In this document: positions 1 to 64,000 of the stretch, one piece after another
Position numbering within the stretch: position 1 is the stretch's first letter
How the letters are laid out: each line of letters opens with the position of its first letter
Source of the DNA: Marivita lacus
GTDB taxonomy: Bacteria; Pseudomonadota; Alphaproteobacteria; Rhodobacterales; Rhodobacteraceae
Reading direction: 5' to 3'
DNA: 64,000 nt
Assembly: GCF_014637725.1 (NCBI RefSeq)
Contig: NZ_BMFC01000017.1
Location: forward strand, 1-64,000
Translations under genes and position numbers: made by a program
The notes under the pieces: model-generated
Databases searched by the model: none
What the model saw: only the letters and a program-made list of their open reading frames with translations
What the model was told of the DNA's origin: nothing

Positions 1-127
1 CATAGGCCCTGAATTCACCGAAATACTTCGTGATCGCCGCCGTCAGCGTCGTCTTGCCGTGGTCAACGTGACCAATCGTGCCAATGTTGCAGTGCGGCTT
101 GCCGCGCTCAAACTTTTCCTTGCCCAT
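1..127 (-). CDS. tuf: Elongation factor Tu, N-terminal fragment (runs off window)
   Basis: The first 42 codons of EF-Tu are present; the rest lies beyond base 1. EF-Tu is the GTPase that delivers aminoacyl-tRNA to the ribosome. The visible protein starts [16 protein letters not shown] and has the G1 P-loop GHVDHGKT at residues 19-26, which is diagnostic of the translational GTPases. The continuation KYFGEFRAY is typical of alphaproteobacterial EF-Tu. Position 13 is Cys where I would expect Val, a minor oddity. Whether this is tufA or tufB cannot be told from the window. Confidence 0.96.
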
Positions 128-266
128 CTCTTCAGACGCCTCGTGACTTGGGGGGTCCACCCGACCCGGTTTTCATCGCGGGCGATCTATGCGGAGAAAA
201 CGAGAAAATCAAGCCCAAACGAACCACCGCAGGCCGCGCCAATCCGGTGAACCGACTGCGGCGTCT

Positions 267-872
267 TCAGCGTGTCACGGCGCCGGGAGCGTCCAGCGCA
301 ACCGGGGCCGTCATCGCTTGTTCAGGCCCGGATTGATCCACGTCCCTCGCCGCATCCGGGCTGCCCGAAAACCAGCCATCGCTCTCTTGCATTTCGCGCA
401 GCCACACCTCGATCAGGCGGGCCGCCTCTTCGGCAAGACCGGTCAGTTGTTCTTCGCGGTTCTTCGAGATCCGCGATTCAAAGACCTTGATCACGTGGAT
501 TTGCTTGGGTTCGGGATTCATCTTGGACTGCACCGCGTCGTCCCAGACCGTCACGTTCAACGCCAGCGCCGATTTGCCGGGGATGATGGGCGGCGGCAGC
601 GAATAGGCTTCGACGCTCACACCGAGATGGTAATACTTGTCGCCCTCGAACCTGCCAAACCGGTCGTCCAGCGCCTTCGTGACCGCAGTGATCCATTCCT
701 CCTGCGTGGCGTCGCGCGACACCAGAAGCTTTTGCAGGTTGGGTGCGACAACGCCGATATGGGCGATGCTGAAATCGCCCAGAGGTTCCGTCGGCTCCGC
801 CAGGTCGCGGGTGGAACTGCCGCATGCGGCAAGCGCTGCAAGCAATGGCAAGGCAACAAGAAAGCGGCGCAT
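267..872 (-). CDS. Predicted outer-membrane or periplasmic lipoprotein of unknown function
   Basis: About 201 residues starting MRRFLVALPLL. The start at 872 is preferred over the upstream ATG at 893 because it puts a short basic N-terminus and hydrophobic core directly before the lipobox LAAC, so Cys17 would be lipidated. The mature part is soluble, with no obvious enzyme motif. A region around residues 55-135 has alternating hydrophobic stretches (YHLGVSVEAYSLP, ALALNVTVWDD) that look like beta strands, and the C-terminus is acidic and Ala-rich. It is transcribed towards tuf with a 139-bp gap. I do not recognise the family. Confidence 0.7.
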   Translation of the reverse strand: MRRFLVALPLLAALAACGSSTRDLAEPTEPLGDFSIAHIGVVAPNLQKLLVSRDATQEEWITAVTKALDDRFGRFEGDKYYHLGVSVEAYSLPPPIIPGKSALALNVTVWDDAVQSKMNPEPKQIHVIKVFESRISKNREEQLTGLAEEAARLIEVWLREMQESDGWFSGSPDAARDVDQSGPEQAMTAPVALDAPGAVTR

Positions 873-976
873 CGCGTCCCCCGGAAATGTCATTCCGCCC
901 TTCTAGCCCAGCACGTCAGGCGGTGCAACGCGCCCACACTGGCGACCTGTCCTGCGCGCGCTAACTTCCTCGTGAG

Positions 977-2359
977 ATGACAGAGATTTCGAACCCCACG
1001 AAGATGCCCACTGCGCCAGCCCTGCCGGTGCGGGCTGCACTTGTTCGCGAGCCGTTAAACGTTCTGCAAAGCTGGCAGGCCTCGCGGCAAAACCTGCTGA
1101 CGATCATCCCCGAAGCGTCGACCCGTCAGGCCATTGTTTCAGGGCGCACCGGGACGCGATGGCACATGCTGACCGACCCGGCGGCGATCCGGCACGTTCT
1201 GCTGGAAAATGTCGATAATTATCCCAAATCCATCGTCACAAAGAACCTGCTGCGCCCCGCCATCGGCGACTCGCTGTTCATTGCAGAGGGCAAGCACTGG
1301 CGCTGGCAAAGGCGCACCGCCGCCCCCGCCTTTTCGCACCGCAACGTCGCGGCCCTTGCGCCCGTGATGACCCGCGCGGCAGAGCGGTCTGCGGATCGCA
1401 TGGCACAGGTCGGCAACCGCGCGGTCAACCTGCTGGACGAGATGATCACCGCCACCTTCGACGTCATCTCGGACGTGACGTTTTCCGGCGACACCGGCTT
1501 CGACCGCACGGCCGTTCAGCGGGCAATCGACCTTTATATCTCGGACGCGGGCAAGGTATCGCTCTTCGACGTGCTGGGCCTGCCCGACTGGATTCCGCGC
1601 CCCGGCCGCAACCTTGCCGGCAATGGCATGGGCGACATGAAAGCCGCGGCCGATGCCGTGATCGATACCCGTCAGTCCAAGGGCAGGCAGACCCCGCCGG
1701 ACCTGCTCGACCTGCTGCTTGAGAGCGAAGACCCCAAGACAGGCCGTCGCATGAGCACCGAGGAGATCCGCGACAACCTCCTGACCTTCATCGTCGCAGG
1801 CCACGAGACCACAGCGCTGACCCTCGCATGGTCGCTTTACCTCTGCGCCTTCGACCCCGCCGTTCAGGATCGAGCCCGTCTCGAGGCGCACTCCGTTCTG
1901 CAAGGCCGCGCCGCCACCGCCGACGACCTGTCCCGCCTGCCTTATATCCGGCAGATCATCGACGAGGCGCTGCGCCTCTATCCGCCTGCCGCCATCGTGT
2001 CGCGCACAGCGCTTGCTCAAGACACGCTCTGTGGCACGCCCATCCGTCCCGGCGACACCGTGATCATCCCGATCTACGCGCTGCACCGGTCCCACCTGCT
2101 TTGGGACGATCCCGACCGTTTCGACCCCGACCGCTGGGCACATGGCGCGAAACCCGACCGCTACGCCTATCTGCCCTTTGGCGACGGTCCCCGCATCTGC
2201 ATCGGCGCCAGTTTTGCACTGCAGGAGGCCGTCATCATCCTGGCAACCCTGTTAGGGCGATTCCGTTTCAGATCGGTTAAGGGCGTCGACCCGGATCCGG
2301 TGATGATCATCACCCTGCGCCCCGAGGGCGGCGTCTGGCTCGAGGTCGACCCGCTCTAG
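977..2359 (+). CDS. Cytochrome P450 monooxygenase
   Basis: A full-length P450 of 460 residues. The I-helix oxygen-binding motif AGHETT lies near residue 275, the K-helix ExxR is EALR, and the haem-thiolate loop is FGDGPRICIG with the ligand Cys408. There is no membrane anchor and no fused reductase domain, so it needs separate redox partners; none is adjacent. The substrate cannot be inferred. Its sequence style (K-helix followed by LYPPAAIVSRTA) resembles the CYP4/CYP102-like group more than the CYP101 group. It converges on the FAD oxidoreductase gene, the two stop codons overlapping within a palindromic TCTAGA at 2355-2360. Confidence 0.93.
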   Translation: MTEISNPTKMPTAPALPVRAALVREPLNVLQSWQASRQNLLTIIPEASTRQAIVSGRTGTRWHMLTDPAAIRHVLLENVDNYPKSIVTKNLLRPAIGDSLFIAEGKHWRWQRRTAAPAFSHRNVAALAPVMTRAAERSADRMAQVGNRAVNLLDEMITATFDVISDVTFSGDTGFDRTAVQRAIDLYISDAGKVSLFDVLGLPDWIPRPGRNLAGNGMGDMKAAADAVIDTRQSKGRQTPPDLLDLLLESEDPKTGRRMSTEEIRDNLLTFIVAGHETTALTLAWSLYLCAFDPAVQDRARLEAHSVLQGRAATADDLSRLPYIRQIIDEALRLYPPAAIVSRTALAQDTLCGTPIRPGDTVIIPIYALHRSHLLWDDPDRFDPDRWAHGAKPDRYAYLPFGDGPRICIGASFALQEAVIILATLLGRFRFRSVKGVDPDPVMIITLRPEGGVWLEVDPL

Positions 2360-3555
2360 ATCACCGCTTTCTCGACCTGCGGCGCGCTGCTCGAAAGCCG
2401 ATCATATCCGAACCCGCTCAGATCAAGCGTTTCATATCCACCAGAACACAGCCACTCAGCCAGCCCGCGCCCCATCGCCGGGGCCTGCTGCAAGCCGTGC
2501 CCGGAAAACCCGTTGATGAACAGAAAGTTGCGCACATCCGGATGCGGCCCCAGCACCGCGTTGTGATCAAACACGTTCATCTCGTAATGCCCGACCCAGC
2601 TATGGGTCAGCTTGATCGCCTCGAACTGCGGAATCCGTGCCGCCAGCAAGGGCCAGACTTCGGCCTCCCACAGCCCATGATCCATCTCGAAATCGTCGAA
2701 ATCCACCGCCGGATCATCTCCGAAATGTCCGCCCGCCTGATAGGTGCCGCCGCCGTTCTCGCGCACATGCAGACCCGACGGATCAATCGTCAGCGGCAAG
2801 TCGCGGTCCAGCGGTGCCTCGGCCTTGAACACCCAGGACATGCGCTTGCGCGGCTCTACCGGCAGGTCGATCCCGGCCATTGCCGCCACGTGCCCGGCCC
2901 GCGGTCCGGCCGCGTTGATCACATGCCCGCAGGCGATCCGCGCGCCGCTTGCCAAAGCGACCGACCGGACGGAACCGCCCGCCACATCCATGCCGACAAC
3001 CTCGTCCTCGACGTACTCCGCACCGCGTTCAATCGCCTGCCGCCGCATCCATTCAAAGACCGCCATGCTGTCGAAATAACCTTCGCCCCGCGTGTTGATC
3101 GACCCAAGCACGATGTCGTCCAGCGCGTAGAACGGATAAAGCTTGTGGATCTGCTCGGGCGTCAAAAGCCGCGTCGCGGCCCCTGCGGCCACCTGCACCG
3201 CAGCCCGATCGCGCAGATCATCGGCAAAACCGTCGGTGTCCGCCAGATAAAGATAGCCGAAACTCCGGATCCCCAGCTGCGGCACGCGCGTGTCGCCGCC
3301 CATGAATGCGCGCAGGTTGGTGATGAACTCCGCCCCGAACTGGCTGATCTTCACGTTCAATTCGGTCGAGAATTGCTGCCGGATGCACGAGGTCGAGGTG
3401 GCCGTGGCCGACCGCTCGAAACTCATGTCACGATCCAAGACAAGGATACGCCCATCAAAGCCGAGATCGGTCAGGAACCACGCAACCGCAGACCCCATGA
3501 TCGCCCCACCGACGATCACGACATCATAGCTGTCCCGCTCCGGCATGGCGCCCAT
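2356..3555 (-). CDS. FAD-dependent oxidoreductase of the DAO (D-amino acid/glycine oxidase) family
   Basis: 399 residues. The N-terminal Rossmann dinucleotide motif is VVIVGGAIMGSAVAWFL at about residues 12-28, followed by an acidic residue at the end of the second strand (VLDRD) that would bind the FAD ribose. The C-terminal NGFSGHGLQQAPAMG is the typical DAO-fold closing motif. The family oxidises amines such as glycine, sarcosine, D-amino acids or dimethylglycine. ATG at 3546 (MPERDSYDV) is an equally good start. It is 3 bp downstream of the aminotransferase gene and probably cotranscribed, suggesting shared D-amino-acid or amine catabolism, but the substrate is not determined by the sequence. 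Confidence 0.88.
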   Translation of the reverse strand: MGAMPERDSYDVVIVGGAIMGSAVAWFLTDLGFDGRILVLDRDMSFERSATATSTSCIRQQFSTELNVKISQFGAEFITNLRAFMGGDTRVPQLGIRSFGYLYLADTDGFADDLRDRAAVQVAAGAATRLLTPEQIHKLYPFYALDDIVLGSINTRGEGYFDSMAVFEWMRRQAIERGAEYVEDEVVGMDVAGGSVRSVALASGARIACGHVINAAGPRAGHVAAMAGIDLPVEPRKRMSWVFKAEAPLDRDLPLTIDPSGLHVRENGGGTYQAGGHFGDDPAVDFDDFEMDHGLWEAEVWPLLAARIPQFEAIKLTHSWVGHYEMNVFDHNAVLGPHPDVRNFLFINGFSGHGLQQAPAMGRGLAEWLCSGGYETLDLSGFGYDRLSSSAPQVEKAVI

Positions 3556-3558
3556 GGA

Positions 3559-4422
3559 TCAGATCGCGGCCTTGCGGCTTTCGTCGAGGTAGATCTCGCG
3601 CAGACGCGCCGTGCGCGCGCCGGGTGTGCCATCGCCTAGGGCCACACCGTCGATCTCGACCACCGGCATCACGAAGGACGACGCCGAGGTGATGAAGGCC
3701 TCATCCGCCTTTTTTGCCTCGTCGATGGTGAAATTGCGTTCCTCCACCTGCATCTGCGCCTCTTTGGCGAAGCGCAGCACGGCGGCGCGGGTGATCCCGT
3801 GCAGGATGTCATTCGACAAGGCGCGGGTGACGATGGTGTTGCCGGTAATGATATAGGCATTGTTGCTGGTGCCCTCGGTCACATGCCCGTCCTGCACCAT
3901 CCACGCATCATCGGCACCCGCCTTCTTGGCCATCATCTTGCCCATCGACGGGTAGAGCAATTGCACCGTCTTGATGTCGCGCCGTCCCCAGCGCACGTCC
4001 TCGATGGAAATGACCTTCATGCCCACCTTGGCCGCCGGACTGTCCGCCAATCCCGGCTTGTTCTGCGTGAACAGCACCACGGTCGGTTCCGTCGTTTCAG
4101 GATCGGGAAAGACGAAATCCCGGTCGCCGGGAGCACCGCGCGTGATCTGCAGATAGACCAAGCCGTCCTCGATCCCGTTCACCTTGACCAACTCACGATG
4201 GATCTCCAGCAGGTCACCGAACACCGCCGGCTTCTTGATGTCGAGCTCGTTCAGAGACCGCTCCAACCGCCTGGCATGGCCCGCGAAATCAATGAGCTTG
4301 CCGCCCAGCACGCTCGTCACCTCGTAGACCCCGTCCGCCATCAGGAACGCCCGGTCGAAGATCGACACTTTCGCCTCATCTTCGGGCAGGTAGTCTCCGT
4401 TCACATACACGGTGCGGGTCAT
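3559..4422 (-). CDS. D-amino-acid (D-alanine type) aminotransferase, PLP fold type IV
   Basis: 287 residues, the normal length for the class IV aminotransferases (D-alanine aminotransferase, BCAT, ADC lyase). The catalytic PLP lysine is in DIKTVQLLYPSMGK, and the PLP-phosphate loop VTEGTSNNAYI is intact. The pattern RWGRRDIKTVQLL fits D-amino-acid aminotransferase better than branched-chain aminotransferase. Reaction: D-alanine + 2-oxoglutarate to pyruvate + D-glutamate, and similar exchanges. It sits just before the DAO-family oxidoreductase and on the same strand as dgcA/dgcN, consistent with D-amino acids being funnelled into D-glutamate, which dgcN/dgcA could consume. That link is inferred from proximity. 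Confidence 0.88.
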   Translation of the reverse strand: MTRTVYVNGDYLPEDEAKVSIFDRAFLMADGVYEVTSVLGGKLIDFAGHARRLERSLNELDIKKPAVFGDLLEIHRELVKVNGIEDGLVYLQITRGAPGDRDFVFPDPETTEPTVVLFTQNKPGLADSPAAKVGMKVISIEDVRWGRRDIKTVQLLYPSMGKMMAKKAGADDAWMVQDGHVTEGTSNNAYIITGNTIVTRALSNDILHGITRAAVLRFAKEAQMQVEERNFTIDEAKKADEAFITSASSFVMPVVEIDGVALGDGTPGARTARLREIYLDESRKAAI

Positions 4423-4596
4423 GGGGTGGTCCTTCCGAAAGCAATTTCATGCAAGCCTGTGTCGATCCGGTTTAGCGGCGCGCGGCAGCGACTTTCAAGG
4501 TATTTCGCATATGCTGCCGACAGCGCGCAAAAAAGTCATTGACCGCGCCGCGCTCCAGACCTCCCATAGGTCGGACAGCACAGACAAAGACCCTGA

Positions 4597-5604
4597 ATGC
4601 AAAGAGCTCCCGAACTTTCCGCCTATATCCGCGACGCCTTGCAATCGGGCCAATCGAAAGACGACATCGCCAAGGCGCTGCGCGCGGCCGACTGGACCGA
4701 GACCGAGATCGACGCCGCCCTGGCAGGCTGGCTGCATCAGGATGGCAAGCAGGCCGTACCGCGCCCGATGCGATCCACCGCGGCGCGCGATGCGCTGTTC
4801 TACAGCCTGCTCTTTGTGGTATTCGGCATGGTTGTCGGCAGCACGCTCATCCTCCTGTTTGCACAGATCAACATCTGGCTGCCCGAACCCGGCGAGCCTG
4901 CGGCCTACGGGCGACTGTCCGGACTGCGCTGGTCGATGGCTGCTCTGATTGTGTTTGTGCCGGTGTTCTGGGCTCTTGACCGCAAAGACCGACAAGCCAC
5001 AGCCGCAGATCCCGCGCGCATGCATGGTGCCGTCCGCCGCTGGCTGTCCGCGCTGGCGATGCTGGCGGCGGCGATCACGCTTTTGGGTGACGCACTCAAC
5101 CTGATCTACACTTGGCTGGACGGCCAGATCACCCTGCGCTTTCTGGTCAAATCCGCGATCGTGGCGCTGATTGCGGGGGTGGTTCTGGCCTATTTCCGCG
5201 AAACCCGCACCTTACCATCAGCGGCAATCCCACTTCCGGCGGGCTGGGTTCTGATCGGCGTGGCAGCCCTGTCTCTCGGTCTGACCTTTCGGCTTGTGGG
5301 CGGCCCGGCACAGGGCCAGATGGAACAGCGCGACCAGTGGCGGATGGCAGACCTGCGCATGCTGGCCAATGACGTCACCCAATGCCCCGAAATCGACCGC
5401 GCGAATCTGCCAGACACGCTCGACCCGATGATCTGCGCCCGCAATCCGGCGCGGCTTACTGGCTTTGCCCGCGAGATCACATATGACAGGACCTCGGCAA
5501 CCGCGTTTTCGCTGTGTGTCCAGATCGAATATCCCTCCGCCGTGGACAGCTACGATGTGCGCCTCGACGCAAACACAGCCTGCATCGACCGGCGAACCGA
5601 TTAG
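4597..5604 (+). CDS. Four- to five-TM membrane protein with an N-terminal helical segment (DUF5671-like)
   Basis: 335 residues. Residues 1-45 form a predicted helical region ending ALRAADWTETEIDAALAGW, a pattern of small UBA/SHOCT-like helices often fused to membrane domains. Hydrophobic segments follow near residues 68-92 (FYSLLFVVFGMVVGSTLILLF), 108-128, 145-168, 185-202 and 212-230. The C-terminal hundred residues are probably periplasmic and contain three cysteines (TQCPEID, MICARNP, FSLCVQI). It resembles proteins annotated DUF5671. Function unknown. It converges on dgcA with only 3 bp between the genes. Confidence 0.75.
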   Translation: MQRAPELSAYIRDALQSGQSKDDIAKALRAADWTETEIDAALAGWLHQDGKQAVPRPMRSTAARDALFYSLLFVVFGMVVGSTLILLFAQINIWLPEPGEPAAYGRLSGLRWSMAALIVFVPVFWALDRKDRQATAADPARMHGAVRRWLSALAMLAAAITLLGDALNLIYTWLDGQITLRFLVKSAIVALIAGVVLAYFRETRTLPSAAIPLPAGWVLIGVAALSLGLTFRLVGGPAQGQMEQRDQWRMADLRMLANDVTQCPEIDRANLPDTLDPMICARNPARLTGFAREITYDRTSATAFSLCVQIEYPSAVDSYDVRLDANTACIDRRTD

Positions 5605-5607
5605 GCC

Positions 5608-6570
5608 TCACCCCCAGAGCAACGCGTCGGACGGGTGCACCCCGGCCTCATCGAAAAGCAGCCAATGCGCGCGGTCCGCAGCCAGCAGAAGCGGACCGTC
5701 AAGATCCGTGATCGCCGCCCCCTGCGCCACCAGCACCGCCGGGGCCATCGCAAGCGACGACCCGACCATGCAGCCGACCATCACGTCATAGCCCTCGGCG
5801 CGGGCTGCATCGCGCAACTTGAGCGCTTCGGTCAGCCCCCCGGTCTTGTCGAGCTTGATATTTACCATGTCATACTTGCCCGTGAGCTTGGGCAACGACC
5901 GACGGTCATGACAGCTTTCATCGGCACAGAGCGGCACAGGCCGGTCCACACCCAAGAGCGCGTCATCCTCACCGGCGGGCAAGGGCTGCTCGACAAGCGT
6001 CACACCCAGCCGCAAAAGATGCGGTGCCAGATCGGCATAGACCTCGGCAGACCAGCCTTCATTGGCATCCACGATGATCCGCGCCTCGGGCGCGCCCGCG
6101 CGCACCGCTTCCAGTCGCGGCATGTCATCGGGCGTGCCCAGCTTGATCTTGAGCAAGGGCCGATGGGCATGTTTCGCCGCCTGCGCCTGCATCGCCTCGG
6201 GCGTGTCGAGCGACAGGGTATACGCCGTCACCTCGGGCCCCGGCGCAGGCAGCCCTGCCAGCTCCCACACCCGGCACCCGGCCTGCTTGGCCTCGAGATC
6301 CCAAAGCGCGCAATCCACTGCATTCCGCGCCGCCCCGGCGGGCAGGGCCTCCTGCAACGCCAAACGGTCGATCCCCTCGGGCAAGGACCGGATCTGCGCC
6401 TCGACACTCTCCAATGTCTCGTCATAGCGCGCATAGGGCACACATTCGCCCCAGCCGGTCACGCCCTCCCGCGTCACGCGCACGGTCAACACCTTTGCCT
6501 CGGTCCGGCTGCCGCGCGAGATCGTAAAGACCTGCGCCAGCCGGAACACATCGTGCGTCACCTCGATCAT
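5608..6570 (-). CDS. dgcA: N-acetyl-D-glutamate racemase / dipeptide epimerase (enolase superfamily)
   Basis: 320 residues starting MIEVTHDVFR. The start at 6570 is chosen because family homology begins here; the longer reading frame upstream runs through dgcN's last codons in another frame. Enolase-superfamily catalytic residues are visible: KxK at 141-143, metal ligands D168 (VDAN), E194 (VEQP) and D217 (CADES), and a second-side lysine K239 (NIKLDKTGG). On its own this would be called an L-Ala-D/L-Glu epimerase. Next to a DUF1611 gene it fits DgcA, which racemises N-acetyl-D-glutamate to the L form in the D-glutamate pathway described in marine bacteria. The 24-bp dispersed repeat lies just upstream of its ribosome-binding region. 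Confidence 0.85.
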   Translation of the reverse strand: MIEVTHDVFRLAQVFTISRGSRTEAKVLTVRVTREGVTGWGECVPYARYDETLESVEAQIRSLPEGIDRLALQEALPAGAARNAVDCALWDLEAKQAGCRVWELAGLPAPGPEVTAYTLSLDTPEAMQAQAAKHAHRPLLKIKLGTPDDMPRLEAVRAGAPEARIIVDANEGWSAEVYADLAPHLLRLGVTLVEQPLPAGEDDALLGVDRPVPLCADESCHDRRSLPKLTGKYDMVNIKLDKTGGLTEALKLRDAARAEGYDVMVGCMVGSSLAMAPAVLVAQGAAITDLDGPLLLAADRAHWLLFDEAGVHPSDALLWG

Positions 6571-6583
6571 GTGCACTTCCCCT

Positions 6584-6607
6584 GCTTCTTCTTTTTCCAA
6601 ATATGCC
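6584..6607 (-). repeat. Dispersed GGCATATTTGG repeat, copy A
   Basis: On the minus strand this reads GGCATATTTGG then AAAAAGAAGAAGC. It lies 37 nt after the dgcN stop and ends 13 nt before the dgcA ATG, so it is in the sense orientation within the presumed dgcN-dgcA message. Near-identical copies occur at 12706, 12898 and 50847, and a degenerate one at 35773. Confidence 0.85.
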
Positions 6608-6643
6608 AAAGCCACATGGCCAAGGGCGCATCGCTCGTGATGG

Positions 6644-7645
6644 TCAGAGCGCTGCCAAAGCCTCGGCCAAGCGGTCCGCCCCGTGCCGGAACGGATCGAC
6701 GGCGGGAAGTCCCATCCGGTCCTCCAGTTCCTTGAGATAGGCCACAGCCTCGGCCTGACCCATATGCTGGGTGTTGATCGAAATCCCCGCCACCACGCAA
6801 TCCGGATTGGCGATCCGCGCCAAAGGCAGCGCCGTGTCGCGCAGCGCCTCCAGCGAGGGCAGGTCATAGCCCGGCAGGCCACGCATATGCGTCCGCGTCG
6901 GTTCGTGGCACAGGATCAGCGCGTCGGGCTGCCCGCCATGGATCAGCGCCAGCGTCACGCCGGAAAAGGACACGTGGTAAAGGCTCCCCTGCCCCTCGAT
7001 CACGTCCCAATGGTCGGCATCATTGTCGGGCGTCAGCCATTCGATGGACCCGGCCATGAAATCCGCCACAACCGCATCGAGCGGCACGCCATCCCCGGTG
7101 ATCAGGATGCCGGTCTGCCCGGTGGCGCGGAACGTGCTCTTCATCCCCATGGCGCGCATGGACTTGTCCAGCGCCAGCCCGGTATACATCTTGCCCACCG
7201 AACAATCGGTGCCGACGCCCAGAACCCGCTTGCCCGACCGCTTCACTCCGTCCGCGATGGGATACTCGACCTCGGGCACCCGCACATCATGCAAGCTGCG
7301 TCCCGTGGCCTGGGCCACGGCCACCAGATCGGGCTCGTCACGCAACAGGTTGTGGAGCCCGGAGGCCAGGTCGAACCCCTCTTCCAGCGCCATCACCAGC
7401 ACCTTCTTCCACGCCTGGCTGATCTTGCCGCCGCGGTTGGCAACTCCGACAACGAGCGTTTCCGCACCAGCCGCGCGGGCTTCGGCGAGGGTCATGTCCG
7501 TGAGACCCAGATCGGCCTTGCAGCCCTCCATGCGGAACTGGCCCACGCAATTCCCGGGCCGCCAGTCCTTGATCCCCTGCGCCACCTTGGCGGCAAGACC
7601 ATCCGGCGCATCGCCCAGAAACAAAAGATAAGGTGTCTTGATCAT
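6644..7645 (-). CDS. dgcN: D-glutamate N-acetyltransferase (DUF1611 family)
   Basis: 333 residues starting MIKTPYLLFLGDAPDG. The ATG at 7645 is preferred because upstream sequence has no family character. A P-loop GVGTDCSVGKMYT (about residues 143-155) places it in the DUF1611 P-loop family. DgcN has been described in marine proteobacteria as acetylating D-glutamate before DgcA racemises it, giving N-acetyl-L-glutamate, which enters arginine or glutamate metabolism. Adjacency to dgcA on the same strand (73-bp spacer) supports that role. No DgcR-type regulator is adjacent. Before the D-glutamate work such proteins were called only NAD-dependent epimerase/dehydratase or DUF1611. Confidence 0.82.
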   Translation of the reverse strand: MIKTPYLLFLGDAPDGLAAKVAQGIKDWRPGNCVGQFRMEGCKADLGLTDMTLAEARAAGAETLVVGVANRGGKISQAWKKVLVMALEEGFDLASGLHNLLRDEPDLVAVAQATGRSLHDVRVPEVEYPIADGVKRSGKRVLGVGTDCSVGKMYTGLALDKSMRAMGMKSTFRATGQTGILITGDGVPLDAVVADFMAGSIEWLTPDNDADHWDVIEGQGSLYHVSFSGVTLALIHGGQPDALILCHEPTRTHMRGLPGYDLPSLEALRDTALPLARIANPDCVVAGISINTQHMGQAEAVAYLKELEDRMGLPAVDPFRHGADRLAEALAAL

Positions 7646-7904
7646 CGTCGCCCCCTGACATGCGGTATGAGTACAGGAAGAATGACAGTGCCAAGCATCA
7701 ATTGCATCGCCTCCAGCACCGGAATCAACGCCACTTGCACAAAATTTCTTCTCAATCAGGCCACTTCTTCGCAGAATCTTGCGCAGCCAGACATCGCTGC
7801 ACGGCAGCAACAATGCCGCAGGTGCGAAATGCACTTGCAGAAATCCGCGTAATTTCATAACCCAACAGAGACTTCAAACGAAATATCCTTACCAAGAGGC
7901 GCCC

Positions 7905-8867
7905 ATGTCCTTCCGCATCCAGCCCACGCCCCCCGCCCGTCCGAACCGCTGCCAACTCTTCGGCCCCGGCTCGCGCCCGGCGATCTTCGAAAAGATGGCC
8001 AGATCGGATGCGGACGTGATCAACCTCGATCTCGAAGACAGCGTCGCACCTTCGGACAAGGACAGCGCGCGCGAGAACATCATTCAGGCGATCGGTGACA
8101 TCGACTGGGGCGACAAGACGCTCAGCGTGCGGATCAACAGTCTGGATACTCCGTTCTGGTACCGTGACGTGGTGGACCTGCTGGAACGCGCGCCCGACCG
8201 GCTGGACCAGATCATGATCCCAAAGGTGGGCTGCGGGGCCGATCTCTATGCGGTGGATGCGCTGGTCAGCGCGGTCGAGGCCGCCAAGGGCCGGACAAAG
8301 CGGCTTGGCTTCGAGGTCATCATCGAATCCGCCGCTGGCATCACCCATGTCGAGGAGATCGCCGCCGCCTCGCCGCGCCTGCAGGCGATGAGTCTCGGGG
8401 CCGCGGATTTCGCCGCTTCCATGGGGATGCAGACAACCGGCATCGGCGGCACGCAGGCCAATTACTACATGCTGCACGAAGGGGCGAAACACTGGTCCGA
8501 TCCGTGGCACTGGGCACAGACCGCCATCGTCGCCGCCTGCCGCACCCATGGCGTGCTGCCCGTGGATGGCCCATTCGGTGATTTCTCGGATGACGAGGGC
8601 TTCCGTGCGCAGGCGCTGCGGTCGGCCACGCTGGGCATGGTGGGCAAATGGGCGATCCACCCCAAACAGGTGGCGCTCGCCAACGAAGTCTTCACCCCGA
8701 CCGAAGCTGCGGTAACCGAAGCCCGCGAAATCCTTGCCGCGATGGAAGAGGCCAAGGCCAAGGGCGAAGGCGCGACGGTCTACAAGGGCCGCCTCGTGGA
8801 CATCGCCTCGATCAAGCAGGCCGAGGTGATTGTGCGCCAATCGGAGATGATCGCGCCCAAGGGCTGA
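7905..8867 (+). CDS. mcl1: L-malyl-CoA / beta-methylmalyl-CoA lyase
   Basis: 320 residues, nearly the length of the characterised Rhodobacter enzyme, and strongly reminiscent of it throughout (MSFRIQPTPPARPNRCQLFG at the start; SLGAADFAASMGMQTTGIGG in the centre). It cleaves L-malyl-CoA and beta-methylmalyl-CoA to acetyl- or propionyl-CoA and glyoxylate, as in the ethylmalonyl-CoA pathway for acetate assimilation. The acidic cluster LDLEDSV at 41-47 and FEVIIESAAG supply the Mg and CoA-site carboxylates of the CitE-like TIM barrel. It is divergent from dgcN across a 259-bp AT-richer region that presumably holds both promoters. Confidence 0.93.
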   Translation: MSFRIQPTPPARPNRCQLFGPGSRPAIFEKMARSDADVINLDLEDSVAPSDKDSARENIIQAIGDIDWGDKTLSVRINSLDTPFWYRDVVDLLERAPDRLDQIMIPKVGCGADLYAVDALVSAVEAAKGRTKRLGFEVIIESAAGITHVEEIAAASPRLQAMSLGAADFAASMGMQTTGIGGTQANYYMLHEGAKHWSDPWHWAQTAIVAACRTHGVLPVDGPFGDFSDDEGFRAQALRSATLGMVGKWAIHPKQVALANEVFTPTEAAVTEAREILAAMEEAKAKGEGATVYKGRLVDIASIKQAEVIVRQSEMIAPKG

Positions 8868-8905
8868 CCTCCTTGCGCTTCATCACACAATGACATCAAA
8901 AGCAA

Positions 8906-8938
8906 ACCGCCCCTGCGCCTGAAACAGCGCGGGGCGGT
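8906..8938 (-). terminator. Hairpin with T-rich tail on the minus strand, between converging mcl1 and the transglycosylase gene
   Basis: Arms ACCGCCCC and GGGGCGGT extend through GCGC/GCGC, with one bulged T, around an 8-nt loop. On the minus strand the stem is followed by TTTGCTTTT, so it best fits a terminator for the leftward transglycosylase transcript. Confidence 0.6.
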
Positions 8939-8950
8939 CGTCGCCAACTG

Positions 8951-9018
8951 CCAGAATTTTATGGTGGCGCCCGAGAATCTTCGTACGAAGATTCTCATCA
9001 ACATCTTGCAAAAAAGTT
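8951..9018 (+). repeat. Palindrome-centred intergenic element, copy 1
   Basis: The unit is CCAGAATTTTATG, a GCGCCC block, a perfect 24-bp palindrome at 8973-8996 (arm GAGAATCTTCGT), then GCAAAAAAGTT. A second element of the same order is at 24305-24363. It lies between the converging mcl1 and transglycosylase genes. Confidence 0.6.
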
Positions 9019-9022
9019 GAGA

Positions 9023-9517
9023 TCACTCGCGCCAGGACTTGCGCCCATGAACGCCGGTCTCGTCCAGAACACCCAGACGCTTGGCCTCGAAATAATACCC
9101 GCGCGCATACCATCCGACGGCGTCGGCCTCGTCCCCGTCAGACACAAGCCACGCCCCGCGCAGATACCGCACCGCGTAGCGCAGGTTGGTCTCCGCATCC
9201 AGCAGGTCCGAGGGCTGGCCCCGAAATCCCATCGTTCGCGCGGTTGCAGGCAGGATCTGCATCAACCCGAAATACGGCCCGTTCCGCGCCTCGGGACGAT
9301 GCGTGCTCTCCCGCACCACCACCCGCTGCACCAAGGACACCGGCACCTCGTTCTCGGCCGCCGCCTTGACGATCAGCGCGCGCAGCTCCGGCGTTTCATT
9401 GGGATAAAGGTTCCGGGTCGAGACGGTCGATTCCATCGGCTCGGATGGCGCAGTGGAACAGGCTGCAAGGAAAAGCGCAGCACACAGGACCGAACAGGCA
9501 AATTGCAAATGTTTCAT
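9023..9517 (-). CDS. Lytic transglycosylase lipoprotein (SLT domain)
   Basis: 164 residues starting MKHLQFACSV; the ATG at 9517 gives a lipoprotein signal with lipobox LAAC and lipidated Cys20. The SLT catalytic glutamate is E70 in VVVRESTHRP, followed by the family signature PYFGLMQILPATAR and the C-terminal AVRYLRGAW. It cleaves the MurNAc-GlcNAc bond of peptidoglycan to give 1,6-anhydro products. It is short, little more than the catalytic domain. It ends WYARGYYFEAKRLG, the usual last helix of these domains. Confidence 0.9.
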   Translation of the reverse strand: MKHLQFACSVLCAALFLAACSTAPSEPMESTVSTRNLYPNETPELRALIVKAAAENEVPVSLVQRVVVRESTHRPEARNGPYFGLMQILPATARTMGFRGQPSDLLDAETNLRYAVRYLRGAWLVSDGDEADAVGWYARGYYFEAKRLGVLDETGVHGRKSWRE

Positions 9518-9700
9518 GCGCCAGCCTTGCGACGAACTCTGCGGCAAGGCAATCCCGTCTTTTGCGGCATCGGCAAGGCTTTGCTCAGCGCCCTGCCCCG
9601 GACGCCGTGGTCTCCAAATCCACCGGCAGCAACGCAGACCGCTTGCAGTCGCGGCGCATCCGCAACAATAAGGTCCGAACTTCACCGGACAATGCACCGC

Positions 9701-10297
9701 ATGACACCTGACCTTTTCATAGCCCTTGCCAGTTTTGCCCTCGTCACCGTGATCACGCCGGGGCCGAACAACCTGATGCTCATGACATCGGGCGCGAATT
9801 TCGGTTTCCGCCGCTCGATCCCGCACATGCTGGGTGTGGGGCTCGGGTTCCCACTGATGATCGTGCCGGTTGGGCTTGGCGTGATGCAGGTCTTCGACCT
9901 CTGGCCGCTGTCCTACACGATCCTCAAGGTGCTGTCGGTGTTCTACATGCTCTACCTCGCATGGAAGATTGCCAATGCCGCACCACCCGATGATGCACCC
10001 AAGGCAGGCGGCACGCCGTTCACCTTCCTCCAGGCCGCCGCGTTCCAATGGGTCAACCCCAAGGCCTGGTCGATGGCGCTCGGCGCGATCACGCTCTACG
10101 CCACGGGACGCGACATCGCTGCCGTGCTCTGGGTCGCGGGCACCTATGTTGCCATGGGCTGTATTTCCACCACCACCTGGACGGTGATCGGTCAGCAACT
10201 GCGCCGCCTGCTCAACCGCCCCATCCGCCTGCGGGTCTTCAACTGGGCCATGGCCGGGCTCCTGGTGGCCTCACTCGTCCCGGTTCTCTGGACCTGA
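9701..10297 (+). CDS. LysE/RhtB-family amino acid exporter
   Basis: 198 residues, the typical size for the family, with about six hydrophobic segments. The N-terminal signature VTVITPGPNNLMLMTSG is the LysE family motif, and FLQAAAFQWVNPKAWSM is the second conserved motif. It probably exports an amino acid or homoserine lactone-like compound; the substrate is unknown. ATG at 9692 (adding MHR) is an alternative start. Its last 27 bp overlap the end of the converging AraC-type gene. Confidence 0.88.
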   Translation: MTPDLFIALASFALVTVITPGPNNLMLMTSGANFGFRRSIPHMLGVGLGFPLMIVPVGLGVMQVFDLWPLSYTILKVLSVFYMLYLAWKIANAAPPDDAPKAGGTPFTFLQAAAFQWVNPKAWSMALGAITLYATGRDIAAVLWVAGTYVAMGCISTTTWTVIGQQLRRLLNRPIRLRVFNWAMAGLLVASLVPVLWT

Positions 10298-11140
10298 CGC
10301 CAGAGGCACACAAATCTCGGTCTGCAGGGCCTCCGGCGCAACAGAGGTGGGATCATTGAGATACACCTCAAAAGAAGCATGCTCAGCCGGCAACCGACCC
10401 GATGCAGGCAGCGCCTTTCCGTAAAGCGCGTCCCACGCAGCCGGCAACCCCGCATAGGGTCCGATATAAAGCATCACCGCATGCGGCCCGCCAGGCAGAA
10501 CGACCTCCTCCAACACATCCGGCATCTCGAAACCTGCGCCGACCTGCACCCCGGCGTGGCTTCTCAAATCGGCCTCCGGCACGGCAGAGGGATCCGAATG
10601 ATAAACGCCGATCATGGGCCCGGCCTCTGCCCAAAGCCCGCGCGCCGTAAAGATCGCCGCAACTTCCTGAAATGCCCGACCAATGTCCTGATAAGCGCCC
10701 CGGTGCGGCAAGGCCGCCAACCTCACGGGCTCCCGTTCTCGAATGTCATACGCGACCATCTCTCTCCGTCCTTCTCTCAAAAGCTGAAATTCGCCTGACA
10801 CCCCGGCCGCACGAAAAGCTGCGGGCGTCACCCCGAAATGCACCCGGAACGACCGTGCAAAGCTTTGGACGTTCCGATGCCCCGACCGCACCGCAATCAC
10901 CGACACCGGCCATTCCGTCTGGATGAGCCAATGCGCCGCCTTGTGTGCCCGGATCCGCCGCACGGTCTGCGCGCAGGTCTCGCCGGTCATTGCCACAAAG
11001 ACACGATGCCAATGAAACCGCGACATCGCCGCCACAGCCGCCAAGGCATCGAGCGATAGGTCCCCCGCGGGATTGTCATGGATGTATTGCACCACCCGTC
11101 TAAGCCGGGCCTCGTAGTTGATCACGTGCACCTCCCCCAA
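10271..11140 (-). CDS. AraC-family regulator with C-terminal GyrI-like effector domain
   Basis: 289 residues. The two AraC helix-turn-helices occupy about residues 10-110: the first has LDALAAVAAMSRFHWHRVF, the second ends SFARSFRVHFGVTPAAFR. Residues 125-285 form a GyrI/SbmC-like ligand-binding domain (EPVRLAALPHRGAYQDIG). This is the Rob/SoxS-like architecture with a small-molecule sensor, as in regulators of drug or toxin responses. Its target is unknown; the converging LysE exporter is a possible but unsupported candidate. Confidence 0.88.
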   Translation of the reverse strand: MGEVHVINYEARLRRVVQYIHDNPAGDLSLDALAAVAAMSRFHWHRVFVAMTGETCAQTVRRIRAHKAAHWLIQTEWPVSVIAVRSGHRNVQSFARSFRVHFGVTPAAFRAAGVSGEFQLLREGRREMVAYDIREREPVRLAALPHRGAYQDIGRAFQEVAAIFTARGLWAEAGPMIGVYHSDPSAVPEADLRSHAGVQVGAGFEMPDVLEEVVLPGGPHAVMLYIGPYAGLPAAWDALYGKALPASGRLPAEHASFEVYLNDPTSVAPEALQTEICVPLASGPENRDE

Positions 11141-11264
11141 TCATCGCCCCCTGATCCTGCCCCAGTCACAAGAGACAAATCTTGCGGAGCTTGTTCCTGC
11201 AGTCAGATTGCAAAAGCAGGCCGTCACGGCCATATAGCATCAAGTAACAACAGGCAGATCCACA

Positions 11265-12227
11265 ATGACCAACTACCTCGATTTTGAAAAACCACTGGCC
11301 GAGATCGAAGGCAAAGCCGAAGAACTGCGCGCCATGGCCCGCAAGAACGAAGAGATGGACATCGAGGACGAGGCCCGCGCGCTCGACGCCAAGGCGCAGG
11401 CGCTGCTCAAGGATCTCTACAAGAAACTGACACCCTGGCGCAAATGCCAGATCGCCCGCCACCCCGAACGCCCGCATTGCACCGATTACATCGACGCGCT
11501 CTTCACCGAATACACACCGCTCGCCGGCGACCGCAATTTCGCCGATGACGACGCCGTGATGGGCGGTCTTGCCCGCTTCGACGACCGGCCGGTGGTGGTG
11601 ATCGGCCACGAAAAGGGCCACGACACCGAAAGCCGCCTCAAGCGCAATTTCGGCATGGCCCGCCCCGAAGGCTACCGCAAGGCGGTGCGCCTGATGGATC
11701 TGGCCGACCGCTTCGGCATTCCGGTCATCACGCTGGTGGACACCCCCGGCGCCTATCCCGGCAAGGGTGCCGAAGAGCGCGGCCAATCCGAAGCGATCGC
11801 CCGCTCGACCGAAAAATGCCTCCAGATCGGTGTGCCGCTGGTCTCGGTGGTGATCGGCGAAGGCGGATCGGGCGGTGCCGTGGCCTTTGCCACCGCGAAC
11901 CGCTTGGCGATGCTGGAACATTCGGTCTACTCGGTGATCTCGCCCGAAGGCTGTGCTTCGATCCTGTGGAAAGACGCCGAAAAGATGCGCGAAGCCGCCG
12001 AGGCGCTCCGCCTGACCGCGCAGGATCTGCTCAACCTCGGAGTCGCGGATCAGATCATTTCCGAACCCCTGGGCGGTGCCCATCGCGGCCGCGAACAGAC
12101 CATCCAATCCGTCGGCAATGCCCTGCGCGCCATGCTGGCCGATCTGTCTGATCTCTCCCCGAAGAAACTCGTGGCGCAGCGCCGCCGCAAGTTCCTCGAT
12201 ATCGGCACCAAGGGTCTGGCGGCGTAA
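11265..12227 (+). CDS. accA: Acetyl-CoA carboxylase carboxyltransferase subunit alpha
   Basis: 320 residues starting [20 protein letters not shown], full length. AccA with AccD moves the carboxyl group from biotin to acetyl-CoA to form malonyl-CoA, the first step of fatty acid synthesis. Conserved stretches include [17 protein letters not shown] and [17 protein letters not shown], and a glycine-rich oxyanion region [10 protein letters not shown]. The stop codon abuts the dtd start with no gap, so the two are probably cotranscribed. Confidence 0.97.
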
Positions 12228-12671
12228 ATGCGCGCTCTGATCCAACGGGTCTCCGAAGCCTCGGTCACCGTCGACGGGGAGGTGCTGGGCGAGATCGGTA
12301 CAGGCCTGCTGATCCTGATCTGTGCCATGCAGGGCGACACCGAAGCGCAGGCCGAAAAGCTGGCCGCCAAGATCGCCAAGCTGCGCATCTTCAAGGATGA
12401 CGAGGGCCGCATGAACCGGTCGCTGCTCGACATCGAGGGCCGCGCGCTGGTGGTGAGCCAGTTCACCCTCGCCGCAGACACCTCGCGCGGCAACCGCCCC
12501 GGCTTCTCCACCGCCGCCGCGCCCGACGACGGCAATCGACTATACGAGTATTTCGCGGGTCAAATGGCTGCACACGGCATCGCCGTGGCCATGGGCCGCT
12601 TCGGTGCGGACATGAAGGTGCGGCTTTTGAATGACGGGCCCGTCACCATCTGGATGGACACCGCCGACTGA
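12228..12671 (+). CDS. dtd: D-aminoacyl-tRNA deacylase
   Basis: 147 residues, the usual DTD length. It starts [18 protein letters not shown] and has the active-site motif SQFTLAAD, with the C-terminal motif NDGPVTI that holds the cross-subunit Gly-cisPro in this fold. It hydrolyses D-amino acids mischarged on tRNA. It begins immediately at the accA stop. Given the D-amino-acid genes 5-8 kb upstream the theme is notable, but dtd is a near-universal housekeeping gene, so the link may be accidental. Confidence 0.95.
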
Positions 12672-12705
12672 CCACAACCGGTTCGGCCTTTTTCACCCGC
12701 GCTTT

Positions 12706-12729
12706 GGCATATTTGGAAAAAGAAGAAGC
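12706..12729 (+). repeat. Dispersed GGCATATTTGG repeat, copy B
   Basis: Plus-strand copy, identical over 24 bases to copies A and D. It lies 35 nt after the dtd stop in the sense orientation, nearly the same spacing as copy A after dgcN. Confidence 0.85.
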
Positions 12730-12783
12730 AGCAGGTGGCACATGCGCCTTAACGCGCAATTAACCTTGACCGGGCATCAATGG

Positions 12784-12796
12784 CTGTACGGTACAG
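12784..12796. promoter_or_regulatory. Perfect 13-bp palindrome, possible TetR-type operator
   Basis: CTGTAC, a central G, then GTACAG. It lies just ahead of the regulator-like start at 12803, with a possible -35 TTGACC at 12766. Symmetric GTAC-containing sites are common for TetR autoregulators; the assignment is by position and symmetry only. Confidence 0.35.
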
Positions 12797-12802
12797 GCAG
12801 GC

Positions 12803-12853
12803 ATGCCGATGACCGTAAAAGGAGAAGCCCCAACCCGAGGTCGACCAAGAGCC
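12803..12853 (+). pseudogene. Probable truncated 5' end of a TetR-family regulator
   Basis: ATG codons at 12803 and 12809 open a frame reading MPMTVKGEAPTRGRPRAS. RGRPRA after a short polar leader is a very common N-terminus of TetR-family repressors, but the expected continuation (a DxxxAL..A..LF helix) is absent. The frame instead runs into repeat copy C and then antisense to the HlyD gene. A palindromic operator-like site sits upstream. I read this as the surviving start of a deleted gene; a chance match is possible because the resemblance covers only about six residues. Confidence 0.35.
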
Positions 12854-12897
12854 TCGCTCGAACAGGGTGCCTTGGGTGGGGTGGACCAAGCCCCGAT

Positions 12898-12919
12898 TTC
12901 TTCTTTTTCCAAATATGCC
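12898..12919 (-). repeat. Dispersed GGCATATTTGG repeat, copy C
   Basis: Minus-strand copy, GGCATATTTGG then AAAAAGAAGAA. With copy B it forms an inverted pair enclosing 168 bp. Confidence 0.8.
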
Positions 12920-13024
12920 AAACATGACCGACCACGGGTCCGACGCCTTCTTGGGCGTCACATCCCCACAGGCCCGAGCCGCAGGCGAGACACCCTGTCA
13001 TGGCGGGCGCAGCCCGGCATGTCC

Positions 13025-14206
13025 TCAAGGTTCGCGCAGCGCCTCGCGCGATTTGTAAAGCGGTTTGAGCAGGTATTGCAGCACGGTCTTTTCCCCGGTG
13101 TGCAGCTCGACCGTCGCCTGCATGCCGGGGCGGATTTCAAGCTGACGCTGCCGGTCTGTCAGGGAGGTCTTGTCGACCCGCACGGTCACCTTGTAATGCG
13201 CCGGAGCCTCGGGGCGGCGTTCGTCCTTGAACGTATCCGCCGAGATCACGTCGACCCTGCCCTTCAACGATCCGTGGATGGTGAAATCATAGGCCGACAG
13301 CTTGATCGTCGCTTCCTGACCGGGGCGGATGCCGGCGATGTTCTCGGGCGCGACCTTGGCCTCGACATAGAGCTCCTCGCCCAGCGGGATGATCTGCAGG
13401 ATCTCCTCACCCGGGCGCACAACGCCGCCGATGGTGGTGACCATCAGCTTGTTGACCACGCCGTGCATCGGGCTGACCAGAACGGTGCGGTTCAGCTGGT
13501 CCCGGGACGACCGCAGGTTCTGCCGCAGCGTCGCCAGTTCCTTGAGCGTTTCGGAAAACTCCTCTGCCCGCATCAATTCGGTCTGGGTGATGATCTCGTC
13601 CATCTTGATCTGCGCATCGGCATGCGCCTTGCGGGCACGGGTCACCTCGATCAGGGCGACGACCTTCTTGTCGAGAAGGTCCTCCATCAGTTTCTTTTCC
13701 TGCGCCGCCTGTTCCAGGACACGGCGCGCACCGTCATAGCGCGAGTTGAAATCAAGCTGACGCGCGGCCAGAAGCGCCTGTTCGGAAGCGGCCATTTCCG
13801 GGCTGCGTTCCCGCAACGCCCACGGCACGTCGAACTGCACCAGACCTGCCATTTCCGCCTCGATCCGCAACCGCCGGATGTCGAGCGCGGTGATCTGGTC
13901 TTCGAGGTCGTCCACGGACGACCGGAACTGCGTGCCGTAAAGCCGGGCCAGCACGTCGCCCTGCATGACCTCGTCGCCTTCCTTGACCAGCAGCTCCGCC
14001 AGAATCCCGCCTTCGAGGTTCTGGATGATCTGCGGGCGCGAGGTCGAGATGAACTCTCCCTCGGCGCGCACGATCTCGTCGATCCACGCATAGGCCGCCC
14101 AGACGACGAAGAGCCAGACCGCGGCCGCCGACAGCCAGATGACCATCGACGGGCCCCGCAGACGGCGGCCAAGCTGGGCGCTGAGATCGGTTGTGCTGAC
14201 AGCCAT
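13025..14206 (-). CDS. HlyD-family periplasmic adaptor of a type I secretion system
   Basis: 393 residues. One N-terminal membrane helix near residues 18-40 (PSMVIWLSAAAVWLFVVWAAY) is followed by a lipoyl/biotinyl half-motif (GGILAELLVKEGDEVMQGDVLARL), a long coiled coil at about residues 110-250, and the C-terminal barrel (GMQATVELHTGEKTVLQYLLKPL), the classic HlyD/LapC ending. It bridges the inner-membrane ABC transporter to the outer-membrane channel. It starts 3 bp after the ABC gene stop and is the last gene of the adhesin secretion operon. Confidence 0.94.
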   Translation of the reverse strand: MAVSTTDLSAQLGRRLRGPSMVIWLSAAAVWLFVVWAAYAWIDEIVRAEGEFISTSRPQIIQNLEGGILAELLVKEGDEVMQGDVLARLYGTQFRSSVDDLEDQITALDIRRLRIEAEMAGLVQFDVPWALRERSPEMAASEQALLAARQLDFNSRYDGARRVLEQAAQEKKLMEDLLDKKVVALIEVTRARKAHADAQIKMDEIITQTELMRAEEFSETLKELATLRQNLRSSRDQLNRTVLVSPMHGVVNKLMVTTIGGVVRPGEEILQIIPLGEELYVEAKVAPENIAGIRPGQEATIKLSAYDFTIHGSLKGRVDVISADTFKDERRPEAPAHYKVTVRVDKTSLTDRQRQLEIRPGMQATVELHTGEKTVLQYLLKPLYKSREALREP

Positions 14207-14209
14207 CGC

Positions 14210-16429
14210 TTACGCCCCCTGTGCCGTGCGCAGGTGATCGAGCACCTGGTCGCGTGGGCCATCGACCACCAGCCGTCCCGAGGCCAGAACGCTGGTGCGG
14301 TCGGCCAGCGCGAGGATCGGCACCCGGTGTGTGGCGACAATCGCGGTGCGGTCGGCCAGCCAGATTTCCAGCCGCGAGATCAGCGTCTTTTCCAGCGTCT
14401 GGTCCAGCGCGGCGGTCGGTTCGTCCAGCAGGCACACATCGGGGTCCTGCAGCCACAGCCGCGCCCAGCCGATGGATTGCCGCTGTCCCACGGAAAGGCC
14501 TTCGCCACCGTCGCGGATGGGCAGGTCGAGCCCCTGCGGATGGCCCTTGACGAAGGGCCCCAGCCCGGCAAAATCCAGCGCCTCGAACAGCCGGTCGTCA
14601 TCGCGCTCCATCATGTTGAGGTTCAGGTTGTCGCGCAGATTGCCGTGGAACAGCCGAACGTCCTGCCCCAGATACCCCAATGACCGGCGGATGTCGCGCA
14701 TGTCGATCTGGCCCATGTCGGTGCCGTCGACCAAGATCGACCCGGATGTGGGCGCATAGAGTCCCGACAGCATCTTGAGCAGCGTGGATTTGCCAGACCC
14801 GTTGGTGCCCAGGATGGCCAGGGTCTGACCGGGCTGGATCACGAGGCTCGGAATATCCAGAACCGCAGGGCTTTCCGGGTCGTAGCGGAAGGTGACTTCG
14901 CGCAGTTCGAACCGGCCTTCGAGCTTTTCGCGGCGCAGGTACTTACGGTTTTCCTGCCGGTCCTGCGGCAGGTCGGCGATCCCGTCCAGCGCATCGAGTG
15001 CAGCCTTGACGTTGCCCCAGCGCGCCATGATGCCCGAAAGCTGTGTCAGCGGCGCCAGCGTCCGCGAGGTCAGGATGCCCACGGCGATGATCGACCCCAC
15101 GGTGAATTCACCTGCAAAGACAAGGTAGGTGCCCGCGATCACGGCCCCCACATAGGTCGCCTGCTGCACGCCCTGGCTCCAGAAGGTCAAAGCGGCGGCA
15201 AGGCGGCGTTGTTCGGACGATTTCAGCGCCTGCACCGAGGTCAGCTCTTCCCACTGGCGGGCAAAGCGATCTTCGGCGCGCTGTGTCTTGATCGTGTCAA
15301 GTTCGGTGACTGTCTCGTTCAAAAGCCGCGACTGCTTGGTCGAGGCGCCCTGCATTTCGCGGGTGATGCGGATCATCTTCTTTTGCAGGAAGAAGCCGGG
15401 CAGCACCATCAGCAGCGCACCGGCGACCAGCACCCAGACCACGCTGCCCGCGATGGACCAGACCATCAGCAGGAACAGCACGATGAACGGAATGTCGGCC
15501 AACGCACCCACTGTGCCCGCCGTGAAGAACTCGCGCACCGAACTGAATTCGCGCATCGACGCGAAAAGCTGCGAGGGCGACCGCCCGGCCGCATCCGATC
15601 GCATGCCCAAGAGCCGGTTCAGCAATGTCTGCTGCACCCCGGTTTCGATCTGCCGCCCGGCCCCGTCCAGAAGCGTGGAGCGTGCCACCTTGAGAAACGC
15701 CTCCAGCATCAGCGCCATCGCGGCGCCGATGGCCAGCACCCACAAAGTGGCCGAGGATTGGTGCGGGATCACGCGGTCATAGACCTGAAGCGAGAACAGC
15801 GCGACCGACAGGGCCAACACGTTCGCCACGAAAGACCCAAGCGCGACCTCGCCGAACTGGCGGCGGTAATTGGAAAAGCTGCCCCAGAACCAATGGGCTT
15901 TCTCCCCCGCATCGGTATGCGTGTCCACCAGCGTCTGAACCGGCGCTTCCCCCCGGACCAGAACTCCGCTGTAGAAGGGCGCGAATTCCGCCACGTCGAC
16001 GCGTTCGGTCTTGTCCTTGGCCGATGGGTCCCAGATCGACAGGGTCATGCGATCCTGTGACAGGACCAGCACCGCCTGCCCGTTGGTCATCAGCGCAATC
16101 GCGGGCCAGTGATCCGGCGTCGGGCGCGGCACATGCAGCCCCTGCGCCAGCATGCCCGCGGCCTTGGCCCCCGCGATCAGCGCGTCCTGCCCGACCCGCC
16201 CGTTGGCGTCCTGATGCAGGGCGATGGCCTCGTTGATGTCGCTCGCCACCGTGGTCAGACCCAGACGGCCCGCATAGGTGCGGATCAGGTCGGTCCGGGC
16301 GCGGACGCGGTCGGAATAACGCGGGGCGCGTTTGGGCTCATTCGCAGGCTTGACCCCCTGCGGAACCATCCGCAAAACCGCGTTCTTGGCGCGCCCGGAC
16401 AGCAGGGTGATGTTGTTGACGCCGCTCAA
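14210..16429 (-). CDS. Type I secretion ABC transporter with C39-like N-terminal domain (LapB-like)
   Basis: 739 residues. Residues 50-170 look like a C39-peptidase-like domain without a clear catalytic cysteine, as in exporters of RTX and LapA-type adhesins that do not cleave a leader. The membrane domain spans about 190-460. The nucleotide-binding domain has Walker A GTNGSGKST at 541-549, a variant signature LSVGQRQ in place of LSGGQ, Walker B VCLLDEPTAALD, and the H-loop THR. It powers export of an unfolded substrate in one step. It overlaps the upstream TolC-like gene by 4 bp, so the two are translationally coupled. Confidence 0.94.
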   Translation of the reverse strand: MSGVNNITLLSGRAKNAVLRMVPQGVKPANEPKRAPRYSDRVRARTDLIRTYAGRLGLTTVASDINEAIALHQDANGRVGQDALIAGAKAAGMLAQGLHVPRPTPDHWPAIALMTNGQAVLVLSQDRMTLSIWDPSAKDKTERVDVAEFAPFYSGVLVRGEAPVQTLVDTHTDAGEKAHWFWGSFSNYRRQFGEVALGSFVANVLALSVALFSLQVYDRVIPHQSSATLWVLAIGAAMALMLEAFLKVARSTLLDGAGRQIETGVQQTLLNRLLGMRSDAAGRSPSQLFASMREFSSVREFFTAGTVGALADIPFIVLFLLMVWSIAGSVVWVLVAGALLMVLPGFFLQKKMIRITREMQGASTKQSRLLNETVTELDTIKTQRAEDRFARQWEELTSVQALKSSEQRRLAAALTFWSQGVQQATYVGAVIAGTYLVFAGEFTVGSIIAVGILTSRTLAPLTQLSGIMARWGNVKAALDALDGIADLPQDRQENRKYLRREKLEGRFELREVTFRYDPESPAVLDIPSLVIQPGQTLAILGTNGSGKSTLLKMLSGLYAPTSGSILVDGTDMGQIDMRDIRRSLGYLGQDVRLFHGNLRDNLNLNMMERDDDRLFEALDFAGLGPFVKGHPQGLDLPIRDGGEGLSVGQRQSIGWARLWLQDPDVCLLDEPTAALDQTLEKTLISRLEIWLADRTAIVATHRVPILALADRTSVLASGRLVVDGPRDQVLDHLRTAQGA

Positions 16430-17757
16430 ATCTTTGCTCCATCCGCAAGAACGCCAAGTCGCTTGGCTGCATCCAGCTCGGCGCGGGCGGCCTGAAATTT
16501 CAGGTCGAGTTGTTTCTCAAGCGCCCGCAGGAAGGTCTCGTAGACGCTGACCACATCCATCACCTGACGCGTGCCCGCATCATATTGGCGCTGGAAGAGG
16601 TCGAGATTGGTCTTGGCCTGTGCTGTCAGCCCTTCGGCCTCGGCGGCTTGCCGCTTCAGCGCGGCGATGCTGCGCTGATCGGCTTCGATGGCGCGGCGCG
16701 AGATGTCCTCGGCCTCGGTCACCTTGCGGTCAGCGGTGATCTTGGTGGCTTCGATGGCCTGCAAGGAGGCACCGGTGCCGATGCCGAGCATCTGTTCGGT
16801 GTTCACGCTCAGCGCCAGACCTTCGCCGCCATTGCGCACACTGCCCCCGGCGGACAGCCCCGGCAGATGCGCCGCGCGGGCGATCCGGGCCTGCGCCAGT
16901 TGCCGGTCGCGTTCCACCTTGGCGCGCAGCACGTCAAGCGACTGGGTTGCAGGGGTTGCCCCCATCCCGCGCAAACCGCGCTGGTCCGCCAGCGACACTG
17001 CCGACAGTGCATTCAGCTCGGCCACAGCGCGGGTGGTCTTTTCCCGCGCCGCCGCATCGCGGGCGCGCAGATCCGCCAGCTTTTGTTTCAACACGTTGAG
17101 GTCAGAGAAATCCGAAACGCCGCCTTTGACGCGCTCGTTCATGACCCATTCGAACTGGCCCATGTCCCTGAGCGCCTGACCATAGAGGTCTGCCGCAGCA
17201 CGGCCTTCTTCGGCCTGAAGATACAGGACCAGCCCGTCATGAACCCGGTCATTGCTGCTTTCCGACAATGCCACGGCAGCCAGTTCCACATCGGCCTTGG
17301 CAAGATCGCGTTCCGCCTTCTTGCGACCGTTGTCGAACAGCACCTGGTTGATCACCAGGTCGGCCACCAGGTCACCCAGCGATGTCAGCGTGATGCGCGG
17401 AGAAATCGTCGGCCACCAGTTCCTCGACGCAGCCTCGGCGCGCAATTGCGCCACCTGCAATTCGGCTTCGGCCACGCGGGCATCGGCGGCCAGCACACCG
17501 GCGGCCACCTGCGAATAGGGGCTGCCGGGAGTCAGTACGCTCTGACGTGTCGCCAGCTCTGCAATGATCGGAGACGCCTCTTGCGTCGTGACCGCCATGG
17601 ATGCGGCAGTCTGTGTCTCGCCTGCGATGTCCGTGGGTGCGTCCGGTTGGGCGGACAGGAACCGCGACACGGTCCCGGCGCCCATGTCCTGCATACATCC
17701 CGAAAGAGCCGTTGCCGCAAGCAAAGCCCCTGCCAGTGCCCTTGTCTTCTGCCTCAT
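16426..17757 (-). CDS. TolC-like outer-membrane efflux lipoprotein of the type I secretion system
   Basis: 443 residues starting MRQKTRALAGALLAATALSGC. The ATG at 17757 is chosen over the earlier frame opening at 17811 because it yields a lipoprotein signal ending in lipobox ALSGC. The body is the duplicated coiled-coil pattern of the OEP/TolC family, with long Ala/Glu/Arg-rich helices (VAEAELQVAQLRAEAASRNW, ISRRAIEADQRSIAALKRQA). The last repeat contains the family-typical FQRQYDAGTRQVMDVV. It supplies the outer-membrane exit duct. It follows the adhesin gene by 85 bp and overlaps the ABC gene by 4 bp. Confidence 0.9.
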   Translation of the reverse strand: MRQKTRALAGALLAATALSGCMQDMGAGTVSRFLSAQPDAPTDIAGETQTAASMAVTTQEASPIIAELATRQSVLTPGSPYSQVAAGVLAADARVAEAELQVAQLRAEAASRNWWPTISPRITLTSLGDLVADLVINQVLFDNGRKKAERDLAKADVELAAVALSESSNDRVHDGLVLYLQAEEGRAAADLYGQALRDMGQFEWVMNERVKGGVSDFSDLNVLKQKLADLRARDAAAREKTTRAVAELNALSAVSLADQRGLRGMGATPATQSLDVLRAKVERDRQLAQARIARAAHLPGLSAGGSVRNGGEGLALSVNTEQMLGIGTGASLQAIEATKITADRKVTEAEDISRRAIEADQRSIAALKRQAAEAEGLTAQAKTNLDLFQRQYDAGTRQVMDVVSVYETFLRALEKQLDLKFQAARAELDAAKRLGVLADGAKI

Positions 17758-17842
17758 GTCGATTGAGCCCCCGCCTTTGGCTTCTTTTTGTGTCGGGGCT
17801 CGGGCCGTCACCTCAACGGCCCGAACGAAATCATCCTCTTCC

Positions 17843-20800
17843 TCAGATTGAGACGTTGTTGATGTCCTCGTCGATCAGCAGGGTGGCATCGCCCAGTTCG
17901 TAGACGTTGAAGTTCGTGCCATCCTCAAAGCGCGAACCGGTGCGGGCGGCGCCGGTGATCCGGACGGTTTCGTCCGAGTTGCCCAAGACGCGCACCGTGT
18001 TGTCCTCGCCGGTAAGTGCAACGATCTGTGCCTCGGTGATGGTCAGCGTTGCCTCTTCGGTGAATTCGAGGTCGATCGTGTCGATCTCCCGACCGCCGAT
18101 ATTGCTGGCAAGGCTCACGTTGCTCCGGCTGACATCCGGGTCGCCAAGCACGACGTAGGTGCCCGTGCTGTTGCCCGCACTGTCGGTCGCGGTGACCACA
18201 AGATGGGATCCGTCCGGCACGACATTGTTGAAGGTGTAGCTGGTCTCGCCGGTAAAGCTGTTGTCCTGCTCGTTGAAGGCAACACTCTGCGCACCGCCCG
18301 AGCCGACCCGGACGATGGACACGTCATGGTCTGTGGTCTCGAGGATGATCCCGCGAGGCGCCTGGGTTTGATCCCAGGTGACCGCCGTCATGTCCGGCGC
18401 ATCTGGGGCCACGTTGTCCACCACCATGGTCTCGGTGATGGACCTGGTGTTGCCCGCCCGATCCGTGGCCGCGATCTGGATCGACACGTTCTCGCCATCG
18501 GCGGTCGGGATCACGCTCGCGGGAACGGCGACGGACCATGTGCCGCCGCTGACCTGTGCGGTCATGCGCTGGCCACCAATGGTTACTTCGACGGTCGATC
18601 CCTGTTCGACCTGCCCGGTCAGGGTAAAGCCCTGCGCCGCTTCGGCTTCGCTCACCACGCCGTCGCTGCCACCCGGCTGGCTGGTCGAGGTCAGCGGCAC
18701 CACTTCGGTATCCACCTGGAAGGTCTTGGAGGTCGTCGCGGTGTTGCCAGCACGGTCCTGCGTGCTGATCTGGGCGGTGGTGGTGTAGGTGCCATCCGGC
18801 AGTTCAAGCGATGTGAAGCGCGCAGTCCAGTTGCCCGCCGCATCGACGGTGGCCGGGCGGCTGACGCCTTCGACCACAACGGTGACCGTCGCACCCGGTT
18901 CGGTTGTCCCGCTCAGCGTCACGCCCTGCGTCTGTTCGGCGTCGTTGACGATGTTATCCGCCGTCACGGGGTTCGCGCTGACTGCAAAGTTGCGCACGAA
19001 GGTGTCGACCATCACCGTGTCGGAGCGCGTCAGCTCGTTGCCCGCCGCATCCACGGTATAGGCTGTGATCTGCGCCTCGTATTCGCCGGGGCGGATTTCA
19101 CCCGGTGCATAATTCGCGCGCCAGATGCCGAACCCGTCTGTCTGCACGGTCTTCGTGACGCCATCCAGCGTAACATCGACAGCCTGGAACGGGGTCGAGG
19201 TGCCAGTGATCTGAACGCCATCCGACGCTTCGACCTGGTTGATCACATCATCGGTTTCGATCGGAGCCGGGCTGATTGTCAGAAGACCCGCATCGGTGTC
19301 GAACACGACGTTTCGGGTCTCGGTGGCCGTGTTGCCCGCAAGATCGGTCGAGCTTGCCGTGAGGATCACCGTCTGTTCGCCCGAAGGCAGTTCATTCGCC
19401 GAGAACGTCACCGTCCAGTTGCCGTTCGCATCGACGCTTGCATTGCGGGACGCACCACCGCCCAGCGCAACGGACACCGAAGCGCCCGGTTCGGTCGTGC
19501 CGGTCACGGTCATGCCCTGCATCGCCTCTTCGGCGTTCACGATGCCATCGGCACCTCCCGCCTGGCTGGTGATGTCGAAATTGCGCACCCAAGTGTCGAG
19601 GACAACCTGCCCGGTTGCGCTGCTGGTGTTGCCCACCTCGTCGGTCGAGGTCGCGTTGATCGTCAGGTTCTGTTCACCGACCGGGATCTCGGTTGCGGTA
19701 AAGGTCACGGTCCAATTGCCCTGCGCATCCACGAAGGCAGTGCGCGTGTAGCCGTTCATGTCAACCAAGACGGTCGATCCGGCATCGGTTGTGCCGGTAA
19801 TCTGCACGCCGTCGGTGCGCTCTTGCGCGTTGATGATGCCGTCTGTTTCGATGGTCGTCGTATTGATCGTCACACCCGAGACCGTGTCGATCTCGATCCC
19901 GTCATTGATCGTGGTCGAGTTGTTGAAGCTGTCGGTCGCGATGACGGTGATGTTCTCGATATATTCGCCACGCTCGAAGGTCGAACTGGTGAGCGTCACG
20001 CTCCAGTTGCCTGCGGCATCCACATCCGCGACATGGCTGACGCCACCCGCGATGAGCACAACCGTCGCGCCGATCTCGGTGGTGCCTGTGACTGTCGTGC
20101 CGCCGTCGAATTCACTGTCTGTGATGATGTCGCCAAATGCCGTGGTGCCGCTGGTGATCGCAACCGGCGGAGGCGTGGTGTCGATGATCACCGTGGGGCC
20201 GTCCAGATCGGTTTCGCCGTCCGTGCCCGTGACCTTTACATCCACCTCGTATTCACCATCAGGCGGGAAGTTCGGCCCTTCGAAGACCACTTCCCATGTC
20301 CCGTCCGGCCCGGTGGTCGTGGTTTCCGTGTTGTCGCCGATCACGACGACAACCGTGTCGCCCTCGTTCGCGGTGCCGCTGACCAGAACCGTGCGGTCTT
20401 CTTCGGTCAGGCCATCGCCACCGATCACGTATTCGCCGTCATTGACGGTCGGAGCCCGAGGGCCGCCGCCTTCGCCCTCGTTGCCAATGAGCCCGCCGCC
20501 GCTACCGTCACCGCCGCCGTCACCACTGCCACCGATCACCGCCGCGCCGGTCGCAACCGCAGCACCGCCCGCCAGCCAGGGCAGCATGCCGCCACCCGCC
20601 AGAAGTCCCGCCGCCAGCATCGTCACGCCGCCTTCGTTTTCGGCGGCAACGTAATCCGCCGCAACCACATCTGCGCGATCAAAGAAGACAAGAGCGTCGT
20701 CCGGGCTCCATTTGCCCCAGGCCGCGACATCGGCGTATTGCGCAAACAGCGCCCCGCCATCCCCTTGGACAAAGGCCACTTCGCTCAGAACGCCGTCCGT

Positions 20801-21055
20801 GCTCAGGAACAGGCGACTGTTGCCGTCCCGCCCGAAATAATCCTCGAGAACGATCACCCGGCCATCGGCCAGCAGAACATGAAGATCGTTTTCCGCGCGG
20901 TCATAACTGCGCAGATCGGACCTGTGAATGTTCAGAGATATTTCGCGGCCATTAGAAGCGTCGATCAGATATCCGAGATCTTCTGCACCAACCACACCAC
21001 GCTCGACCGCGCCCGCACTTGTACGGACCACGAAATTAATCGCGTTCATAACCAC
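17843..21055 (-). CDS. Large Ig-like-repeat adhesin secreted by the type I system (BapA/LapA-like)
   Basis: 1070 residues. Residues 1-140 are a BapA-prefix-like beta domain (FVVRTSAGAVERG... VIVLEDYF). Residues 143-176 are a hydrophobic Gly/Ala-rich segment (MLAAGLLAGGGMLPWLAGG), then a Gly/Asp linker to about 200. Residues 200-1000 hold about seven clear Ig-like repeats of roughly 98 residues, each with G-T-x-x-x-G-x-x-V, D-A-x-G-N-W-x-V and D-x-A-G-N-x-x-x, plus one divergent copy. The C-terminal 70 residues (LTGEDNTVRVLG... FNVYELGDATLLID) look like an uncleaved type I secretion signal. No RTX GGxGxD repeats were found. Adjacent HlyD, ABC and TolC-like genes mark it as cargo. M3 (21049) is an alternative start. 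Confidence 0.88.
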   Translation of the reverse strand: MVMNAINFVVRTSAGAVERGVVGAEDLGYLIDASNGREISLNIHRSDLRSYDRAENDLHVLLADGRVIVLEDYFGRDGNSRLFLSTDGVLSEVAFVQGDGGALFAQYADVAAWGKWSPDDALVFFDRADVVAADYVAAENEGGVTMLAAGLLAGGGMLPWLAGGAAVATGAAVIGGSGDGGGDGSGGGLIGNEGEGGGPRAPTVNDGEYVIGGDGLTEEDRTVLVSGTANEGDTVVVVIGDNTETTTTGPDGTWEVVFEGPNFPPDGEYEVDVKVTGTDGETDLDGPTVIIDTTPPPVAITSGTTAFGDIITDSEFDGGTTVTGTTEIGATVVLIAGGVSHVADVDAAGNWSVTLTSSTFERGEYIENITVIATDSFNNSTTINDGIEIDTVSGVTINTTTIETDGIINAQERTDGVQITGTTDAGSTVLVDMNGYTRTAFVDAQGNWTVTFTATEIPVGEQNLTINATSTDEVGNTSSATGQVVLDTWVRNFDITSQAGGADGIVNAEEAMQGMTVTGTTEPGASVSVALGGGASRNASVDANGNWTVTFSANELPSGEQTVILTASSTDLAGNTATETRNVVFDTDAGLLTISPAPIETDDVINQVEASDGVQITGTSTPFQAVDVTLDGVTKTVQTDGFGIWRANYAPGEIRPGEYEAQITAYTVDAAGNELTRSDTVMVDTFVRNFAVSANPVTADNIVNDAEQTQGVTLSGTTEPGATVTVVVEGVSRPATVDAAGNWTARFTSLELPDGTYTTTAQISTQDRAGNTATTSKTFQVDTEVVPLTSTSQPGGSDGVVSEAEAAQGFTLTGQVEQGSTVEVTIGGQRMTAQVSGGTWSVAVPASVIPTADGENVSIQIAATDRAGNTRSITETMVVDNVAPDAPDMTAVTWDQTQAPRGIILETTDHDVSIVRVGSGGAQSVAFNEQDNSFTGETSYTFNNVVPDGSHLVVTATDSAGNSTGTYVVLGDPDVSRSNVSLASNIGGREIDTIDLEFTEEATLTITEAQIVALTGEDNTVRVLGNSDETVRITGAARTGSRFEDGTNFNVYELGDATLLIDEDINNVSI

Positions 21056-21216
21056 ACCACTCTACCTCAAAACCGCCCGTTTTCGGGTTCGGCATATTTT
21101 TGCTCTATCTTTTGATAGATGAAAAAAACAATCGGGCAAAGCATAGAATGTGGCGAAATTTCGTTTTTTTCCCCCTAAGCGCAGAGTGTTGCGGGAAAAG
21201 CCCGCCCTGAATATGG
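21056..21216 (-). promoter_or_regulatory. AT-rich upstream region of the adhesin operon
   Basis: 161 bp, clearly AT-richer than the surroundings, with runs of A and T. It has two small inverted repeats: TCTATC-TTTT-GATAGA at 21104-21119 and CCCG-TTTT-CGGG at 21077-21088. It separates the adhesin start from the Gfo/Idh stop, so it probably carries the adhesin promoter and perhaps a regulator site. No specific factor is assigned. Confidence 0.4.
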
Positions 21217-22308
21217 TCAAATCTGGTCGATCACGCTCCGCGTCATGGCGGAATTTTGCGCAGCGAGCCCCATCCGAACCGCCCATGCACCATCCTCTAT
21301 TGACACGTCCGGCACACCGCCGTTGCGCACGAGATCGAGGAACCGCGCGTGCTGGTAAAAGGTCGATCCGTTGTGGTCGCCCGCCTCGAGGATCGTAGGA
21401 TCGACCGGGATATCCACCGCCTGCGGCCCCTTGGGATGGCGCGGGCTGATGATCACCTGCGGCACCGGCGGCGCGCCCAGATGGGTCGGCCAGAATCGCC
21501 CCGGCCCCGGAACGAAGGCCTCGATCTTGCCATTCGGCCCAACCGCGCTGATCTCTTCCTGATAGCGCGCGCCTTCGGCATACATGCACAGCTCCAGCAT
21601 CGCCCGCGCGCCATTGGCGAAATCGACGATCACGTAGGCGCTGTCCCAGATGTCCGGCACCTCGCCGTTGTAGTGCTCGTCCAGATGGTTCACCTCCTGC
21701 CCCGCGCTTGCGGTCACGCGCACCGGATCGGACCCGAGGATCAGCCGCATCAGGTCGAAGAAGTGACAGCATTTCTCGACCAGCGTGCCGCCGGTGTTGC
21801 GGTTGAAGCGGTTCCAGTCCCCCACCTTGTGCAGGAACGGAAAGCGGTGCTCGCGGATGGTCAGCATCTTGACCCCGCCCGTGGCGCGCTGCACCTCTTC
21901 GGCAAAGGTCTGGATCGGCGGCATGTATCGATATTCCATCGCCACCCAGATCGGCGCGGGATAGCTGGCGGCGATCGCCTCGACCCGCGCGATGTCCGCC
22001 GCATCGGTATAAAGCGGCTTTTCCATCAAAAGCGGCAGCGGGTTGAGTTCCGCGATCTGCTCCAACGCGTCGATATGGCAGTGGTTCGGGCTGGCCACCA
22101 GAAGGCAGTCCAGATCATCGCGTGCCAGCAGATCGGCGATGGAGGATTCCAGCGTGGCACCCGGCACGATCGCCTTGGCCGCCGCCGCCATGATCTCGTC
22201 CGGCTCAAAGATCGCCGCCACCCGCGCGCCTTGAAGCAGGGCGATATTGCGCAGATGTTCCTGCCCCATCATGCCGCATCCGATAATGCCGTAATTCACA
22301 ACGTCCAT
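21217..22308 (-). CDS. Gfo/Idh/MocA-family NAD(P)-dependent oxidoreductase, possible NAD-dependent sulfoglycosidase
   Basis: 363 residues starting MDVVNYGIIGCGMMGQEHL. The N-terminal Rossmann motif is GIIGCGMMG. The family EKP motif is MEKPLYTDAAD, and the C-terminal alpha/beta domain contains HRFPFLHKVGDWNRFN and GGTLVEKCCHFFDLMRLI, the helix carrying the catalytic histidine. Family members oxidise sugars or cyclitols, and some hydrolyse glycosides by transient NAD oxidation. NAD-dependent sulfoquinovosidases of this fold (GH188) have been reported in sulfoquinovose gene clusters. Divergent neighbours are an SsuD-like monooxygenase, an aldo-keto reductase and a flavin reductase. The family call is firm; the sulfoglycosidase role is inference. 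Confidence 0.88.
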   Translation of the reverse strand: MDVVNYGIIGCGMMGQEHLRNIALLQGARVAAIFEPDEIMAAAAKAIVPGATLESSIADLLARDDLDCLLVASPNHCHIDALEQIAELNPLPLLMEKPLYTDAADIARVEAIAASYPAPIWVAMEYRYMPPIQTFAEEVQRATGGVKMLTIREHRFPFLHKVGDWNRFNRNTGGTLVEKCCHFFDLMRLILGSDPVRVTASAGQEVNHLDEHYNGEVPDIWDSAYVIVDFANGARAMLELCMYAEGARYQEEISAVGPNGKIEAFVPGPGRFWPTHLGAPPVPQVIISPRHPKGPQAVDIPVDPTILEAGDHNGSTFYQHARFLDLVRNGGVPDVSIEDGAWAVRMGLAAQNSAMTRSVIDQI

Positions 22309-22345
22309 GGTGGTCCTTGAGGTGATGCGCGCGACGTGGCGCGGT

Positions 22346-23047
22346 CTAGGTGATGCGCGCCACGTAGCGCGCGACGTCCGTGTTGATCCAGTTCCACGAG
22401 GCTTCGGCCGCCTCGCCTTCGGGGCCGTAGCTGACCCGCGTTGCCCGCATGCAGGGCTGCCCGGCGGACGGCCCAAAGGCCGGCGGCGCCCAATCCGGCA
22501 CCACCGCCAGATCAAGCCGGTCCACCGCCTTGGTGATCCAGAGCCCCAGCGTCTCGCGGTAGTAAAGATAGAGCGACTCGCGAAGTGCAATCGCGTCGAT
22601 CACATCCGCATAAGACCCGTCCAGCCAGATCTCCTCGAGCACTGCAGGCACATTGTTCAAGCGCCGCAAGCGCCGGATGCGGTGACCCTCGGGTGACGCT
22701 CCAAAGCGCGGAAAGCCGTCAGGCTTGACACGCCTGTCCACCGACAAAAGCTCTGCCGTAGGCAGTCCGCCGCCCTCGATCAGTTCGACCCGGAAGAAGG
22801 CGTAGACGGAGTGCGCGTCGGGCTTGGCCCGCACGTAATTGCCCGACCCCTGCACACGTTCGAGCAGCCCCTGCACGGTCAATTCATCCAGCGACTTGCG
22901 CAGCGTGCCCACGGAAATGCCAAGACGCGCCGCCATCTCCCGCTCGGGAGGGAGGCGTTCGCCATCCACCAGCCGACCAGCCTGAATGTCACGGATCAGC
23001 AATTCGCTGATCTGGACGTATTTCGGCAGGGCATGGCTATCGGACAT
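22346..23047 (-). CDS. GntR-family regulator with UTRA sensor domain
   Basis: About 233 residues starting MSDSHALPKYVQISELL. The winged helix is at residues 15-75 (GERLPPEREMAARLGISVGTLRKSLDELTVQGLLERVQGSGNYV is the region; key pattern PPEREMA). The UTRA effector domain follows from about 85 (VPAVLEEIWLDGSYAD is typical). A GTG at 23071 is an alternative start, but it would add residues outside the family fold. UTRA domains bind sugars or sugar phosphates. It sits between the Gfo/Idh gene and the divergent catabolic operon and is the probable local repressor of both. Confidence 0.9.
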   Translation of the reverse strand: MSDSHALPKYVQISELLIRDIQAGRLVDGERLPPEREMAARLGISVGTLRKSLDELTVQGLLERVQGSGNYVRAKPDAHSVYAFFRVELIEGGGLPTAELLSVDRRVKPDGFPRFGASPEGHRIRRLRRLNNVPAVLEEIWLDGSYADVIDAIALRESLYLYYRETLGLWITKAVDRLDLAVVPDWAPPAFGPSAGQPCMRATRVSYGPEGEAAEASWNWINTDVARYVARIT

Positions 23048-23132
23048 TTCTCGCACCAGCAATTGATACACTATTGATCTACATTTTTGGCGGTGCTACG
23101 CAAGAGGAAATGATACGTTGCGGAGACACCTT
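23048..23132. promoter_or_regulatory. Divergent promoter region between gntR and the monooxygenase operon
   Basis: 85 bp between the two divergent starts. It contains a direct repeat ATTGAT-N5-ATTGAT at 23062-23078 and an AT-rich stretch. It is the natural place for the GntR operator, but no clear palindrome stands out. Confidence 0.35.
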
Positions 23133-24287
23133 ATGACCATCGTGCCGATCACCTCCCCCGACCTCAATGCGGTCGAGGTGTCGTGGTTTGCGGCCCTGTG
23201 TTCCGACGATTACCAGTTCCTCGGCGTGCCCGATGGCAGCCTGCGGTCAAGCTTCGCGCATTGTTCCAACATCGTGAAAGAGGCCGAGGCGCAGGGCTTT
23301 CGCAACATCCTGTGCCCGTCCTCCTACCAGGTGGGTCAGGACACGCTGTCCTTTGTCGCCGGTTGCGCACCGATCACCGAACAGATCAACATGCTGGCCG
23401 CCGTGCGCTGCGGCGAGATGCAGCCGATCATGCTGGCGCGCACCATCGCGACGCTGGATCACATGCTCGAAGGGCGTCTGACGGTGAACATCATCTCGTC
23501 CGATTTTCCCGGCGAAAAGGAAGACAGCAAACTGCGCTACCAGCGGTCCCGCGAAGTGGTCGAAATTCTGAAGCAGGCGTGGACCCAGGACAGCATCACC
23601 TACAAGGGCGAGGTTTACGACTTCGACGGCCTGACCACCGATCCCGCGAAACCTTACCAGACCGGCGGGCCGCTGCTTTACTTCGGCGGCTACTCCCCCG
23701 ATGCGCTGGAACTCTGCGGCCAGCATTGCGATGTCTACCTGATGTGGCCCGAGCCCAAGGATCAGATCGCCCAGCGCATGAAGGATGTGAACGCGGTGGC
23801 CGAACGCTATGATCGCACGCTGGATTACGGGTTGCGGGTGCACGTGATCGTCCGCGACACCGAGGCCGAGGCCCGCGACTACGCGCAGCACATCGTCAGC
23901 CAGTTGGACGACGATCAGGGCAAGACGATCCGCGAACGGGCGCTTGATGCGACCTCGCTGGGCGTGTCGCACCAGTCGAAAAACCGCGAACTGGCCGACA
24001 TGGAAGGCTTTGTCGAACCGCATCTGTGGACAGGTGTGGGCCGCGCGCGTTCGGGCTGTGGAGCCGCGCTGGTCGGATCCACCGATCAGGTGCTCAGCGA
24101 GTTGGAGCAGTACCAGAAGATGGGCATCCGCGCCTTTATCCTGTCGGGCTATCCGCATCTGGAGGAATGCCGCCACTTCGGCAGCCGCGTATTGCCCAAG
24201 ATGAAAACAGTGCAACTGAACGAAGCCTATGGGCGCGTGCCGGATGGCACCCCGCTCACTCCGCTTGGTGCCGGGGAGCGCCGCTGA
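23133..24287 (+). CDS. SsuD/SmoC-like FMNH2-dependent sulfonate monooxygenase (LLM family)
   Basis: 384 residues. Line-up by eye with E. coli SsuD shows LLYFGGYSPDA, LRVHVIVRDTEAEA, LWTGVGRARSGCGAALVG and ILSGYPHLEE, so the SsuD active-site Arg226, His228, Arg297 and Tyr331 appear as R235, H237, an Arg in G-R-A-R (304/306) and Y340. SsuD Cys54 is replaced. The reaction class is oxidative C-S cleavage of a sulfonate to an aldehyde plus sulfite, with FMNH2 and O2. With the adjacent aldo-keto reductase and flavin reductase it matches SmoC, which turns sulfoquinovose into 6-dehydroglucose. An alkanesulfonate or other sulfonate substrate remains possible. The start is the ATG at 23133. Confidence 0.87.
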   Translation: MTIVPITSPDLNAVEVSWFAALCSDDYQFLGVPDGSLRSSFAHCSNIVKEAEAQGFRNILCPSSYQVGQDTLSFVAGCAPITEQINMLAAVRCGEMQPIMLARTIATLDHMLEGRLTVNIISSDFPGEKEDSKLRYQRSREVVEILKQAWTQDSITYKGEVYDFDGLTTDPAKPYQTGGPLLYFGGYSPDALELCGQHCDVYLMWPEPKDQIAQRMKDVNAVAERYDRTLDYGLRVHVIVRDTEAEARDYAQHIVSQLDDDQGKTIRERALDATSLGVSHQSKNRELADMEGFVEPHLWTGVGRARSGCGAALVGSTDQVLSELEQYQKMGIRAFILSGYPHLEECRHFGSRVLPKMKTVQLNEAYGRVPDGTPLTPLGAGERR

Positions 24288-24304
24288 TGCCCCGTCGCAA
24301 GTCA

Positions 24305-24363
24305 CCAGAAATTAATGTAGAGCGCCCAGATTCTTCTACGAAGAATCTGTTACAGACCAGCGC
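24305..24363 (+). repeat. Palindrome-centred intergenic element, copy 2
   Basis: CCAGAAATTAATG, GCGCCC, then a perfect stem at 24327-24349 (arm CAGATTCTTC, loop TAC), then GCAAGAAAATT. Same order of blocks as 8951-9018. Here it sits inside an operon, between the monooxygenase and aldo-keto reductase genes, and could attenuate or process the message. Confidence 0.6.
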
Positions 24364-24387
24364 AAGAAAATTCCGGGGGATACAGCG

Positions 24388-25281
24388 ATGACCATGGACC
24401 GCGTCACACTCAACGACGCCCTCGACCTCAGCCGCCTTGTCTATGGCATGTGGCGGCTGGGCGACGATGCCGACACAAGCACGGACCATATCCGCAACAA
24501 GATCAGCGCCTGCCTCGATCAGGGCATCACCACGATGGATCAGGCCGACATCTATGGCGGCTACGAGGCCGAGGAGATCCTGGGAAACGCCCTCACACCC
24601 GAGCTGCGCAACCGGATCGAAATCGTCACCAAATGCGATATCGTGGCCCCGGTCGGGCGCTATGCCGATGCACGGGCCAAGCATTACGATACCTCCCGCG
24701 CGCATATCCTGTCCTCGGTTGATCATTCGCTGCGGCTGATGAAGATCGACCATATCGACCTTCTGCTGATCCACCGCCCCGACCCGCTGATGGACCACCA
24801 TGAAACAGGCGCGGCACTGGACGAGGTTGTGGCAAGCGGCAAGGTCCGCGCGGTTGGTGTGTCGAACTTCCGCCCCTGGGATTGGGAGCTTCTGCAATCC
24901 GGCATGACAACCCAACTGGTCACGAACCAGATCGAGATCAGCCTGCTGCATCACGCGCCCTTCACCAATGGCGATATCGCGTTCCACCAGAAGAACGGCC
25001 AGCCGCCGATGGCGTGGTCGCCGCTGGGCGGGGGGGCGCTGTTCGATGGCAAGAACGCCGCGCTGCGCACCGCCCTGAAGACCGTTGGGGAAGATCACGG
25101 CGTCGATGAAGCCTCGGTTGCGGTCGCCTGGCTCTTGGCGCATCCCGCGCGCATTCTACCTGTCCTCGGCACCAACAATCTGGACCGGATCGCCCGTATC
25201 GGCGATGCTGCCCGCATACAGATCGACCGGGAGACATGGTTTGACCTTTACACCCACGCCCTTGGCCATGAAGTGGCCTGA
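24388..25281 (+). CDS. Aldo-keto reductase, SmoB-like (6-dehydroglucose reductase candidate)
   Basis: 297 residues. The AKR catalytic tetrad is visible as D51 (TTMDQAD), Y56 (DIYGG), K82 (VTKCD) and H129 (LIHRPD). The C-terminal cofactor-binding part has AWSPLGGGALF and VLGTNNLDRIA. As I recall the Agrobacterium SmoB sequence, the stretches YGMWRLGDDADTS and DQADIYGGY are very close to it; this was not aligned. SmoB reduces 6-dehydro-D-glucose to glucose after desulfonation. The gene follows the monooxygenase by 100 bp that hold a palindromic element. The annotation without context would be a YdhF-like oxidoreductase. Confidence 0.87.
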   Translation: MTMDRVTLNDALDLSRLVYGMWRLGDDADTSTDHIRNKISACLDQGITTMDQADIYGGYEAEEILGNALTPELRNRIEIVTKCDIVAPVGRYADARAKHYDTSRAHILSSVDHSLRLMKIDHIDLLLIHRPDPLMDHHETGAALDEVVASGKVRAVGVSNFRPWDWELLQSGMTTQLVTNQIEISLLHHAPFTNGDIAFHQKNGQPPMAWSPLGGGALFDGKNAALRTALKTVGEDHGVDEASVAVAWLLAHPARILPVLGTNNLDRIARIGDAARIQIDRETWFDLYTHALGHEVA

Positions 25282-25289
25282 GACACGCG

Positions 25290-25796
25290 ATGAACGACTT
25301 GACCCATAGTTTCGATCCCGCACAGGACAACGCCCGCGAGTATCGCGCGGCGCTTGGCCGTTTCGGAACCGGTGTCACCGTCATCACCTGCGATACAGGT
25401 GACGGCCCCCTGGGCATCACGGCCAACAGCTTTGCCAGCGTGTCGCTCGACCCGCCTCTGGTGCTGTGGTCACCCGCGAAATCCTCGAGCCGGTACCCGT
25501 TCTTCATGGCGGCGGATCATTTCGCCATCCATGTGGTCGGCGCCGAACAAGCCGAGCTGTGCACGGCGTTTGCGCGCAACGGCAACCCGTTCGACCAGTT
25601 CGACTGGGACCGGGGCGATCACGATGTGCCCCTGCTCGACAACTGCCTGAGCCGGTTCGAATGCACCAAGGTGGCCGAACATGACGGCGGCGATCATTCC
25701 ATCGTCGTGGCCCGCGTGCGCCTTGTGACAACGCGGGACGGAGACCCGCTCCTGTTTTTCAGTGGACGCTACGGAGGCTTTACGGAACCGACATAA
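25290..25796 (+). CDS. Flavin reductase family protein (NADH:FMN reductase, SmoA/HpaC type)
   Basis: 168 residues, the typical size of the flavin reductase-like (HpaC/RutF) split-barrel family. Diagnostic stretches are FGTGVTVITCDTGDGPLGITANSFASVSLDPPLVL (FMN-binding; key residues T-A-N-S-F and S-x-D-P-P) and FAIHVVGAEQAELCTAFA. It ends with LLFFSGRYGGF. It would supply reduced FMN to the monooxygenase two genes upstream, and it starts 8 bp after the aldo-keto reductase stop. The presence of all three genes in one operon is the main support for the sulfo-SMO assignment. Confidence 0.88.
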   Translation: MNDLTHSFDPAQDNAREYRAALGRFGTGVTVITCDTGDGPLGITANSFASVSLDPPLVLWSPAKSSSRYPFFMAADHFAIHVVGAEQAELCTAFARNGNPFDQFDWDRGDHDVPLLDNCLSRFECTKVAEHDGGDHSIVVARVRLVTTRDGDPLLFFSGRYGGFTEPT

Positions 25797-25865
25797 ACCG
25801 CCCCGATAACAGCAAAAAACGGGGCCACCGGCAGGGAGGCCGGTGTGGGAGAGGGAGGAGGCCGC

Positions 25866-26444
25866 ATGGCCATTTTGCTGGGGCTTCTGGCTCCGTTTCA
25901 GATGTTCAACGACGTTGTGCTGCGCTTGGGCCGTGGCATTGCCATCGTTGCCATCGGCCTGATGGTCTGCGCCATCCTTCTGCAGGTGTTCTGTCGCTAC
26001 GTTCTGGGCGACGCCCTGCCCTGGCCCGAAGAGGCCGCGATTTTCCTGATGCTCTGGATGACCGCCGTCATCGCGCCCTCGGCCTATCGCCGGGGCGGGT
26101 TCGTGGCGCTGGAGATCCTGTCCTCCGCCCTGCCCAAACGCGGTGCCGCCGTGCTGGCGCTGCTCCTGCTGCTGATCTCGGGCATGGTGCTCTATATCGG
26201 GGCGCAGATGGGGCTGAGCGAAATGTCCGGCCTTGCCGGCAAGTTCAAGAGCGCGTCGCTCAAATACCCGACACCGGATGGCTGGGTGAAGATGCCGAAC
26301 TCCTGGCAGATCGCCTCCCTTGTGACCGGGCTCTGGCTGCTGTTCATCGTCAATATCGAATTGATCCTGCGCAATCTCATCACCCTGGCCGGAGGAGAAG
26401 ACCGCTTGCGCTCCAACCTCGACGCCGAATTGACGGTGGAATAA
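25866..26444 (+). CDS. dctQ: TRAP transporter small permease subunit
   Basis: 192 residues starting MAILLGLLAPFQMFNDVVL; the ATG at 25866 follows a good GGGAGGAGG ribosome-binding site. Four hydrophobic segments are visible (near residues 20-40, 53-75, 92-112 and 148-168). The family motif region is FCRYVLGDALPWPEEAAIFLMLWM, with key residues R-Y and W-x-E-E. It pairs with DctM in a TRAP uptake system. The gene lies between the flavin reductase and dctM and is part of the same operon. Confidence 0.9.
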   Translation: MAILLGLLAPFQMFNDVVLRLGRGIAIVAIGLMVCAILLQVFCRYVLGDALPWPEEAAIFLMLWMTAVIAPSAYRRGGFVALEILSSALPKRGAAVLALLLLLISGMVLYIGAQMGLSEMSGLAGKFKSASLKYPTPDGWVKMPNSWQIASLVTGLWLLFIVNIELILRNLITLAGGEDRLRSNLDAELTVE

Positions 26445-26448
26445 TCCC

Positions 26449-27738
26449 ATGCTGGTCTGGTTCCTGCCCTTGTTCCTGCTGTTCCTGATGATCGGCCTGC
26501 CGGTGTTCTTCGGCATGCTGGCCGCCCCCGGCCTGCTGCTCTGGCTCAACGGTCAGGACCGCGACCTGATCCTGCTCTATCGCAACGTCTATAACGGCAT
26601 GGCCAGCTTTCCGCTGATGGCGATCCCGTTCTTCATGCTGGCGGGCGAATTGATGAACCGGGGCGGCATCACCATGCGGCTGGTGGAATTCAGCCAGGCG
26701 ATGATGGGCCATTTCCGCGGCGGCCTCGCGCATGTGAACGTGCTGTCCTCGATGCTGTTCGCGGGTCTGTCCGGCTCGGCCGTCGCCGACACCTCTGCGC
26801 TGGGGTCGATGCTGATCCCGGCGATGCAAAAAGAAGGCTACACCCGCAAATTCGCCGCCGCGATCACCGCTGCCAGTTCCGTCATCGGCCCGATCATCCC
26901 GCCCTCGGGCATCATGATCATCTACGCCTACGTGATGGGCGAGTCGGTCGCGGCGCTGTTCCTTGCAGGCATCATCCCCGGCATCCTCGTGGGCATCGGC
27001 CTGATGATCATGGTCAAGGTGATGGCCGACAAATACGATTTTCCCGCATCGCGCAGCAAAGCAAGCTGGGGCGAACGCGGTCAGGCGTCGCTCAAGGCGT
27101 TCTTCCCGCTGATGACGCCGGTGATCATCCTCGGCGGCATCCTCGGCGGTGTCTTCACCCCGACCGAGGCGGCGGCCGTGGCGGTGGGTTATGCGATCAT
27201 CGTCGGCATGTTCATCCTGCGCACCCTGACGCTGCGCGACCTGCCCGACGTCTTCATGCGCGCCGCCATGACATCGGCCACCGTGCTGCTGCTCGTCGGC
27301 GCCGCGATGGCGTTCAAGACGGTGGTGTCGCTGTCGCACACGCCGGAAATCCTGGCCGAGTTCGTGCTGGGCCTCAGCGAGAACCCGTTGATCCTGCTGT
27401 TCCTGATCAACCTGCTGCTCTTCGTCGTGGGCATGTTCCTCGATGCGGGTCCCGCGATCATCATCCTTGGTCCGATCCTCGGGCCGATCTTTGTCGACCT
27501 GGGCGTCGATCCGATCCACTTCGCCATCATCATGTCCGTCAACCTGACCGTGGGGCTGGCCACACCGCCGATGGGGCTGGTGCTGTTCGTCGCGTCCAGC
27601 GTGTCGGGCGAACGGGTCGAGACCATCTCCAAGGCGATCCTGCCGTTTCTGGCGGTGGAGATCGTGGTCATTTTCCTGATAACCTTCATCCCCGAGATAT
27701 CCATGACCATTCCGCGGCTCACCGGGTTCGCGGACTGA
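26449..27738 (+). CDS. dctM: TRAP transporter large permease subunit
   Basis: 429 residues, full length, about 12 membrane segments. Characteristic DctM stretches are FPLMAIPFFMLAGELMNRGG, SAVADTSALGSMLIPAM and GIIPGILVGIGLM, plus the second-half VNLTVGLATPPMGLVLFV. It forms the ion-coupled translocation channel. It starts 4 bp after dctQ. TRAP importers carry organic acids, sugars acids and sulfonates; the partner binding protein determines the substrate. Confidence 0.95.
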   Translation: MLVWFLPLFLLFLMIGLPVFFGMLAAPGLLLWLNGQDRDLILLYRNVYNGMASFPLMAIPFFMLAGELMNRGGITMRLVEFSQAMMGHFRGGLAHVNVLSSMLFAGLSGSAVADTSALGSMLIPAMQKEGYTRKFAAAITAASSVIGPIIPPSGIMIIYAYVMGESVAALFLAGIIPGILVGIGLMIMVKVMADKYDFPASRSKASWGERGQASLKAFFPLMTPVIILGGILGGVFTPTEAAAVAVGYAIIVGMFILRTLTLRDLPDVFMRAAMTSATVLLLVGAAMAFKTVVSLSHTPEILAEFVLGLSENPLILLFLINLLLFVVGMFLDAGPAIIILGPILGPIFVDLGVDPIHFAIIMSVNLTVGLATPPMGLVLFVASSVSGERVETISKAILPFLAVEIVVIFLITFIPEISMTIPRLTGFAD

Positions 27739-27796
27739 CATCTGCGGGTCACATGGCCCGTGTAACCGACCCAAGAAAGCAACAGGGAGAACACCA

Positions 27797-28855
27797 ATGC
27801 TCAAAGGTCTTACCACAGCGGCGCTGACAGCCGCCCTTCTCGCCGGGAGCGCGATCACCGCAGCGGCGCAGGATTTCACCATCCGGGCGACAGCGAACTC
27901 GAACGAGAACGACGAGGATTACGACGGTCTCGTGGTCTTCAAGAACCATGTCGAGAACGCCTCGAACGGGCGCATCGCGGTCGAGCTGTTCATCGGCACG
28001 CAGCTGTGCTCGGGCGGCGCGGAATGCCTTCAAGGTGTGTCCGACGGCTCCATCGACGTGTTCGTGACAACTTCGGGCGGTGCCGCGGGCATCTTCCCCT
28101 ATGTGCAGGTGCTCGACCTGCCCTACCTGATGTCAGATGATCGCGTGGCGGAACACGTGCTGTCGGGGGATTTCACCCGCACCATGCGCGAGATGGCGCT
28201 TGAGGATTCGGGTGACACAATCCGCATCATGACCATCGGCAACACCGGCGGCTGGCGCAACTTCGCCAACACGCAGCGCCGCGTGACCCAGCCCTCCGAC
28301 CTCGAAGGTCTCAAGATGCGCACCGTGGTGGCCGACCTGCCGCAGGAACTGGTCAAGGTGCTGGGCGCATCGCCCACCCCGATCAGCTGGCCCGAGCTGT
28401 TCACCTCGCTGCAGACCGGGGTTGTCGACGGCACCAAGAATGGCATCACCGACATCATGAGCATGAAGTTCCCGGATGCGGGCCTTCAGTACCTGACGCT
28501 GGACGGTCACGCCTACATGGGCGCGATCTGGGTGATGAACAACGAAAAGTTCATGTCCATGCCCGAGGACATGCGCCGCGTCGTGGTGGACGGCTTTGCA
28601 GCGCTCCAGCAGGCGACATTCGCGTCACCCAAGCGCAAGTCGATCACGGCCTATGAGGAATTCGTGGCCGGTGGCGGCGACCTGTACGTGCCGACCATCG
28701 AGGAAAAGGAAGCTTTCCGCGTTGCCGCAGCACCGGTGTTCGACTGGTTCCAGGCGAATGTCGATGGCGGCCCGGAAATCTATGAAGCCCTGACCAAGGC
28801 CGTGGCCGAAGCCGAAGCCGATCTGGCCGCGGAATATGAGGCCGATCTGAACTGA
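27797..28855 (+). CDS. dctP: TRAP transporter periplasmic substrate-binding protein
   Basis: 352 residues with a Sec signal peptide (MLKGLTTAALTAALLAGSAI, cleavage near AAA-QDF). The DctP fold is marked by LEGLKMRTVVADLPQELV, which carries the conserved arginine that salt-bridges the ligand carboxylate in this family, and by FTSLQTGVVDGTKNG. It captures the substrate for DctQM. Because the same operon encodes a putative sulfonate monooxygenase, a sulfonated sugar acid or sulfoquinovose-type ligand is the inference. It is the last gene before a strong terminator. Confidence 0.93.
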   Translation: MLKGLTTAALTAALLAGSAITAAAQDFTIRATANSNENDEDYDGLVVFKNHVENASNGRIAVELFIGTQLCSGGAECLQGVSDGSIDVFVTTSGGAAGIFPYVQVLDLPYLMSDDRVAEHVLSGDFTRTMREMALEDSGDTIRIMTIGNTGGWRNFANTQRRVTQPSDLEGLKMRTVVADLPQELVKVLGASPTPISWPELFTSLQTGVVDGTKNGITDIMSMKFPDAGLQYLTLDGHAYMGAIWVMNNEKFMSMPEDMRRVVVDGFAALQQATFASPKRKSITAYEEFVAGGGDLYVPTIEEKEAFRVAAAPVFDWFQANVDGGPEIYEALTKAVAEAEADLAAEYEADLN

Positions 28856-28877
28856 TCCGGTTCTGAACGCAGGATCT

Positions 28878-28907
28878 GGCCTCGGAGGACACTCCGGGGC
28901 CTTTTTC
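28878..28907 (+). terminator. Rho-independent terminator after dctP
   Basis: A 10-bp stem (GGCCTCGGAG with CTCCGGGGCC, one T-G wobble) and a 4-nt loop, followed by TTTTT. It lies 22 nt after the dctP stop and closes the monooxygenase-TRAP operon. Confidence 0.88.
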
Positions 28908-29374
28908 GTTTGGGGCGGGTGGGCATGCCGGGCTGAAGCCCGGCCTACGGGTTTGGGTCCGGTCGGGACTGATCCCGCCGGTCTTTTAATCGTAGGCCGA
29001 GCATCTGCCCGGCTTCGCATCCATGTCTTTCAAGAAAGAAGCGGCGCCGCCCCGTTGGGCCTGACGGTTCTCTCAAATCCCCGATTGAACGGGCGACCTG
29101 TCCTCCGGGGCTGCCGGAGACTGTAAAGACCGGTCTCTCAAGGTCAGCCTTCCGGCAGTTGAGAGAAATGTCAGTGTCGTGTCGCGGCATGGGAGTGACC
29201 CTTCCCGCTCAAAGCGCTTTGTGGGCTGGGATATGGGGGATGGTTGGTTAAGGTTTGGGAAATGGGGCGTGCGATGGGGTTTGGGCGTAGGGTGCGTGAA
29301 ATCACGCACCCTACAGCTCACACAAAATCCGCCACACTCCTGCCACTTGCCGCTGTTATCCCAGTCCGCAACAT
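28908..29374. other. 467-bp non-coding region with two REP-like hairpins
   Basis: No convincing ORF. It holds a perfect 8-bp stem GCCGGGCT/AGCCCGGC at 28927-28944 and a perfect 12-bp stem at 29287-29314. The remainder is G-rich on the plus strand (29230-29290), of different composition from the genes on either side. Confidence 0.6.
29287..29314. repeat. REP-like perfect hairpin
   Basis: Arms GTAGGGTGCGTG and CACGCACCCTAC around AAAT. Sequences of this form recur between genes in many proteobacteria; it lies 61 nt beyond the end of the SEL1 gene. Confidence 0.65.
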
Positions 29375-29851
29375 TCACCGAAACGGGTAGAGCCAGACCC
29401 TGTAGTCCTCCACGAGCTGTTGCGCATGTTCGATCTGTTCCGGCGTCATCTTCTTGACCACTTCCCCGATCGAGATCGCCGCGTCGGGGTCGCCTCCGAT
29501 GGCGCTGAGCTGATACCACAGAAACGCGCGGACGAGATCGGGCGCGGGCAGGCCCTGACCGGTCTCGTAGTGCCGACCGACGCCCGATTGCGCGCCCGGA
29601 TGGCCCTTAATCGCGGCGCGCAGGTGCCACTCAAAGGCGCGGACATGGTCCTGCTCGACGCCACGACCCAGCGCGTACATGGCGCCGATCAGGTCCTCGG
29701 CCTCGGCATTGCCCGACCGGGCGGCGGGCCAGAGCGCGTCATACGCCTCTTCAAAGCGGCCCTCTTCCATCAGGTCGCGGGCATCTTCGATATCGGCCTG
29801 CGCGGATGTGGCCAGCAGGCAACAGGCAAACATCCAATGGGTCAGCTTCAT
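29375..29851 (-). CDS. Secreted SEL1-repeat protein
   Basis: 158 residues starting MKLTHWMFACCLLATSAQAD, a Sec signal peptide with cleavage near AQA-D. The mature protein has SEL1/TPR-like helical repeats: LMEEGRFEEAYDALWPAARSG, A-E-A-E-D-L-I-G-A-M-Y-A-L-G-R-G-V, and the third repeat LVRAFLWYQLSAIGGDPDA. Such proteins are periplasmic scaffolds. Its start codon lies inside the first codons of the divergent peroxidase gene, so the two share a promoter region or one start is wrong. The second ATG (residue 7) would reduce the overlap. Confidence 0.82.
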   Translation of the reverse strand: MKLTHWMFACCLLATSAQADIEDARDLMEEGRFEEAYDALWPAARSGNAEAEDLIGAMYALGRGVEQDHVRAFEWHLRAAIKGHPGAQSGVGRHYETGQGLPAPDLVRAFLWYQLSAIGGDPDAAISIGEVVKKMTPEQIEHAQQLVEDYRVWLYPFR

Positions 29852-31144
29852 CTTGGTTTGCTCGTCTCTTTGTCTCTGGCCGCGCCAGCCGTGGCACACC
29901 CGATCAGCGCCGAAGATTTCATGGCCTTCGATGCCGATCAGGCGCGGCTGGGTCAACTGTTGTTCTACGACAAGATCCTGAGTGGAAACAGGAATATCTC
30001 GTGCGGAACCTGCCATCATCACGACCTTGGCGGCACGGACGGTCTGTCCTTGGGAATTGGCGAGGGCGGTGTCGGGCTTGGGCCGCGGCGCACGCCCGGT
30101 GACGGACCGGACCGGATCGCCAAGCGTATTCCGCGCAACGCGCCGGCGCTGTGGAACCTCGGGCACAAGGACGTGCGGGTGCTCTTTCATGACGGCCGGC
30201 TCGAGGTGTCGGAGATCTACGGCAACGGCTTTGACAGCCCGGCCGAGGCATTTCTGCCACAGGGCTTGGACACGATCCTTGCCGCGCAGGCGCTGTTCCC
30301 GCTGACCGCGCAGTTCGAGATGGCGGGCAACGTGGGCGAGAACGAGGTGATCGGCGCAGTGATGGACCGGGTCGATCTGGGCTGGCCGATCCTGGCCAAG
30401 CGGGTGCGCACGATCCCCGAATACGGCGAAATGTTCGTGCAGGCCTTTGACCACATCGACCGCCCCGAAGAGGTGACCATCGTCGAGATCGGCAATGCGC
30501 TGGCGGCCTTCATCGGCACCGAATGGGCGAATTACGACAGCCCCTATGATGCGTTCCTGACAGACGGCACTCCCCTGCCCACCGATGCGGAACGCGGGCG
30601 GCAGTTGTTCTTTGGCGCGGCGCGCTGTGCGCAATGCCACAACGGGCCGTTGCTGAGCGATCAGGATTTCCACGCGATGGCGCTGCCGCCGTTCGGGCCG
30701 GGACGCACAAGGAAGTGGGATCCGATCCCGCGCGATGTGGGGCGGATGGGCGCGACGGATGACCTTGATGATGCGTACCGCTTTCGCACCCCCGCGCTGC
30801 GCAACGTCGCACTGACCGCGCCTTACGGGCATAACGGCGCCTATACGAGCTTGCGCGACATGGTGCGCCACATGGCTGACCCGGTGTCGATGCGCGCGGG
30901 CTGGACGCCGGAGCGGGCCGCGTTGCCCGATGTGCCCTGGTTGCAAAAGATCGATTTCATCATCCAGTCCGACCGGCTGGAACTGCAACGCCAGACCGAC
31001 ACGCTGGATGTGCGCCCGGTGTCGCTGACCGATACCGAGGTGGACGATATCGTGGCGTTTCTAGAAAGCCTAACCGGGGCGACCGCGCTGACACGCCCGC
31101 TTGGCCGTCCTGCGCATGTGCCAAGTGGGTTGCCCGTGGACTGA
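29837..31144 (+). CDS. Dihaem cytochrome c peroxidase / MauG-family protein
   Basis: 435 residues with a signal peptide (MGQLHLGLLVSLSLAAPAVA). Two c-type haem motifs are present: CGTCH at residues 56-60 and CAQCH near 273, each in family context (NISCGTCHHHDLGGTDGL; GARRCAQCHNGPL-like). FRTPALRNVALTAPYGHNGAYTSL is the conserved C-terminal stretch with a distal ligand. It reduces hydrogen peroxide in the periplasm using cytochrome electrons, or acts as a MauG-like oxidase. It overlaps the divergent SEL1 gene by 15 bp at the 5' ends. Confidence 0.9.
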   Translation: MGQLHLGLLVSLSLAAPAVAHPISAEDFMAFDADQARLGQLLFYDKILSGNRNISCGTCHHHDLGGTDGLSLGIGEGGVGLGPRRTPGDGPDRIAKRIPRNAPALWNLGHKDVRVLFHDGRLEVSEIYGNGFDSPAEAFLPQGLDTILAAQALFPLTAQFEMAGNVGENEVIGAVMDRVDLGWPILAKRVRTIPEYGEMFVQAFDHIDRPEEVTIVEIGNALAAFIGTEWANYDSPYDAFLTDGTPLPTDAERGRQLFFGAARCAQCHNGPLLSDQDFHAMALPPFGPGRTRKWDPIPRDVGRMGATDDLDDAYRFRTPALRNVALTAPYGHNGAYTSLRDMVRHMADPVSMRAGWTPERAALPDVPWLQKIDFIIQSDRLELQRQTDTLDVRPVSLTDTEVDDIVAFLESLTGATALTRPLGRPAHVPSGLPVD

Positions 31145-31167
31145 GCGCCTTCAGGGCAGTTCTGCCG

Positions 31168-31635
31168 TCACGACGCCTTCAGGAATTCCCGCAGCAGCGG
31201 CTGTTGCGCCGGCTTCTTGGCAAGGCTTTTCAGCAGCTTGGCCAGTTTCGGTTCATTGACGCGTTTGGCGGCGCTTTTCGGGTTGAACCACCGGCGCTTG
31301 CGCTCGTGCCGTTCTTTCCAGTTGCGCAACAGACGGTCGACCACCATCGGATAGACATCGACCCTGCATTTCAGCAGGGACCCATTCGACAGTTTCTTCT
31401 TGTAGGTGTAGGTGCCGATCACCTCGGTCGCGATATAGCCGAGCGCGCCTGCCTCTTCGAGCGCTTCGATCTCGGCGGCATCCCAGGGTTTCTTGCCATC
31501 CATCGTCCAGCCCTTGGGCATGACCCAGCGCCCCGTATCGCGCGACGTGACCATCAGCACCTGAAAGGTGCCGTCAGACTTCCATCGCATCGGAAGCGCC
31601 GCGATCTGTCTGCCGAGATCTGCCATCAGGCTCAC
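31168..31635 (-). CDS. Nudix hydrolase (diphosphoinositol/NTP pyrophosphatase-like)
   Basis: 155 residues. The Nudix box region is GKKPWDAAEIEALEEAGALG: the EExG core and upstream Gly are present, but the usual R-E pair is replaced by I-E, as is often seen in this small alphaproteobacterial subfamily. WVMPKGWTMDGK is the conserved lead-in strand. The basic C-terminal third (KERHERKRRWFNPKSAAKRV) resembles proteins of the DIPP/NUDT3 type. ATG at 31626 (MADLGRQ) is an alternative start. Confidence 0.85.
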   Translation of the reverse strand: MSLMADLGRQIAALPMRWKSDGTFQVLMVTSRDTGRWVMPKGWTMDGKKPWDAAEIEALEEAGALGYIATEVIGTYTYKKKLSNGSLLKCRVDVYPMVVDRLLRNWKERHERKRRWFNPKSAAKRVNEPKLAKLLKSLAKKPAQQPLLREFLKAS

Positions 31636-31743
31636 AATATCTGGTTGTAGATTTCACTATACACACAAGGTAGCCCAAAAGTACACAGCCAACAGGTTTT
31701 TTGTATATACATGGGGACCTTCACCCCCGATTTCAACGCGCAC

Positions 31744-32355
31744 TCACAGACCGGATATGGCCTTCAGATGGGTCAGCACCTCGTCAACGCCGCGGTCATG
31801 ACGGATCGCGGCAAAGACAAAGGGGCGGCCCTGGCGCATCTTCGTGGCGTCGCGGTCCATCACCTCGAGCGATACGCCCACATGCGGGGCAAGATCGGTC
31901 TTGTTGATGACAAGGATATCCGACCGGGTCAGCGCGGGGCCACCCTTGCGGGGAATGTCCTCACCCGCAGCCACGTCGATCACGTAGAGCGTCACATCCG
32001 CGAGTTCGGGACTGAACGTGGCCGACAGGTTGTCACCACCGGATTCGATCAGCACCACCTCGACATCCGGGTGACGGCGAACCATCTCGGCCACCGCCGC
32101 CAAATTGATCGACGCATCCTCGCGGATGGCTGTGTGCGGGCAGCCGCCGGTTTCCACACCGATCACCCTGTCGCGCGGCAGGATCTGCATGCGCATCAGC
32201 GCCTCCGCGTCTTCCTGCGTGTAGATGTCATTGGTGATCACGCCAACGGAATGGCTGTCTTTGAGCCGCTTGGCCAGCGCTGCGGTGAGCGAGGTTTTCC
32301 CCGCCCCAACCGGGCCACCGATGCCGACACGAAGGGGTCCGTTGCGGGTGGTCAT
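31744..32355 (-). CDS. ureG: Urease accessory GTPase UreG
   Basis: 203 residues with P-loop [15 protein letters not shown] near the N-terminus. The nickel-site CPH motif is in [15 protein letters not shown], and [10 protein letters not shown] is the G4 guanine-specificity motif. UreG hydrolyses GTP to load nickel into urease together with UreD, UreE and UreF. The start overlaps the ureF stop by 4 bp. It is the last gene of the urease operon. Confidence 0.97.
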
Positions 32356-33008
32356 GTGCGGAATATCCTTGGGCTGAGGGTCTCGTGACGCATCGCGGCG
32401 ATATCGGCAGCAAAGCTCTGGCTGGTCAGGTCGTCAAGCGTTCCGGTCTCGGTCTGTGCTGCAATGTCGGAACAGAGCGGCGCAAGGGCCGACACGATCC
32501 GCTGCGCCTCGGTCTGGCCCAGCGCCATCAGACGTTGGCAGGCGGCAACCACGGCGGCGACCCAGGCGTGCAGATACACCTGCACCGCCATGGTCAGGGG
32601 CAGCCCCAGATGCCGGATGCCCACGCCCAGCGCGACCGGGTAGGTGAGGTTCGTGGCGTCGATGCCCCAATTGGCGCGCAACTGGTCGCAGAACGCCGCC
32701 CCCTGCGCGTCGATCTCCAAAAGCCGTTCGCGGCTGGGGCAGAACGCGCGGGCGGTCTGGTCCACCTCATGCGGGTCCATGCCGCTGGCCGCAGCCCGGA
32801 TCAGCAGCGCATCGCTGATCCCGTTGCCGTCGCGCAGCATGTCCGACAGCCAGTCCTCGACCGTTCGGGGTGTGACAACCCCGTCGGCAATCGCCTGCTC
32901 CAGCCCGCTGGAATAGGCGAAGGCCCCGATGGGAAAGCCCGGCGACAGCCATTGCGCCAGCGTCAGGATCGGGTCAGTGCGCGTGTGCATGGGTGCGTCC
33001 ATGGCCAT
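32352..33008 (-). CDS. ureF: Urease accessory protein UreF
   Basis: 218 residues. [21 protein letters not shown] near residue 18 is the UreF signature. The rest is all-helical, ending LSPRIFRT as is typical. UreF links UreD to UreG in the maturation complex and gates GTP hydrolysis. The first ATG (33008) overlaps ureE by 35 bp; ATGs at 33002 and 32990 are alternatives, and the last gives less overlap. Confidence 0.94.
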
Positions 33009-33414
33009 AGGCCCCGCCTTCCGGGGTGAAGGGTTCGACCCGTTCGATCACCACAGCACCCAGCTTGCCGAGCATGTCGCGGATCACGTGATCCGGCTGG
33101 ATCAGCAGACGCGTGGCCTCCACCTGACAGGGCGTGTGGCGGTTGCCGATATGCCAGGCAAGACGGACAAGGTTGTCGCCGGTGATTTCGAGCAGAGGCT
33201 CGGGGGCGGCCACCACTTCGATCTCGCGCCCGTCTTCGAGTTTCAGCGCACCGCCATGGTTGAGCGAGGTTGTGGTTTCGAGGTCCAGCAGGAAGTCGAG
33301 ACCACCATCGGTGGTGAGAACGCGCCGCCGCAGGAACCGCGCCTCGTAGCTCAGGGATATGGTGTCGGCGGGGGTGCCGTGGGTGTGCGGATGGTAGGTG
33401 GAAACGGTGAGCAT
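32974..33414 (-). CDS. ureE: Urease accessory nickel chaperone UreE
   Basis: 146 residues. The N-terminal peptide-binding half contains [21 protein letters not shown] (key: R-x-R-R-R-x-x-T-x-D-G). The metal-binding half has [11 protein letters not shown], the conserved nickel-site His. The C-terminus is His-rich ([10 protein letters not shown]), giving extra nickel storage. It delivers nickel to the urease apoprotein. Confidence 0.95.
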
Positions 33415-33461
33415 TTGGAGCTTCTCAGGTTAGCGATGTGGATGGCACGGCGCGACAACGC

Positions 33462-35222
33462 TCAGAACAGGAAATACCGCTGCGCCATCGGCAACACTTC
33501 GGCGGGTTCACAGACCAGCAATTCGCCATCGGCGCGCACTTCGTAGGTTTCGGGATTCACCTCGACCTTGGGCGTTGCGGTGTTGAGCTTGAGGTCGGAT
33601 TTGCCGATTCCGCGGGTGTTCTGCACGGCGAGCGTCTTCTTGGCGATCCCCAGCAGTTCCCCGATGCCATCGGCCTGCGCCGCCTCGGAGACGAAGACCA
33701 CGGCAGAGTGTTCGACGCTGCGCCCGTAGGCGCCCCACATGGGCCGCGAATAGACCGGCTGCGGTGTCGGGATCGACGCGTTGGGGTCCCCCATCTGCGC
33801 ACAGACGATCGTGCCGCCCAGAAGCACCATTTCGGGCTTCACGCCAAAGAACGCCGGGTTCCAAAGCACGAGATCGGCACGCTTGCCTTCCTCGATGCTG
33901 CCGATATGGCGGCTGATGCCATGCGCAATCGCCGGGTTGATCGTGTATTTCGCGATGTAGCGGCGCACGCGCATGTTGTCGTTGTCGCCGGTTTCCTCGG
34001 GCAGGCGTCCGCGCTGCTTGCGCATCTTGTCGGCGGTCTGCCAGGTGCGGATGATCACCTCACCCACCCGGCCCATCGCCTGGCTGTCCGACGCGATGAT
34101 CGAAAACGCCCCCATGTCGTGCAGGATGTCCTCTGCCGCGATGGTCTCGCGCCGGATGCGGCTTTCGGCAAATGCGATGTCCTCGGGAATGGATTTGTCG
34201 AGGTGGTGACAGACCATGAGCATGTCCAGATGCTCTTCCAGCGTGTTGACGGTGAAGGGACGCGTCGGGTTGGTCGAGGACGGCAGGACGTGTTCCTCAC
34301 CACAGATCTTGATGATGTCCGGCGCGTGCCCGCCGCCCGCGCCCTCGGTGTGGAAGGCGTGGATCGTGCGGCCCTTCATGGCCTTGACGGTGTGTTCGAC
34401 AAACCCCGATTCATTCAGCGTGTCCGTGTGGATCATCACCTGCACATCCATCGCGTCGGCCACCGAAAGGCAGCAGTCGATGGCGGCGGGCGTGGTGCCC
34501 CAATCCTCGTGCAATTTCAGCGCGCAGGCGCCCGCCTTGACCTGCTCTTCCAAAGCGGCGGGCAACGACGCGTTGCCCTTGCCGGCAAAGGCAAGGTTCA
34601 TTGGAAACGCATCGGCGGCCTGCAACATGCGGCCGATATGCCACGGTCCCGGCGTGCAGGTTGTGGCCAATGTGCCATGCGCGGGGCCGGTGCCGCCGCC
34701 CAGCATGGTTGTCAGACCGGAATGCAGCGCGTCGTCGATCTGTTGGGGGCAGATGAAATGGATGTGCGAATCAAAACCACCGGCGGTCAGGATGCGCCCC
34801 TCGCCCGCAATCGCCTCGGTGCCCGGCCCGACGATGATGTTCACACCCGGCTGGGTGTCCGGGTTTCCCGCCTTGCCGATCCGGTAGATGCGCCCGTCAC
34901 GCAGCCCCACATCGGCCTTGTAGATGCCGGTATAGTCCACGATCAGCGCGTTGGTGATGACCGTATCCACCGCGCCCTCGGCCCGCGTCGCCTGGCTCTG
35001 GCCCATCCCGTCGCGGATCACCTTGCCGCCGCCGAACTTGACCTCTTCACCATAACCCAGCGCGTTCGACCCGCTGCCTCCGCTTGTAGCGGCACCCACG
35101 GCCTCGGCGGTCAGGTCGCGCTCCACCTCGATGATGAGGTCCGTATCGGCAAGCCGAAGCCGGTCGCCCACGGTGGGGCCGAACATGGCGGCATAGTCGG
35201 CGCGTTTGATCTCTACTGGCAT
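33462..35222 (-). CDS. ureC: Urease subunit alpha (catalytic)
   Basis: 586 residues. The catalytic machinery is intact: HIHFI (nickel ligands), the carbamylated lysine in [17 protein letters not shown], and the mobile-flap histidine in MVCHHLDK. It hydrolyses urea to ammonia and carbamate. It is longer than the usual ~570 residues because of a Gly/Ala/Ser-rich insertion between EVERDL and [11 protein letters not shown] near residues 38-55 ([19 protein letters not shown] in the insert region), where other UreC proteins have only two or three residues. The insertion keeps the frame and the protein is otherwise canonical. Confidence 0.96.
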
Positions 35223-35276
35223 ATCAGGCCCTCTTCGCTCCGTGTTTCGTCAGGCGCGTGTGTCTGGCGCGGGTCA

Positions 35277-35582
35277 TCACAGATCCCCCATGACCTGCTG
35301 GTTGAACCCGATCACCCGGCGCTTGCCCGACAGCGGGATCAGCTGCACCTCGCGGCGCTGGCCCGGCTCGAAGCGCACGGCGGTGCCCGGCGCGATATCG
35401 AGCCTGTGCCCCCGCGCCGCATCCCGGTCGAACTCCAGAGCGGGGTTGGTTTCTGCGAAATGGTAATGGCTGCCCACCTGCACCGGCCGGTCACCGGTAT
35501 TGGCCACCATCAGCGTGATCGCCGTGCGGTCGGCGTTGAGCGTCAGCGTTCCCTGCGCCGGGAACAGCTCTCCGGGGATCAT
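35277..35582 (-). CDS. ureB: Urease subunit beta
   Basis: 101 residues starting [16 protein letters not shown], the canonical UreB opening. It contains [19 protein letters not shown] and the ending [10 protein letters not shown]. It packs against UreA and UreC in the (ABC)3 urease. The ATG overlaps the stop of the small His-rich ORF by 4 bp, suggesting translational coupling. Confidence 0.96.
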
Positions 35583-35758
35583 TTGCGCGACCGGAACGTC
35601 GCAAGAGCCAAGCCGCCCGCCACCGCGATCAGGCCCAGCGCGCTGACAATCGCCAGCCAATGCGCGCCATCATGCGGATGCACATGCGCGCCGGGATGGG
35701 CCATCGCGGCGGACGTCCAGAGAAGTGTCACCGCACCAAAAGAAAGACCGTTTTTCAT
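35579..35758 (-). CDS. Small His-rich membrane protein within the urease operon
   Basis: 59 residues starting [20 protein letters not shown], a signal-like hydrophobic N-terminus. Then comes a histidine cluster [14 protein letters not shown], a single membrane helix [20 protein letters not shown], and a basic end FRSRK. It lies between ureA and ureB and overlaps ureB by 4 bp. The His cluster suggests periplasmic metal binding, perhaps nickel, but that is inference. It is not one of the standard urease genes. ATG at 35899 would be a longer start; 35758 has a fair ribosome-binding site (AAAAGGTG). Confidence 0.7.
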
Positions 35759-35772
35759 TGTCACACCTTTTC

Positions 35773-35795
35773 GCTTCTTCTTGTTCCAAATACTC
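35773..35795 (-). repeat. Degenerate dispersed repeat, copy E
   Basis: Minus strand reads GAGTATTTGG then AACAAGAAGAAGC, differing at a few bases from copies A-D. It sits between ureA and the small His-rich ORF, 4 nt after the ureA stop and 14 nt before the ORF start, the same kind of position as copy A between dgcN and dgcA. Confidence 0.55.
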
Positions 35796-35799
35796 ATGT

Positions 35800-36102
35800 T
35801 CACCGGATCGGATTGTGCACCGTCACAAGCTTGGTGCCGTCCGGGAACGTCGCCTCCACCTGCACCTCGTGGATCATCTCGGGCACGCCCTCCATGCATT
35901 GATCGCGGGTGATGACCTGCGCACCCGCCTGCATCATGTCCGCGACCGACCGCCCATCGCGGGCGCCTTCGACCACCGCATCGGTGATGAGCGCGATCGC
36001 TTCGGGATGGTTCAGCTTCACGCCGCGTTCGAGCCGCTTGCGCGCCACGATGGCGGCCATGGCCACCAGCAGCTTGTCTTTCTCACGAGGGGTCAGGTTC
36101 AT
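35800..36102 (-). CDS. ureA: Urease subunit gamma
   Basis: 100 residues, canonical from [20 protein letters not shown] to TVHNPIR. The stretch [24 protein letters not shown] is highly conserved in UreA (key: G-V-P-E-M-I). It follows ureD by only 3 bp. It forms the small structural subunit of urease. Confidence 0.97.
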
Positions 36103-36105
36103 CTG

Positions 36106-36930
36106 TCATAGTCTCCAGGAGCGCGGCAGGGCGTCACCGCTCAGCCGATCAAGAACGGGGATCAGGGTGCGGCGGAGCTCGAAGCCGTCGTGCGCCAGCG
36201 CCCGCAGCACCAGTACGCCGTCCCGCACAAGCGACACGCCCGCCGTTGCTGGCAACATGGCGCGGATGGAACCCAGATGCGTCTCGGCCTCGGGCGCCGC
36301 GAAAACCACAAGCGCCATGGCGCGCGCACCACCGCCAATGGCGGGTTTGTCGAGGATCGCGCAGATATCGCCGTTCAGCGTACTCGCGTCGCGGAACACC
36401 AATTCGCCGTCACGTTCCAGCGTCAGGCTGTCGGCAAAGCGCGCCTGCGAGACCACCTCGCCCATGGCCAGCCGGCCAAAGAGCACCGGCTCGACCAGCA
36501 GCAGACGCGCATCGGCGGCCATCCTGATGCTCAGCGACCGGCGCAGCGCGCCGTTCTGGAACAGGATGGTCTCCTGCGGCAGCCAATCGACACGCGCACC
36601 AGCCTCGACCGTCACGATATTGCGCACCCGTGCGGTCGTGTCATCGGCGGTGCGGTAAACACGTTCGGCGGCCTGTGTCGTCAACCGCAACCGCGCGCCC
36701 GCCTGCGCGGTCGCTCCGATCGAGAGCGTGTCACCGCCGGTCAGCCCGCCGGAGGTGTTGAGGATGATACCTTCAACCGCATCGCGCGCCGGCGTCATGA
36801 GTATCTTGGCCGACCCGGTCTGGTGCAGATCGGCAAGTGCCGAAATCCCCCCCGCGCGCAGCTTTGCGGCGATGTGCAGCTTGCCATGGGATCGGGGCGG
36901 CAAGGTGTTGAGGGCGGTCAAATGGGTCAT
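36106..36930 (-). CDS. ureD: Urease accessory protein UreD (UreH)
   Basis: 274 residues. ILNTSGGLTGGDTLSIG is the UreD signature (key: G-G-x-x-x-G-D), followed by LTTQAAERVYR and VDWLPQETILFQNGALRRSL. UreD binds apo-urease first and provides a nickel tunnel during activation. It is the first gene of the urease operon; a 172-bp gap with no other feature lies upstream. Confidence 0.95.
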   Translation of the reverse strand: MTHLTALNTLPPRSHGKLHIAAKLRAGGISALADLHQTGSAKILMTPARDAVEGIILNTSGGLTGGDTLSIGATAQAGARLRLTTQAAERVYRTADDTTARVRNIVTVEAGARVDWLPQETILFQNGALRRSLSIRMAADARLLLVEPVLFGRLAMGEVVSQARFADSLTLERDGELVFRDASTLNGDICAILDKPAIGGGARAMALVVFAAPEAETHLGSIRAMLPATAGVSLVRDGVLVLRALAHDGFELRRTLIPVLDRLSGDALPRSWRL

Positions 36931-37102
36931 GGTTCCGAGACGCTAACAATCCGTCGGCACGGAGTTCCAACGCATTTCACGGGCGCGCATCAAAACTGAT
37001 GAAAAGCAGGGCAGAAAGCGGCCCGACGCAGGGCAAGTTGCCCGCAAATAAGGCGAAATTTCCAATTACGCTCTTTATTCGGGCAAACGTGAAACCGCGT
37101 CT

Positions 37103-37552
37103 TCAGGACGCAGGTGCGCAGTCGGGCACTTGGCTCAGCATCCACTCGCGGGACGGGCGCACCCCTTCGGGAAAGCCCTGCAACACCTCGTCCACCACCT
37201 CGGCGCTCAGCCCGGCGACCTCGCAGGAATAGTCCGAGAAGGTGCCCTCGGGGTTGTCCACCTGCCAGTCGCGGAAATCCTGCGCCTCAAAGGCCATTGC
37301 AGCCCCTGCCCCGACCACGGGAACCGCCACAAGCACGCGGCGCAACCGCGCCTTGGCCTTGGTCTTGGCCACCGCGCGGGCAAGATCCTTGCGATGCTTC
37401 ATAGCCGCCGCCGACGCACCGGCCGTCACGCTGGCCACCTGCGCGGTCAGGGTCAGCGCTTGCAAACCCAGCGCCACGGTGCTGAGGGCCAAAGCGCCAC
37501 ACAGCCAAATGAGCAGAACTGAATTGCGCAACCATCTCAACAGGCGGAACAC
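37103..37552 (-). CDS. Membrane protein of unknown function
   Basis: 149 residues. An N-terminal membrane helix (LLIWLCGALALSTVALGL, about residues 13-32) precedes an amphipathic Ala-rich segment. A strongly basic stretch (HRKDLARAVAKTKAKARLRR) runs near 52-72, then a second hydrophobic helix VLVAVPVVGAGAAMAF. The C-terminal 60 residues are soluble and contain two cysteines (SCEVAG, DCAPAS). I do not recognise the family. It ends 449 bp before the MltB gene start and is on the same strand, immediately downstream of nothing obvious. Confidence 0.65.
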   Translation of the reverse strand: MFRLLRWLRNSVLLIWLCGALALSTVALGLQALTLTAQVASVTAGASAAAMKHRKDLARAVAKTKAKARLRRVLVAVPVVGAGAAMAFEAQDFRDWQVDNPEGTFSDYSCEVAGLSAEVVDEVLQGFPEGVRPSREWMLSQVPDCAPAS

Positions 37553-37556
37553 GGGG

Positions 37557-38681
37557 CTAGCGCAGGCTTTGCAGCAGGGCTTGCGACGGTGTGCCGGTGA
37601 CCGGCAGCCCCCGGCTGGACTGGTAGGCCCGGATCGCCGTTTCGGTGTTGGACCCGATCACGCCATCGGCGCCCTGTGTGTCGAAACCGCGCGCGGTCAG
37701 GCGTTGTTGCAGGCTGATCCGGTCGGTTTTGGTCAGACCGTTGGCATCCGGGGGGAACGGCGTGCGCAGCGGTCCGGCACCGCCGATCCGGTCGGACAGG
37801 TGCCCGACCCCGATCGCGTAGGCGTCGGAATTGTTGTAGCGCTTGATCACCCGGAAATTCGCAGTTGTGGCAAAACGCGGCCCACCCGCTTGCGGCTGGA
37901 GCGATCCGTTGGGCGACTCGCCTCCCCAGCCCAGACCGCGCTGCCAGCCATTGCGTTGCAGGTACGCGGCGGCCGAGGCCAGCGCATCGCTCGGATCATC
38001 CGACCAGATGTCGCGCCGCCCGTCGCCGGTGTAGTCCACCGCGAATTGCTGGTACGAGGTCGGGATGAATTGCGTGTGTCCCATAGCACCAGCCCAGCTT
38101 CCGGTCAGTTGCGCCGCAGGGATATCGCCGTTCTGAACGATGCGCAGCGCCGCGATGAGCTGCTGTTCAAAGAACTGCCCGCGCCGCCCGTCAAAGGCCA
38201 GCGTCGAGGTGGCCGAGATCACCGGCACCTCGCCGCGCCGTTCGCCGTAAAAGCTTTCCAGCCCCCAGATCGCGGTGATGATCCGCGCATCGACGCCGTA
38301 GCGGTCCTCAAGCGCGGTGAGCGTGCCGCGATGGCGGGCAAGCGCTGCTCTGCCCTTTTGCACCCGCTCGTCAGAGGCGGCGATGGCAAGATAATCCTCG
38401 AGACTGCGGCTGAATTCGGTCTGGTTGCGGTCACGCGTGACGACCCCCGGCAGATAGCCTGCGCCGCGAAACGCCACATCGAGCGTGGGTCGCGTGATGC
38501 CCTGTGCCACGGCCCGTTCGCGGAACGACGCCACCCACGCGTCATAGGCGGGGTTCGGCACGGGCCTGAGATCGGCAGGCAGGCCGTTTGGTGTGCTGGC
38601 GCCGCTTGGCATGCTGCGCGAACAGGCGGTGAGGCCAAGGCTGGCCAGCCCCAGCCCGAATAGGCGTCGATTGATCTGCAT
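37557..38681 (-). CDS. MltB-type lytic murein transglycosylase with peptidoglycan-binding domain
   Basis: 374 residues starting MQINRRLFGLGLASLGLTAC, a lipoprotein signal with Cys20 in the lipobox. The GH103/MltB catalytic glutamate is E142 in AIWGLESFYGERRG. Further signatures are GSWAGAMGHTQFIPTSYQ and DGRRDIWSDDPSDALASAA. Residues 305-374 form a PG_binding_1 domain (LQQRLTARGFDTQGADGVIG). It cleaves peptidoglycan glycan strands. The ATG at 38681 is chosen because it gives the signal sequence. Its stop is 5 bp from the start of the downstream membrane protein gene. Confidence 0.92.
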   Translation of the reverse strand: MQINRRLFGLGLASLGLTACSRSMPSGASTPNGLPADLRPVPNPAYDAWVASFRERAVAQGITRPTLDVAFRGAGYLPGVVTRDRNQTEFSRSLEDYLAIAASDERVQKGRAALARHRGTLTALEDRYGVDARIITAIWGLESFYGERRGEVPVISATSTLAFDGRRGQFFEQQLIAALRIVQNGDIPAAQLTGSWAGAMGHTQFIPTSYQQFAVDYTGDGRRDIWSDDPSDALASAAAYLQRNGWQRGLGWGGESPNGSLQPQAGGPRFATTANFRVIKRYNNSDAYAIGVGHLSDRIGGAGPLRTPFPPDANGLTKTDRISLQQRLTARGFDTQGADGVIGSNTETAIRAYQSSRGLPVTGTPSQALLQSLR

Positions 38682-38884
38682 CGGTCTGCTCACCTCTGGT
38701 TGTTTTTGCCCGCAGTGTGCGGGCAGTTCGGGATTCTCACAATGGTGCAAAATGGCCTGCCCCCGGATCGGCGGATGCCCGCAAATCGGGCAGGGGCGAG
38801 GTCTGGCGCGGCATGGCTGCGGGAGGTCTCTTTTCTTTTGCATCAAACCCGGCCAGTCTTGGCGCATCGTAGAAGGAGGGACCG

Positions 38885-39868
38885 ATGGACGCCAGTTTCT
38901 CGCGCCGCAAATTGCTGACACCGGCTGAATTGCGCAGCCTGACGGAACGCTCTGACCTGCACGGTGCGGTTCAAATGACCAGCCATGTGAGTGCCATCTT
39001 GATCGTAGCCTATCTGCACGCCTTGGCAATGAACACCGGATGGGTCTGGGTGACGGGGTTTGCGCTGGGTGTGCTGCTCAACTTCCTTTACGCAGCACAG
39101 CACGAGTTGAGCCATGCAACGGTGTTCAGGACACGCCGGCTGAACGAGGTGTTCGGCCGCATCATCGGTTTCCTCCAGATTTTCCCGCGCGACTATGACC
39201 AGATCATGCATTTCGCCCATCACCAGCACACGCAGGACTGGGAGCGTGATGGCGAATTGGTGCGCGAGCCTTATACGCTGACCACCTACCTGCTGTGGCT
39301 GTCGGGCATCACCTATTGGCGCAACCGCGTCTTCGGCGTTGTTCGGCGCGCGCGGGGTGTGATCGTGGAGCCCTATATCCGCCCCGAGGAAGAGGCCAAG
39401 GTGATCCGTGAAAGCCGCATTCATCTTGGGCTCTACGTTCTGATCGGGGTTGTGTCCGTTGCAGCCGGAAGCTGGGCCGCGCTGACCTTCTGGTTGATCC
39501 CGATGATCCTGACCAAGCCGGTGCACCAGTTGCAGAACACCATCGAACATCTGGGCCTGAGCCACGAGAGCGATATCCTCGAAAACACCCGGTCCACCCG
39601 TGCCAACGCGTTGATCCGCTGGCTCTGCTGGCAAATGCCCTATCACACCGCGCATCACACCTTTCCCGCCGTGCCGTTCTGGAAGCTGCGCGCGTTGAAC
39701 GACAAGATCGAAAGCGCTGCGGGCGAGGTGCACCGGATGGGCTGGATCGAGTTCCAGATCGAGGTGATCCGCAAGCTGAGCGCCAGGGATGAAAGCCAGT
39801 ATCCGATGAACGAGGTCTGGATCGTGCCGATGACCGGCGGACGCACCCGCCGGGTGCCCGCCGAGTGA
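38885..39868 (+). CDS. Fatty acid desaturase-family di-iron membrane protein
   Basis: 327 residues. The three histidine boxes of the membrane desaturase/hydroxylase fold are HELSHATVF, HFAHHQHTQD and HTAHHTFP. Four membrane segments are visible, two before the first box and two around residues 175-205. A strong AGGAGG ribosome-binding site precedes the ATG. Substrate could be an acyl lipid, a carotenoid-like ring or another hydrocarbon. The next gene starts on a GTG overlapping its stop codon, implying translational coupling and a shared small-molecule pathway. Confidence 0.88.
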   Translation: MDASFSRRKLLTPAELRSLTERSDLHGAVQMTSHVSAILIVAYLHALAMNTGWVWVTGFALGVLLNFLYAAQHELSHATVFRTRRLNEVFGRIIGFLQIFPRDYDQIMHFAHHQHTQDWERDGELVREPYTLTTYLLWLSGITYWRNRVFGVVRRARGVIVEPYIRPEEEAKVIRESRIHLGLYVLIGVVSVAAGSWAALTFWLIPMILTKPVHQLQNTIEHLGLSHESDILENTRSTRANALIRWLCWQMPYHTAHHTFPAVPFWKLRALNDKIESAAGEVHRMGWIEFQIEVIRKLSARDESQYPMNEVWIVPMTGGRTRRVPAE

Positions 39869-40707
39869 GGCGGCTTCAGGTCTACACCTCGCTCTGGGCG
39901 ATGCAGCCGCACGACCCGACGGGCGTGAAACTGCCCTATGATCAGGTCTGCGAGATGGTGGCCGGTGCCGGGTTCGATGGCATGGCCATCGACTTGGGCG
40001 CGTCGGATGTTTCGGTCGCTCATGCGGTGCGTCCACATATGGAAACCAATGGCCTGACGCCGTTGATCGTGGCCTTCCCAAAGACGATAGACAGCCTCGA
40101 GGACACGCTGCACATGGCCACCGATTTCGGTGCGCCCTTTGTCGATGTGATCGGTCAGGTCATGCCCATCGCGCTGGAGGACATGGCGCCGGTGATCGAG
40201 ACATGGATTGCGATGTCCAACCGTATCCGAATGCCGATCCAGTTCGAGACCCATCGCAACTGCATCACCAACGATCTCTACACCACGCTGCAACTGCTCG
40301 ACCGTATCCCCGAGATGCGCATTTGCGCCGATCTGTCCCACTACGTCGTGGATCGCGAGTTCTGGTTTCCCATGTCGGATCATGACCTTGGCCTGATCTC
40401 CCGTATCCTCGAACGCTCCGACAGCTTTCAGGGGCGTGTCGCCAGCCGCCAACAGATCCAGCTGCAACTCGACTTCCCGCAGCACCGGAAATGGGTTGAC
40501 CTGTTCAAGGGCTGGTGGCGCGAAGGCATCGCCGACTGGCGCGCGCGCAACGCCTCGGGCGACTGCATCTTCGTCTGCGAACTGGGCCCGCCCGAATACG
40601 CGATGACCGACGCAGAGGGCCGCGAAATGTCCAACCGCTGGCACGAGGCGCAGGTGATCCAGCGCTGGGTCCGCGAGATTTGGGAGGATCTGGGCGGCGA
40701 CACCTGA
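39865..40707 (+). CDS. Sugar phosphate isomerase/epimerase-like TIM-barrel protein
   Basis: 280 residues. The GTG start at 39865 overlaps the desaturase stop (GTGA). The sequence fits the AP-endonuclease-2/xylose isomerase-like TIM barrel: GFDGMAIDLGASDVS, a metal-ligand pattern QFETHRNC, then ICADLSHYVVDREFW and CEL-G-P-P-E-Y near the end. Family members isomerise or cleave sugars, inositol or hydroxy acids, and need a divalent metal. The substrate is not identifiable. Confidence 0.82.
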   Translation: MRRLQVYTSLWAMQPHDPTGVKLPYDQVCEMVAGAGFDGMAIDLGASDVSVAHAVRPHMETNGLTPLIVAFPKTIDSLEDTLHMATDFGAPFVDVIGQVMPIALEDMAPVIETWIAMSNRIRMPIQFETHRNCITNDLYTTLQLLDRIPEMRICADLSHYVVDREFWFPMSDHDLGLISRILERSDSFQGRVASRQQIQLQLDFPQHRKWVDLFKGWWREGIADWRARNASGDCIFVCELGPPEYAMTDAEGREMSNRWHEAQVIQRWVREIWEDLGGDT

Positions 40708-40782
40708 ACCGCGTTCGGATTTGACACCCCGGCGTTTCGTGCCACAGTGCGCGCGATCAAGAGTTCAGGATACCACATTCCC

Positions 40783-41622
40783 ATGACCACCCCCTGCATC
40801 ATCTGCGTTGCCATCACCGGATCGGTTCCCACCAAAGCCGACAACCCCGCAGTTCCGACCAGCGTGTCGGAACAGATCGAAAGCACCCACGAGGCGTTCG
40901 AGGCAGGGGCCAGCATCGTGCATGCCCATGTGCGCAACGACGATGGAACTCCGACCTCCGACCCGGAGCGGTTCGCCCTGCTCAAGGAAGGGGTCGAGAA
41001 ACACTGCCCCGGCATGATCATCCAGCTGTCGACAGGCGGACGGTCCGGCGCGGGCAAGACGCGCGGTGGCATGCTGCCTCTGGCCCCTGACATGGCGTCG
41101 CTGTCGGTCGGGTCGAACAACTTTCCGACCCGCGTCTACGAGAACCCGCCAGACCTCGTGGCCTGGCTCGCCTCGGAAATGGTCACCCATGGTGTGAAAC
41201 CCGAGATCGAGGCGTTCGACCTGTCGCACATCTTCCGCGCCGACGCGATGCACAGGGCCGGCGAGATTGCCGATACACCTTACGTGCAGTTCGTGATGGG
41301 CGTGAAGAATGCGATGCCCGTCGACCGCGAGGTGTTCGATTTCTACGTCCACACCGTCAAGCGCCTCTTCGGCGAAAACGCACCGTGGTGCGCCGCGGGC
41401 ATCGGGCAGAACCAGATCGTGCTGAACGACTGGGCCATCTCTGCAGGCGGCCATGCCCGCACCGGGCTCGAGGACAACATCCGCATTGACCGCAACACGC
41501 TGGCGCCATCGAACGCCGCGCTGGTCAAACGCACGGTTGCGGTCTGCGAGACCTACGAACGCCCCGTGGCCACATGGCAGCAGGCCCGCGAGATGCTGGG
41601 TTTGCGACCGGTCGCGGCCTGA
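40783..41622 (+). CDS. Beta-keto acid cleavage enzyme (BKACE, DUF849)
   Basis: 279 residues starting MTTPCIICVAITGSVPTK; the ATG at 40783 matches the family start. Zinc ligands are in HAHVRNDDG and GGHARTGLEDN, with the third ligand in the catalytic HVR/ARTG sets. BKACE enzymes condense a beta-keto acid with acetyl-CoA to give acetoacetate and a CoA ester (as in kce, lysine fermentation; also dehydrocarnitine cleavage in carnitine degradation). No carnitine genes are adjacent, so the substrate is unassigned. It lies 75 bp after the TIM-barrel gene. Confidence 0.9.
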   Translation: MTTPCIICVAITGSVPTKADNPAVPTSVSEQIESTHEAFEAGASIVHAHVRNDDGTPTSDPERFALLKEGVEKHCPGMIIQLSTGGRSGAGKTRGGMLPLAPDMASLSVGSNNFPTRVYENPPDLVAWLASEMVTHGVKPEIEAFDLSHIFRADAMHRAGEIADTPYVQFVMGVKNAMPVDREVFDFYVHTVKRLFGENAPWCAAGIGQNQIVLNDWAISAGGHARTGLEDNIRIDRNTLAPSNAALVKRTVAVCETYERPVATWQQAREMLGLRPVAA

Positions 41623-41654
41623 ACCACCCCCGGCTTCTCTGGTTCAAAAATATC

Positions 41655-41733
41655 TCGGGGGAGGCCGCCAAAGGCGGCCGGGGGCAGCGCCCCCTGTTTC
41701 CGTTGACGGAAACACGCGATGCGTCAACGCATC
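41655..41733. repeat. Array of four consecutive perfect hairpins
   Basis: In order: GGCCGCC/GGCGGCC (41663-41679), GGGGGC/GCCCCC (41680-41694), GTTTCCGT/ACGGAAAC (41696-41713), GATGCG/CGCATC (41718-41733). The leading TATCTCGGGGG is a typical Rhodobacterales intergenic palindrome prefix. It lies between the converging BKACE and rpsA genes. Confidence 0.7.
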
Positions 41734-41747
41734 GTCTTTCATCGCCG

Positions 41748-41781
41748 AAAAAAGAAAACCCCCGCACCAAAGATGCGGGGG
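41748..41781 (-). terminator. Rho-independent terminator of rpsA
   Basis: Stem CCCCCGCA/TGCGGGGG (41759-41781) with a 7-nt loop, followed on the minus strand by TTTTCTTTTTT. It lies 29 nt beyond the rpsA stop. Confidence 0.85.
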
Positions 41782-41809
41782 TGTCCGATTTCCGAACCGA
41801 TCGCGTGGA

Positions 41810-43495
41810 TCAGTCGTTGTCGCCCGACTTGAGCGCTGCGCCAAGGATGTCGCCCAGCGATGCACCCGAAGCCGACGAGCCATACTGCTCGACCGCTTCC
41901 TTTTCTTCGGCGATCTCGCGTGCCTTGATCGACAGGCCCAGACGACGGGTCTTGCTGTCCACGTTGGTCACGCGCACATCGACCTTGTCACCAACCGAGA
42001 AACGCTCGGGGCGCTGTTCGGCACGGTCACGGCTGAGGTCGGAGCGGCGGATGAAGGACTTCATGCCCTCATATTCCACTTCGATCCCGCCTTCTTCGAT
42101 CGCGGTCACCTGAACGGTGATGATCGAGCCACGCTTGGTGCCACCAACGGCTTCGGCGAACTTGTCACCGCCCAGCGCCTTGACCGACAGCGAAATACGC
42201 TCTTTCTCGACATCCACTTCGGTGACGACGGCCTGAACCATGTCGCCCTTGCGGTAGTTCTGGATCGCGTCTTCGCCACGCTCGTCCCAGCTGAGGTCGC
42301 TGAGGTGAACCATGCCGTCGATGTCGCCTTCGAGGCCGACGAACAGACCGAATTCGGTGATGTTCTTGACTTCGCCTTCGACCTCGGTGCCCTCGGGGTG
42401 TGTTTCTGCAAACACTTCCCACGGGTTGCGCATGGTCTGCTTGAGACCCAGCGACACGCGGCGCTTGGCACCGTCGATTTCCAGGACCATGACTTCGACT
42501 TCCTGCGAGGTCGACACGATCTTGCCCGGATGGACGTTCTTCTTGGTCCAGCTCATCTCGGACACGTGGACAAGGCCTTCGACACCCGGCTCCAGCTCAA
42601 CAAATGCGCCGTAATCGGTTATGTTGGTCACGCGGCCCATGTGCACCGATTCGAGCGGATACTTGGCAGCGACCAGATCCCACGGATCTTCCTGCAGCTG
42701 CTTCATGCCGAGGCTGATGCGGTGCGTTTCCTTGTTGATCTTGATGACCTGAACCTTGACGGTCTCGCCGATGGCGAGGATTTCCGACGGGTGGTTCACA
42801 CGGCGCCATGCCATGTCGGTCACGTGCAGCAGGCCGTCCACGCCACCCAGATCGACGAATGCGCCGTACTCGGTGATGTTCTTGACGACGCCGTCCACAG
42901 CCTGACCCTCGGTCAGGTTGCCGATAACCTCGGCGCGCTGTTCGGCGCGGGATTCCTCGAGGATCGCGCGGCGCGATACAACGATGTTGCCCCGGCGACG
43001 GTCCATCTTGAGGATCTGGAACGGCTGCTTGAGACCCATGAGCGGGCCTGCGTCGCGCACGGGGCGCACATCGACTTGGGAGCCGGGCAGGAAGGCCACG
43101 GCGCCGCCGAGATCGACGGTGAAGCCGCCCTTGACGCGGCCAAAGATCGCGCCTTCGACGCGGGCATCGTCTGCATAGGCCTTTTCAAGGCGATCCCATG
43201 CTTCTTCACGGCGCGCCATCTCGCGGGAGATGACCGCTTCGCCGCGCGCGTTTTCCGCGGAGCGCAGAAACACCTCGACCTCGTCGCCGACAGAGATGTC
43301 GGGCGCTTCGCCGGGGTTTGCAAATTCCTTGAGATCAACGCGGCCTTCCATCTTGTAGCCGACGTCGATGATGGCCTGGCCCGCTTCGATTGCGATGACC
43401 CGGCCTTTCACAACGGACCCTTCGTCCGGTGTGTCCATTTCGAGGCTTTCATTCAAAAGCGCTTCGAATTCTTCCATAGATGCGTTCTGAGCCAT
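41810..43495 (-). CDS. rpsA: 30S ribosomal protein S1
   Basis: 561 residues starting MAQNASMEEFEALLNESLEM; the ATG at 43495 matches alphaproteobacterial S1. It has six S1/OB-fold RNA-binding domains; repeats 3 to 6 are marked by the recurring VKNITEYGAFVDLGGVDGLLH type motif (key: G-A-F-V-x-x-G and L-H-V-S). S1 recruits mRNA to the small subunit. It follows cmk, the usual neighbour. The 270-bp upstream gap probably contains its promoter and leader; no obvious Rfam-like structure was recognised. Confidence 0.97.
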   Translation of the reverse strand: MAQNASMEEFEALLNESLEMDTPDEGSVVKGRVIAIEAGQAIIDVGYKMEGRVDLKEFANPGEAPDISVGDEVEVFLRSAENARGEAVISREMARREEAWDRLEKAYADDARVEGAIFGRVKGGFTVDLGGAVAFLPGSQVDVRPVRDAGPLMGLKQPFQILKMDRRRGNIVVSRRAILEESRAEQRAEVIGNLTEGQAVDGVVKNITEYGAFVDLGGVDGLLHVTDMAWRRVNHPSEILAIGETVKVQVIKINKETHRISLGMKQLQEDPWDLVAAKYPLESVHMGRVTNITDYGAFVELEPGVEGLVHVSEMSWTKKNVHPGKIVSTSQEVEVMVLEIDGAKRRVSLGLKQTMRNPWEVFAETHPEGTEVEGEVKNITEFGLFVGLEGDIDGMVHLSDLSWDERGEDAIQNYRKGDMVQAVVTEVDVEKERISLSVKALGGDKFAEAVGGTKRGSIITVQVTAIEEGGIEVEYEGMKSFIRRSDLSRDRAEQRPERFSVGDKVDVRVTNVDSKTRRLGLSIKAREIAEEKEAVEQYGSSASGASLGDILGAALKSGDND

Positions 43496-43765
43496 GTGGC
43501 GTCTTTTTCCTTTACGTATCATTTTTCTGGCCGTGCGGTTGTCTCCGCCGGTCTGGGGTGATGTCCGCACTTGCGGCGAACGGGATTGGTCAAGGCAATC
43601 GCAAAACAAAGAGGGCCGGTGTGTGCCGACCCCTGCTCAATCTTCGTCTCGCGGCATTGTTTGCCTTTTAGCGACGCGTGGGCCATAGCAGAGCGCGCGA
43701 CACAGCGCAAGACCGACACGCGCCGGAACCCCGATTTGGCGGGCTTGCGCGCAGTGTCTGGCCGA

Positions 43766-44383
43766 TCAGCCCGCGCGACGTGCCGCCACCGCGTCAATGG
43801 CCGCTGCGATGGCCGCATCGATGCTCAGGTCGGAGGTATCGAGGATCACTGCATCCTCGGCCGGGCGGAGCGGTGCATCGGCGCGGTTCATGTCGCGGTC
43901 GTCGCGCGCCTTCACATCCGCCAGCACGGTGTCGAAATCGGTCTGAAAGCCACCTTCGGTGAGTTCGGCCAGCCTGCGCTGTGCGCGCACTTCGGCGCTG
44001 GCGGTCACGAAGAGCTTGGCCTCGGCGCGGGGACAGATCACGGTACCGATGTCCCGCCCGTCCAGAACGGCGCCTCCGGATCGCCGCGCGAAGGCGCGCT
44101 GGAAATCCAGCAATGCTGCGCGCACCTCGGGGATCACCGCAACCCTGGACGCTGCCTGCGCCACTTCGGCGGTGCGCAGATCGGGATTGTCGAGGTCACC
44201 TGCCACAAGGCTTTGTGCCGCCGTGATAGGGTCTTCGCCCAGCAACATGCGCGCGCCGACCGCCCGGTAGAGCAGCCCGGTGTCCAGATGCACCAGATCG
44301 AAATGGGCCGCGACCGCCTTGCTGATCGTGCCTTTGCCTGCGGCGGCGGGGCCATCAATGGCGACTGTGAAGGGTTGCATCAT
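43766..44383 (-). CDS. cmk: Cytidylate kinase
   Basis: 205 residues. The P-loop is [18 protein letters not shown] near residue 8, and the [20 protein letters not shown] stretch is the CMP kinase signature (key: D-G-R-D-I-G-T). It phosphorylates CMP and dCMP. Two adjacent ATGs (44383 and 44380) are possible. The start overlaps the trmB stop by 4 bp. Confidence 0.95.
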
Positions 44384-45096
44384 GTCGGTTTCCGAAAGGT
44401 CATGTAATGCGGCATGCGCCCTTCGCGCAGCGCTTTCATCTCGTAGCGGGTGGAGTACCAGTCGCCCCACGGGTGCCGCCAGTCGCCCGGACCATCGGCC
44501 AGCCATTCGAACCCGGCCTTGGGCACTTCGATCAGGGTCTGGCGCACATAGTCGGGAATGTCGGTGGCGACGCGAAACTCCGCCCCCGGAGCGAGAACGG
44601 CGTAGAGCGGTTGAAGGTGGTTCTGCGTGACGAAGCGCCGCCGGTGATGGCGTTTCTTGGGCCATGGGTCCGGATAGAGCAGGAACGCCTTGTCCACCGA
44701 TCCTTCGGGCAAAACGTCGAAGATATCGCGCGCATCGCCGGGATGCACCCGCAGGTTGGTCACACCCGCATCGCGCACCTTGCCCAGAAGCATCGCCACG
44801 CCGTTGATGAAGGGCTCGCATCCGATGATGCCCACATCCGGATAGGTCTGCGCCTGATGGACAAGGTGTTCGCCGCCGCCGAACCCGATCTCGAGCCAGA
44901 CGGGTTTGTCGCCGAAATGCGCCTTGAGATCGAGCGGTGTGCGGTCGGGGTTTTCCTCCCAGGAGACAGCTCCTGGGCTGAGCGCATCGAGATCGCTTTC
45001 GAGGTAATCCTTCTGGTTCGGGCGCAGGGTCTTGCCCTTGAACCGTCCGTAGAAATTGCGCCAGGGCGCGCCCGAGGGGTGTTTGGTATCCGTCAT
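44380..45096 (-). CDS. trmB: tRNA (guanine46-N7)-methyltransferase
   Basis: 238 residues starting [18 protein letters not shown]. The SAM-binding motif is [12 protein letters not shown], and the TrmB signature is [18 protein letters not shown]. It methylates G46 in the tRNA variable loop. The ATG at 45096 is chosen because homologous TrmB proteins begin near here. In many Rhodobacterales trmB directly follows metK; here two extra genes intervene. Confidence 0.95.
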
Positions 45097-45157
45097 GGCG
45101 CGCGGTGTAGCGATTGCGCCGGGCTCTCGCAACGGAGGTCTTTGGTTTTTGTCGGCA

Positions 45158-45700
45158 TCACGGATCGATGCGGATCGACCCCAGCACGTCGAGCCGGTCA
45201 CCTGCGTGGCGCACGACAAGAACTTCGCCGGACCGGGTGGTCTGGCCGGTCAGCGCGCTGATGTTGACCTGGTGGGTGACGACGAAGGGCCGATCCGAAC
45301 GGTCGGCCAGAAGGGTCAGCGCCTCGGCGGTCTGGCTGTCACGGGTCGAGAAATCCTGAAAGAAGGAGTTGAAGGCGGGCACGTCCTGCACCGGGCCTAG
45401 GTTCAAAAGCTCGGCAGTCTCACGGCAGCGGCACCACTGGCTGGTCAGCACCACGCCGAACGCCTGCCCCCGGTCGCGGAACGCCTGACCGATGCGCGCC
45501 GCCTGATCGCGTCCACTCTGGTCGAGATTGCGCTGGGTGCTGCAATCTCCGACGGTCATGTTGGCAGGATCGCCGGTTCCGGGGGCCAGCGCGTGGCGCA
45601 TGATGGTGAACGCGCCGGGTGTGTCCAGCGCGTCCCAATCATTGGCGACCACGATCCCCGGCCACAAAAGGCCGAGGATCAGGATCAGTCGGTGGATCAT
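45158..45700 (-). CDS. Histidine phosphatase family protein, probably exported
   Basis: 180 residues. A signal peptide (MIHRLILILGLLWPGIVVAN) is followed by the phosphohistidine motif TIMRHALAPG (RHA instead of the usual RHG). The second-half catalytic pattern is VVTHQVNISALTG (key: T-H-x-x-x), and SQWCRCRETAELLN is the conserved arginine loop. It resembles SixA/phosphoglycerate-mutase-like phosphatases in the periplasm. The start overlaps the stop of the dienelactone hydrolase gene by 4 bp. Confidence 0.85.
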   Translation of the reverse strand: MIHRLILILGLLWPGIVVANDWDALDTPGAFTIMRHALAPGTGDPANMTVGDCSTQRNLDQSGRDQAARIGQAFRDRGQAFGVVLTSQWCRCRETAELLNLGPVQDVPAFNSFFQDFSTRDSQTAEALTLLADRSDRPFVVTHQVNISALTGQTTRSGEVLVVRHAGDRLDVLGSIRIDP

Positions 45701-46440
45701 AGCTGCGCGTCGAGGAACGATTGCAGGCCGTCCCAGCTTCCCTGATCGGCGTCGAGGTCATAGTCGCTCGATCCGTAAACGGTAAAGCTGTGGCGCGCGC
45801 CGCCGAACACCTGCGCACCGTGATCAACACCTGCGGATTGCAGCTGGTCCAGCAGGGACGCCAGGTCCGCCATGCCCGAAACCGGATCGGCAGAGCCGTG
45901 GAACAGCATGATCGGCGCGGATGTGGCGGAATAATCCTGACCTTCCGGCGTGCCCAGACCGCCATGGAAGCTGACGAACCCGTCAAGGTCGGCACCGGCG
46001 CGCGCGGCTTCGAGAACCGCTGCGCCACCAAAGCAATAGCCCATCATGACGTGGGTGTCGGTGGCGCCCGGAATATTGGCAGCCTCTTCGATGGCGCCCA
46101 TCAGGCGCATGCGAAAGGCGTCGCGGTCGCTGTACATGGCGCCGGACAAGGCGCGGTATTCGTCGACGCTTTGGGGGTCTTCGTCGGCACCGTATACGTC
46201 GATGGCAAAGGCGGTGTAGCCCAGCGCGGCCAGCATTTCGGCGCGGCGCTCCTCGTACTCGGTCATGCCGTCCCAGTCGTGCACGATGAGGATGGTGCCC
46301 TTGGGGTCAATCGCGGTGTTGGTGGCGACGTAGCCTTCGTATTCCCGGTCACCCACGGTATAGCGGTGATAGTCAGCGGAAATCTCGGCCTGTGCAGCCG
46401 TTGCGGTCAGGGCCAGTGTGGCCAGGCTTGATCGGATCAT
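45697..46440 (-). CDS. Dienelactone hydrolase family protein, exported
   Basis: 247 residues starting MIRSSLATLALTATAAQAEI, a signal peptide. The alpha/beta-hydrolase elements are the strand-turn LIVHDWDGM, the nucleophile elbow MGYCFGGAAVLEAA with catalytic Cys (G-Y-C-F-G-G, as in dienelactone hydrolases), the Asp in HGSADPVSGM, and the His in GARHSFTV. The substrate is unknown. It overlaps the phosphatase gene by 4 bp, and the pair sits between metK and trmB. Confidence 0.9.
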   Translation of the reverse strand: MIRSSLATLALTATAAQAEISADYHRYTVGDREYEGYVATNTAIDPKGTILIVHDWDGMTEYEERRAEMLAALGYTAFAIDVYGADEDPQSVDEYRALSGAMYSDRDAFRMRLMGAIEEAANIPGATDTHVMMGYCFGGAAVLEAARAGADLDGFVSFHGGLGTPEGQDYSATSAPIMLFHGSADPVSGMADLASLLDQLQSAGVDHGAQVFGGARHSFTVYGSSDYDLDADQGSWDGLQSFLDAQL

Positions 46441-46558
46441 GTCGGTCTCCTCTTTTTCGTCTCGAATGCCTTTGAAGCATAGCGCCGACACGCAAAAGAA
46501 AAGGCCGAAGGACCGGAACGCGGGTCGGACAAGGCTGCCCGACCCGCAGTGTGGTGCG

Positions 46559-47740
46559 TCAGACGGACGCCTTGAGCGCGTCCACCAGATCGGTGCGTTC
46601 CCAGCTGAACCCGCCATCCGCTTCGGGCGCACGGCCGAAATGGCCGTAGGCTGCGGTGCGTTCGTAGATCGGCCTGTTCAGCTGCAGATGCGTGCGAATG
46701 CCACGCGGGGTCAGGTCCATCACCCGTGGGATCGCCGCCTCGATGGCCGATGCCTCGATCTCGCCGGTGCCATGGGTGTCGGCATAGATCGACAGGGGCC
46801 TGGATACACCGATCGCGTAGCTGAGCTGGATCGTGCAGCGTTCGGCAAGTCCCGCGGCGACCACGTTCTTGGCCAGGTACCGCGCGGCATAGGCTGCGGA
46901 CCGGTCCACCTTGGTCGGATCCTTGCCGGAGAACGCGCCGCCACCATGCGGGGCAGCCCCGCCATAGGTGTCGACGATGATCTTGCGGCCCGTCAGGCCC
47001 GCGTCGCCATCCGGCCCACCGATCACGAAGGTGCCCGTGGGGTTGACCCACCATTCGGTGGCGTCGGTGATCCAGCCCGCAGGCAGGACCTCGCGGATAT
47101 AGGGCTCCACGATGGCACGGATGTCGGCAGAGCTTTGGCTTTCATCGGCGTGCTGGGTCGAAAGAACGATCGAGGTCACGCCCATCGGCTTGCCGTTCTC
47201 GTAGCGCACCGAGACCTGCGACTTGGCATCGGGGCGCAGCAAAGGCTCTGCGCCGGATTTCCGCACCTCGGCCAGACGTTTCAGGATCGCGTGGCTGTAA
47301 AGGATCGGCGCGGGCATGAGCGCGTCGGTCTCGTTGGTGGCGTAGCCGAACATGATGCCCTGATCGCCTGCCCCTTCATCCTTGTCACCGCTGGCGTTCA
47401 CGCCCTGCGCGATATGCGCCGATTGCTGGTGCAGCAGGTTGGTGATCTCGCAGGTGGCGTGGTGGAACTTGTCCTGCTCGTAGCCGATGTCCTTGATGCA
47501 GGCGCGCGCGATGTCGGGGATGCGCTCCATGTAGGTTTGCAGGCGGGACTGGTCAGACAGCCCCACCTCTCCACCGATGACGACGCGGTCGGTCGTGGCA
47601 AAGGTTTCGCAGGCCACCCGCGCTTCGGGTTCTTCTGACAGGAATGCGTCGAGGATTGCGTCCGAGATACGGTCGCAGACCTTATCCGGGTGGCCCTCGG
47701 AGACGGATTCCGAGGTGAAGATGTAGTTCTGTCTGGACAT
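46559..47740 (-). CDS. metK: S-adenosylmethionine synthetase
   Basis: 393 residues starting [20 protein letters not shown]. The first signature is [17 protein letters not shown]; the second is the conserved [31 protein letters not shown] is the third region. It makes SAM from methionine and ATP. The ATG at 47740 directly follows a SAM/SAH riboswitch that overlaps its ribosome-binding site, so translation is expected to fall when SAM or SAH is abundant. It lies downstream of lnt. Confidence 0.97.
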
Positions 47741-47743
47741 GAG

Positions 47744-47789
47744 TGCTCCATTGGGATCTGCCGTCACGTCAGGAAGCCGTTGTGACGGG
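47744..47789 (-). ncRNA. SAM/SAH riboswitch (translational) in the metK leader
   Basis: On the minus strand the leader reads CCCGTCACAACGGCTTCCTG, then ACGTGACGG, then CCCAATGGAGCA. It matches as I recall the SAM/SAH class: stem GTCAC pairing with GTGAC, the conserved ACAACGGCUUCCUG loop, and AAUGGAGCA that forms the pseudoknot and contains the GGAG Shine-Dalgarno. The class is known upstream of metK in Rhodobacterales. It begins 15 nt after the lnt stop and ends 3 nt before the metK ATG. Ligand binding would sequester the Shine-Dalgarno. Confidence 0.92.
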
Positions 47790-47803
47790 AATGAGGCTCT
47801 GGG

Positions 47804-49291
47804 TTAAGGCCGCGTCACGGTGCGGTCAATGGGTCTGCGACGTTTCAGGGTCAACAGAGTCGCAAATGCCACGATGAGCGCCAGAAATGCCGTCCAATCG
47901 CCGGTGCGGCTGTAGAGTGTCGGCGCAAGCGGTGCGGGCAGCGGCACGTCGAGGAACCCCGCACGGCCCAGTGGAAGCGAGTCCACGATGCGGCCGGCCG
48001 GGTCGATCATCGCCGAAATGCCGGTATTGGCCACGCGGATCATCGGCAGCCCCTGTTCGATGGCGCGCAGACGGGCCTGTGACAGGTGTTGCTGCGGACC
48101 GGCATTGATGCCGAACCACGCGTCATTGGTGATCTGGAGCAGCATGTCAGGGCGCGACGGCGCGCCGTTCACATCCTGCGCAAACACAGCCTCGTAACAG
48201 ATCAGAGGAAGGGCTTTGCCCAGGGGTCCAAGGTCGATCAGCGCAGGCCCCGGCCCCGCCGAATAGCCGGCATCCGCCCGCGCGGCGAGGCCGAGGATGT
48301 TGAACCGCGCAAAGAGGGGTGCTGCGGGCATGTATTCGCCAAAGGGCACAAGGTGGTGCTTGTCGTACAAGTCAGCCACCTGTCCCGTACCGTCCAGCGT
48401 GACGAGGGAATTGTAGTAGCGTCCCTGCTCTTCGCGCTGGATGCCCAGAACCACGGGCGTGCCAGCAGCGGCATCCGCGATCACTTCAAATGCGTAGCCT
48501 GCGTCATCGAGAAGGCTGGGCACTGCGGTTTCAGGCCAGACGATCAGGTCGGGTTTGGGCAGTTGCGCCGTAAAATCCACCTGACGGTTGAAGAACATCG
48601 GGATGAAATCGCGGTCCCATTTCTGGTGCTGCGGTGCGTTCGGCTGGATCAGGCGCACGGTCGGTCGGTCCGCGAGGTCGGAGGCGGCGGGTGTGATGAC
48701 TGCCCCCGTCCCCCACATCGCGACCAGTGTGACAAGGCCCGTTGCCGCGTATTTCAAAGATCGCCGCGTGAGACCACCTGCCAGCAGTGCCGCGACCAGA
48801 GTTGTCACCACGGTCAGCCCGTGTGGTCCGATCACCGAATGCCATTGTGCCACCGGGGTCGGTGCCCAGAGATACCCCACCAGCCCCCATGGAAATCCGG
48901 TCAGGACATAGGCCCGCGCCAGTTCGATCCCCGCCCAGCAGAGGGCAATCGCAAACGGACCACGCGTCAGCCGTCGCCCGCCCCAGAACGCAACCGCCCA
49001 GAGCAGCGCCAGGCCCGCCGCCATGCCGACAAGCGCGAAAGGTGCCATCCAGCCGGTCGTGGCCGCGTCCACCCGGAACGGCTCGAGGATCCAGTGCAGC
49101 GAAACCGCAAAATAGCCGACGCCAAAGAGCCAGCCTGTCCAACCTGCGGACTTCGCTGCCGTGTCGTATTGGGCAAGCCACAGCACCGCCACAAGCGCCA
49201 CGAGGGCGATCCACCAGAGATCGAACGGCGGCTGGCCCAGCGCGAAACACGCGCCAAGGCACAACGCCCCCAGGCGGCGGATCAAAACCAT
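47804..49291 (-). CDS. lnt: Apolipoprotein N-acyltransferase
   Basis: 495 residues, with about six N-terminal membrane helices over the first 180 residues. The nitrilase-like domain has the Glu in LIVWPETAVP, the Lys in DKHHLVPFGEYMP, and the Cys in LPLICYEAVF, the E-K-C triad. It adds the third acyl chain to lipoproteins in the inner membrane. It starts 4 bp after the corC-like gene stop. Several genes in this window encode lipoproteins that would be its substrates. Confidence 0.96.
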   Translation of the reverse strand: MVLIRRLGALCLGACFALGQPPFDLWWIALVALVAVLWLAQYDTAAKSAGWTGWLFGVGYFAVSLHWILEPFRVDAATTGWMAPFALVGMAAGLALLWAVAFWGGRRLTRGPFAIALCWAGIELARAYVLTGFPWGLVGYLWAPTPVAQWHSVIGPHGLTVVTTLVAALLAGGLTRRSLKYAATGLVTLVAMWGTGAVITPAASDLADRPTVRLIQPNAPQHQKWDRDFIPMFFNRQVDFTAQLPKPDLIVWPETAVPSLLDDAGYAFEVIADAAAGTPVVLGIQREEQGRYYNSLVTLDGTGQVADLYDKHHLVPFGEYMPAAPLFARFNILGLAARADAGYSAGPGPALIDLGPLGKALPLICYEAVFAQDVNGAPSRPDMLLQITNDAWFGINAGPQQHLSQARLRAIEQGLPMIRVANTGISAMIDPAGRIVDSLPLGRAGFLDVPLPAPLAPTLYSRTGDWTAFLALIVAFATLLTLKRRRPIDRTVTRP

Positions 49292-49295
49292 GCGA

Positions 49296-50231
49296 TCAGG
49301 CAGTGCTCACGGTGGCCGCCTCGACAACCTCGCGGGCCCTGGCGGTGTCGCCCTTGGCGGTTGTGCTGAGACGGACGCGCATCCGCTTGATCCGGCGCGG
49401 ATCGGCATCGATCACTTCGAATTCCGGGCCTTGCGGATGTGGCACGACCTCTCCGCGTGCAGGCACGTGACCGGCCAGCATGAAGACCAGACCACCCAGT
49501 GTGTCGATTTCCTCTCCGTCGATATCGTCGTGATCGGTCAGGTTCAGCCCGATCTCGGCCTCGAATTCCTCAAGCGGGGTGCGGGCAAAGGCCATGTAGA
49601 CCCCCGGCTTTTCGCGGGTGAAATTGTGGTCTTCATCCAGATCATGTTCGTCCTCGATTTCCCCGACGACCTGTTCGATCAGGTCCTCGATGGTCACGAG
49701 ACCGTCCACGCCGCCATATTCGTCGATCACCAGCGCCATGTGCCGACGTTCGGTCTGCATCTTGGCCAGCAGCACACCGATGGGCATGGAGGGCGGCACG
49801 AACAAAAGCGGGCGCACCATCTGGGCCAGATCGAAATCGGTGCTCTTGCCATTGAAGCCGTGCTTGAGCGCGAGGTCCTTGAGATGCGCCATGCCAACAG
49901 GGGTGTCGAGCGTGCCGTTATAGACCGGCAAGCGTGTCAGCCCGCTTTCGCGGAAGACATCGACCAGTTCTGGCAGGGTTATGTTGTCCGGCACGGAGGT
50001 GATGTCGGCGCGTGGCACCGCGACATCCTCGACCCGCATGCGGCGCAGGTTCATCATGCCATCAATCGGAGACATTGACCGGGTGCTTTCCGGCTCTGGC
50101 GACATGTCGGCCACCTGTGCCGTTCCACCAAGCCAGCTGCGCAGACGGGAGAAGACTCCACGTCCCGGTTGAATTTCTTTCATCTCCCGCGCGCGATGCG
50201 CCGCGTTAGACGAGTCGTCGTTGTCGCCCAT
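49296..50231 (-). CDS. CorC/HlyC-family transporter-associated CBS-domain protein
   Basis: 311 residues. There is no N-terminal membrane domain. Paired CBS domains occupy about residues 70-200 (VEDVAVPRADITSVPDN; RLPVYNGTLDTPVGMAHLKD; ALVIDEYGGVDGLVTIEDLIEQ), then the CorC_HlyC transporter-associated domain (residues 220-300, key G-G-L-V-F). It is the cytoplasmic CorC type, tied to magnesium/cobalt handling and found in the ybeY-corC-lnt cluster of proteobacteria. Confidence 0.92.
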   Translation of the reverse strand: MGDNDDSSNAAHRAREMKEIQPGRGVFSRLRSWLGGTAQVADMSPEPESTRSMSPIDGMMNLRRMRVEDVAVPRADITSVPDNITLPELVDVFRESGLTRLPVYNGTLDTPVGMAHLKDLALKHGFNGKSTDFDLAQMVRPLLFVPPSMPIGVLLAKMQTERRHMALVIDEYGGVDGLVTIEDLIEQVVGEIEDEHDLDEDHNFTREKPGVYMAFARTPLEEFEAEIGLNLTDHDDIDGEEIDTLGGLVFMLAGHVPARGEVVPHPQGPEFEVIDADPRRIKRMRVRLSTTAKGDTARAREVVEAATVSTA

Positions 50232-50266
50232 TTTTTCCTGTTCCGGTGAAGGCCTGTTGGCCCGTA

Positions 50267-50776
50267 CTATTCCCTATATGGGTCCGCAACACCCATTTTG
50301 CCAAGTATCCGGGTTTCCAACCCTTCCATGAGCGTGGCATCGCGGTCACGAACGTGATCATAACCCAGAAGATGTAACACGCCGTGAACAATCAAATGCG
50401 TGACGTGATCGGGCAGTGTCTTGCCCGCCGCGTCAGCCTCTTGCAGGCAGGTGTCATAGGCGATGGCGATGTCTCCAAGGCTTTCGCCCATCATCGGATC
50501 GGGGGGCGGCGGCGGGCTTGGCTGGCCGCCATCTTCGTCCGGCGCAAGGTCGCTTGAAGGCCAGCTGAGCACATTGGTGGGTGTCGGTTTTTCGCGGAAT
50601 TCGGCATTGAGTTCCGCGATGCGCGCATCGTCGCAGGCGAGCACCGCGATCTCGTAGCCATCTGCCGGAAAACCCAGGAATTCCAGCGTGTTGACTGCCG
50701 CGTTTTCGGCCAGAGTATCCAGCCCCGCCGCCTCCCAGCGGGGGTCTTCGATCACGATGTCGGTCAGTGTGGTCAC
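50267..50776 (-). CDS. ybeY: Endoribonuclease YbeY, rRNA maturation factor
   Basis: 169 residues. The zinc motif is HLIVHGVLHLLGYDH (HxxxHxxxxxH). NVLSWPSSD is the conserved upstream stretch. It includes a Pro/Gly-rich loop near residue 88 (GGQPSPPPPPDPMMG) typical of alphaproteobacterial YbeY. YbeY trims 16S rRNA 3' ends and participates in ribosome quality control. It follows phoH, the usual order. Confidence 0.94.
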   Translation of the reverse strand: MTTLTDIVIEDPRWEAAGLDTLAENAAVNTLEFLGFPADGYEIAVLACDDARIAELNAEFREKPTPTNVLSWPSSDLAPDEDGGQPSPPPPPDPMMGESLGDIAIAYDTCLQEADAAGKTLPDHVTHLIVHGVLHLLGYDHVRDRDATLMEGLETRILGKMGVADPYRE

Positions 50777-50846
50777 GGGTCATCCATTGGGAGCCAGCCC
50801 GCCGTCCATTGTGCGCGCACCAATGGCGCAAAATGAACGGCTCCCC

Positions 50847-50870
50847 GGCATATTTGGAAAAAGAAGAAGC
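50847..50870 (+). repeat. Dispersed GGCATATTTGG repeat, copy D
   Basis: Plus-strand copy, identical over 24 bases to A and B. It directly abuts the phoH stop codon (50871) and is antisense to the phoH-ybeY message, unlike copies A and B. Confidence 0.85.
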
Positions 50871-51848
50871 TCAGGGCGATTCAGCGTCTTTCTCGTAGGC
50901 TTCGATGATCGCTGCCACAAGCGGGTGGCGGACCACGTCCTTGGAGGTGAAGTAGTTGAAGCTGATCTTGGGGATGGATTTAAGCAGCCGTTCGGCATCG
51001 GCAAGCCCCGAGGCGACGCCGCGCGGCAGGTCGATCTGGGTGCGGTCACCGGTGATGACCATGCGCGAACCTTCGCCGAGACGGGTCAGAAACATCTTCA
51101 TCTGCATCGACGTGGCGTTCTGCGCCTCGTCCAGAACCACGAAGGCATTGGACAGCGTCCGGCCGCGCATGAAGGCGAGCGGCGCGATTTCGATCACCTT
51201 TTCCTCGATCATCTTGGCAAGCTGCTTGCCCGGCAGAAAATCGTTCAGCGCGTCATAGAGCGGCTGCATATAAGGATCGACCTTGTCCTTCATGTCGCCG
51301 GGCAGGTAGCCCAGCTTCTCGCCCGCCTCGACCGCGGGGCGCGACAGGATGATCTTGTCGACCTGGCCGGTGATTAACATGTTCACACCGACGGCAACCG
51401 CCAGATAGGTCTTGCCGGTGCCTGCCGGGCCGATGCCGAAGGCCAGTTCATTGTCAAAGAGTGACCGGACATACGCCTTTTGCGCGTCGGTGCGCGGCTC
51501 CACCAGTTTCTTGCGGGTCTTGATCTCGACCGGGCCGCCTTCGAACATTTCGATCTGGGCATCGGGACCGGGATCGTCGGGCGCCATGCGGAATTCGCGG
51601 TCGATATCGCCGGGTGACACGCTGCGCCCCTGTTCAAGCCGCTGGTAGAGCGCCAGAAGAACATCGCGTGCTTCGGCCTGCGCGTCGGACGGGCCGTGAA
51701 TCGTCAACTGATTCCCCCTGCGCAGGATCTGCACCCCGAGCCGGGTTTCGATTTCGGTCAGATTGCGGTCGTATTCGCCGCAAAGGTCGATGAGCAAACG
51801 GTTATCTGGGAATTCTACGAGCGCTTCTGACAAGGTGTCTGTGGTCAC
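50871..51848 (-). CDS. PhoH-like ATPase
   Basis: 325 residues. An N-terminal KH-like region (residues 15-75) precedes the PhoH ATPase core: Walker A GIGPAGTGKTYLAVAVG, Walker B VVLDEAQNAT, and ITGDRTQIDLP, the conserved sensor. It is a cytoplasmic ATPase/possible RNA helicase associated with YbeY. It sits 94 bp upstream of ybeY in the conserved miaB-phoH-ybeY-corC-lnt order. Confidence 0.94.
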   Translation of the reverse strand: MTTDTLSEALVEFPDNRLLIDLCGEYDRNLTEIETRLGVQILRRGNQLTIHGPSDAQAEARDVLLALYQRLEQGRSVSPGDIDREFRMAPDDPGPDAQIEMFEGGPVEIKTRKKLVEPRTDAQKAYVRSLFDNELAFGIGPAGTGKTYLAVAVGVNMLITGQVDKIILSRPAVEAGEKLGYLPGDMKDKVDPYMQPLYDALNDFLPGKQLAKMIEEKVIEIAPLAFMRGRTLSNAFVVLDEAQNATSMQMKMFLTRLGEGSRMVITGDRTQIDLPRGVASGLADAERLLKSIPKISFNYFTSKDVVRHPLVAAIIEAYEKDAESP

Positions 51849-51923
51849 GCGGGTCTCCGGTGCAAAGGTGTCAGGATCAGGGTGTCAAGTTCCGTCACGC
51901 AGTGCAAGCGGTCACCCCTCCCG

Positions 51924-52220
51924 TCACAATACGTCTCCGAACGCGGTGCCACCTTTGAAGTCACCAATCGCCGTATTGCGTTCCAAAGCGTTGCCCGAGC
52001 AGACCGGCGTTCCATCCCTGTTGAGCCGTGGCGACAGGTAGCCCTCGACACCGTCGTCGATGATCCAGTGGTCACAGCCGTTGGGATCGATCCAGATGCC
52101 AGCTTGCAACTGGCTGAGCGGTTTGCTGTCAAAGCCGCGATCAACTCTTTTGTTGTCGCCGACGCTTTCACACCCGGCGAGGGCGGCACAGAGACCGGCG
52201 AGGGTGATGATACGGATCAT
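51924..52220 (-). CDS. Small lipoprotein with an unrecognised Cys-containing module
   Basis: 98 residues starting MIRIITLAGLCAALAGC; lipobox LAGC gives lipidated Cys17. The mature protein has the module GIWIDPNGCDHW followed by DDGVEG, SPRL and RDGTPVC, with two Cys 24 residues apart that could form a disulfide. The same module is found in the OmpA-domain gene 11 bp upstream (52232-52780), so these two are paralogous in this segment. It looks like a cell-envelope protein. Function unknown. Confidence 0.8.
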   Translation of the reverse strand: MIRIITLAGLCAALAGCESVGDNKRVDRGFDSKPLSQLQAGIWIDPNGCDHWIIDDGVEGYLSPRLNRDGTPVCSGNALERNTAIGDFKGGTAFGDVL

Positions 52221-52231
52221 GGCGGGGTTCC

Positions 52232-52780
52232 TCAGCGCAGGCACAGGATGTCCACCCGGCGGTTTTCGGCCATTCCGGCGGCATTTGCATTGCTGGCGAC
52301 AGAGCGGCCTTCTCCGAAACCGCGCACCGAGTAGACGCGGGCACCCGCCTGCTGGGCGACCTGCCCCACCGCGCGGGCGCGCCGTTCGCTGAGCGCCATG
52401 TTGGAGGCGTCGGAGCCACGGCTGTCGGTGTGGCCTTCGATGACAAAGCCGTTGGCCGGGTTGTCGGCAAAGAAGCGGCGCAGGCTGTCGGCCCCACCCG
52501 GTGCGATTGTGGCGCTGCCGGTGGCGAACATGGTGTCGGTGGGCACAACTGCACAGCGGCTGACAGTGTGGCAGACAGGCGTGCCGTCGCGGCGCAGATG
52601 CGGGCTCATGAAGCCTTCGACGCCATCATCCATCACCCAGTGTTCGCAGCCGTCGGGGTCGATCCAGATGCCGGGGACATAGCGTTCGGCCTGCTGCGCC
52701 GACGCGAAGTGCGGCACTGCCAGCGCGATACCGATCATCAATGCGCACACCCGCCTTACCATTCCCGACACTCCCGACAC
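52232..52780 (-). CDS. OmpA-family peptidoglycan-binding protein with the same Cys-containing module
   Basis: 182 residues with a signal peptide (MVRRVCALMIGIALAVPHFA, cleavage near ASA). The module GIWIDPDGCEHW, DDGVEG, SPHL, RDGTPVC (about residues 36-70) precedes an OmpA_C domain: FFADNPANGFVIEGHTDSRG, NMALSERRARAV and the C-terminal NRRVDILC. The OmpA-like domain binds diaminopimelate in peptidoglycan. It differs from standard OmpA in lacking a beta barrel. The start may be Met7. Confidence 0.85.
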   Translation of the reverse strand: MSGVSGMVRRVCALMIGIALAVPHFASAQQAERYVPGIWIDPDGCEHWVMDDGVEGFMSPHLRRDGTPVCHTVSRCAVVPTDTMFATGSATIAPGGADSLRRFFADNPANGFVIEGHTDSRGSDASNMALSERRARAVGQVAQQAGARVYSVRGFGEGRSVASNANAAGMAENRRVDILCLR

Positions 52781-52813
52781 CGATGTTCAGCGCGGCCGTG
52801 GCCTGCTGATTCA

Positions 52814-52828
52814 TTGGTATACTACCAA
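52814..52828. promoter_or_regulatory. TTGGTA-N3-TACCAA palindrome
   Basis: Perfect inverted repeat TTGGTA-TAC-TACCAA, 34 bp upstream of the OmpA-family start codon. A similar site is at 63095 upstream of the glycosyltransferase. It may be an operator; the binding factor is unknown. Confidence 0.35.
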
Positions 52829-52888
52829 AGACTGCGGTTCAGGAAAGAGGCAACCTCAACATATCGTGTGTTCACCACAGATGATGTG

Positions 52889-54211
52889 TCATTCCACCAA
52901 CGCGCCCTTGAGCGAATTGCGCCCCGAAGCGATGATCCTGACCTGGCGCAAATCACCGGGCTCGAGCCCGTCTGCCTGAACATGGACCGCGTGCAGGTGA
53001 TCGGATTTGCCGACCATCTGACCCGGAAAGCGGCCGGGCTTTTCGAACAGAACGCCAACCGTCTTGCCCACCATCGCGTCCTGCGCCGCCTTTTGCTGAT
53101 CGAAGATCAAGGCTTGCAGCCGCTGCAACCGGTCATCCTTGACGTCTTCGGGAAGCTGGTCGCGTTCCGCCGCCGGGGTGCCGGGGCGGGTCGAGTATTT
53201 GAAGCTGTAGGCATAGCCGTAATTGCAGGCCCGGATGATGTCCAAGGTGGCCTGAAAATCCTCTTCGGTCTCTTCCGGGAACCCGACGATGAAGTCGCCG
53301 GACAGCAGCAGGTCTGGCCGCGCGGCGCGCATTTTGTCGATGATCGCGAGGTAGCTTTGTGCGGTGTGCTGGCGGTTCATCCGCTTGAGGATGCGGTCCG
53401 AGCCGGATTGCACGGGCAAATGCAGGTAGGGCATCAGCTTCGGGCAAGTGGCATGTGCGTCGATCAGGTCGTCGGTCATGTCGTTGGGGTGGCTGGTGGT
53501 GAAGCGGATACGCTTCAGCCCGTCGATATCGTTGAGCGCCCAGATCAGGCGGGCCAGCGACCAGTCGCCGCCGTCACCCGCGCCGTGATAGGCGTTGACG
53601 TTCTGGCCCAGCAGCGTGATCTCGCGCACGCCGCGATCGACCAGACCACGGGCCTCTGTCAAAATGCGATCCGCCGGGCGGCTGACTTCGGCACCGCGCG
53701 TGTAGGGCACGACGCAGAAGGCGCAGAACTTGTCGCAGCCTTCCTGCACCGTCAGGAACGCCGTGGGGCCGCGTTTCGCCTTGGGGCGGTTCTTGAGAAC
53801 CTCGAACTTGTCCTCTTCCGGGAAATCGGTGTCGAGCGCCTTTTCACCCTTGCGCGTCCTGGCTTCAAGTTCTGGCAGGCGGTGATAGCTTTGCGGGCCA
53901 ACCACCAGATCGACCATCGGCTGTCGGCGCATGATCTCCTGCCCCTCGGCCTGCGCGACACAGCCTGCAACGCCGATCTTGAGATCGGGCTTTGCCTCCT
54001 TCAGACCCTTGTAGCGCCCCAGTTCGGAATAGACCTTTTCCGCCGCCTTTTCACGGATGTGACAGGTGTTCAGCAGGATCATGTCCGCATCTTCGGGCGT
54101 CAGCGTTTCGACATATCCCTGCCCACCCAGCGCCTCGGCCATGCGTTCGCTGTCATAGACGTTCATCTGACAGCCATAGGTCTTGATATAGAGCTTCTTC
54201 GGTTCGGACAC
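52889..54211 (-). CDS. miaB: tRNA-2-methylthio-N6-isopentenyladenosine synthase
   Basis: 440 residues. The N-terminal methylthiotransferase domain has three cluster Cys: [19 protein letters not shown] and [11 protein letters not shown]. The radical SAM CxxxCxxC is [10 protein letters not shown]-terminal TRAM domain ends near residue 435. It thiomethylates A37 of tRNA. It starts the housekeeping run and is followed on the same strand by the OmpA-family gene and then phoH. Confidence 0.97.
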
Positions 54212-54323
54212 GGGCCAATCCTCCGGGGCAGGTTCAGGGCGTCGCGATACCGCATCTCACCCCTGTCTTGCAATGCACGGTTTTTTCATCGACTCTGTGC
54301 AAAATTCCCGCAGAGGCCCCCTC

Positions 54324-55190
54324 ATGCGCTACGCAGGCATCAACGATTTCCTTTCTCAAAGCCCCGGCGTGCTGGCCAAGGGGCCGATTGCGCTGGTCTT
54401 TGCCGAAGATGCGGTCGAGATCGACAGCACCTTGCGGCACAACCTGCATCTTGGCTTCAAGGGCAACATCCTGTTCATGCCCGCCGAGTTCGCTCTGGCA
54501 GAGGATATCGCGGATCAGGTCATCCGCATCGACAACGACATCACGCGACGGGGCAATCGCGAAGAGATCGTGAATGCCATCATCGCCAAGGCGCCGGGCG
54601 TGTGGTTCTACGTGTGCTACAACGCGGAATACCTGTTTTTCCCGTTCTGCGAGACGCGCACCGTCGGGGAATTGCTGGCCTTTCACACCGAGGAACGGCG
54701 TGACGCGATGCTGTGCTACGCCATCGACCTTTATGCGGGCGATCTGGACACGCATCCAAGCGCGGTCAGCATCGACAATGCCTATATGGACCGGTCAGGC
54801 TATTATGCGCTGGGGCGGGCCGATCCGATGACAACCTACCCCAAGGAGAGGCAGCTTGATTTCTTTGGCGGGTTGCGCTGGCGTTACGAGGAACACGTGC
54901 CCCCCGAGCGGCGCAAGATCGACCGGATCGCACTGTTCCGCGCGAAACCGGGGCTGGCGCTGCGGGCCGATCACACGTTCAACGACGAGGAATACAACAC
55001 GTACGCCTGCCCGTGGCACAACAACCTGACGGCGGCGGTGGCGACGTTCCGCACGGCCAAGGCTCTCAAGCGGAACCCCGGATCGGCCTTCGAGATCGAG
55101 ACCTTCCGCTGGCACAATTCGGTGCCGTTCGAATGGCATTCGCGGCAATTGCTGGATCTGGGGTTGATGGAATCGGGCCAGTGGTTCTGA
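54324..55190 (+). CDS. Conserved protein of unknown function
   Basis: 288 residues starting MRYAGINDFLSQSPGV; the frame opens at 54273, but the ATG at 54324 has a better upstream AGAGG. No signal or membrane segment is evident. A central stretch is FYVCYNAEYLFFPFCETRTVGELL, followed by REERR and a C-terminal segment with many aromatic residues (RWRYEEHVPPERRKIDRIAL; FRWHNSVPFEWHSRQ). There is a weak resemblance in layout to GT2-type glycosyltransferases, but no nucleotide-sugar motif is clear. I do not recognise it. It is divergent from miaB. Confidence 0.6.
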   Translation: MRYAGINDFLSQSPGVLAKGPIALVFAEDAVEIDSTLRHNLHLGFKGNILFMPAEFALAEDIADQVIRIDNDITRRGNREEIVNAIIAKAPGVWFYVCYNAEYLFFPFCETRTVGELLAFHTEERRDAMLCYAIDLYAGDLDTHPSAVSIDNAYMDRSGYYALGRADPMTTYPKERQLDFFGGLRWRYEEHVPPERRKIDRIALFRAKPGLALRADHTFNDEEYNTYACPWHNNLTAAVATFRTAKALKRNPGSAFEIETFRWHNSVPFEWHSRQLLDLGLMESGQWF

Positions 55191-55196
55191 GAGAGG

Positions 55197-56219
55197 TCAA
55201 TCAGCCACGGGCACATCCAGCGTGACAATCGTGCCCACGGCACCGCGCGTGACCTGAAGCGTTGCCTGCAGGCCCTCGCACAGGCCCTGTACGATGCGGC
55301 CGCCCAGACCGTCCGAATTGGGCCATGTCGCGCCATCAGGCAGGCCGATCCCGTCATCGGTCACCATCGCGCGCATGCCCCCATTGTCGGTGCGCATGAC
55401 GCGCAGTTCCACCAGACCGGATGCCTGGTCGCGAAACGCGTGCTGCATCGCGTTGGTCAGCACTTCGGACAGGATCAGACCGATTCGCACGGCGGTTTCG
55501 GTATCGACCATCAGCGGTTCAACATGGATGTTCATCCGCACGCCCGGACGGCTGTCGAGATAGGCAATCGCATTCGCCACGCGACCCAGATAGGCGCCCA
55601 GCTTGATCTTGCCGTCATTGCGTTCCAGCGTGGCGGCCGACATTTCCTCGTAGAGCAATTGCAGGCTTTCGACGCGGCGCGACAGGTCCTTGAATTCGTC
55701 GGGCGCGGAACTGTTGCGCGCCTTCATGCGGATGAGGCCGAGGATCATCGCCAGGTGGTTCTTGACCCGGTGCTGGATCTCGGCGGTGACGGTTTCGAAC
55801 TGCCTGAGCCGTTCGGCCTGCCGGTCGGTCTCGACCTCGCTCTGAAGGCCGACGAAATAGACAAGCTCTCCATTGTCGTCGATCACCGGCGAGATCAGCA
55901 GCGCGTTCAGGAACGGCTCTCCGTTGGAGCGCACATTGGTCAGAACCATCGAGACTTCCTCGCGGTTCGCAATGCCCCGGCGCAGTTCGGACACCGCTGT
56001 GGGCGATGTCTGCGGCCCCTGCAGGAACCGGCAGTTCCGGCCCAGTGCCATCTCTGACGTGTAGCCGGTCAGCCGTTCGAAGGCGCGGTTGACATAGACG
56101 ATGGGGTTGTCGGGGAGGCGCGGATTGGTTAGCACCATGGCGATGGTGGATGCGCTGAAGATCGCGGTGGCATCCGCCTCGCTGATATCGCCGGGTTGGA
56201 AGGAAACATCTCTGTCCAT
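55197..56219 (-). CDS. LOV-domain (blue-light) sensor histidine kinase, HisKA_2/HWE type
   Basis: 340 residues. Residues 20-135 are a LOV photosensor: GRNCRFLQG carries the flavin-adduct Cys63, FLNALLISP the flavin-binding Asn, and FVGLQSEVE the conserved Gln125. The kinase has the phospho-accepting His150 in QHRVKNHLAMILGL, typical of the HisKA_2 type. A C-terminal ATPase domain follows (N-box EVLTNAMQHAF, G-box DDGIGLPDG). Blue light would form a cysteinyl-flavin adduct and change kinase activity. Bacterial LOV kinases of this type (Brucella, Erythrobacter) regulate stress, attachment or virulence. No response regulator is adjacent. Confidence 0.9.
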   Translation of the reverse strand: MDRDVSFQPGDISEADATAIFSASTIAMVLTNPRLPDNPIVYVNRAFERLTGYTSEMALGRNCRFLQGPQTSPTAVSELRRGIANREEVSMVLTNVRSNGEPFLNALLISPVIDDNGELVYFVGLQSEVETDRQAERLRQFETVTAEIQHRVKNHLAMILGLIRMKARNSSAPDEFKDLSRRVESLQLLYEEMSAATLERNDGKIKLGAYLGRVANAIAYLDSRPGVRMNIHVEPLMVDTETAVRIGLILSEVLTNAMQHAFRDQASGLVELRVMRTDNGGMRAMVTDDGIGLPDGATWPNSDGLGGRIVQGLCEGLQATLQVTRGAVGTIVTLDVPVAD

Positions 56220-56319
56220 GTCAAATTACCTGGTTTGCAAAATGGGTCCGGCACCATTCCACGGCGCCGTGATCTGAGGGGTGGGTCGGGACGTGCCAAG
56301 GCCCGCATGTCAATCTGGA

Positions 56320-56994
56320 TCAATCCAGGTCCTCGGTAACGATCCGGTCCTCGGACACATCGAGTTCCTTGAGCGCCGTCGTGATGTCGTCGATCATAGG
56401 TTCCGGCCCACAGACGTAGAACGGGCCATCCGCCTCGGCCACGATGGGCGCAAGATAGTCCTTGTCGATGCGGTCGCGCGCAAATTCGCTGTCGGGTTCG
56501 TCCGTCACGACGAAATGGCAGGTGAGCCCCGGCATCGAGTTGAAGGCGTCGCGCAGGATGATGTCCTTTTCGGTCTTGTTGGAAAAGACCAATTGGCAAT
56601 CCTCCAGCGTCCCGTGTGTCTGCAACCTGCGTTTCAGAACCGCGATGAAGGGCGTGATTCCGGCACCACCCGCGATGAACACACCCGGCCCTTGATCCTC
56701 GATAGCACCCCAGGCATCGGTGATCTCGACCTGGTCGGTCATCTGCAGATCCGCGATCCGCTTGGTTACGCCGTCATGATCCGGATAGGATTTGATGACG
56801 AATTCCAGCGTCGACTCCGTCGGCAGGCCGGTGAAGGTGAAGGGGCGCTGTTCATCGCGCCAGCCGTCCTGAGCCAGCGCAAAATCGCAGGCCTGACCGG
56901 GCGTGTATTCGTAGCCGTCAGGCTTGTTGAACACCAGATGGTTGGTGTCGTGGGTCACGGGTTCGATGCTTTGCAGCGTCAAAGTATAGGTCAT
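56320..56994 (-). CDS. FAD/NAD(P)-binding oxidoreductase, ferredoxin-NADP reductase-like
   Basis: 224 residues starting MTYTLTLQSIEPV. The FAD-binding motif is RPFTFTGLP (RxYS type, here RPFT). The NAD(P)-binding motif is FIAGGAGITPFIAVLK, and the C-terminal YVCGPEPMIDDI is the conserved CGP. No [2Fe-2S] domain is present. It resembles flavodoxin/ferredoxin reductases that feed electrons to small redox proteins. The P450 in this window lacks an adjacent reductase but is 54 kb away. Confidence 0.88.
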   Translation of the reverse strand: MTYTLTLQSIEPVTHDTNHLVFNKPDGYEYTPGQACDFALAQDGWRDEQRPFTFTGLPTESTLEFVIKSYPDHDGVTKRIADLQMTDQVEITDAWGAIEDQGPGVFIAGGAGITPFIAVLKRRLQTHGTLEDCQLVFSNKTEKDIILRDAFNSMPGLTCHFVVTDEPDSEFARDRIDKDYLAPIVAEADGPFYVCGPEPMIDDITTALKELDVSEDRIVTEDLD

Positions 56995-57054
56995 GCGCGC
57001 GATGTCTCCTTTGCCGAAGACAACGAACAACCGAAAGCAGAGTTCCCTGACGGA

Positions 57055-57846
57055 TCAAAGATGCTCGTATTGCGGCATGCCCAGAACATGGAAGCCACCA
57101 TCGACGCGCAGGATCTCTCCGGTGGTGAAGGCGCCCGCATCCGATGCAAGGTAGACGGCCGTGCCGCCCACTGCTTCGAGCGTCGCGTTCGACCGCAGAG
57201 GCGCGTTCATGTCGGTGTGCTTGTAGGTCTTGCGGGCACCGCCGATGGCCGCACCGGCCAGGGTTTTCATCGGGCCGGGGCTGATCGCGTTGACGCGGAT
57301 GCCTTCGGGGCCAAGATCATTGGCGAGATAGCGCACGGACGCTTCCAGCGCGGCCTTGGCGATTCCCATGACATTGTAATTCGGTGTCACACGGGTGGAG
57401 CCCATATAGGTCAGCGTCAGCAGCGTGCCGCCGTTTTCCACCATCAGCGGATGCGCGCGGCGCGCCACGTCGATGAAGCTGTAGGCGGAAATATCGAGCG
57501 AATTCTTGAAGTTGGCCCGGCTGGTGTTGAGGATGCGCCCCTGCAGTTCCGACTTGTCGGAAAAGGCGATGGCGTGAACCACGAAATCAATCGTTGGCCA
57601 GCGCGCGCCCAGTTGCACGAACGCGGCATCCAGCGATGCGTCGTTGGTCACGTCGACATCGACCATGAAATCCGACCCGACGCTGGCAGCAAGCGGTTCA
57701 AGGCGTTTGCCGAAGGCTTCGCCCTGATAGGTGAAGGCAAGCTCGGCCCCCGCCTCGGCCATCGCCTTGGCGATCCCCCACGCGATGGAGCGTTCGTTCG
57801 CGACGCCCATGATCAGGCCGCGTTTGCCCTGCATCTGTCCGGTCAT
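57055..57846 (-). CDS. fabI: Enoyl-ACP reductase (FabI)
   Basis: 263 residues starting MTGQMQGKRGLIMGVAN. The atypical SDR cofactor loop is MGVANERSIAWGIA, and the catalytic pattern is Y-x6-K in YNVMGIAKAALE (Tyr-Asn... Met... Lys). SISPGPMKTLAG-like stretch (ISPGPMKTLAGA) is the substrate-loop signature. It reduces trans-2-enoyl-ACP in type II fatty acid synthesis and is a target of triclosan-type inhibitors. It lies 2 bp after the fabB stop and is coupled to it. Confidence 0.96.
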   Translation of the reverse strand: MTGQMQGKRGLIMGVANERSIAWGIAKAMAEAGAELAFTYQGEAFGKRLEPLAASVGSDFMVDVDVTNDASLDAAFVQLGARWPTIDFVVHAIAFSDKSELQGRILNTSRANFKNSLDISAYSFIDVARRAHPLMVENGGTLLTLTYMGSTRVTPNYNVMGIAKAALEASVRYLANDLGPEGIRVNAISPGPMKTLAGAAIGGARKTYKHTDMNAPLRSNATLEAVGGTAVYLASDAGAFTTGEILRVDGGFHVLGMPQYEHL

Positions 57847-57848
57847 GT

Positions 57849-59081
57849 TCAATCCAAATATTTCGACAAGAGCATCGACCCGTTGGTGCCGCCAAACCCG
57901 AAGGAATTGGTCATCACCGTGTCCAGCCCTGCGTTTTCCACCAGCTTGGTCGCAATCTCTTCCGGTTTCAGCGCGGGGTCCAGCGTTTCCACGTTGATCG
58001 AGGGGATGATGAAATCGTCGCGGAGTGCCAGCAGGCAATAGATCGACTCCTGCGCGCCGGTGGCGCCCTGGCTGTGCCCGGTCATCGACTTGGTCGAACT
58101 GACCGGCGGTGTGCTGCCATCGCCAAAGACGCGGCGGACCGCTTCGATCTCGCCCACGTCACCCACGGGTGTCGAGGTGCCATGCGCGTTGATATAGCTG
58201 ACGCGGCGACCTTCGGGCAGCGTCTTGAGCGCGCCGCGCATCGCCCGTTCGCCACCTTCGCCGGAGGGTGCCACCATGTCGGCCCCGTCGGATGTGGCCG
58301 AGAACCCGGTGACTTCGGCATAGATCGTGGCACCGCGCGCCAAGGCCCGCTCCAGCGGTTCGAGAACCACCATCGCGCCACCGCCCGAGATCACGAACCC
58401 GTCGCGGCCCGCATCGAACGCGCGCGACGCCTTTTCCGGCGTGTCGTTATATTTGGATGACATCGCGCCCATAGCGTCGAAGAGGCAGGACAGGGTCCAG
58501 TCCAGTTCCTCGCCACCGCCCGCGAACATCACGTCCTGAAGGCCAAGAGCCACCTGCTGCGCCGCCATGCCGATGCAATGCAGCGAAGTGGAGCAGGCCG
58601 ATGTGATCGAAAAGTTCATGCCCTTGATCTGGTAGGCGGTCGCAAGGTTCGCGCTCACCGTCGAGGACATCGTCTTGGGCACGGCAAACGGCCCGATCCG
58701 CTTGGTGCCGCCGGTCTTGAGCACGGTCTGGTGTGCTGCCAGCATCGCGCTGGTCGAGGGGCCACCCGACCCGGCGATCAGACCCGTCATCGGGTGCACC
58801 ACCTCTTCGGGCGTGAGACCCGCATCGGCAATCGCCTGCCCCATGGCGATATGGGCATAAGCCGCGCCCGGCCCCATGAAGCGCAGCGTGCGCTTGTCCA
58901 CATGCTCGGACACATCGAGGTCGATCGCCCCGGCCACCTGCGACCGGAAGCCATGCTCTGCCATATCGGCATTAGCGGTAATTCCCGACCGGCCCGCCTT
59001 CAGGCTCGCGGTCACCTCTTCGGTATTGTTCCCGATGGACGAAACAATTCCCAATCCTGTCACGACAACACGGCGCATCAC
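57849..59081 (-). CDS. fabB: Beta-ketoacyl-ACP synthase I (FabB)
   Basis: 410 residues starting [17 protein letters not shown]. The nucleophile is Cys163 in [13 protein letters not shown], and the two catalytic histidines are in [10 protein letters not shown] and GHSQGATGA. It elongates fatty acids and, with FabA, is required for unsaturated chain formation. fabA lies apart from it at 60266-60775, on the same strand with dddL and a small gene (on the opposite strand) between, unlike many genomes where fabA-fabB are contiguous. Confidence 0.96.
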
Positions 59082-59265
59082 GGCTCCTTACAATTGTTGC
59101 ACGCGTGTGTAGGGAAGCTGGCGCACAGGAGCAAGCGTTTCCAAGGCCCTCCGAACCGCGTGCAACCAACTTCACCCAGTCATGCAACCCTATTGAGACG
59201 AAATGCGTCTATCCTGTGCGGGTCGCATCCTGTGTCCCGCGCCGTACTCATCATTGGAGGGTCTC

Positions 59266-59481
59266 ATGAATTCCAAAGTGAATGTCGGACGCGCCGACCA
59301 AGTGGCGCGCATCGTGATCGGGGTGATCCTGCTTGGATTTGCCTTCTTCTGCCCATGGGCGGCAAGCTTTGGCGCCATCGTCACATGGCCGTCAGCGATC
59401 ATCGGGGCGGTTCTTTTCATCACCGGCCTCACCCGACGCTGCCCGGCCTATGACGCTGCCGGCACGGGCACCAACGACTGA
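59266..59481 (+). CDS. Small DUF2892-type inner membrane protein
   Basis: 71 residues starting MNSKVNVGRADQVARIVIG after a good GGAGG. Two membrane helices (IARIVIGVILLGFAFFCPW; AIIGAVLFITGLTRRCP). The N-terminus (N-V-G-x-x-D-x-x-x-R) and the C-terminal C-P-A-Y match the DUF2892/YgaP-membrane domain family, often linked to sulfur carriers such as rhodanese. No rhodanese is adjacent here. It is between fabB and dddL on the plus strand. Confidence 0.85.
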   Translation: MNSKVNVGRADQVARIVIGVILLGFAFFCPWAASFGAIVTWPSAIIGAVLFITGLTRRCPAYDAAGTGTND

Positions 59482-59569
59482 GCGACCCAGATCAGACGGC
59501 ACGCGCAAGACGCCGCTTGCATCGAACGCGAACCTGGCTGACAGAGCGTGACGCGTTCAAGCCAAGGAT

Positions 59570-60241
59570 ATGTGGCCCGTGACCGACCAAAAGCGCCTTC
59601 AGGACTGCCCCGACTGGCTGTATCTGCTTCGTGACTACTACGAGCTGTACCGCCGCCTTTCCGCAGGCGGCAGCGCCTTGATCCGCAGCCACCAGAAGAC
59701 CGTGCGCGACGGAATCGCTCGAGTGATAAAGGCCAATGCCGAGGTGCAGCCACATGAAGCGGTGGCCAAACCGGTGACCGCGCATTGGCGCCGCGCGCTC
59801 GACAACGGCCGGATGGAGCGTCATGCCCCCTTCATCCGGGCGCTTGAAAGCGTGCAGGATCATCTCGTCTGGCAATACGGGTACGAAAAAGTCCCCCGCG
59901 GGCTGGAGCGCAAATACGCCTATGCCGAACTCGTTGGCCCGACCGGTCCTGTGATCACCGACGAAGTGATCTTGGGCCTCGTGCTGTTCGCGCCCGGATG
60001 CACCTATCCGGCCCATGCCCATGACGGCATCTCGGAAAGCTATATCTGCCTGTCAGGCGCCGTGTCGGAAAACGATCAAGGAGTTTACGCGCCCGGATCT
60101 CTGATCTTCAACCCGCCGCAGCAACGCCACCGCATCACCGTCGCCGAACAGAACCCGGCGCTTTTGTGCTACGCATGGACAGGGGAGCGCGACAAGCTGG
60201 CCAACCAGAAGATGGTGTTTTCGCGGGGCCCCCGCAAGTGA
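59570..60241 (+). CDS. dddL: Dimethylsulfoniopropionate (DMSP) lyase DddL
   Basis: 223 residues. The stretch YGYEKVPRGLERKYAYAE, then FAPGCTYPAHAHDGISESY, then GVYAPGSLIFNPPQQRHR matches DddL of Sulfitobacter as I remember it. Cupin metal ligands are H149 and H151 (HAH), E156, Y158 and H187. It cleaves DMSP to dimethyl sulfide, acrylate and a proton. This is a strong marker of marine roseobacters. No other ddd or dmd genes lie within the window. The first ATG (59570) is kept; no strong upstream Shine-Dalgarno is visible. Confidence 0.9.
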   Translation: MWPVTDQKRLQDCPDWLYLLRDYYELYRRLSAGGSALIRSHQKTVRDGIARVIKANAEVQPHEAVAKPVTAHWRRALDNGRMERHAPFIRALESVQDHLVWQYGYEKVPRGLERKYAYAELVGPTGPVITDEVILGLVLFAPGCTYPAHAHDGISESYICLSGAVSENDQGVYAPGSLIFNPPQQRHRITVAEQNPALLCYAWTGERDKLANQKMVFSRGPRK

Positions 60242-60265
60242 TCACCCCCCACAGGTTTCGGCGGC

Positions 60266-60775
60266 TCAGCTTTCCGACAGCGCGACCTTCATGTCCTTGA
60301 CGAGGTAAATGGTCTCGCCATCCGCCTCGACGCGGCCATCCGCAACGCCCATGGTCAGGCGCCGGGTCTGGATCGCCTTGGTGAAATCAACATGATAAGT
60401 GAGCATCTTGCGGTCTGGCCGCACCATGCCGGTGAGCTTGACCTCACCCACACCCAGCGCATAGCCGCGCCCCTGCCAGCCGCGCCAGCCCAGGTTGAAG
60501 CCGGTCAGTTGCCACAGACCGTCCAGCCCCAGACAGCCCGGCATGATCGGGTTGCCCGGAAAATGACACTCGAAAAACCACAGGTCCGGCGTGATGTCGA
60601 ACTCTGCCACCACGTGGCCCTTGCCATGCTCACCGCCATCGCCGGAAATGTCGGTGATCCGGTCCATCATCAGCATCGGAGGTTCGGGAAGCTGCGCGTT
60701 GCCCGGCCCGAACAATTCACCGCGGGCGCATTTCAAGAGGTCGTCGCGGTCGAAGCTGCGAGGAAATTCGGTCAT
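60266..60775 (-). CDS. fabA: 3-hydroxydecanoyl-ACP dehydratase/isomerase (FabA)
   Basis: 169 residues starting [20 protein letters not shown]. The active-site His71 is in [11 protein letters not shown] and Asp85 in [10 protein letters not shown]. It dehydrates 3-hydroxydecanoyl-ACP and isomerises the product to cis-3-decenoyl-ACP, starting unsaturated fatty acid synthesis. It converges with dddL and is divergent from irr. Confidence 0.97.
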
Positions 60776-60892
60776 GTTCGACAAGGCTCCCGGAATGGTT
60801 GGCGAAAGTCTGCGTTTCCTATCATTGCGCCCGCCGGGCGTGCAAGCCCGCCGCTCCGCGCGGCCTGAGACAAGTTGTTGCAAGAAATTTAT

Positions 60893-60922
60893 TTGAACAC
60901 TGCGGTGGTCGCGCCCTATATA
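60893..60922 (+). promoter_or_regulatory. Sigma-70-type promoter for irr
   Basis: -35 TTGAAC at 60893-60898 and -10 TATATA at 60917-60922 with an 18-bp spacer, 26 bp ahead of the irr ATG. The -35 flank is AT-rich and could also take an iron-responsive regulator, but no exact motif was matched. Confidence 0.5.
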
Positions 60923-60948
60923 CTCTACTGACAAGGAGCGATTTTGGC

Positions 60949-61365
60949 ATGTCTTCACGATCCATCGACCGCGGAACCGAATGGCTGTCCAAGGGCGGCG
61001 TTCGTCCGACCCGGCAGCGCGTTGCACTGGCGTCGTTGCTGGTCGGGGACGGAAAGAACCGCCACGTGACCGCCGAAAGCCTGTTTGCCGCCGTGCAGAA
61101 CACCGGCGATCAGGTCTCTCTGGCCACGGTCTACAACACGCTCCGGGCCTTCTGCGACGCGGGGTTGATGCAGGAAGTCACGGTGGATGGCGCGCGCAGC
61201 TATTTCGACACCAACACCCACGATCACCCACATTTCTTCTGGGAAGACGAAGGCCGCCTGACCGATGCCCCGGCCGATCAGCTCGAAATCGCCCGCCTTC
61301 CCCGCCCGCCCGAAGGGGCCGAGATTTCCAGCGTCAATGTTGTGATCAAGCTGCGCAAAAGGTGA
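60949..61365 (+). CDS. irr: Fur-family iron response regulator Irr
   Basis: 138 residues. Winged-helix of the Fur type is at residues 13-85 ([28 protein letters not shown]), followed by the dimerisation half with the metal-site [12 protein letters not shown]. The location next to fabA and the short length fit Irr, which senses iron through haem in alphaproteobacteria and represses haem synthesis genes when iron is low. The ATG at 60949 has an AAGGAG site upstream. A PerR/Fur role cannot be excluded from sequence alone. Confidence 0.87.
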
Positions 61366-61370
61366 TGTCT

Positions 61371-63086
61371 TCACACGCTCGAGCAGTCGAAGATAATCAC
61401 GTCATATTCCAAGAAAATCGGTTTCTTGGCTTCAAAGGTACGAAGCAAGGCGCAGCGTTCCTCGATATTCTGAAAAAAGTCTCGAATGAACGATGATCGG
61501 CTTTCGGTCTGCAACGCGGTCAGATTATCGACAACGAAAATTTCAAACCCCTTGTCCAACCAGTATTCGATTGTCCACTCTTCCGGTTGGAGCGGCCAGG
61601 TGTGCAATGTCACAGTATAGTCTTCGTCAAGCGTCGCATCGTCCTCCAATCCATACATGGCGAACGGGATCATCGAATAGAACAGCGCGTTATCGGCATC
61701 TTCGGTGATCAAACGTTCGCTTTGGAACGACGGTTGCTCGGTCTCGTACTTGGTCGCCAATCGGATCAAACGGTCATGTTCGAGCTGTTGCGCCGCTCTT
61801 GTTTTCGGGATCGGCAGAACCAAGGTTGTTTTGATCTGCCTGTCACCATGTTCTTCGGAAAGGTAGTCGATCACATCCGCGGAAAGCGGAGGATAGGCAG
61901 CCTGGCGGAGAACCTCGATGCTCCCGGCGAAAGAAATCCCAAAGCCCAAGAGCGCGATACCAACCAACACGATCCGCGCAAACCCGTAGAAGCGGCTTAG
62001 CATGTCCATCAGGACAAGGACCGCGATGATGGTGAAAATATTTAGCTGCACAAGAAACAGATGATCCGGCTGCCGCTCTCCAACAAGCAAGGAAATCACG
62101 ACGGTGCCAACGGCATTGGCACTCCAGCCCGCAAGCAGCACCTTCCTCGCAGTCAGACCGCAGCCCCTGGAAGCGAGCCAAATTGGGCTCATCGCCGCAA
62201 TGCCCAGAAAGACCGGGTTCAGACCAAGAAGAACGCTTCCGAAGATTTCAAAGGTGATCGGAATTCCGACAGCAAAGCCGTCTTCCTCCTTGATCGACAT
62301 CACTGTCTGGACGTCTTGAAAGGCGAAGAACCCGTCAAGATCGAGAAAAATGCCGATGTTCAGAATTGGCATCAGGCTGGCGGAAACCAAGATGATGATG
62401 CCCAACGACTTGAGTGTGTGCGATAGCCCTTCCGACCGCCCGAGCACGAATACCATCGCGAGAGCCATCGGACCGGCGAAGAAAATCGCCGACTGCTTGA
62501 AACTCAGGGCAAGCGCAACCGCAACGCCGATCATGATGTCCGAGCGCGTTTCCGGCCCGGTTTGCCATCGCCTGATGCATACCCAAAGGGTCGCAACGCA
62601 CATGGCCGCAAGTGCGGAGTCGCCCTTGGCAACATGCCCCATCATGACCGCGACCGGTAAAAAGCTGACAACAACGGACACGGCCAATGCCTTTAGGTTT
62701 GTCAGGCCATTTCGGCGCGCAATATCGAAACTCAATGGCGCGATCAGCGCACTCAAGGCCGCGGTCAGGTAACGGCCGGCAAGATAAAATGGCGTCGGAT
62801 CGTCAAAGTAGGCCTGACGGAACCCGTCGACCGATGCCCACATATCTGTCGCAAGGCCAACGGCGAAAAGTACCACAAGCGAGACGGCGATCAGATAATT
62901 GTTAAGCGGCGGATAGAAATGTTGCGTCGGAACAAGCTCACCTGCCAGAACGCGAGCAGCATCGTTTATCCGTTCGTCCGGATTGAAGTACCCAAAATCG
63001 ATCGCATAGGCCCGCAGCAGCAAAGCAATCGCAAAAACTGCGATATACCATGACAAATGCGTCTCTTTTTTGCCTGAATTAACCAT
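61371..63086 (-). CDS. Multi-spanning glycosyltransferase (GT39/ArnT-like, GT-C fold)
   Basis: 571 residues with roughly ten to twelve membrane segments over residues 12-390, then a soluble C-terminal domain of about 180 residues. The GT-C acidic motif near the first loop is FNPDERINDAARVL, containing a D-E pair (YFNPDE), as in dolichyl-phosphate-mannose and ArnT-type enzymes that use polyprenyl-phosphate sugars. Its codons look less GC-rich than those of neighbours. It is divergent from a HAD-UbiA fusion, and both could belong to a polyprenyl-sugar pathway. The acceptor is unknown. Confidence 0.8.
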   Translation of the reverse strand: MVNSGKKETHLSWYIAVFAIALLLRAYAIDFGYFNPDERINDAARVLAGELVPTQHFYPPLNNYLIAVSLVVLFAVGLATDMWASVDGFRQAYFDDPTPFYLAGRYLTAALSALIAPLSFDIARRNGLTNLKALAVSVVVSFLPVAVMMGHVAKGDSALAAMCVATLWVCIRRWQTGPETRSDIMIGVAVALALSFKQSAIFFAGPMALAMVFVLGRSEGLSHTLKSLGIIILVSASLMPILNIGIFLDLDGFFAFQDVQTVMSIKEEDGFAVGIPITFEIFGSVLLGLNPVFLGIAAMSPIWLASRGCGLTARKVLLAGWSANAVGTVVISLLVGERQPDHLFLVQLNIFTIIAVLVLMDMLSRFYGFARIVLVGIALLGFGISFAGSIEVLRQAAYPPLSADVIDYLSEEHGDRQIKTTLVLPIPKTRAAQQLEHDRLIRLATKYETEQPSFQSERLITEDADNALFYSMIPFAMYGLEDDATLDEDYTVTLHTWPLQPEEWTIEYWLDKGFEIFVVDNLTALQTESRSSFIRDFFQNIEERCALLRTFEAKKPIFLEYDVIIFDCSSV

Positions 63087-63094
63087 TATGATGA

Positions 63095-63107
63095 TGGTAC
63101 TCTACCA
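63095..63107. promoter_or_regulatory. TGGTA-N3-TACCA palindrome
   Basis: TGGTA-CTC-TACCA, 9 bp upstream of the glycosyltransferase start codon, with AAAG following as at 52814. Possibly the same operator family. Confidence 0.3.
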
Positions 63108-63224
63108 AAGGCTGGGCCCGATATCCGTGCCTATTGCTCAGAACTCTCTTTTCCCGCAGCAAGGGACAACCTTTTCACTTCGGTTTCAACGTTTTTTCAT
63201 AATTGTGACCTAACCCTCGGCAAA

Positions 63225-64000
63225 ATGAACGGCATGCACAAGACTGTTTCCAATTTGACCCAGAACCAGCCCATGGATCTCTTTGTGGACCTGGATGGAA
63301 CGTTGATCGCCGGGGATATTGCCGAAGAAGCCCTCTTCCGGGCGACCAGCAATCCCAAGGCGTTCGTGGCGGCCATCCGCGCGTTTTACCAAGACGGGCT
63401 GGCAGGGTTGAAACGGTCACTGACCACAACTGACGCGCCCGACGTGACCACGTTTCCCTACCGCAAGGACGTGCTGTCCTATATCCGCCAGGCGCGCGCC
63501 GAGGGACGCCGGGTCATTCTGGCGACCGCTGCCGATTTGACCCTGGCCGAAAAAGTTGCCGGCCATCTTGGTCTGTTCGATGCCGTCCTCGGGTCCGAGC
63601 CTGGGCGCAATCTGAAGGGCCCGGAAAAGCTTTTGGCAATCCGTGAATTGGCGCAGGGCCCGTTCGAATACCTTGGTGACAGTACCGCCGACATCCCCGT
63701 CTGGCAGGCCGCGGCAAAGTCCGGCTTCGTCAATCCAAGTCGCGCGGCCCTTCGAGAGATGGCACGATCGCCCGAGACCGTGTCGCTGCATATCGAACGG
63801 GAAATGTCGGCGGGCACCGCTTTGCTGAAAGCCATGCGCCCGCACCAGTGGGCCAAGAACGTGCTTGTCTTCGTGCCCATCCTGTTTGCACATGAGTACG
63901 CAAATCCTGAAATGCTGCTGGCCGGAGTGCTGGCATTTCTCAGCTTCAGCCTGTGTGCATCGGCCGTCTATATCGTCAACGACATCGCCGACATTCAGGC
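63225..64000 (+). CDS. HAD-UbiA fusion prenyltransferase, N-terminal part (runs off window)
   Basis: 258 codons are visible with no stop before the window ends. An N-terminal HAD-type phosphatase domain (DLFVDLDGTLIAGDIAEEAL; nucleophile D22 and D24; VILATAADLTLAEKVAGHL; GDSTADIPVWQAA) leads into a UbiA-type membrane domain with RPHQWAKNVLVFVPILFAHE and YIVNDIADIQ, the first Asp-rich motif NDxxD. This layout resembles decaprenyl-phosphate phosphoribosyltransferases (the DPPR synthase type, as in mycobacterial arabinan synthesis). Its neighbour is a polyprenyl-sugar-dependent GT. It was traced by hand translation because it has no stop within the window. Confidence 0.85.
   Translation, partial: MNGMHKTVSNLTQNQPMDLFVDLDGTLIAGDIAEEALFRATSNPKAFVAAIRAFYQDGLAGLKRSLTTTDAPDVTTFPYRKDVLSYIRQARAEGRRVILATAADLTLAEKVAGHLGLFDAVLGSEPGRNLKGPEKLLAIRELAQGPFEYLGDSTADIPVWQAAAKSGFVNPSRAALREMARSPETVSLHIEREMSAGTALLKAMRPHQWAKNVLVFVPILFAHEYANPEMLLAGVLAFLSFSLCASAVYIVNDIADIQ

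Follow-up and report, generated by a model that had tools for sequence, protein, structure and literature searches.

Layout of the locus

The window, by which we mean the whole 64,000-nucleotide stretch of Marivita lacus contig NZ_BMFC01000017.1 that was analysed, holds eight genes at 21217-28855, all of which an ORF and domain check of the 64-kb window found open and intact at the positions given by an earlier, sequence-only reading. That reading had described an operon of a monooxygenase, a reductase, a flavin reductase and DctQMP, with divergent GntR and Gfo/Idh genes and an end terminator, and this layout stands; it followed the eight genes correctly to the terminator and recognized the GntR/UTRA gene, and it passed over a Sel1/MauG gene pair beyond the terminator and a candidate operator at 23061-23082. 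The features are:

21217-22317, minus strand: predicted GH188 sulfoquinovosidase of the SqgA type, NAD+-dependent and with a Gfo/Idh fold (likely ATG at 22308)
22346-23047, minus strand: GntR/UTRA regulator (PF00392 and PF07702; likely ATG at 23047, ORF reaching a GTG at 23071)
23061-23082, no strand assigned: candidate GntR operator between the divergent genes
23133-24287, plus strand: SmoC, predicted FMNH2-dependent sulfoquinovose monooxygenase (LLM; PF00296; PDB 7oh2, 7olf)
24388-25281, plus strand: SmoB, predicted 6-dehydroglucose reductase (aldo-keto reductase; PDB 7bbz, 7bby)
25290-25796, plus strand: HpaC/FerA-like flavin reductase occupying the SmoA position (PF01613)
25845-26444, plus strand: DctQ, TRAP small permease (PF04290)
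26449-27738, plus strand: DctM, TRAP large permease (PF06808; TIGR00786 above cut-off)
27797-28855, plus strand: DctP, TRAP solute-binding protein (PF03480), probable ligand sulfoquinovose or its glycosides
28878-28901, plus strand: terminator-like hairpin and T run (hairpin scan and sequence reading)
29375-29851, minus strand: Sel1-repeat protein (PF08238), signal-peptide-like start by reading
29837-31144, plus strand: MauG-A, di-haem CCP/MauG family (PF03150), signal-peptide-like start by reading, start codon uncertain

On the minus strand the GntR/UTRA gene comes first, and the likely GH188 ATG follows 37 bp past its end; on the other strand, gene order links SmoB to SmoC, and the operon contains a complete TRAP set (PF03480, PF04290 and PF06808). 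The hairpin 3' of DctP has 10 pairs, 8 of them GC, and is followed by TTTTTCGTTT; the terminator scan of the window is weak on its own, because it returned 13 sites against a mean of 7.1 in shuffles.

Enzymes of the operon

In a comparison with PDB chains, the monooxygenase scored 678 bits against 7oh2 and 671 against 7olf, as against 182 for SsuD; we take both chains, whose PDB names are alkanesulfonate monooxygenase and methanesulfonate sulfonatase, to be SmoC of the sulfo-SMO pathway. The protein groups with SmoC and not with SsuD, the placement that the sequence-only reading had named as counting against its proposal, and on these scores we rejected an identification as SsuD. As that reading had noted, the SsuD catalytic Arg/His/Arg/Tyr pattern is kept: it aligns to R235, H237, R306 and Y340 (presumably R226, H228, R297 and Y331 in E. 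coli SsuD), and in the same alignment no Cys stands opposite the SsuD cysteine that we take to be Cys54. SmoB matched 7bbz and 7bby at 425-426 bits, the next distinct protein falling to 213; we take 7bbz, named aryl-alcohol dehydrogenase in the PDB, to be SmoB. These scores to solved chains make the two proteins orthologues of SmoC and SmoB, in agreement with the sulfo-SMO assignment first made by eye. The flavin reductase is best filed by family only (PF01613), its top NCBIfam model, FerA, giving 208 bits, below the cut-off of 260, and its best PDB match, 4xhy, 154 bits.

The Gfo/Idh protein scored 548 bits against 8zn9 and 363 against the SqgA structures 8qc2 and 8qc3, with the next match at 70, and is the only strong copy in the genome. 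A plain dehydrogenase was ruled out by this GH188 match, the top NCBIfam model, inositol 2-dehydrogenase, giving 99 bits, short of its cut-off of 355. It shares the SqgA fold family, yet is distant from 8qc2 and 8qc3 (363 bits over about 357 residues). Using the ligand and catalytic residues of ArSqgA from PMC10755693, mapped by hand on the alignment and numbered on the 366-aa translation, we found all eight sulfoquinovose-binding and catalytic positions kept: K107, Y136, R166, L170, K172, E189, H193 and H321 correspond to K100, Y129, R158, L162, K164, E181, H185 and H315. Glu163 of that paper was left uncounted, because alignment position 163 is a Val beside a Glu. Arthrobacter SqgA sits in a sulfo-EMP cluster, unlike the window GH188 (PMC10755693). 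A search for GH31 gave no PF01055 match anywhere in the genome. The Gfo/Idh enzyme that the sequence-only reading put in the GH31 place is a GH188 sulfoquinovosidase by orthology and not an unexplained stand-in.

Candidate operator

The candidate operator at 23061-23082, AATTGATACACTATTGATCTAC, occurs once in the window at up to three mismatches and not at all in 100 shuffles. It is conserved: at up to five mismatches, 87 sites adjoin SmoC in the fetched loci and three lie elsewhere, two of these (L087 and L096) at loci that have a GntR gene close by but no SmoC. Position and conservation make it a candidate target of the GntR protein.

Conservation of the cluster and reuse of the TRAP genes

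SmoC was present in 124 of 295 genomes of the same family, 121 of which also carry GH188; these and the other genome counts are raw, ignoring the kinship of genomes. The scan for SmoC relatives kept 80 loci, some of them incomplete in sequence, and a tblastn search that used the proteins of the window as queries and counted matches up to 9 kb from SmoC found GntR in 80, SmoB in 80, GH188 in 79, flavin reductase in 73 (of the seven without a match, one, L007, is incomplete) and DctP in 57; the full set of eight genes was present in 56. The cluster genes do not co-occur by chance, and the suggested look for the same gene order in relatives came out in favour of the operon. Named examples that support the operon reading are the Ruegeria sp. 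TM1040 megaplasmid and a Rhizobium sp. SL42 plasmid.

In Ruegeria sp. TM1040 a putative exporter, presumably of the PF03601 kind, is annotated next to the cluster, and tblastn finds a counterpart in 5 of the 80 loci; PF03601 had no match in the present genome, and we rejected such an exporter as part of the pathway here. A molybdopterin protein adjoining a SoxB-like ORF (L119) could, by reading, oxidise sulfite.

DctP was found in 76 of the 124 SmoC genomes, within 10 kb in 72 and on separate contigs in the other four. The window-type protein was not found in the remaining 48, and ABC-type transport genes occur at this place in the HIMB11 locus (by reading) and in Marinovum algicola DG 898 (by annotation); the TRAP importer is therefore not obligatory. 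It also occurs in 26 genomes that lack SmoC, 23 of which have GH188. Among the 20 loci fetched from these, a PfkB kinase is present in 15, a LacD-like aldolase in 14 and, also in 14, a homologue of the isomerase-like protein of L083. Sulfoquinovose isomerase is the best NCBIfam model for the L083 copy, the one copy scanned, at 278 bits where the cut-off is 700. In five loci (L085, L087, L088, L094 and L096) neither pathway fully fits within the fetched stretch. A DctP tree, which leaves out 6 of 77 loci (L013, L018, L026, L030, L056 and L094) that failed a length or frame filter, requires the sulfo-EMP label to change at least five times along well-supported branches. The TRAP system also serves sulfo-EMP-like clusters, then, and has changed its partner pathway several times, a reuse overlooked by the sequence-only reading, which had seen the TRAP genes themselves.

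A di-haem protein gene beyond the terminator

MauG-A shares PF03150 and two CxxCH motifs with the MauG/bacterial cytochrome c peroxidase superfamily but reaches no NCBIfam cut-off, those of the tryptophan-modifying MauG/MbnH models included (TIGR03791, 111 bits against 444; TIGR04039, 128 against 363; TIGR03981, 232 against 340), and its best PDB match is 104 bits. We defined MauG-A by at least 50% identity, a threshold chosen after viewing the matches, where scores drop from 493 to 417 bits save for one partial match at 456; counts exclude a second copy in G064 and matches below 50% identity. Among the matches listed, 77 of 83 MauG-A genomes have DctP, with MauG-A within 10 kb of it in 64; in the other 13 the two lie farther apart, on the same contig in four (14-636 kb) and on other contigs in nine. 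The Sel1 and MauG pair is present in 31 of 44 DctP loci with at least 5 kb of sequence beyond DctP. These genes are probably associated genes of the locus.

That the pair is a mere syntenic neighbour with no part in sulfoquinovose use is a serious competitor that falls a little short of probable. In the window the pair lies past the terminator, with no operator copy found near MauG, and NUDIX and urease genes follow; NUDIX adjoins MauG in several relatives with or without the TRAP genes, and the pair was not found in the region beyond DctP in 13 of the 44 loci. Regional synteny is also suggested by a second, more distant type of MauG: where it shares a contig with the locus (11 genomes among the 66 matches listed), the two are within 45 kb of each other in 7. 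The MauG-A genome counts, moreover, ignore kinship. Simple neighbourhood, however, sits poorly with the 13 of 77 co-occurrences (among the matches listed) outside 10 kb of DctP, with ten sulfo-EMP-like loci in which the kinase comes immediately after MauG-A, in the same orientation, and with four genomes without DctP in which it follows the flavin reductase gene in the sulfo-SMO operon. In the ten, the last MauG codon is -1 or 2 bp from the kinase match, so that MauG stop and kinase start overlap. We tentatively propose, with somewhat less than even confidence, that the TRAP system serves roseobacters as a dedicated sulfosugar importer and portable front end, swapped between two chemically different sulfoquinovose pathways, oxidative C-S cleavage and a sulfo-EMP-like route, and that a secreted di-haem MauG-like enzyme, usually with Sel1, works with the importer in the periplasm. 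Processing or protection of the sulfosugar uptake step is one role it may have, handling of sulfite-derived peroxide another; the accessible parts of the literature found describe no periplasmic step of this kind in the pathway.

Likely ligand of the importer

The DctP protein has no close solved relative in the PDB (best match, 119 bits). The isethionate binder 8t9t (94 bits) and the DHPS binder 24gc (68 bits) belong to the same DctP family, whereas the substrate here would be a sulfosugar. In the predicted DctP structure the mean pLDDT was 70.9, with residues 171-223 below 50; the ligand site is not readable because the model is too weak. Co-occurrence and the DctP tree point to sulfoquinovose or its glycerol glycoside as the likely ligand, and gene association together with the tree supports the TRAP system as importer, as had been proposed from the gene order. 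Import of another ligand, such as a different phytoplankton sulfonate or a sugar acid, by a system that only shares the operon would fit the distance to solved binders, the 48 SmoC genomes without DctP and the 5 of 102 DctP genomes without GH188; we regard it as unlikely, because the protein recurs with two chemically different sulfoquinovose pathways, changing partner several times, and 97 of the 102 genomes do have GH188.

Discussion

We are highly confident that the locus is a roseobacter sulfo-SMO (sulfo-ASMO) sulfoquinovose operon with a TRAP importer, GH188 and GntR control. Use of a related sulfosugar, or SsuD-like scavenging under sulfur starvation, in place of sulfoquinovose carbon use is very improbable: the monooxygenase is, like SsuD, a member of the LLM family and retains R235, H237, R306 and Y340, but scores 678 bits to SmoC against 182 to SsuD and is linked to SmoB and to a GH188 in which the R, L and K that bind the sulfonate are kept, and the presence of SmoB with SmoC is the sulfo-SMO criterion in PMC13372026.

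For the sulfo-SMO operon we infer enzyme activities, TRAP substrate, regulation and the fate of sulfite. DctPQM would carry sulfoquinovose or sulfoquinovosyl glycerol across the inner membrane, and GH188 would cleave the glycoside with catalytic NAD+; SmoC, with O2 and FMNH2 from the linked flavin reductase, would break the C-S bond to give sulfite and 6-dehydroglucose, which SmoB would reduce to glucose. The GntR/UTRA protein would govern both divergent transcripts at 23061-23082, probably as a repressor.

The sulfo-SMO systems of Agrobacterium and Novosphingobium likewise have a SmoC-type monooxygenase, a SmoB-type reductase and a flavin reductase and yield sulfite and glucose. The Agrobacterium sulfoquinovosidase is one that we take to belong to family GH31; instead of the pairing of an ABC importer with GH31, the operon here has TRAP genes, and the genome gave no PF01055 match. 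The pathway steps are described in the reviews PMC9594981 and PMC12890257, of which the former gives Agrobacterium an SQGro ABC transporter and its own sulfoquinovosidase, where the window locus has TRAP and GH188. The sequence-only reading had called this exchange a 'distinct version' of the pathway, a claim that does not hold for its GH188 part, because roseobacter GH188 sulfo-SMO clusters are already in print: Kaur et al. 2023 (PMC10755693) find GH188 near-universal in them, and we see no essential difference from the window locus. With that swap published and SmoC in 124 genomes, the locus adds one more example to a system already described.

The main text of PMC10755693, in the part available, does not name the importer; PMC12421959 states that ABC transporters have been implicated in SQ uptake, and in the available parts of that paper and of PMC11659671 the word 'trap' appears only for instruments. 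Among the matches listed, by titles and abstract starts, no paper dealt with a sulfoquinovose TRAP or with this haem protein, and the importer and its linked periplasmic haem enzyme appear little studied. A 2023 paper by Liu et al., going by its title, reportedly treats sulfoquinovose as a substrate of roseobacters and may describe the importer.

Sulfoquinovose is a sulfonated sugar of plants and algae, and its production amounts to about 10 billion tons a year (PMC10755693). The roseobacter enzymes for it are known, and the literature found, in its accessible parts, does not describe the entry route; the locus offers a testable importer with an enigmatic periplasmic haem enzyme linked to it, and a precise candidate operator for a regulon search.

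A complete sulfo-SMO locus of a known type

All eight genes proposed by an earlier sequence-only reading were found intact, from the window sequence and from domain families, in a host genome of 4.77 Mb that is 99.98% complete. The monooxygenase matched over its full length the solved chains 7oh2 (678 bits) and 7olf (671 bits), which we take to be SmoC of the sulfo-SMO pathway (sulfoquinovose to glucose plus sulfite); the next best were 7jv3 (191 bits) and SsuD (1nqk and 1m41, 182 bits), placing the enzyme nearer SmoC than SsuD. The Arg/His/Arg/Tyr pattern previously read in it held on alignment, with R235, H237, R306 and Y340 opposite R226, H228, R297 and Y331 of SsuD; the alignment places no Cys opposite SsuD Cys54. 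The aldo-keto reductase was closest to 7bbz and 7bby (425–426 bits; next, 213 bits), which we assume to be SmoB, the flavin reductase belongs to PF01613, and a terminator-like hairpin lies 3′ of DctP (28878–28901), where it had been placed.

A scan for SmoC relatives confirmed at least 548 stretches. The gene set recurs: near SmoC, the best 80 of these at least 548 loci carry GntR and SmoB (80/80 each), GH188 (79/80), flavin reductase (73/80) and DctP (57/80); the closest named relatives at the locus are Marivita (SmoC up to 94% identity among these best 80, DctP up to 96%). Judged by sequence comparison, the locus is genuine, holds the full sulfo-SMO set and is of a known roseobacter type. 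By reading, a long repetitive Ig-like/adhesin-type ORF (17843–21055) is followed by ORFs resembling a type I secretion set (13025–17811), and urease and urease accessory ORFs (31744–36930) lie downstream of the locus.

The candidate GntR operator, AATTGATACACTATTGATCTAC, has a single copy in the window, in the gap separating the divergent genes; 100 shuffles gave no match. Relaxed to at most 5 mismatches in 22, its consensus matched 87 sites next to SmoC across the loci fetched (a count that takes in L001, the host's own copy, as well as L019 and L108, apparently one genome). Three further sites lie elsewhere, and two of these (L087 and L096) adjoin a GntR gene although their loci lack SmoC.

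The Gfo/Idh gene encodes a GH188 sulfoquinovosidase

By homology, the Gfo/Idh gene is assigned as a GH188 sulfoquinovosidase: its protein matched 8zn9 at 548 bits and SqgA (8qc2 and 8qc3) at 363 bits (next, 70 bits), and keeps all eight mapped residues of the Arthrobacter enzyme ArSqgA (PMC10755693), including the sulfonate-binding Arg, Leu and Lys; Glu163, whose placement in the alignment is uncertain, was left out of this count. Whole-genome searches of the host returned zero GH31 matches and only this one strong GH188. With the E-value limits applied, SmoC was present in 124, GH188 in 145 and DctP in 102 of 295 same-family genomes, with GH188 in 121 of the 124 SmoC genomes. The sequence-only reading had proposed a distinct version of the pathway, with TRAP and Gfo/Idh replacing an ABC importer and GH31; Gfo/Idh at the place of GH31 stands, its novelty does not, since PMC10755693 reports GH188 as near-universal in marine roseobacter sulfo-SMO clusters, and this part is thus already known.

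A probable shared importer for two sulfoquinovose pathways

The TRAP transporter is likely the importer of the sulfo-SMO locus. SmoC and DctP occurred together in 76 of the 295 genomes, within 10 kb in 72 and on different contigs in 4 (Fisher odds ratio 8.8, uncorrected for kinship). In 74 of the best 80 of at least 548 loci, 5 kb or more follow SmoC, and 17 of those 74 lack this DctP. ABC-type transport genes take the place of the TRAP in L032 (HIMB11, by reading) and, according to its annotation, in Marinovum algicola DG 898.

DctP without SmoC was found in 26 genomes, 23 of them with GH188. In the 20 of these 26 loci that were fetched, a PfkB kinase is present in 15, and a LacD-like aldolase, an isomerase-like protein and GH188 within the stretch in 14 each, and we infer that those with kinase, aldolase and isomerase-like genes are clusters resembling sulfo-EMP, a second, chemically different sulfoquinovose pathway. 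L083, the only one scanned, has PF00294, PF01791 and NF048012; its isomerase-like protein scored 278 bits against NF048012 (sulfoquinovose isomerase, cut-off 700) and had zero solved relatives at E 0.001, and its aldolase was nearer 8tnf (306 bits) than the distant sulfofructosephosphate aldolase (66 bits). Ten sulfo-EMP-like loci (L083, L084, L086, L091, L095, L097–L099, L101 and L102) carry DctQMP, Sel1, MauG and all three enzyme genes, with GH188 in every stretch except L102. Four others (L087, L088, L094 and L096) retain part of the sulfo-SMO neighbourhood (GntR, SmoB, flavin reductase or GH188) alongside DctP, SmoC being absent from the fetched stretch; L094 has, by reading, an upstream Rieske oxygenase-like ORF.

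A DctP tree was built after a filter that kept 71 of 77 loci. It had 72 rows (53 sulfo-SMO including the window, 15 sulfo-EMP-like, 4 other); the sulfo-EMP label needs seven changes, of which well-supported branches force five or more, with the bootstrap incompletely settled. Because one importer repeatedly switches between two pathways for sulfoquinovose, with GH188 present nearly every time, its ligand is most likely sulfoquinovose or its glycosides. The search of solved chains gave no DctP close enough to narrow the ligand, and the DctP structure model was weak.

A Sel1/MauG pair accompanies the importer

Beyond the terminator lie two divergent genes with overlapping start regions (29375–31144), each with a signal-peptide-like start by reading:

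29375–29851, minus strand, Sel1-repeat gene
about 29837–31144, plus strand, di-haem MauG-family gene

Many clusters of both types, sulfo-SMO and sulfo-EMP-like, keep the pair beside this TRAP. Among the best 80 of at least 548 loci, 44 of the 57 with DctP extend 5 kb beyond it, and both genes are present in 31 of these 44 and not in 13; MauG was found in 1 of the 17 loci without DctP that have 5 kb after SmoC. Among the matches listed, MauG-A, the window's type at 50% identity or more, occurs in at least 83 of 295 genomes, with DctP in 77 of the 83 and within 10 kb in 64; SmoC genomes, again among the matches listed, have it in 57 of 76 with DctP versus 4 of 48 without, and in those four it sits after the flavin reductase. 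MauG-A also adjoins a flavin reductase in L103, from a genome (G097) where neither SmoC nor DctP scored within the E-value limits applied. In ten sulfo-EMP-like loci MauG is immediately 5′ of the kinase, −1 or 2 bp separating its last codon from the kinase match. The complete series also stands in Ruegeria sp. TM1040, where the pair carries the annotations tetratricopeptide repeat protein and cytochrome c peroxidase and is followed by a putative sulfate exporter.

Several observations count against a functional link: the candidate operator was not found near MauG in the fetched loci, NUDIX adjoins MauG in several relatives, and the TRAP loci fetched for Rhizobium sp. SL42 and Roseicitreum antarcticum lack the pair. 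A more distant MauG type, too, sits no more than 45 kb from the locus in 7 of 11 genomes among the matches listed, so that part of the association is accounted for by regional synteny. The sulfo-SMO locus itself is an ordinary kind of finding; what deserves attention is the portable importer together with the haem protein that accompanies it.
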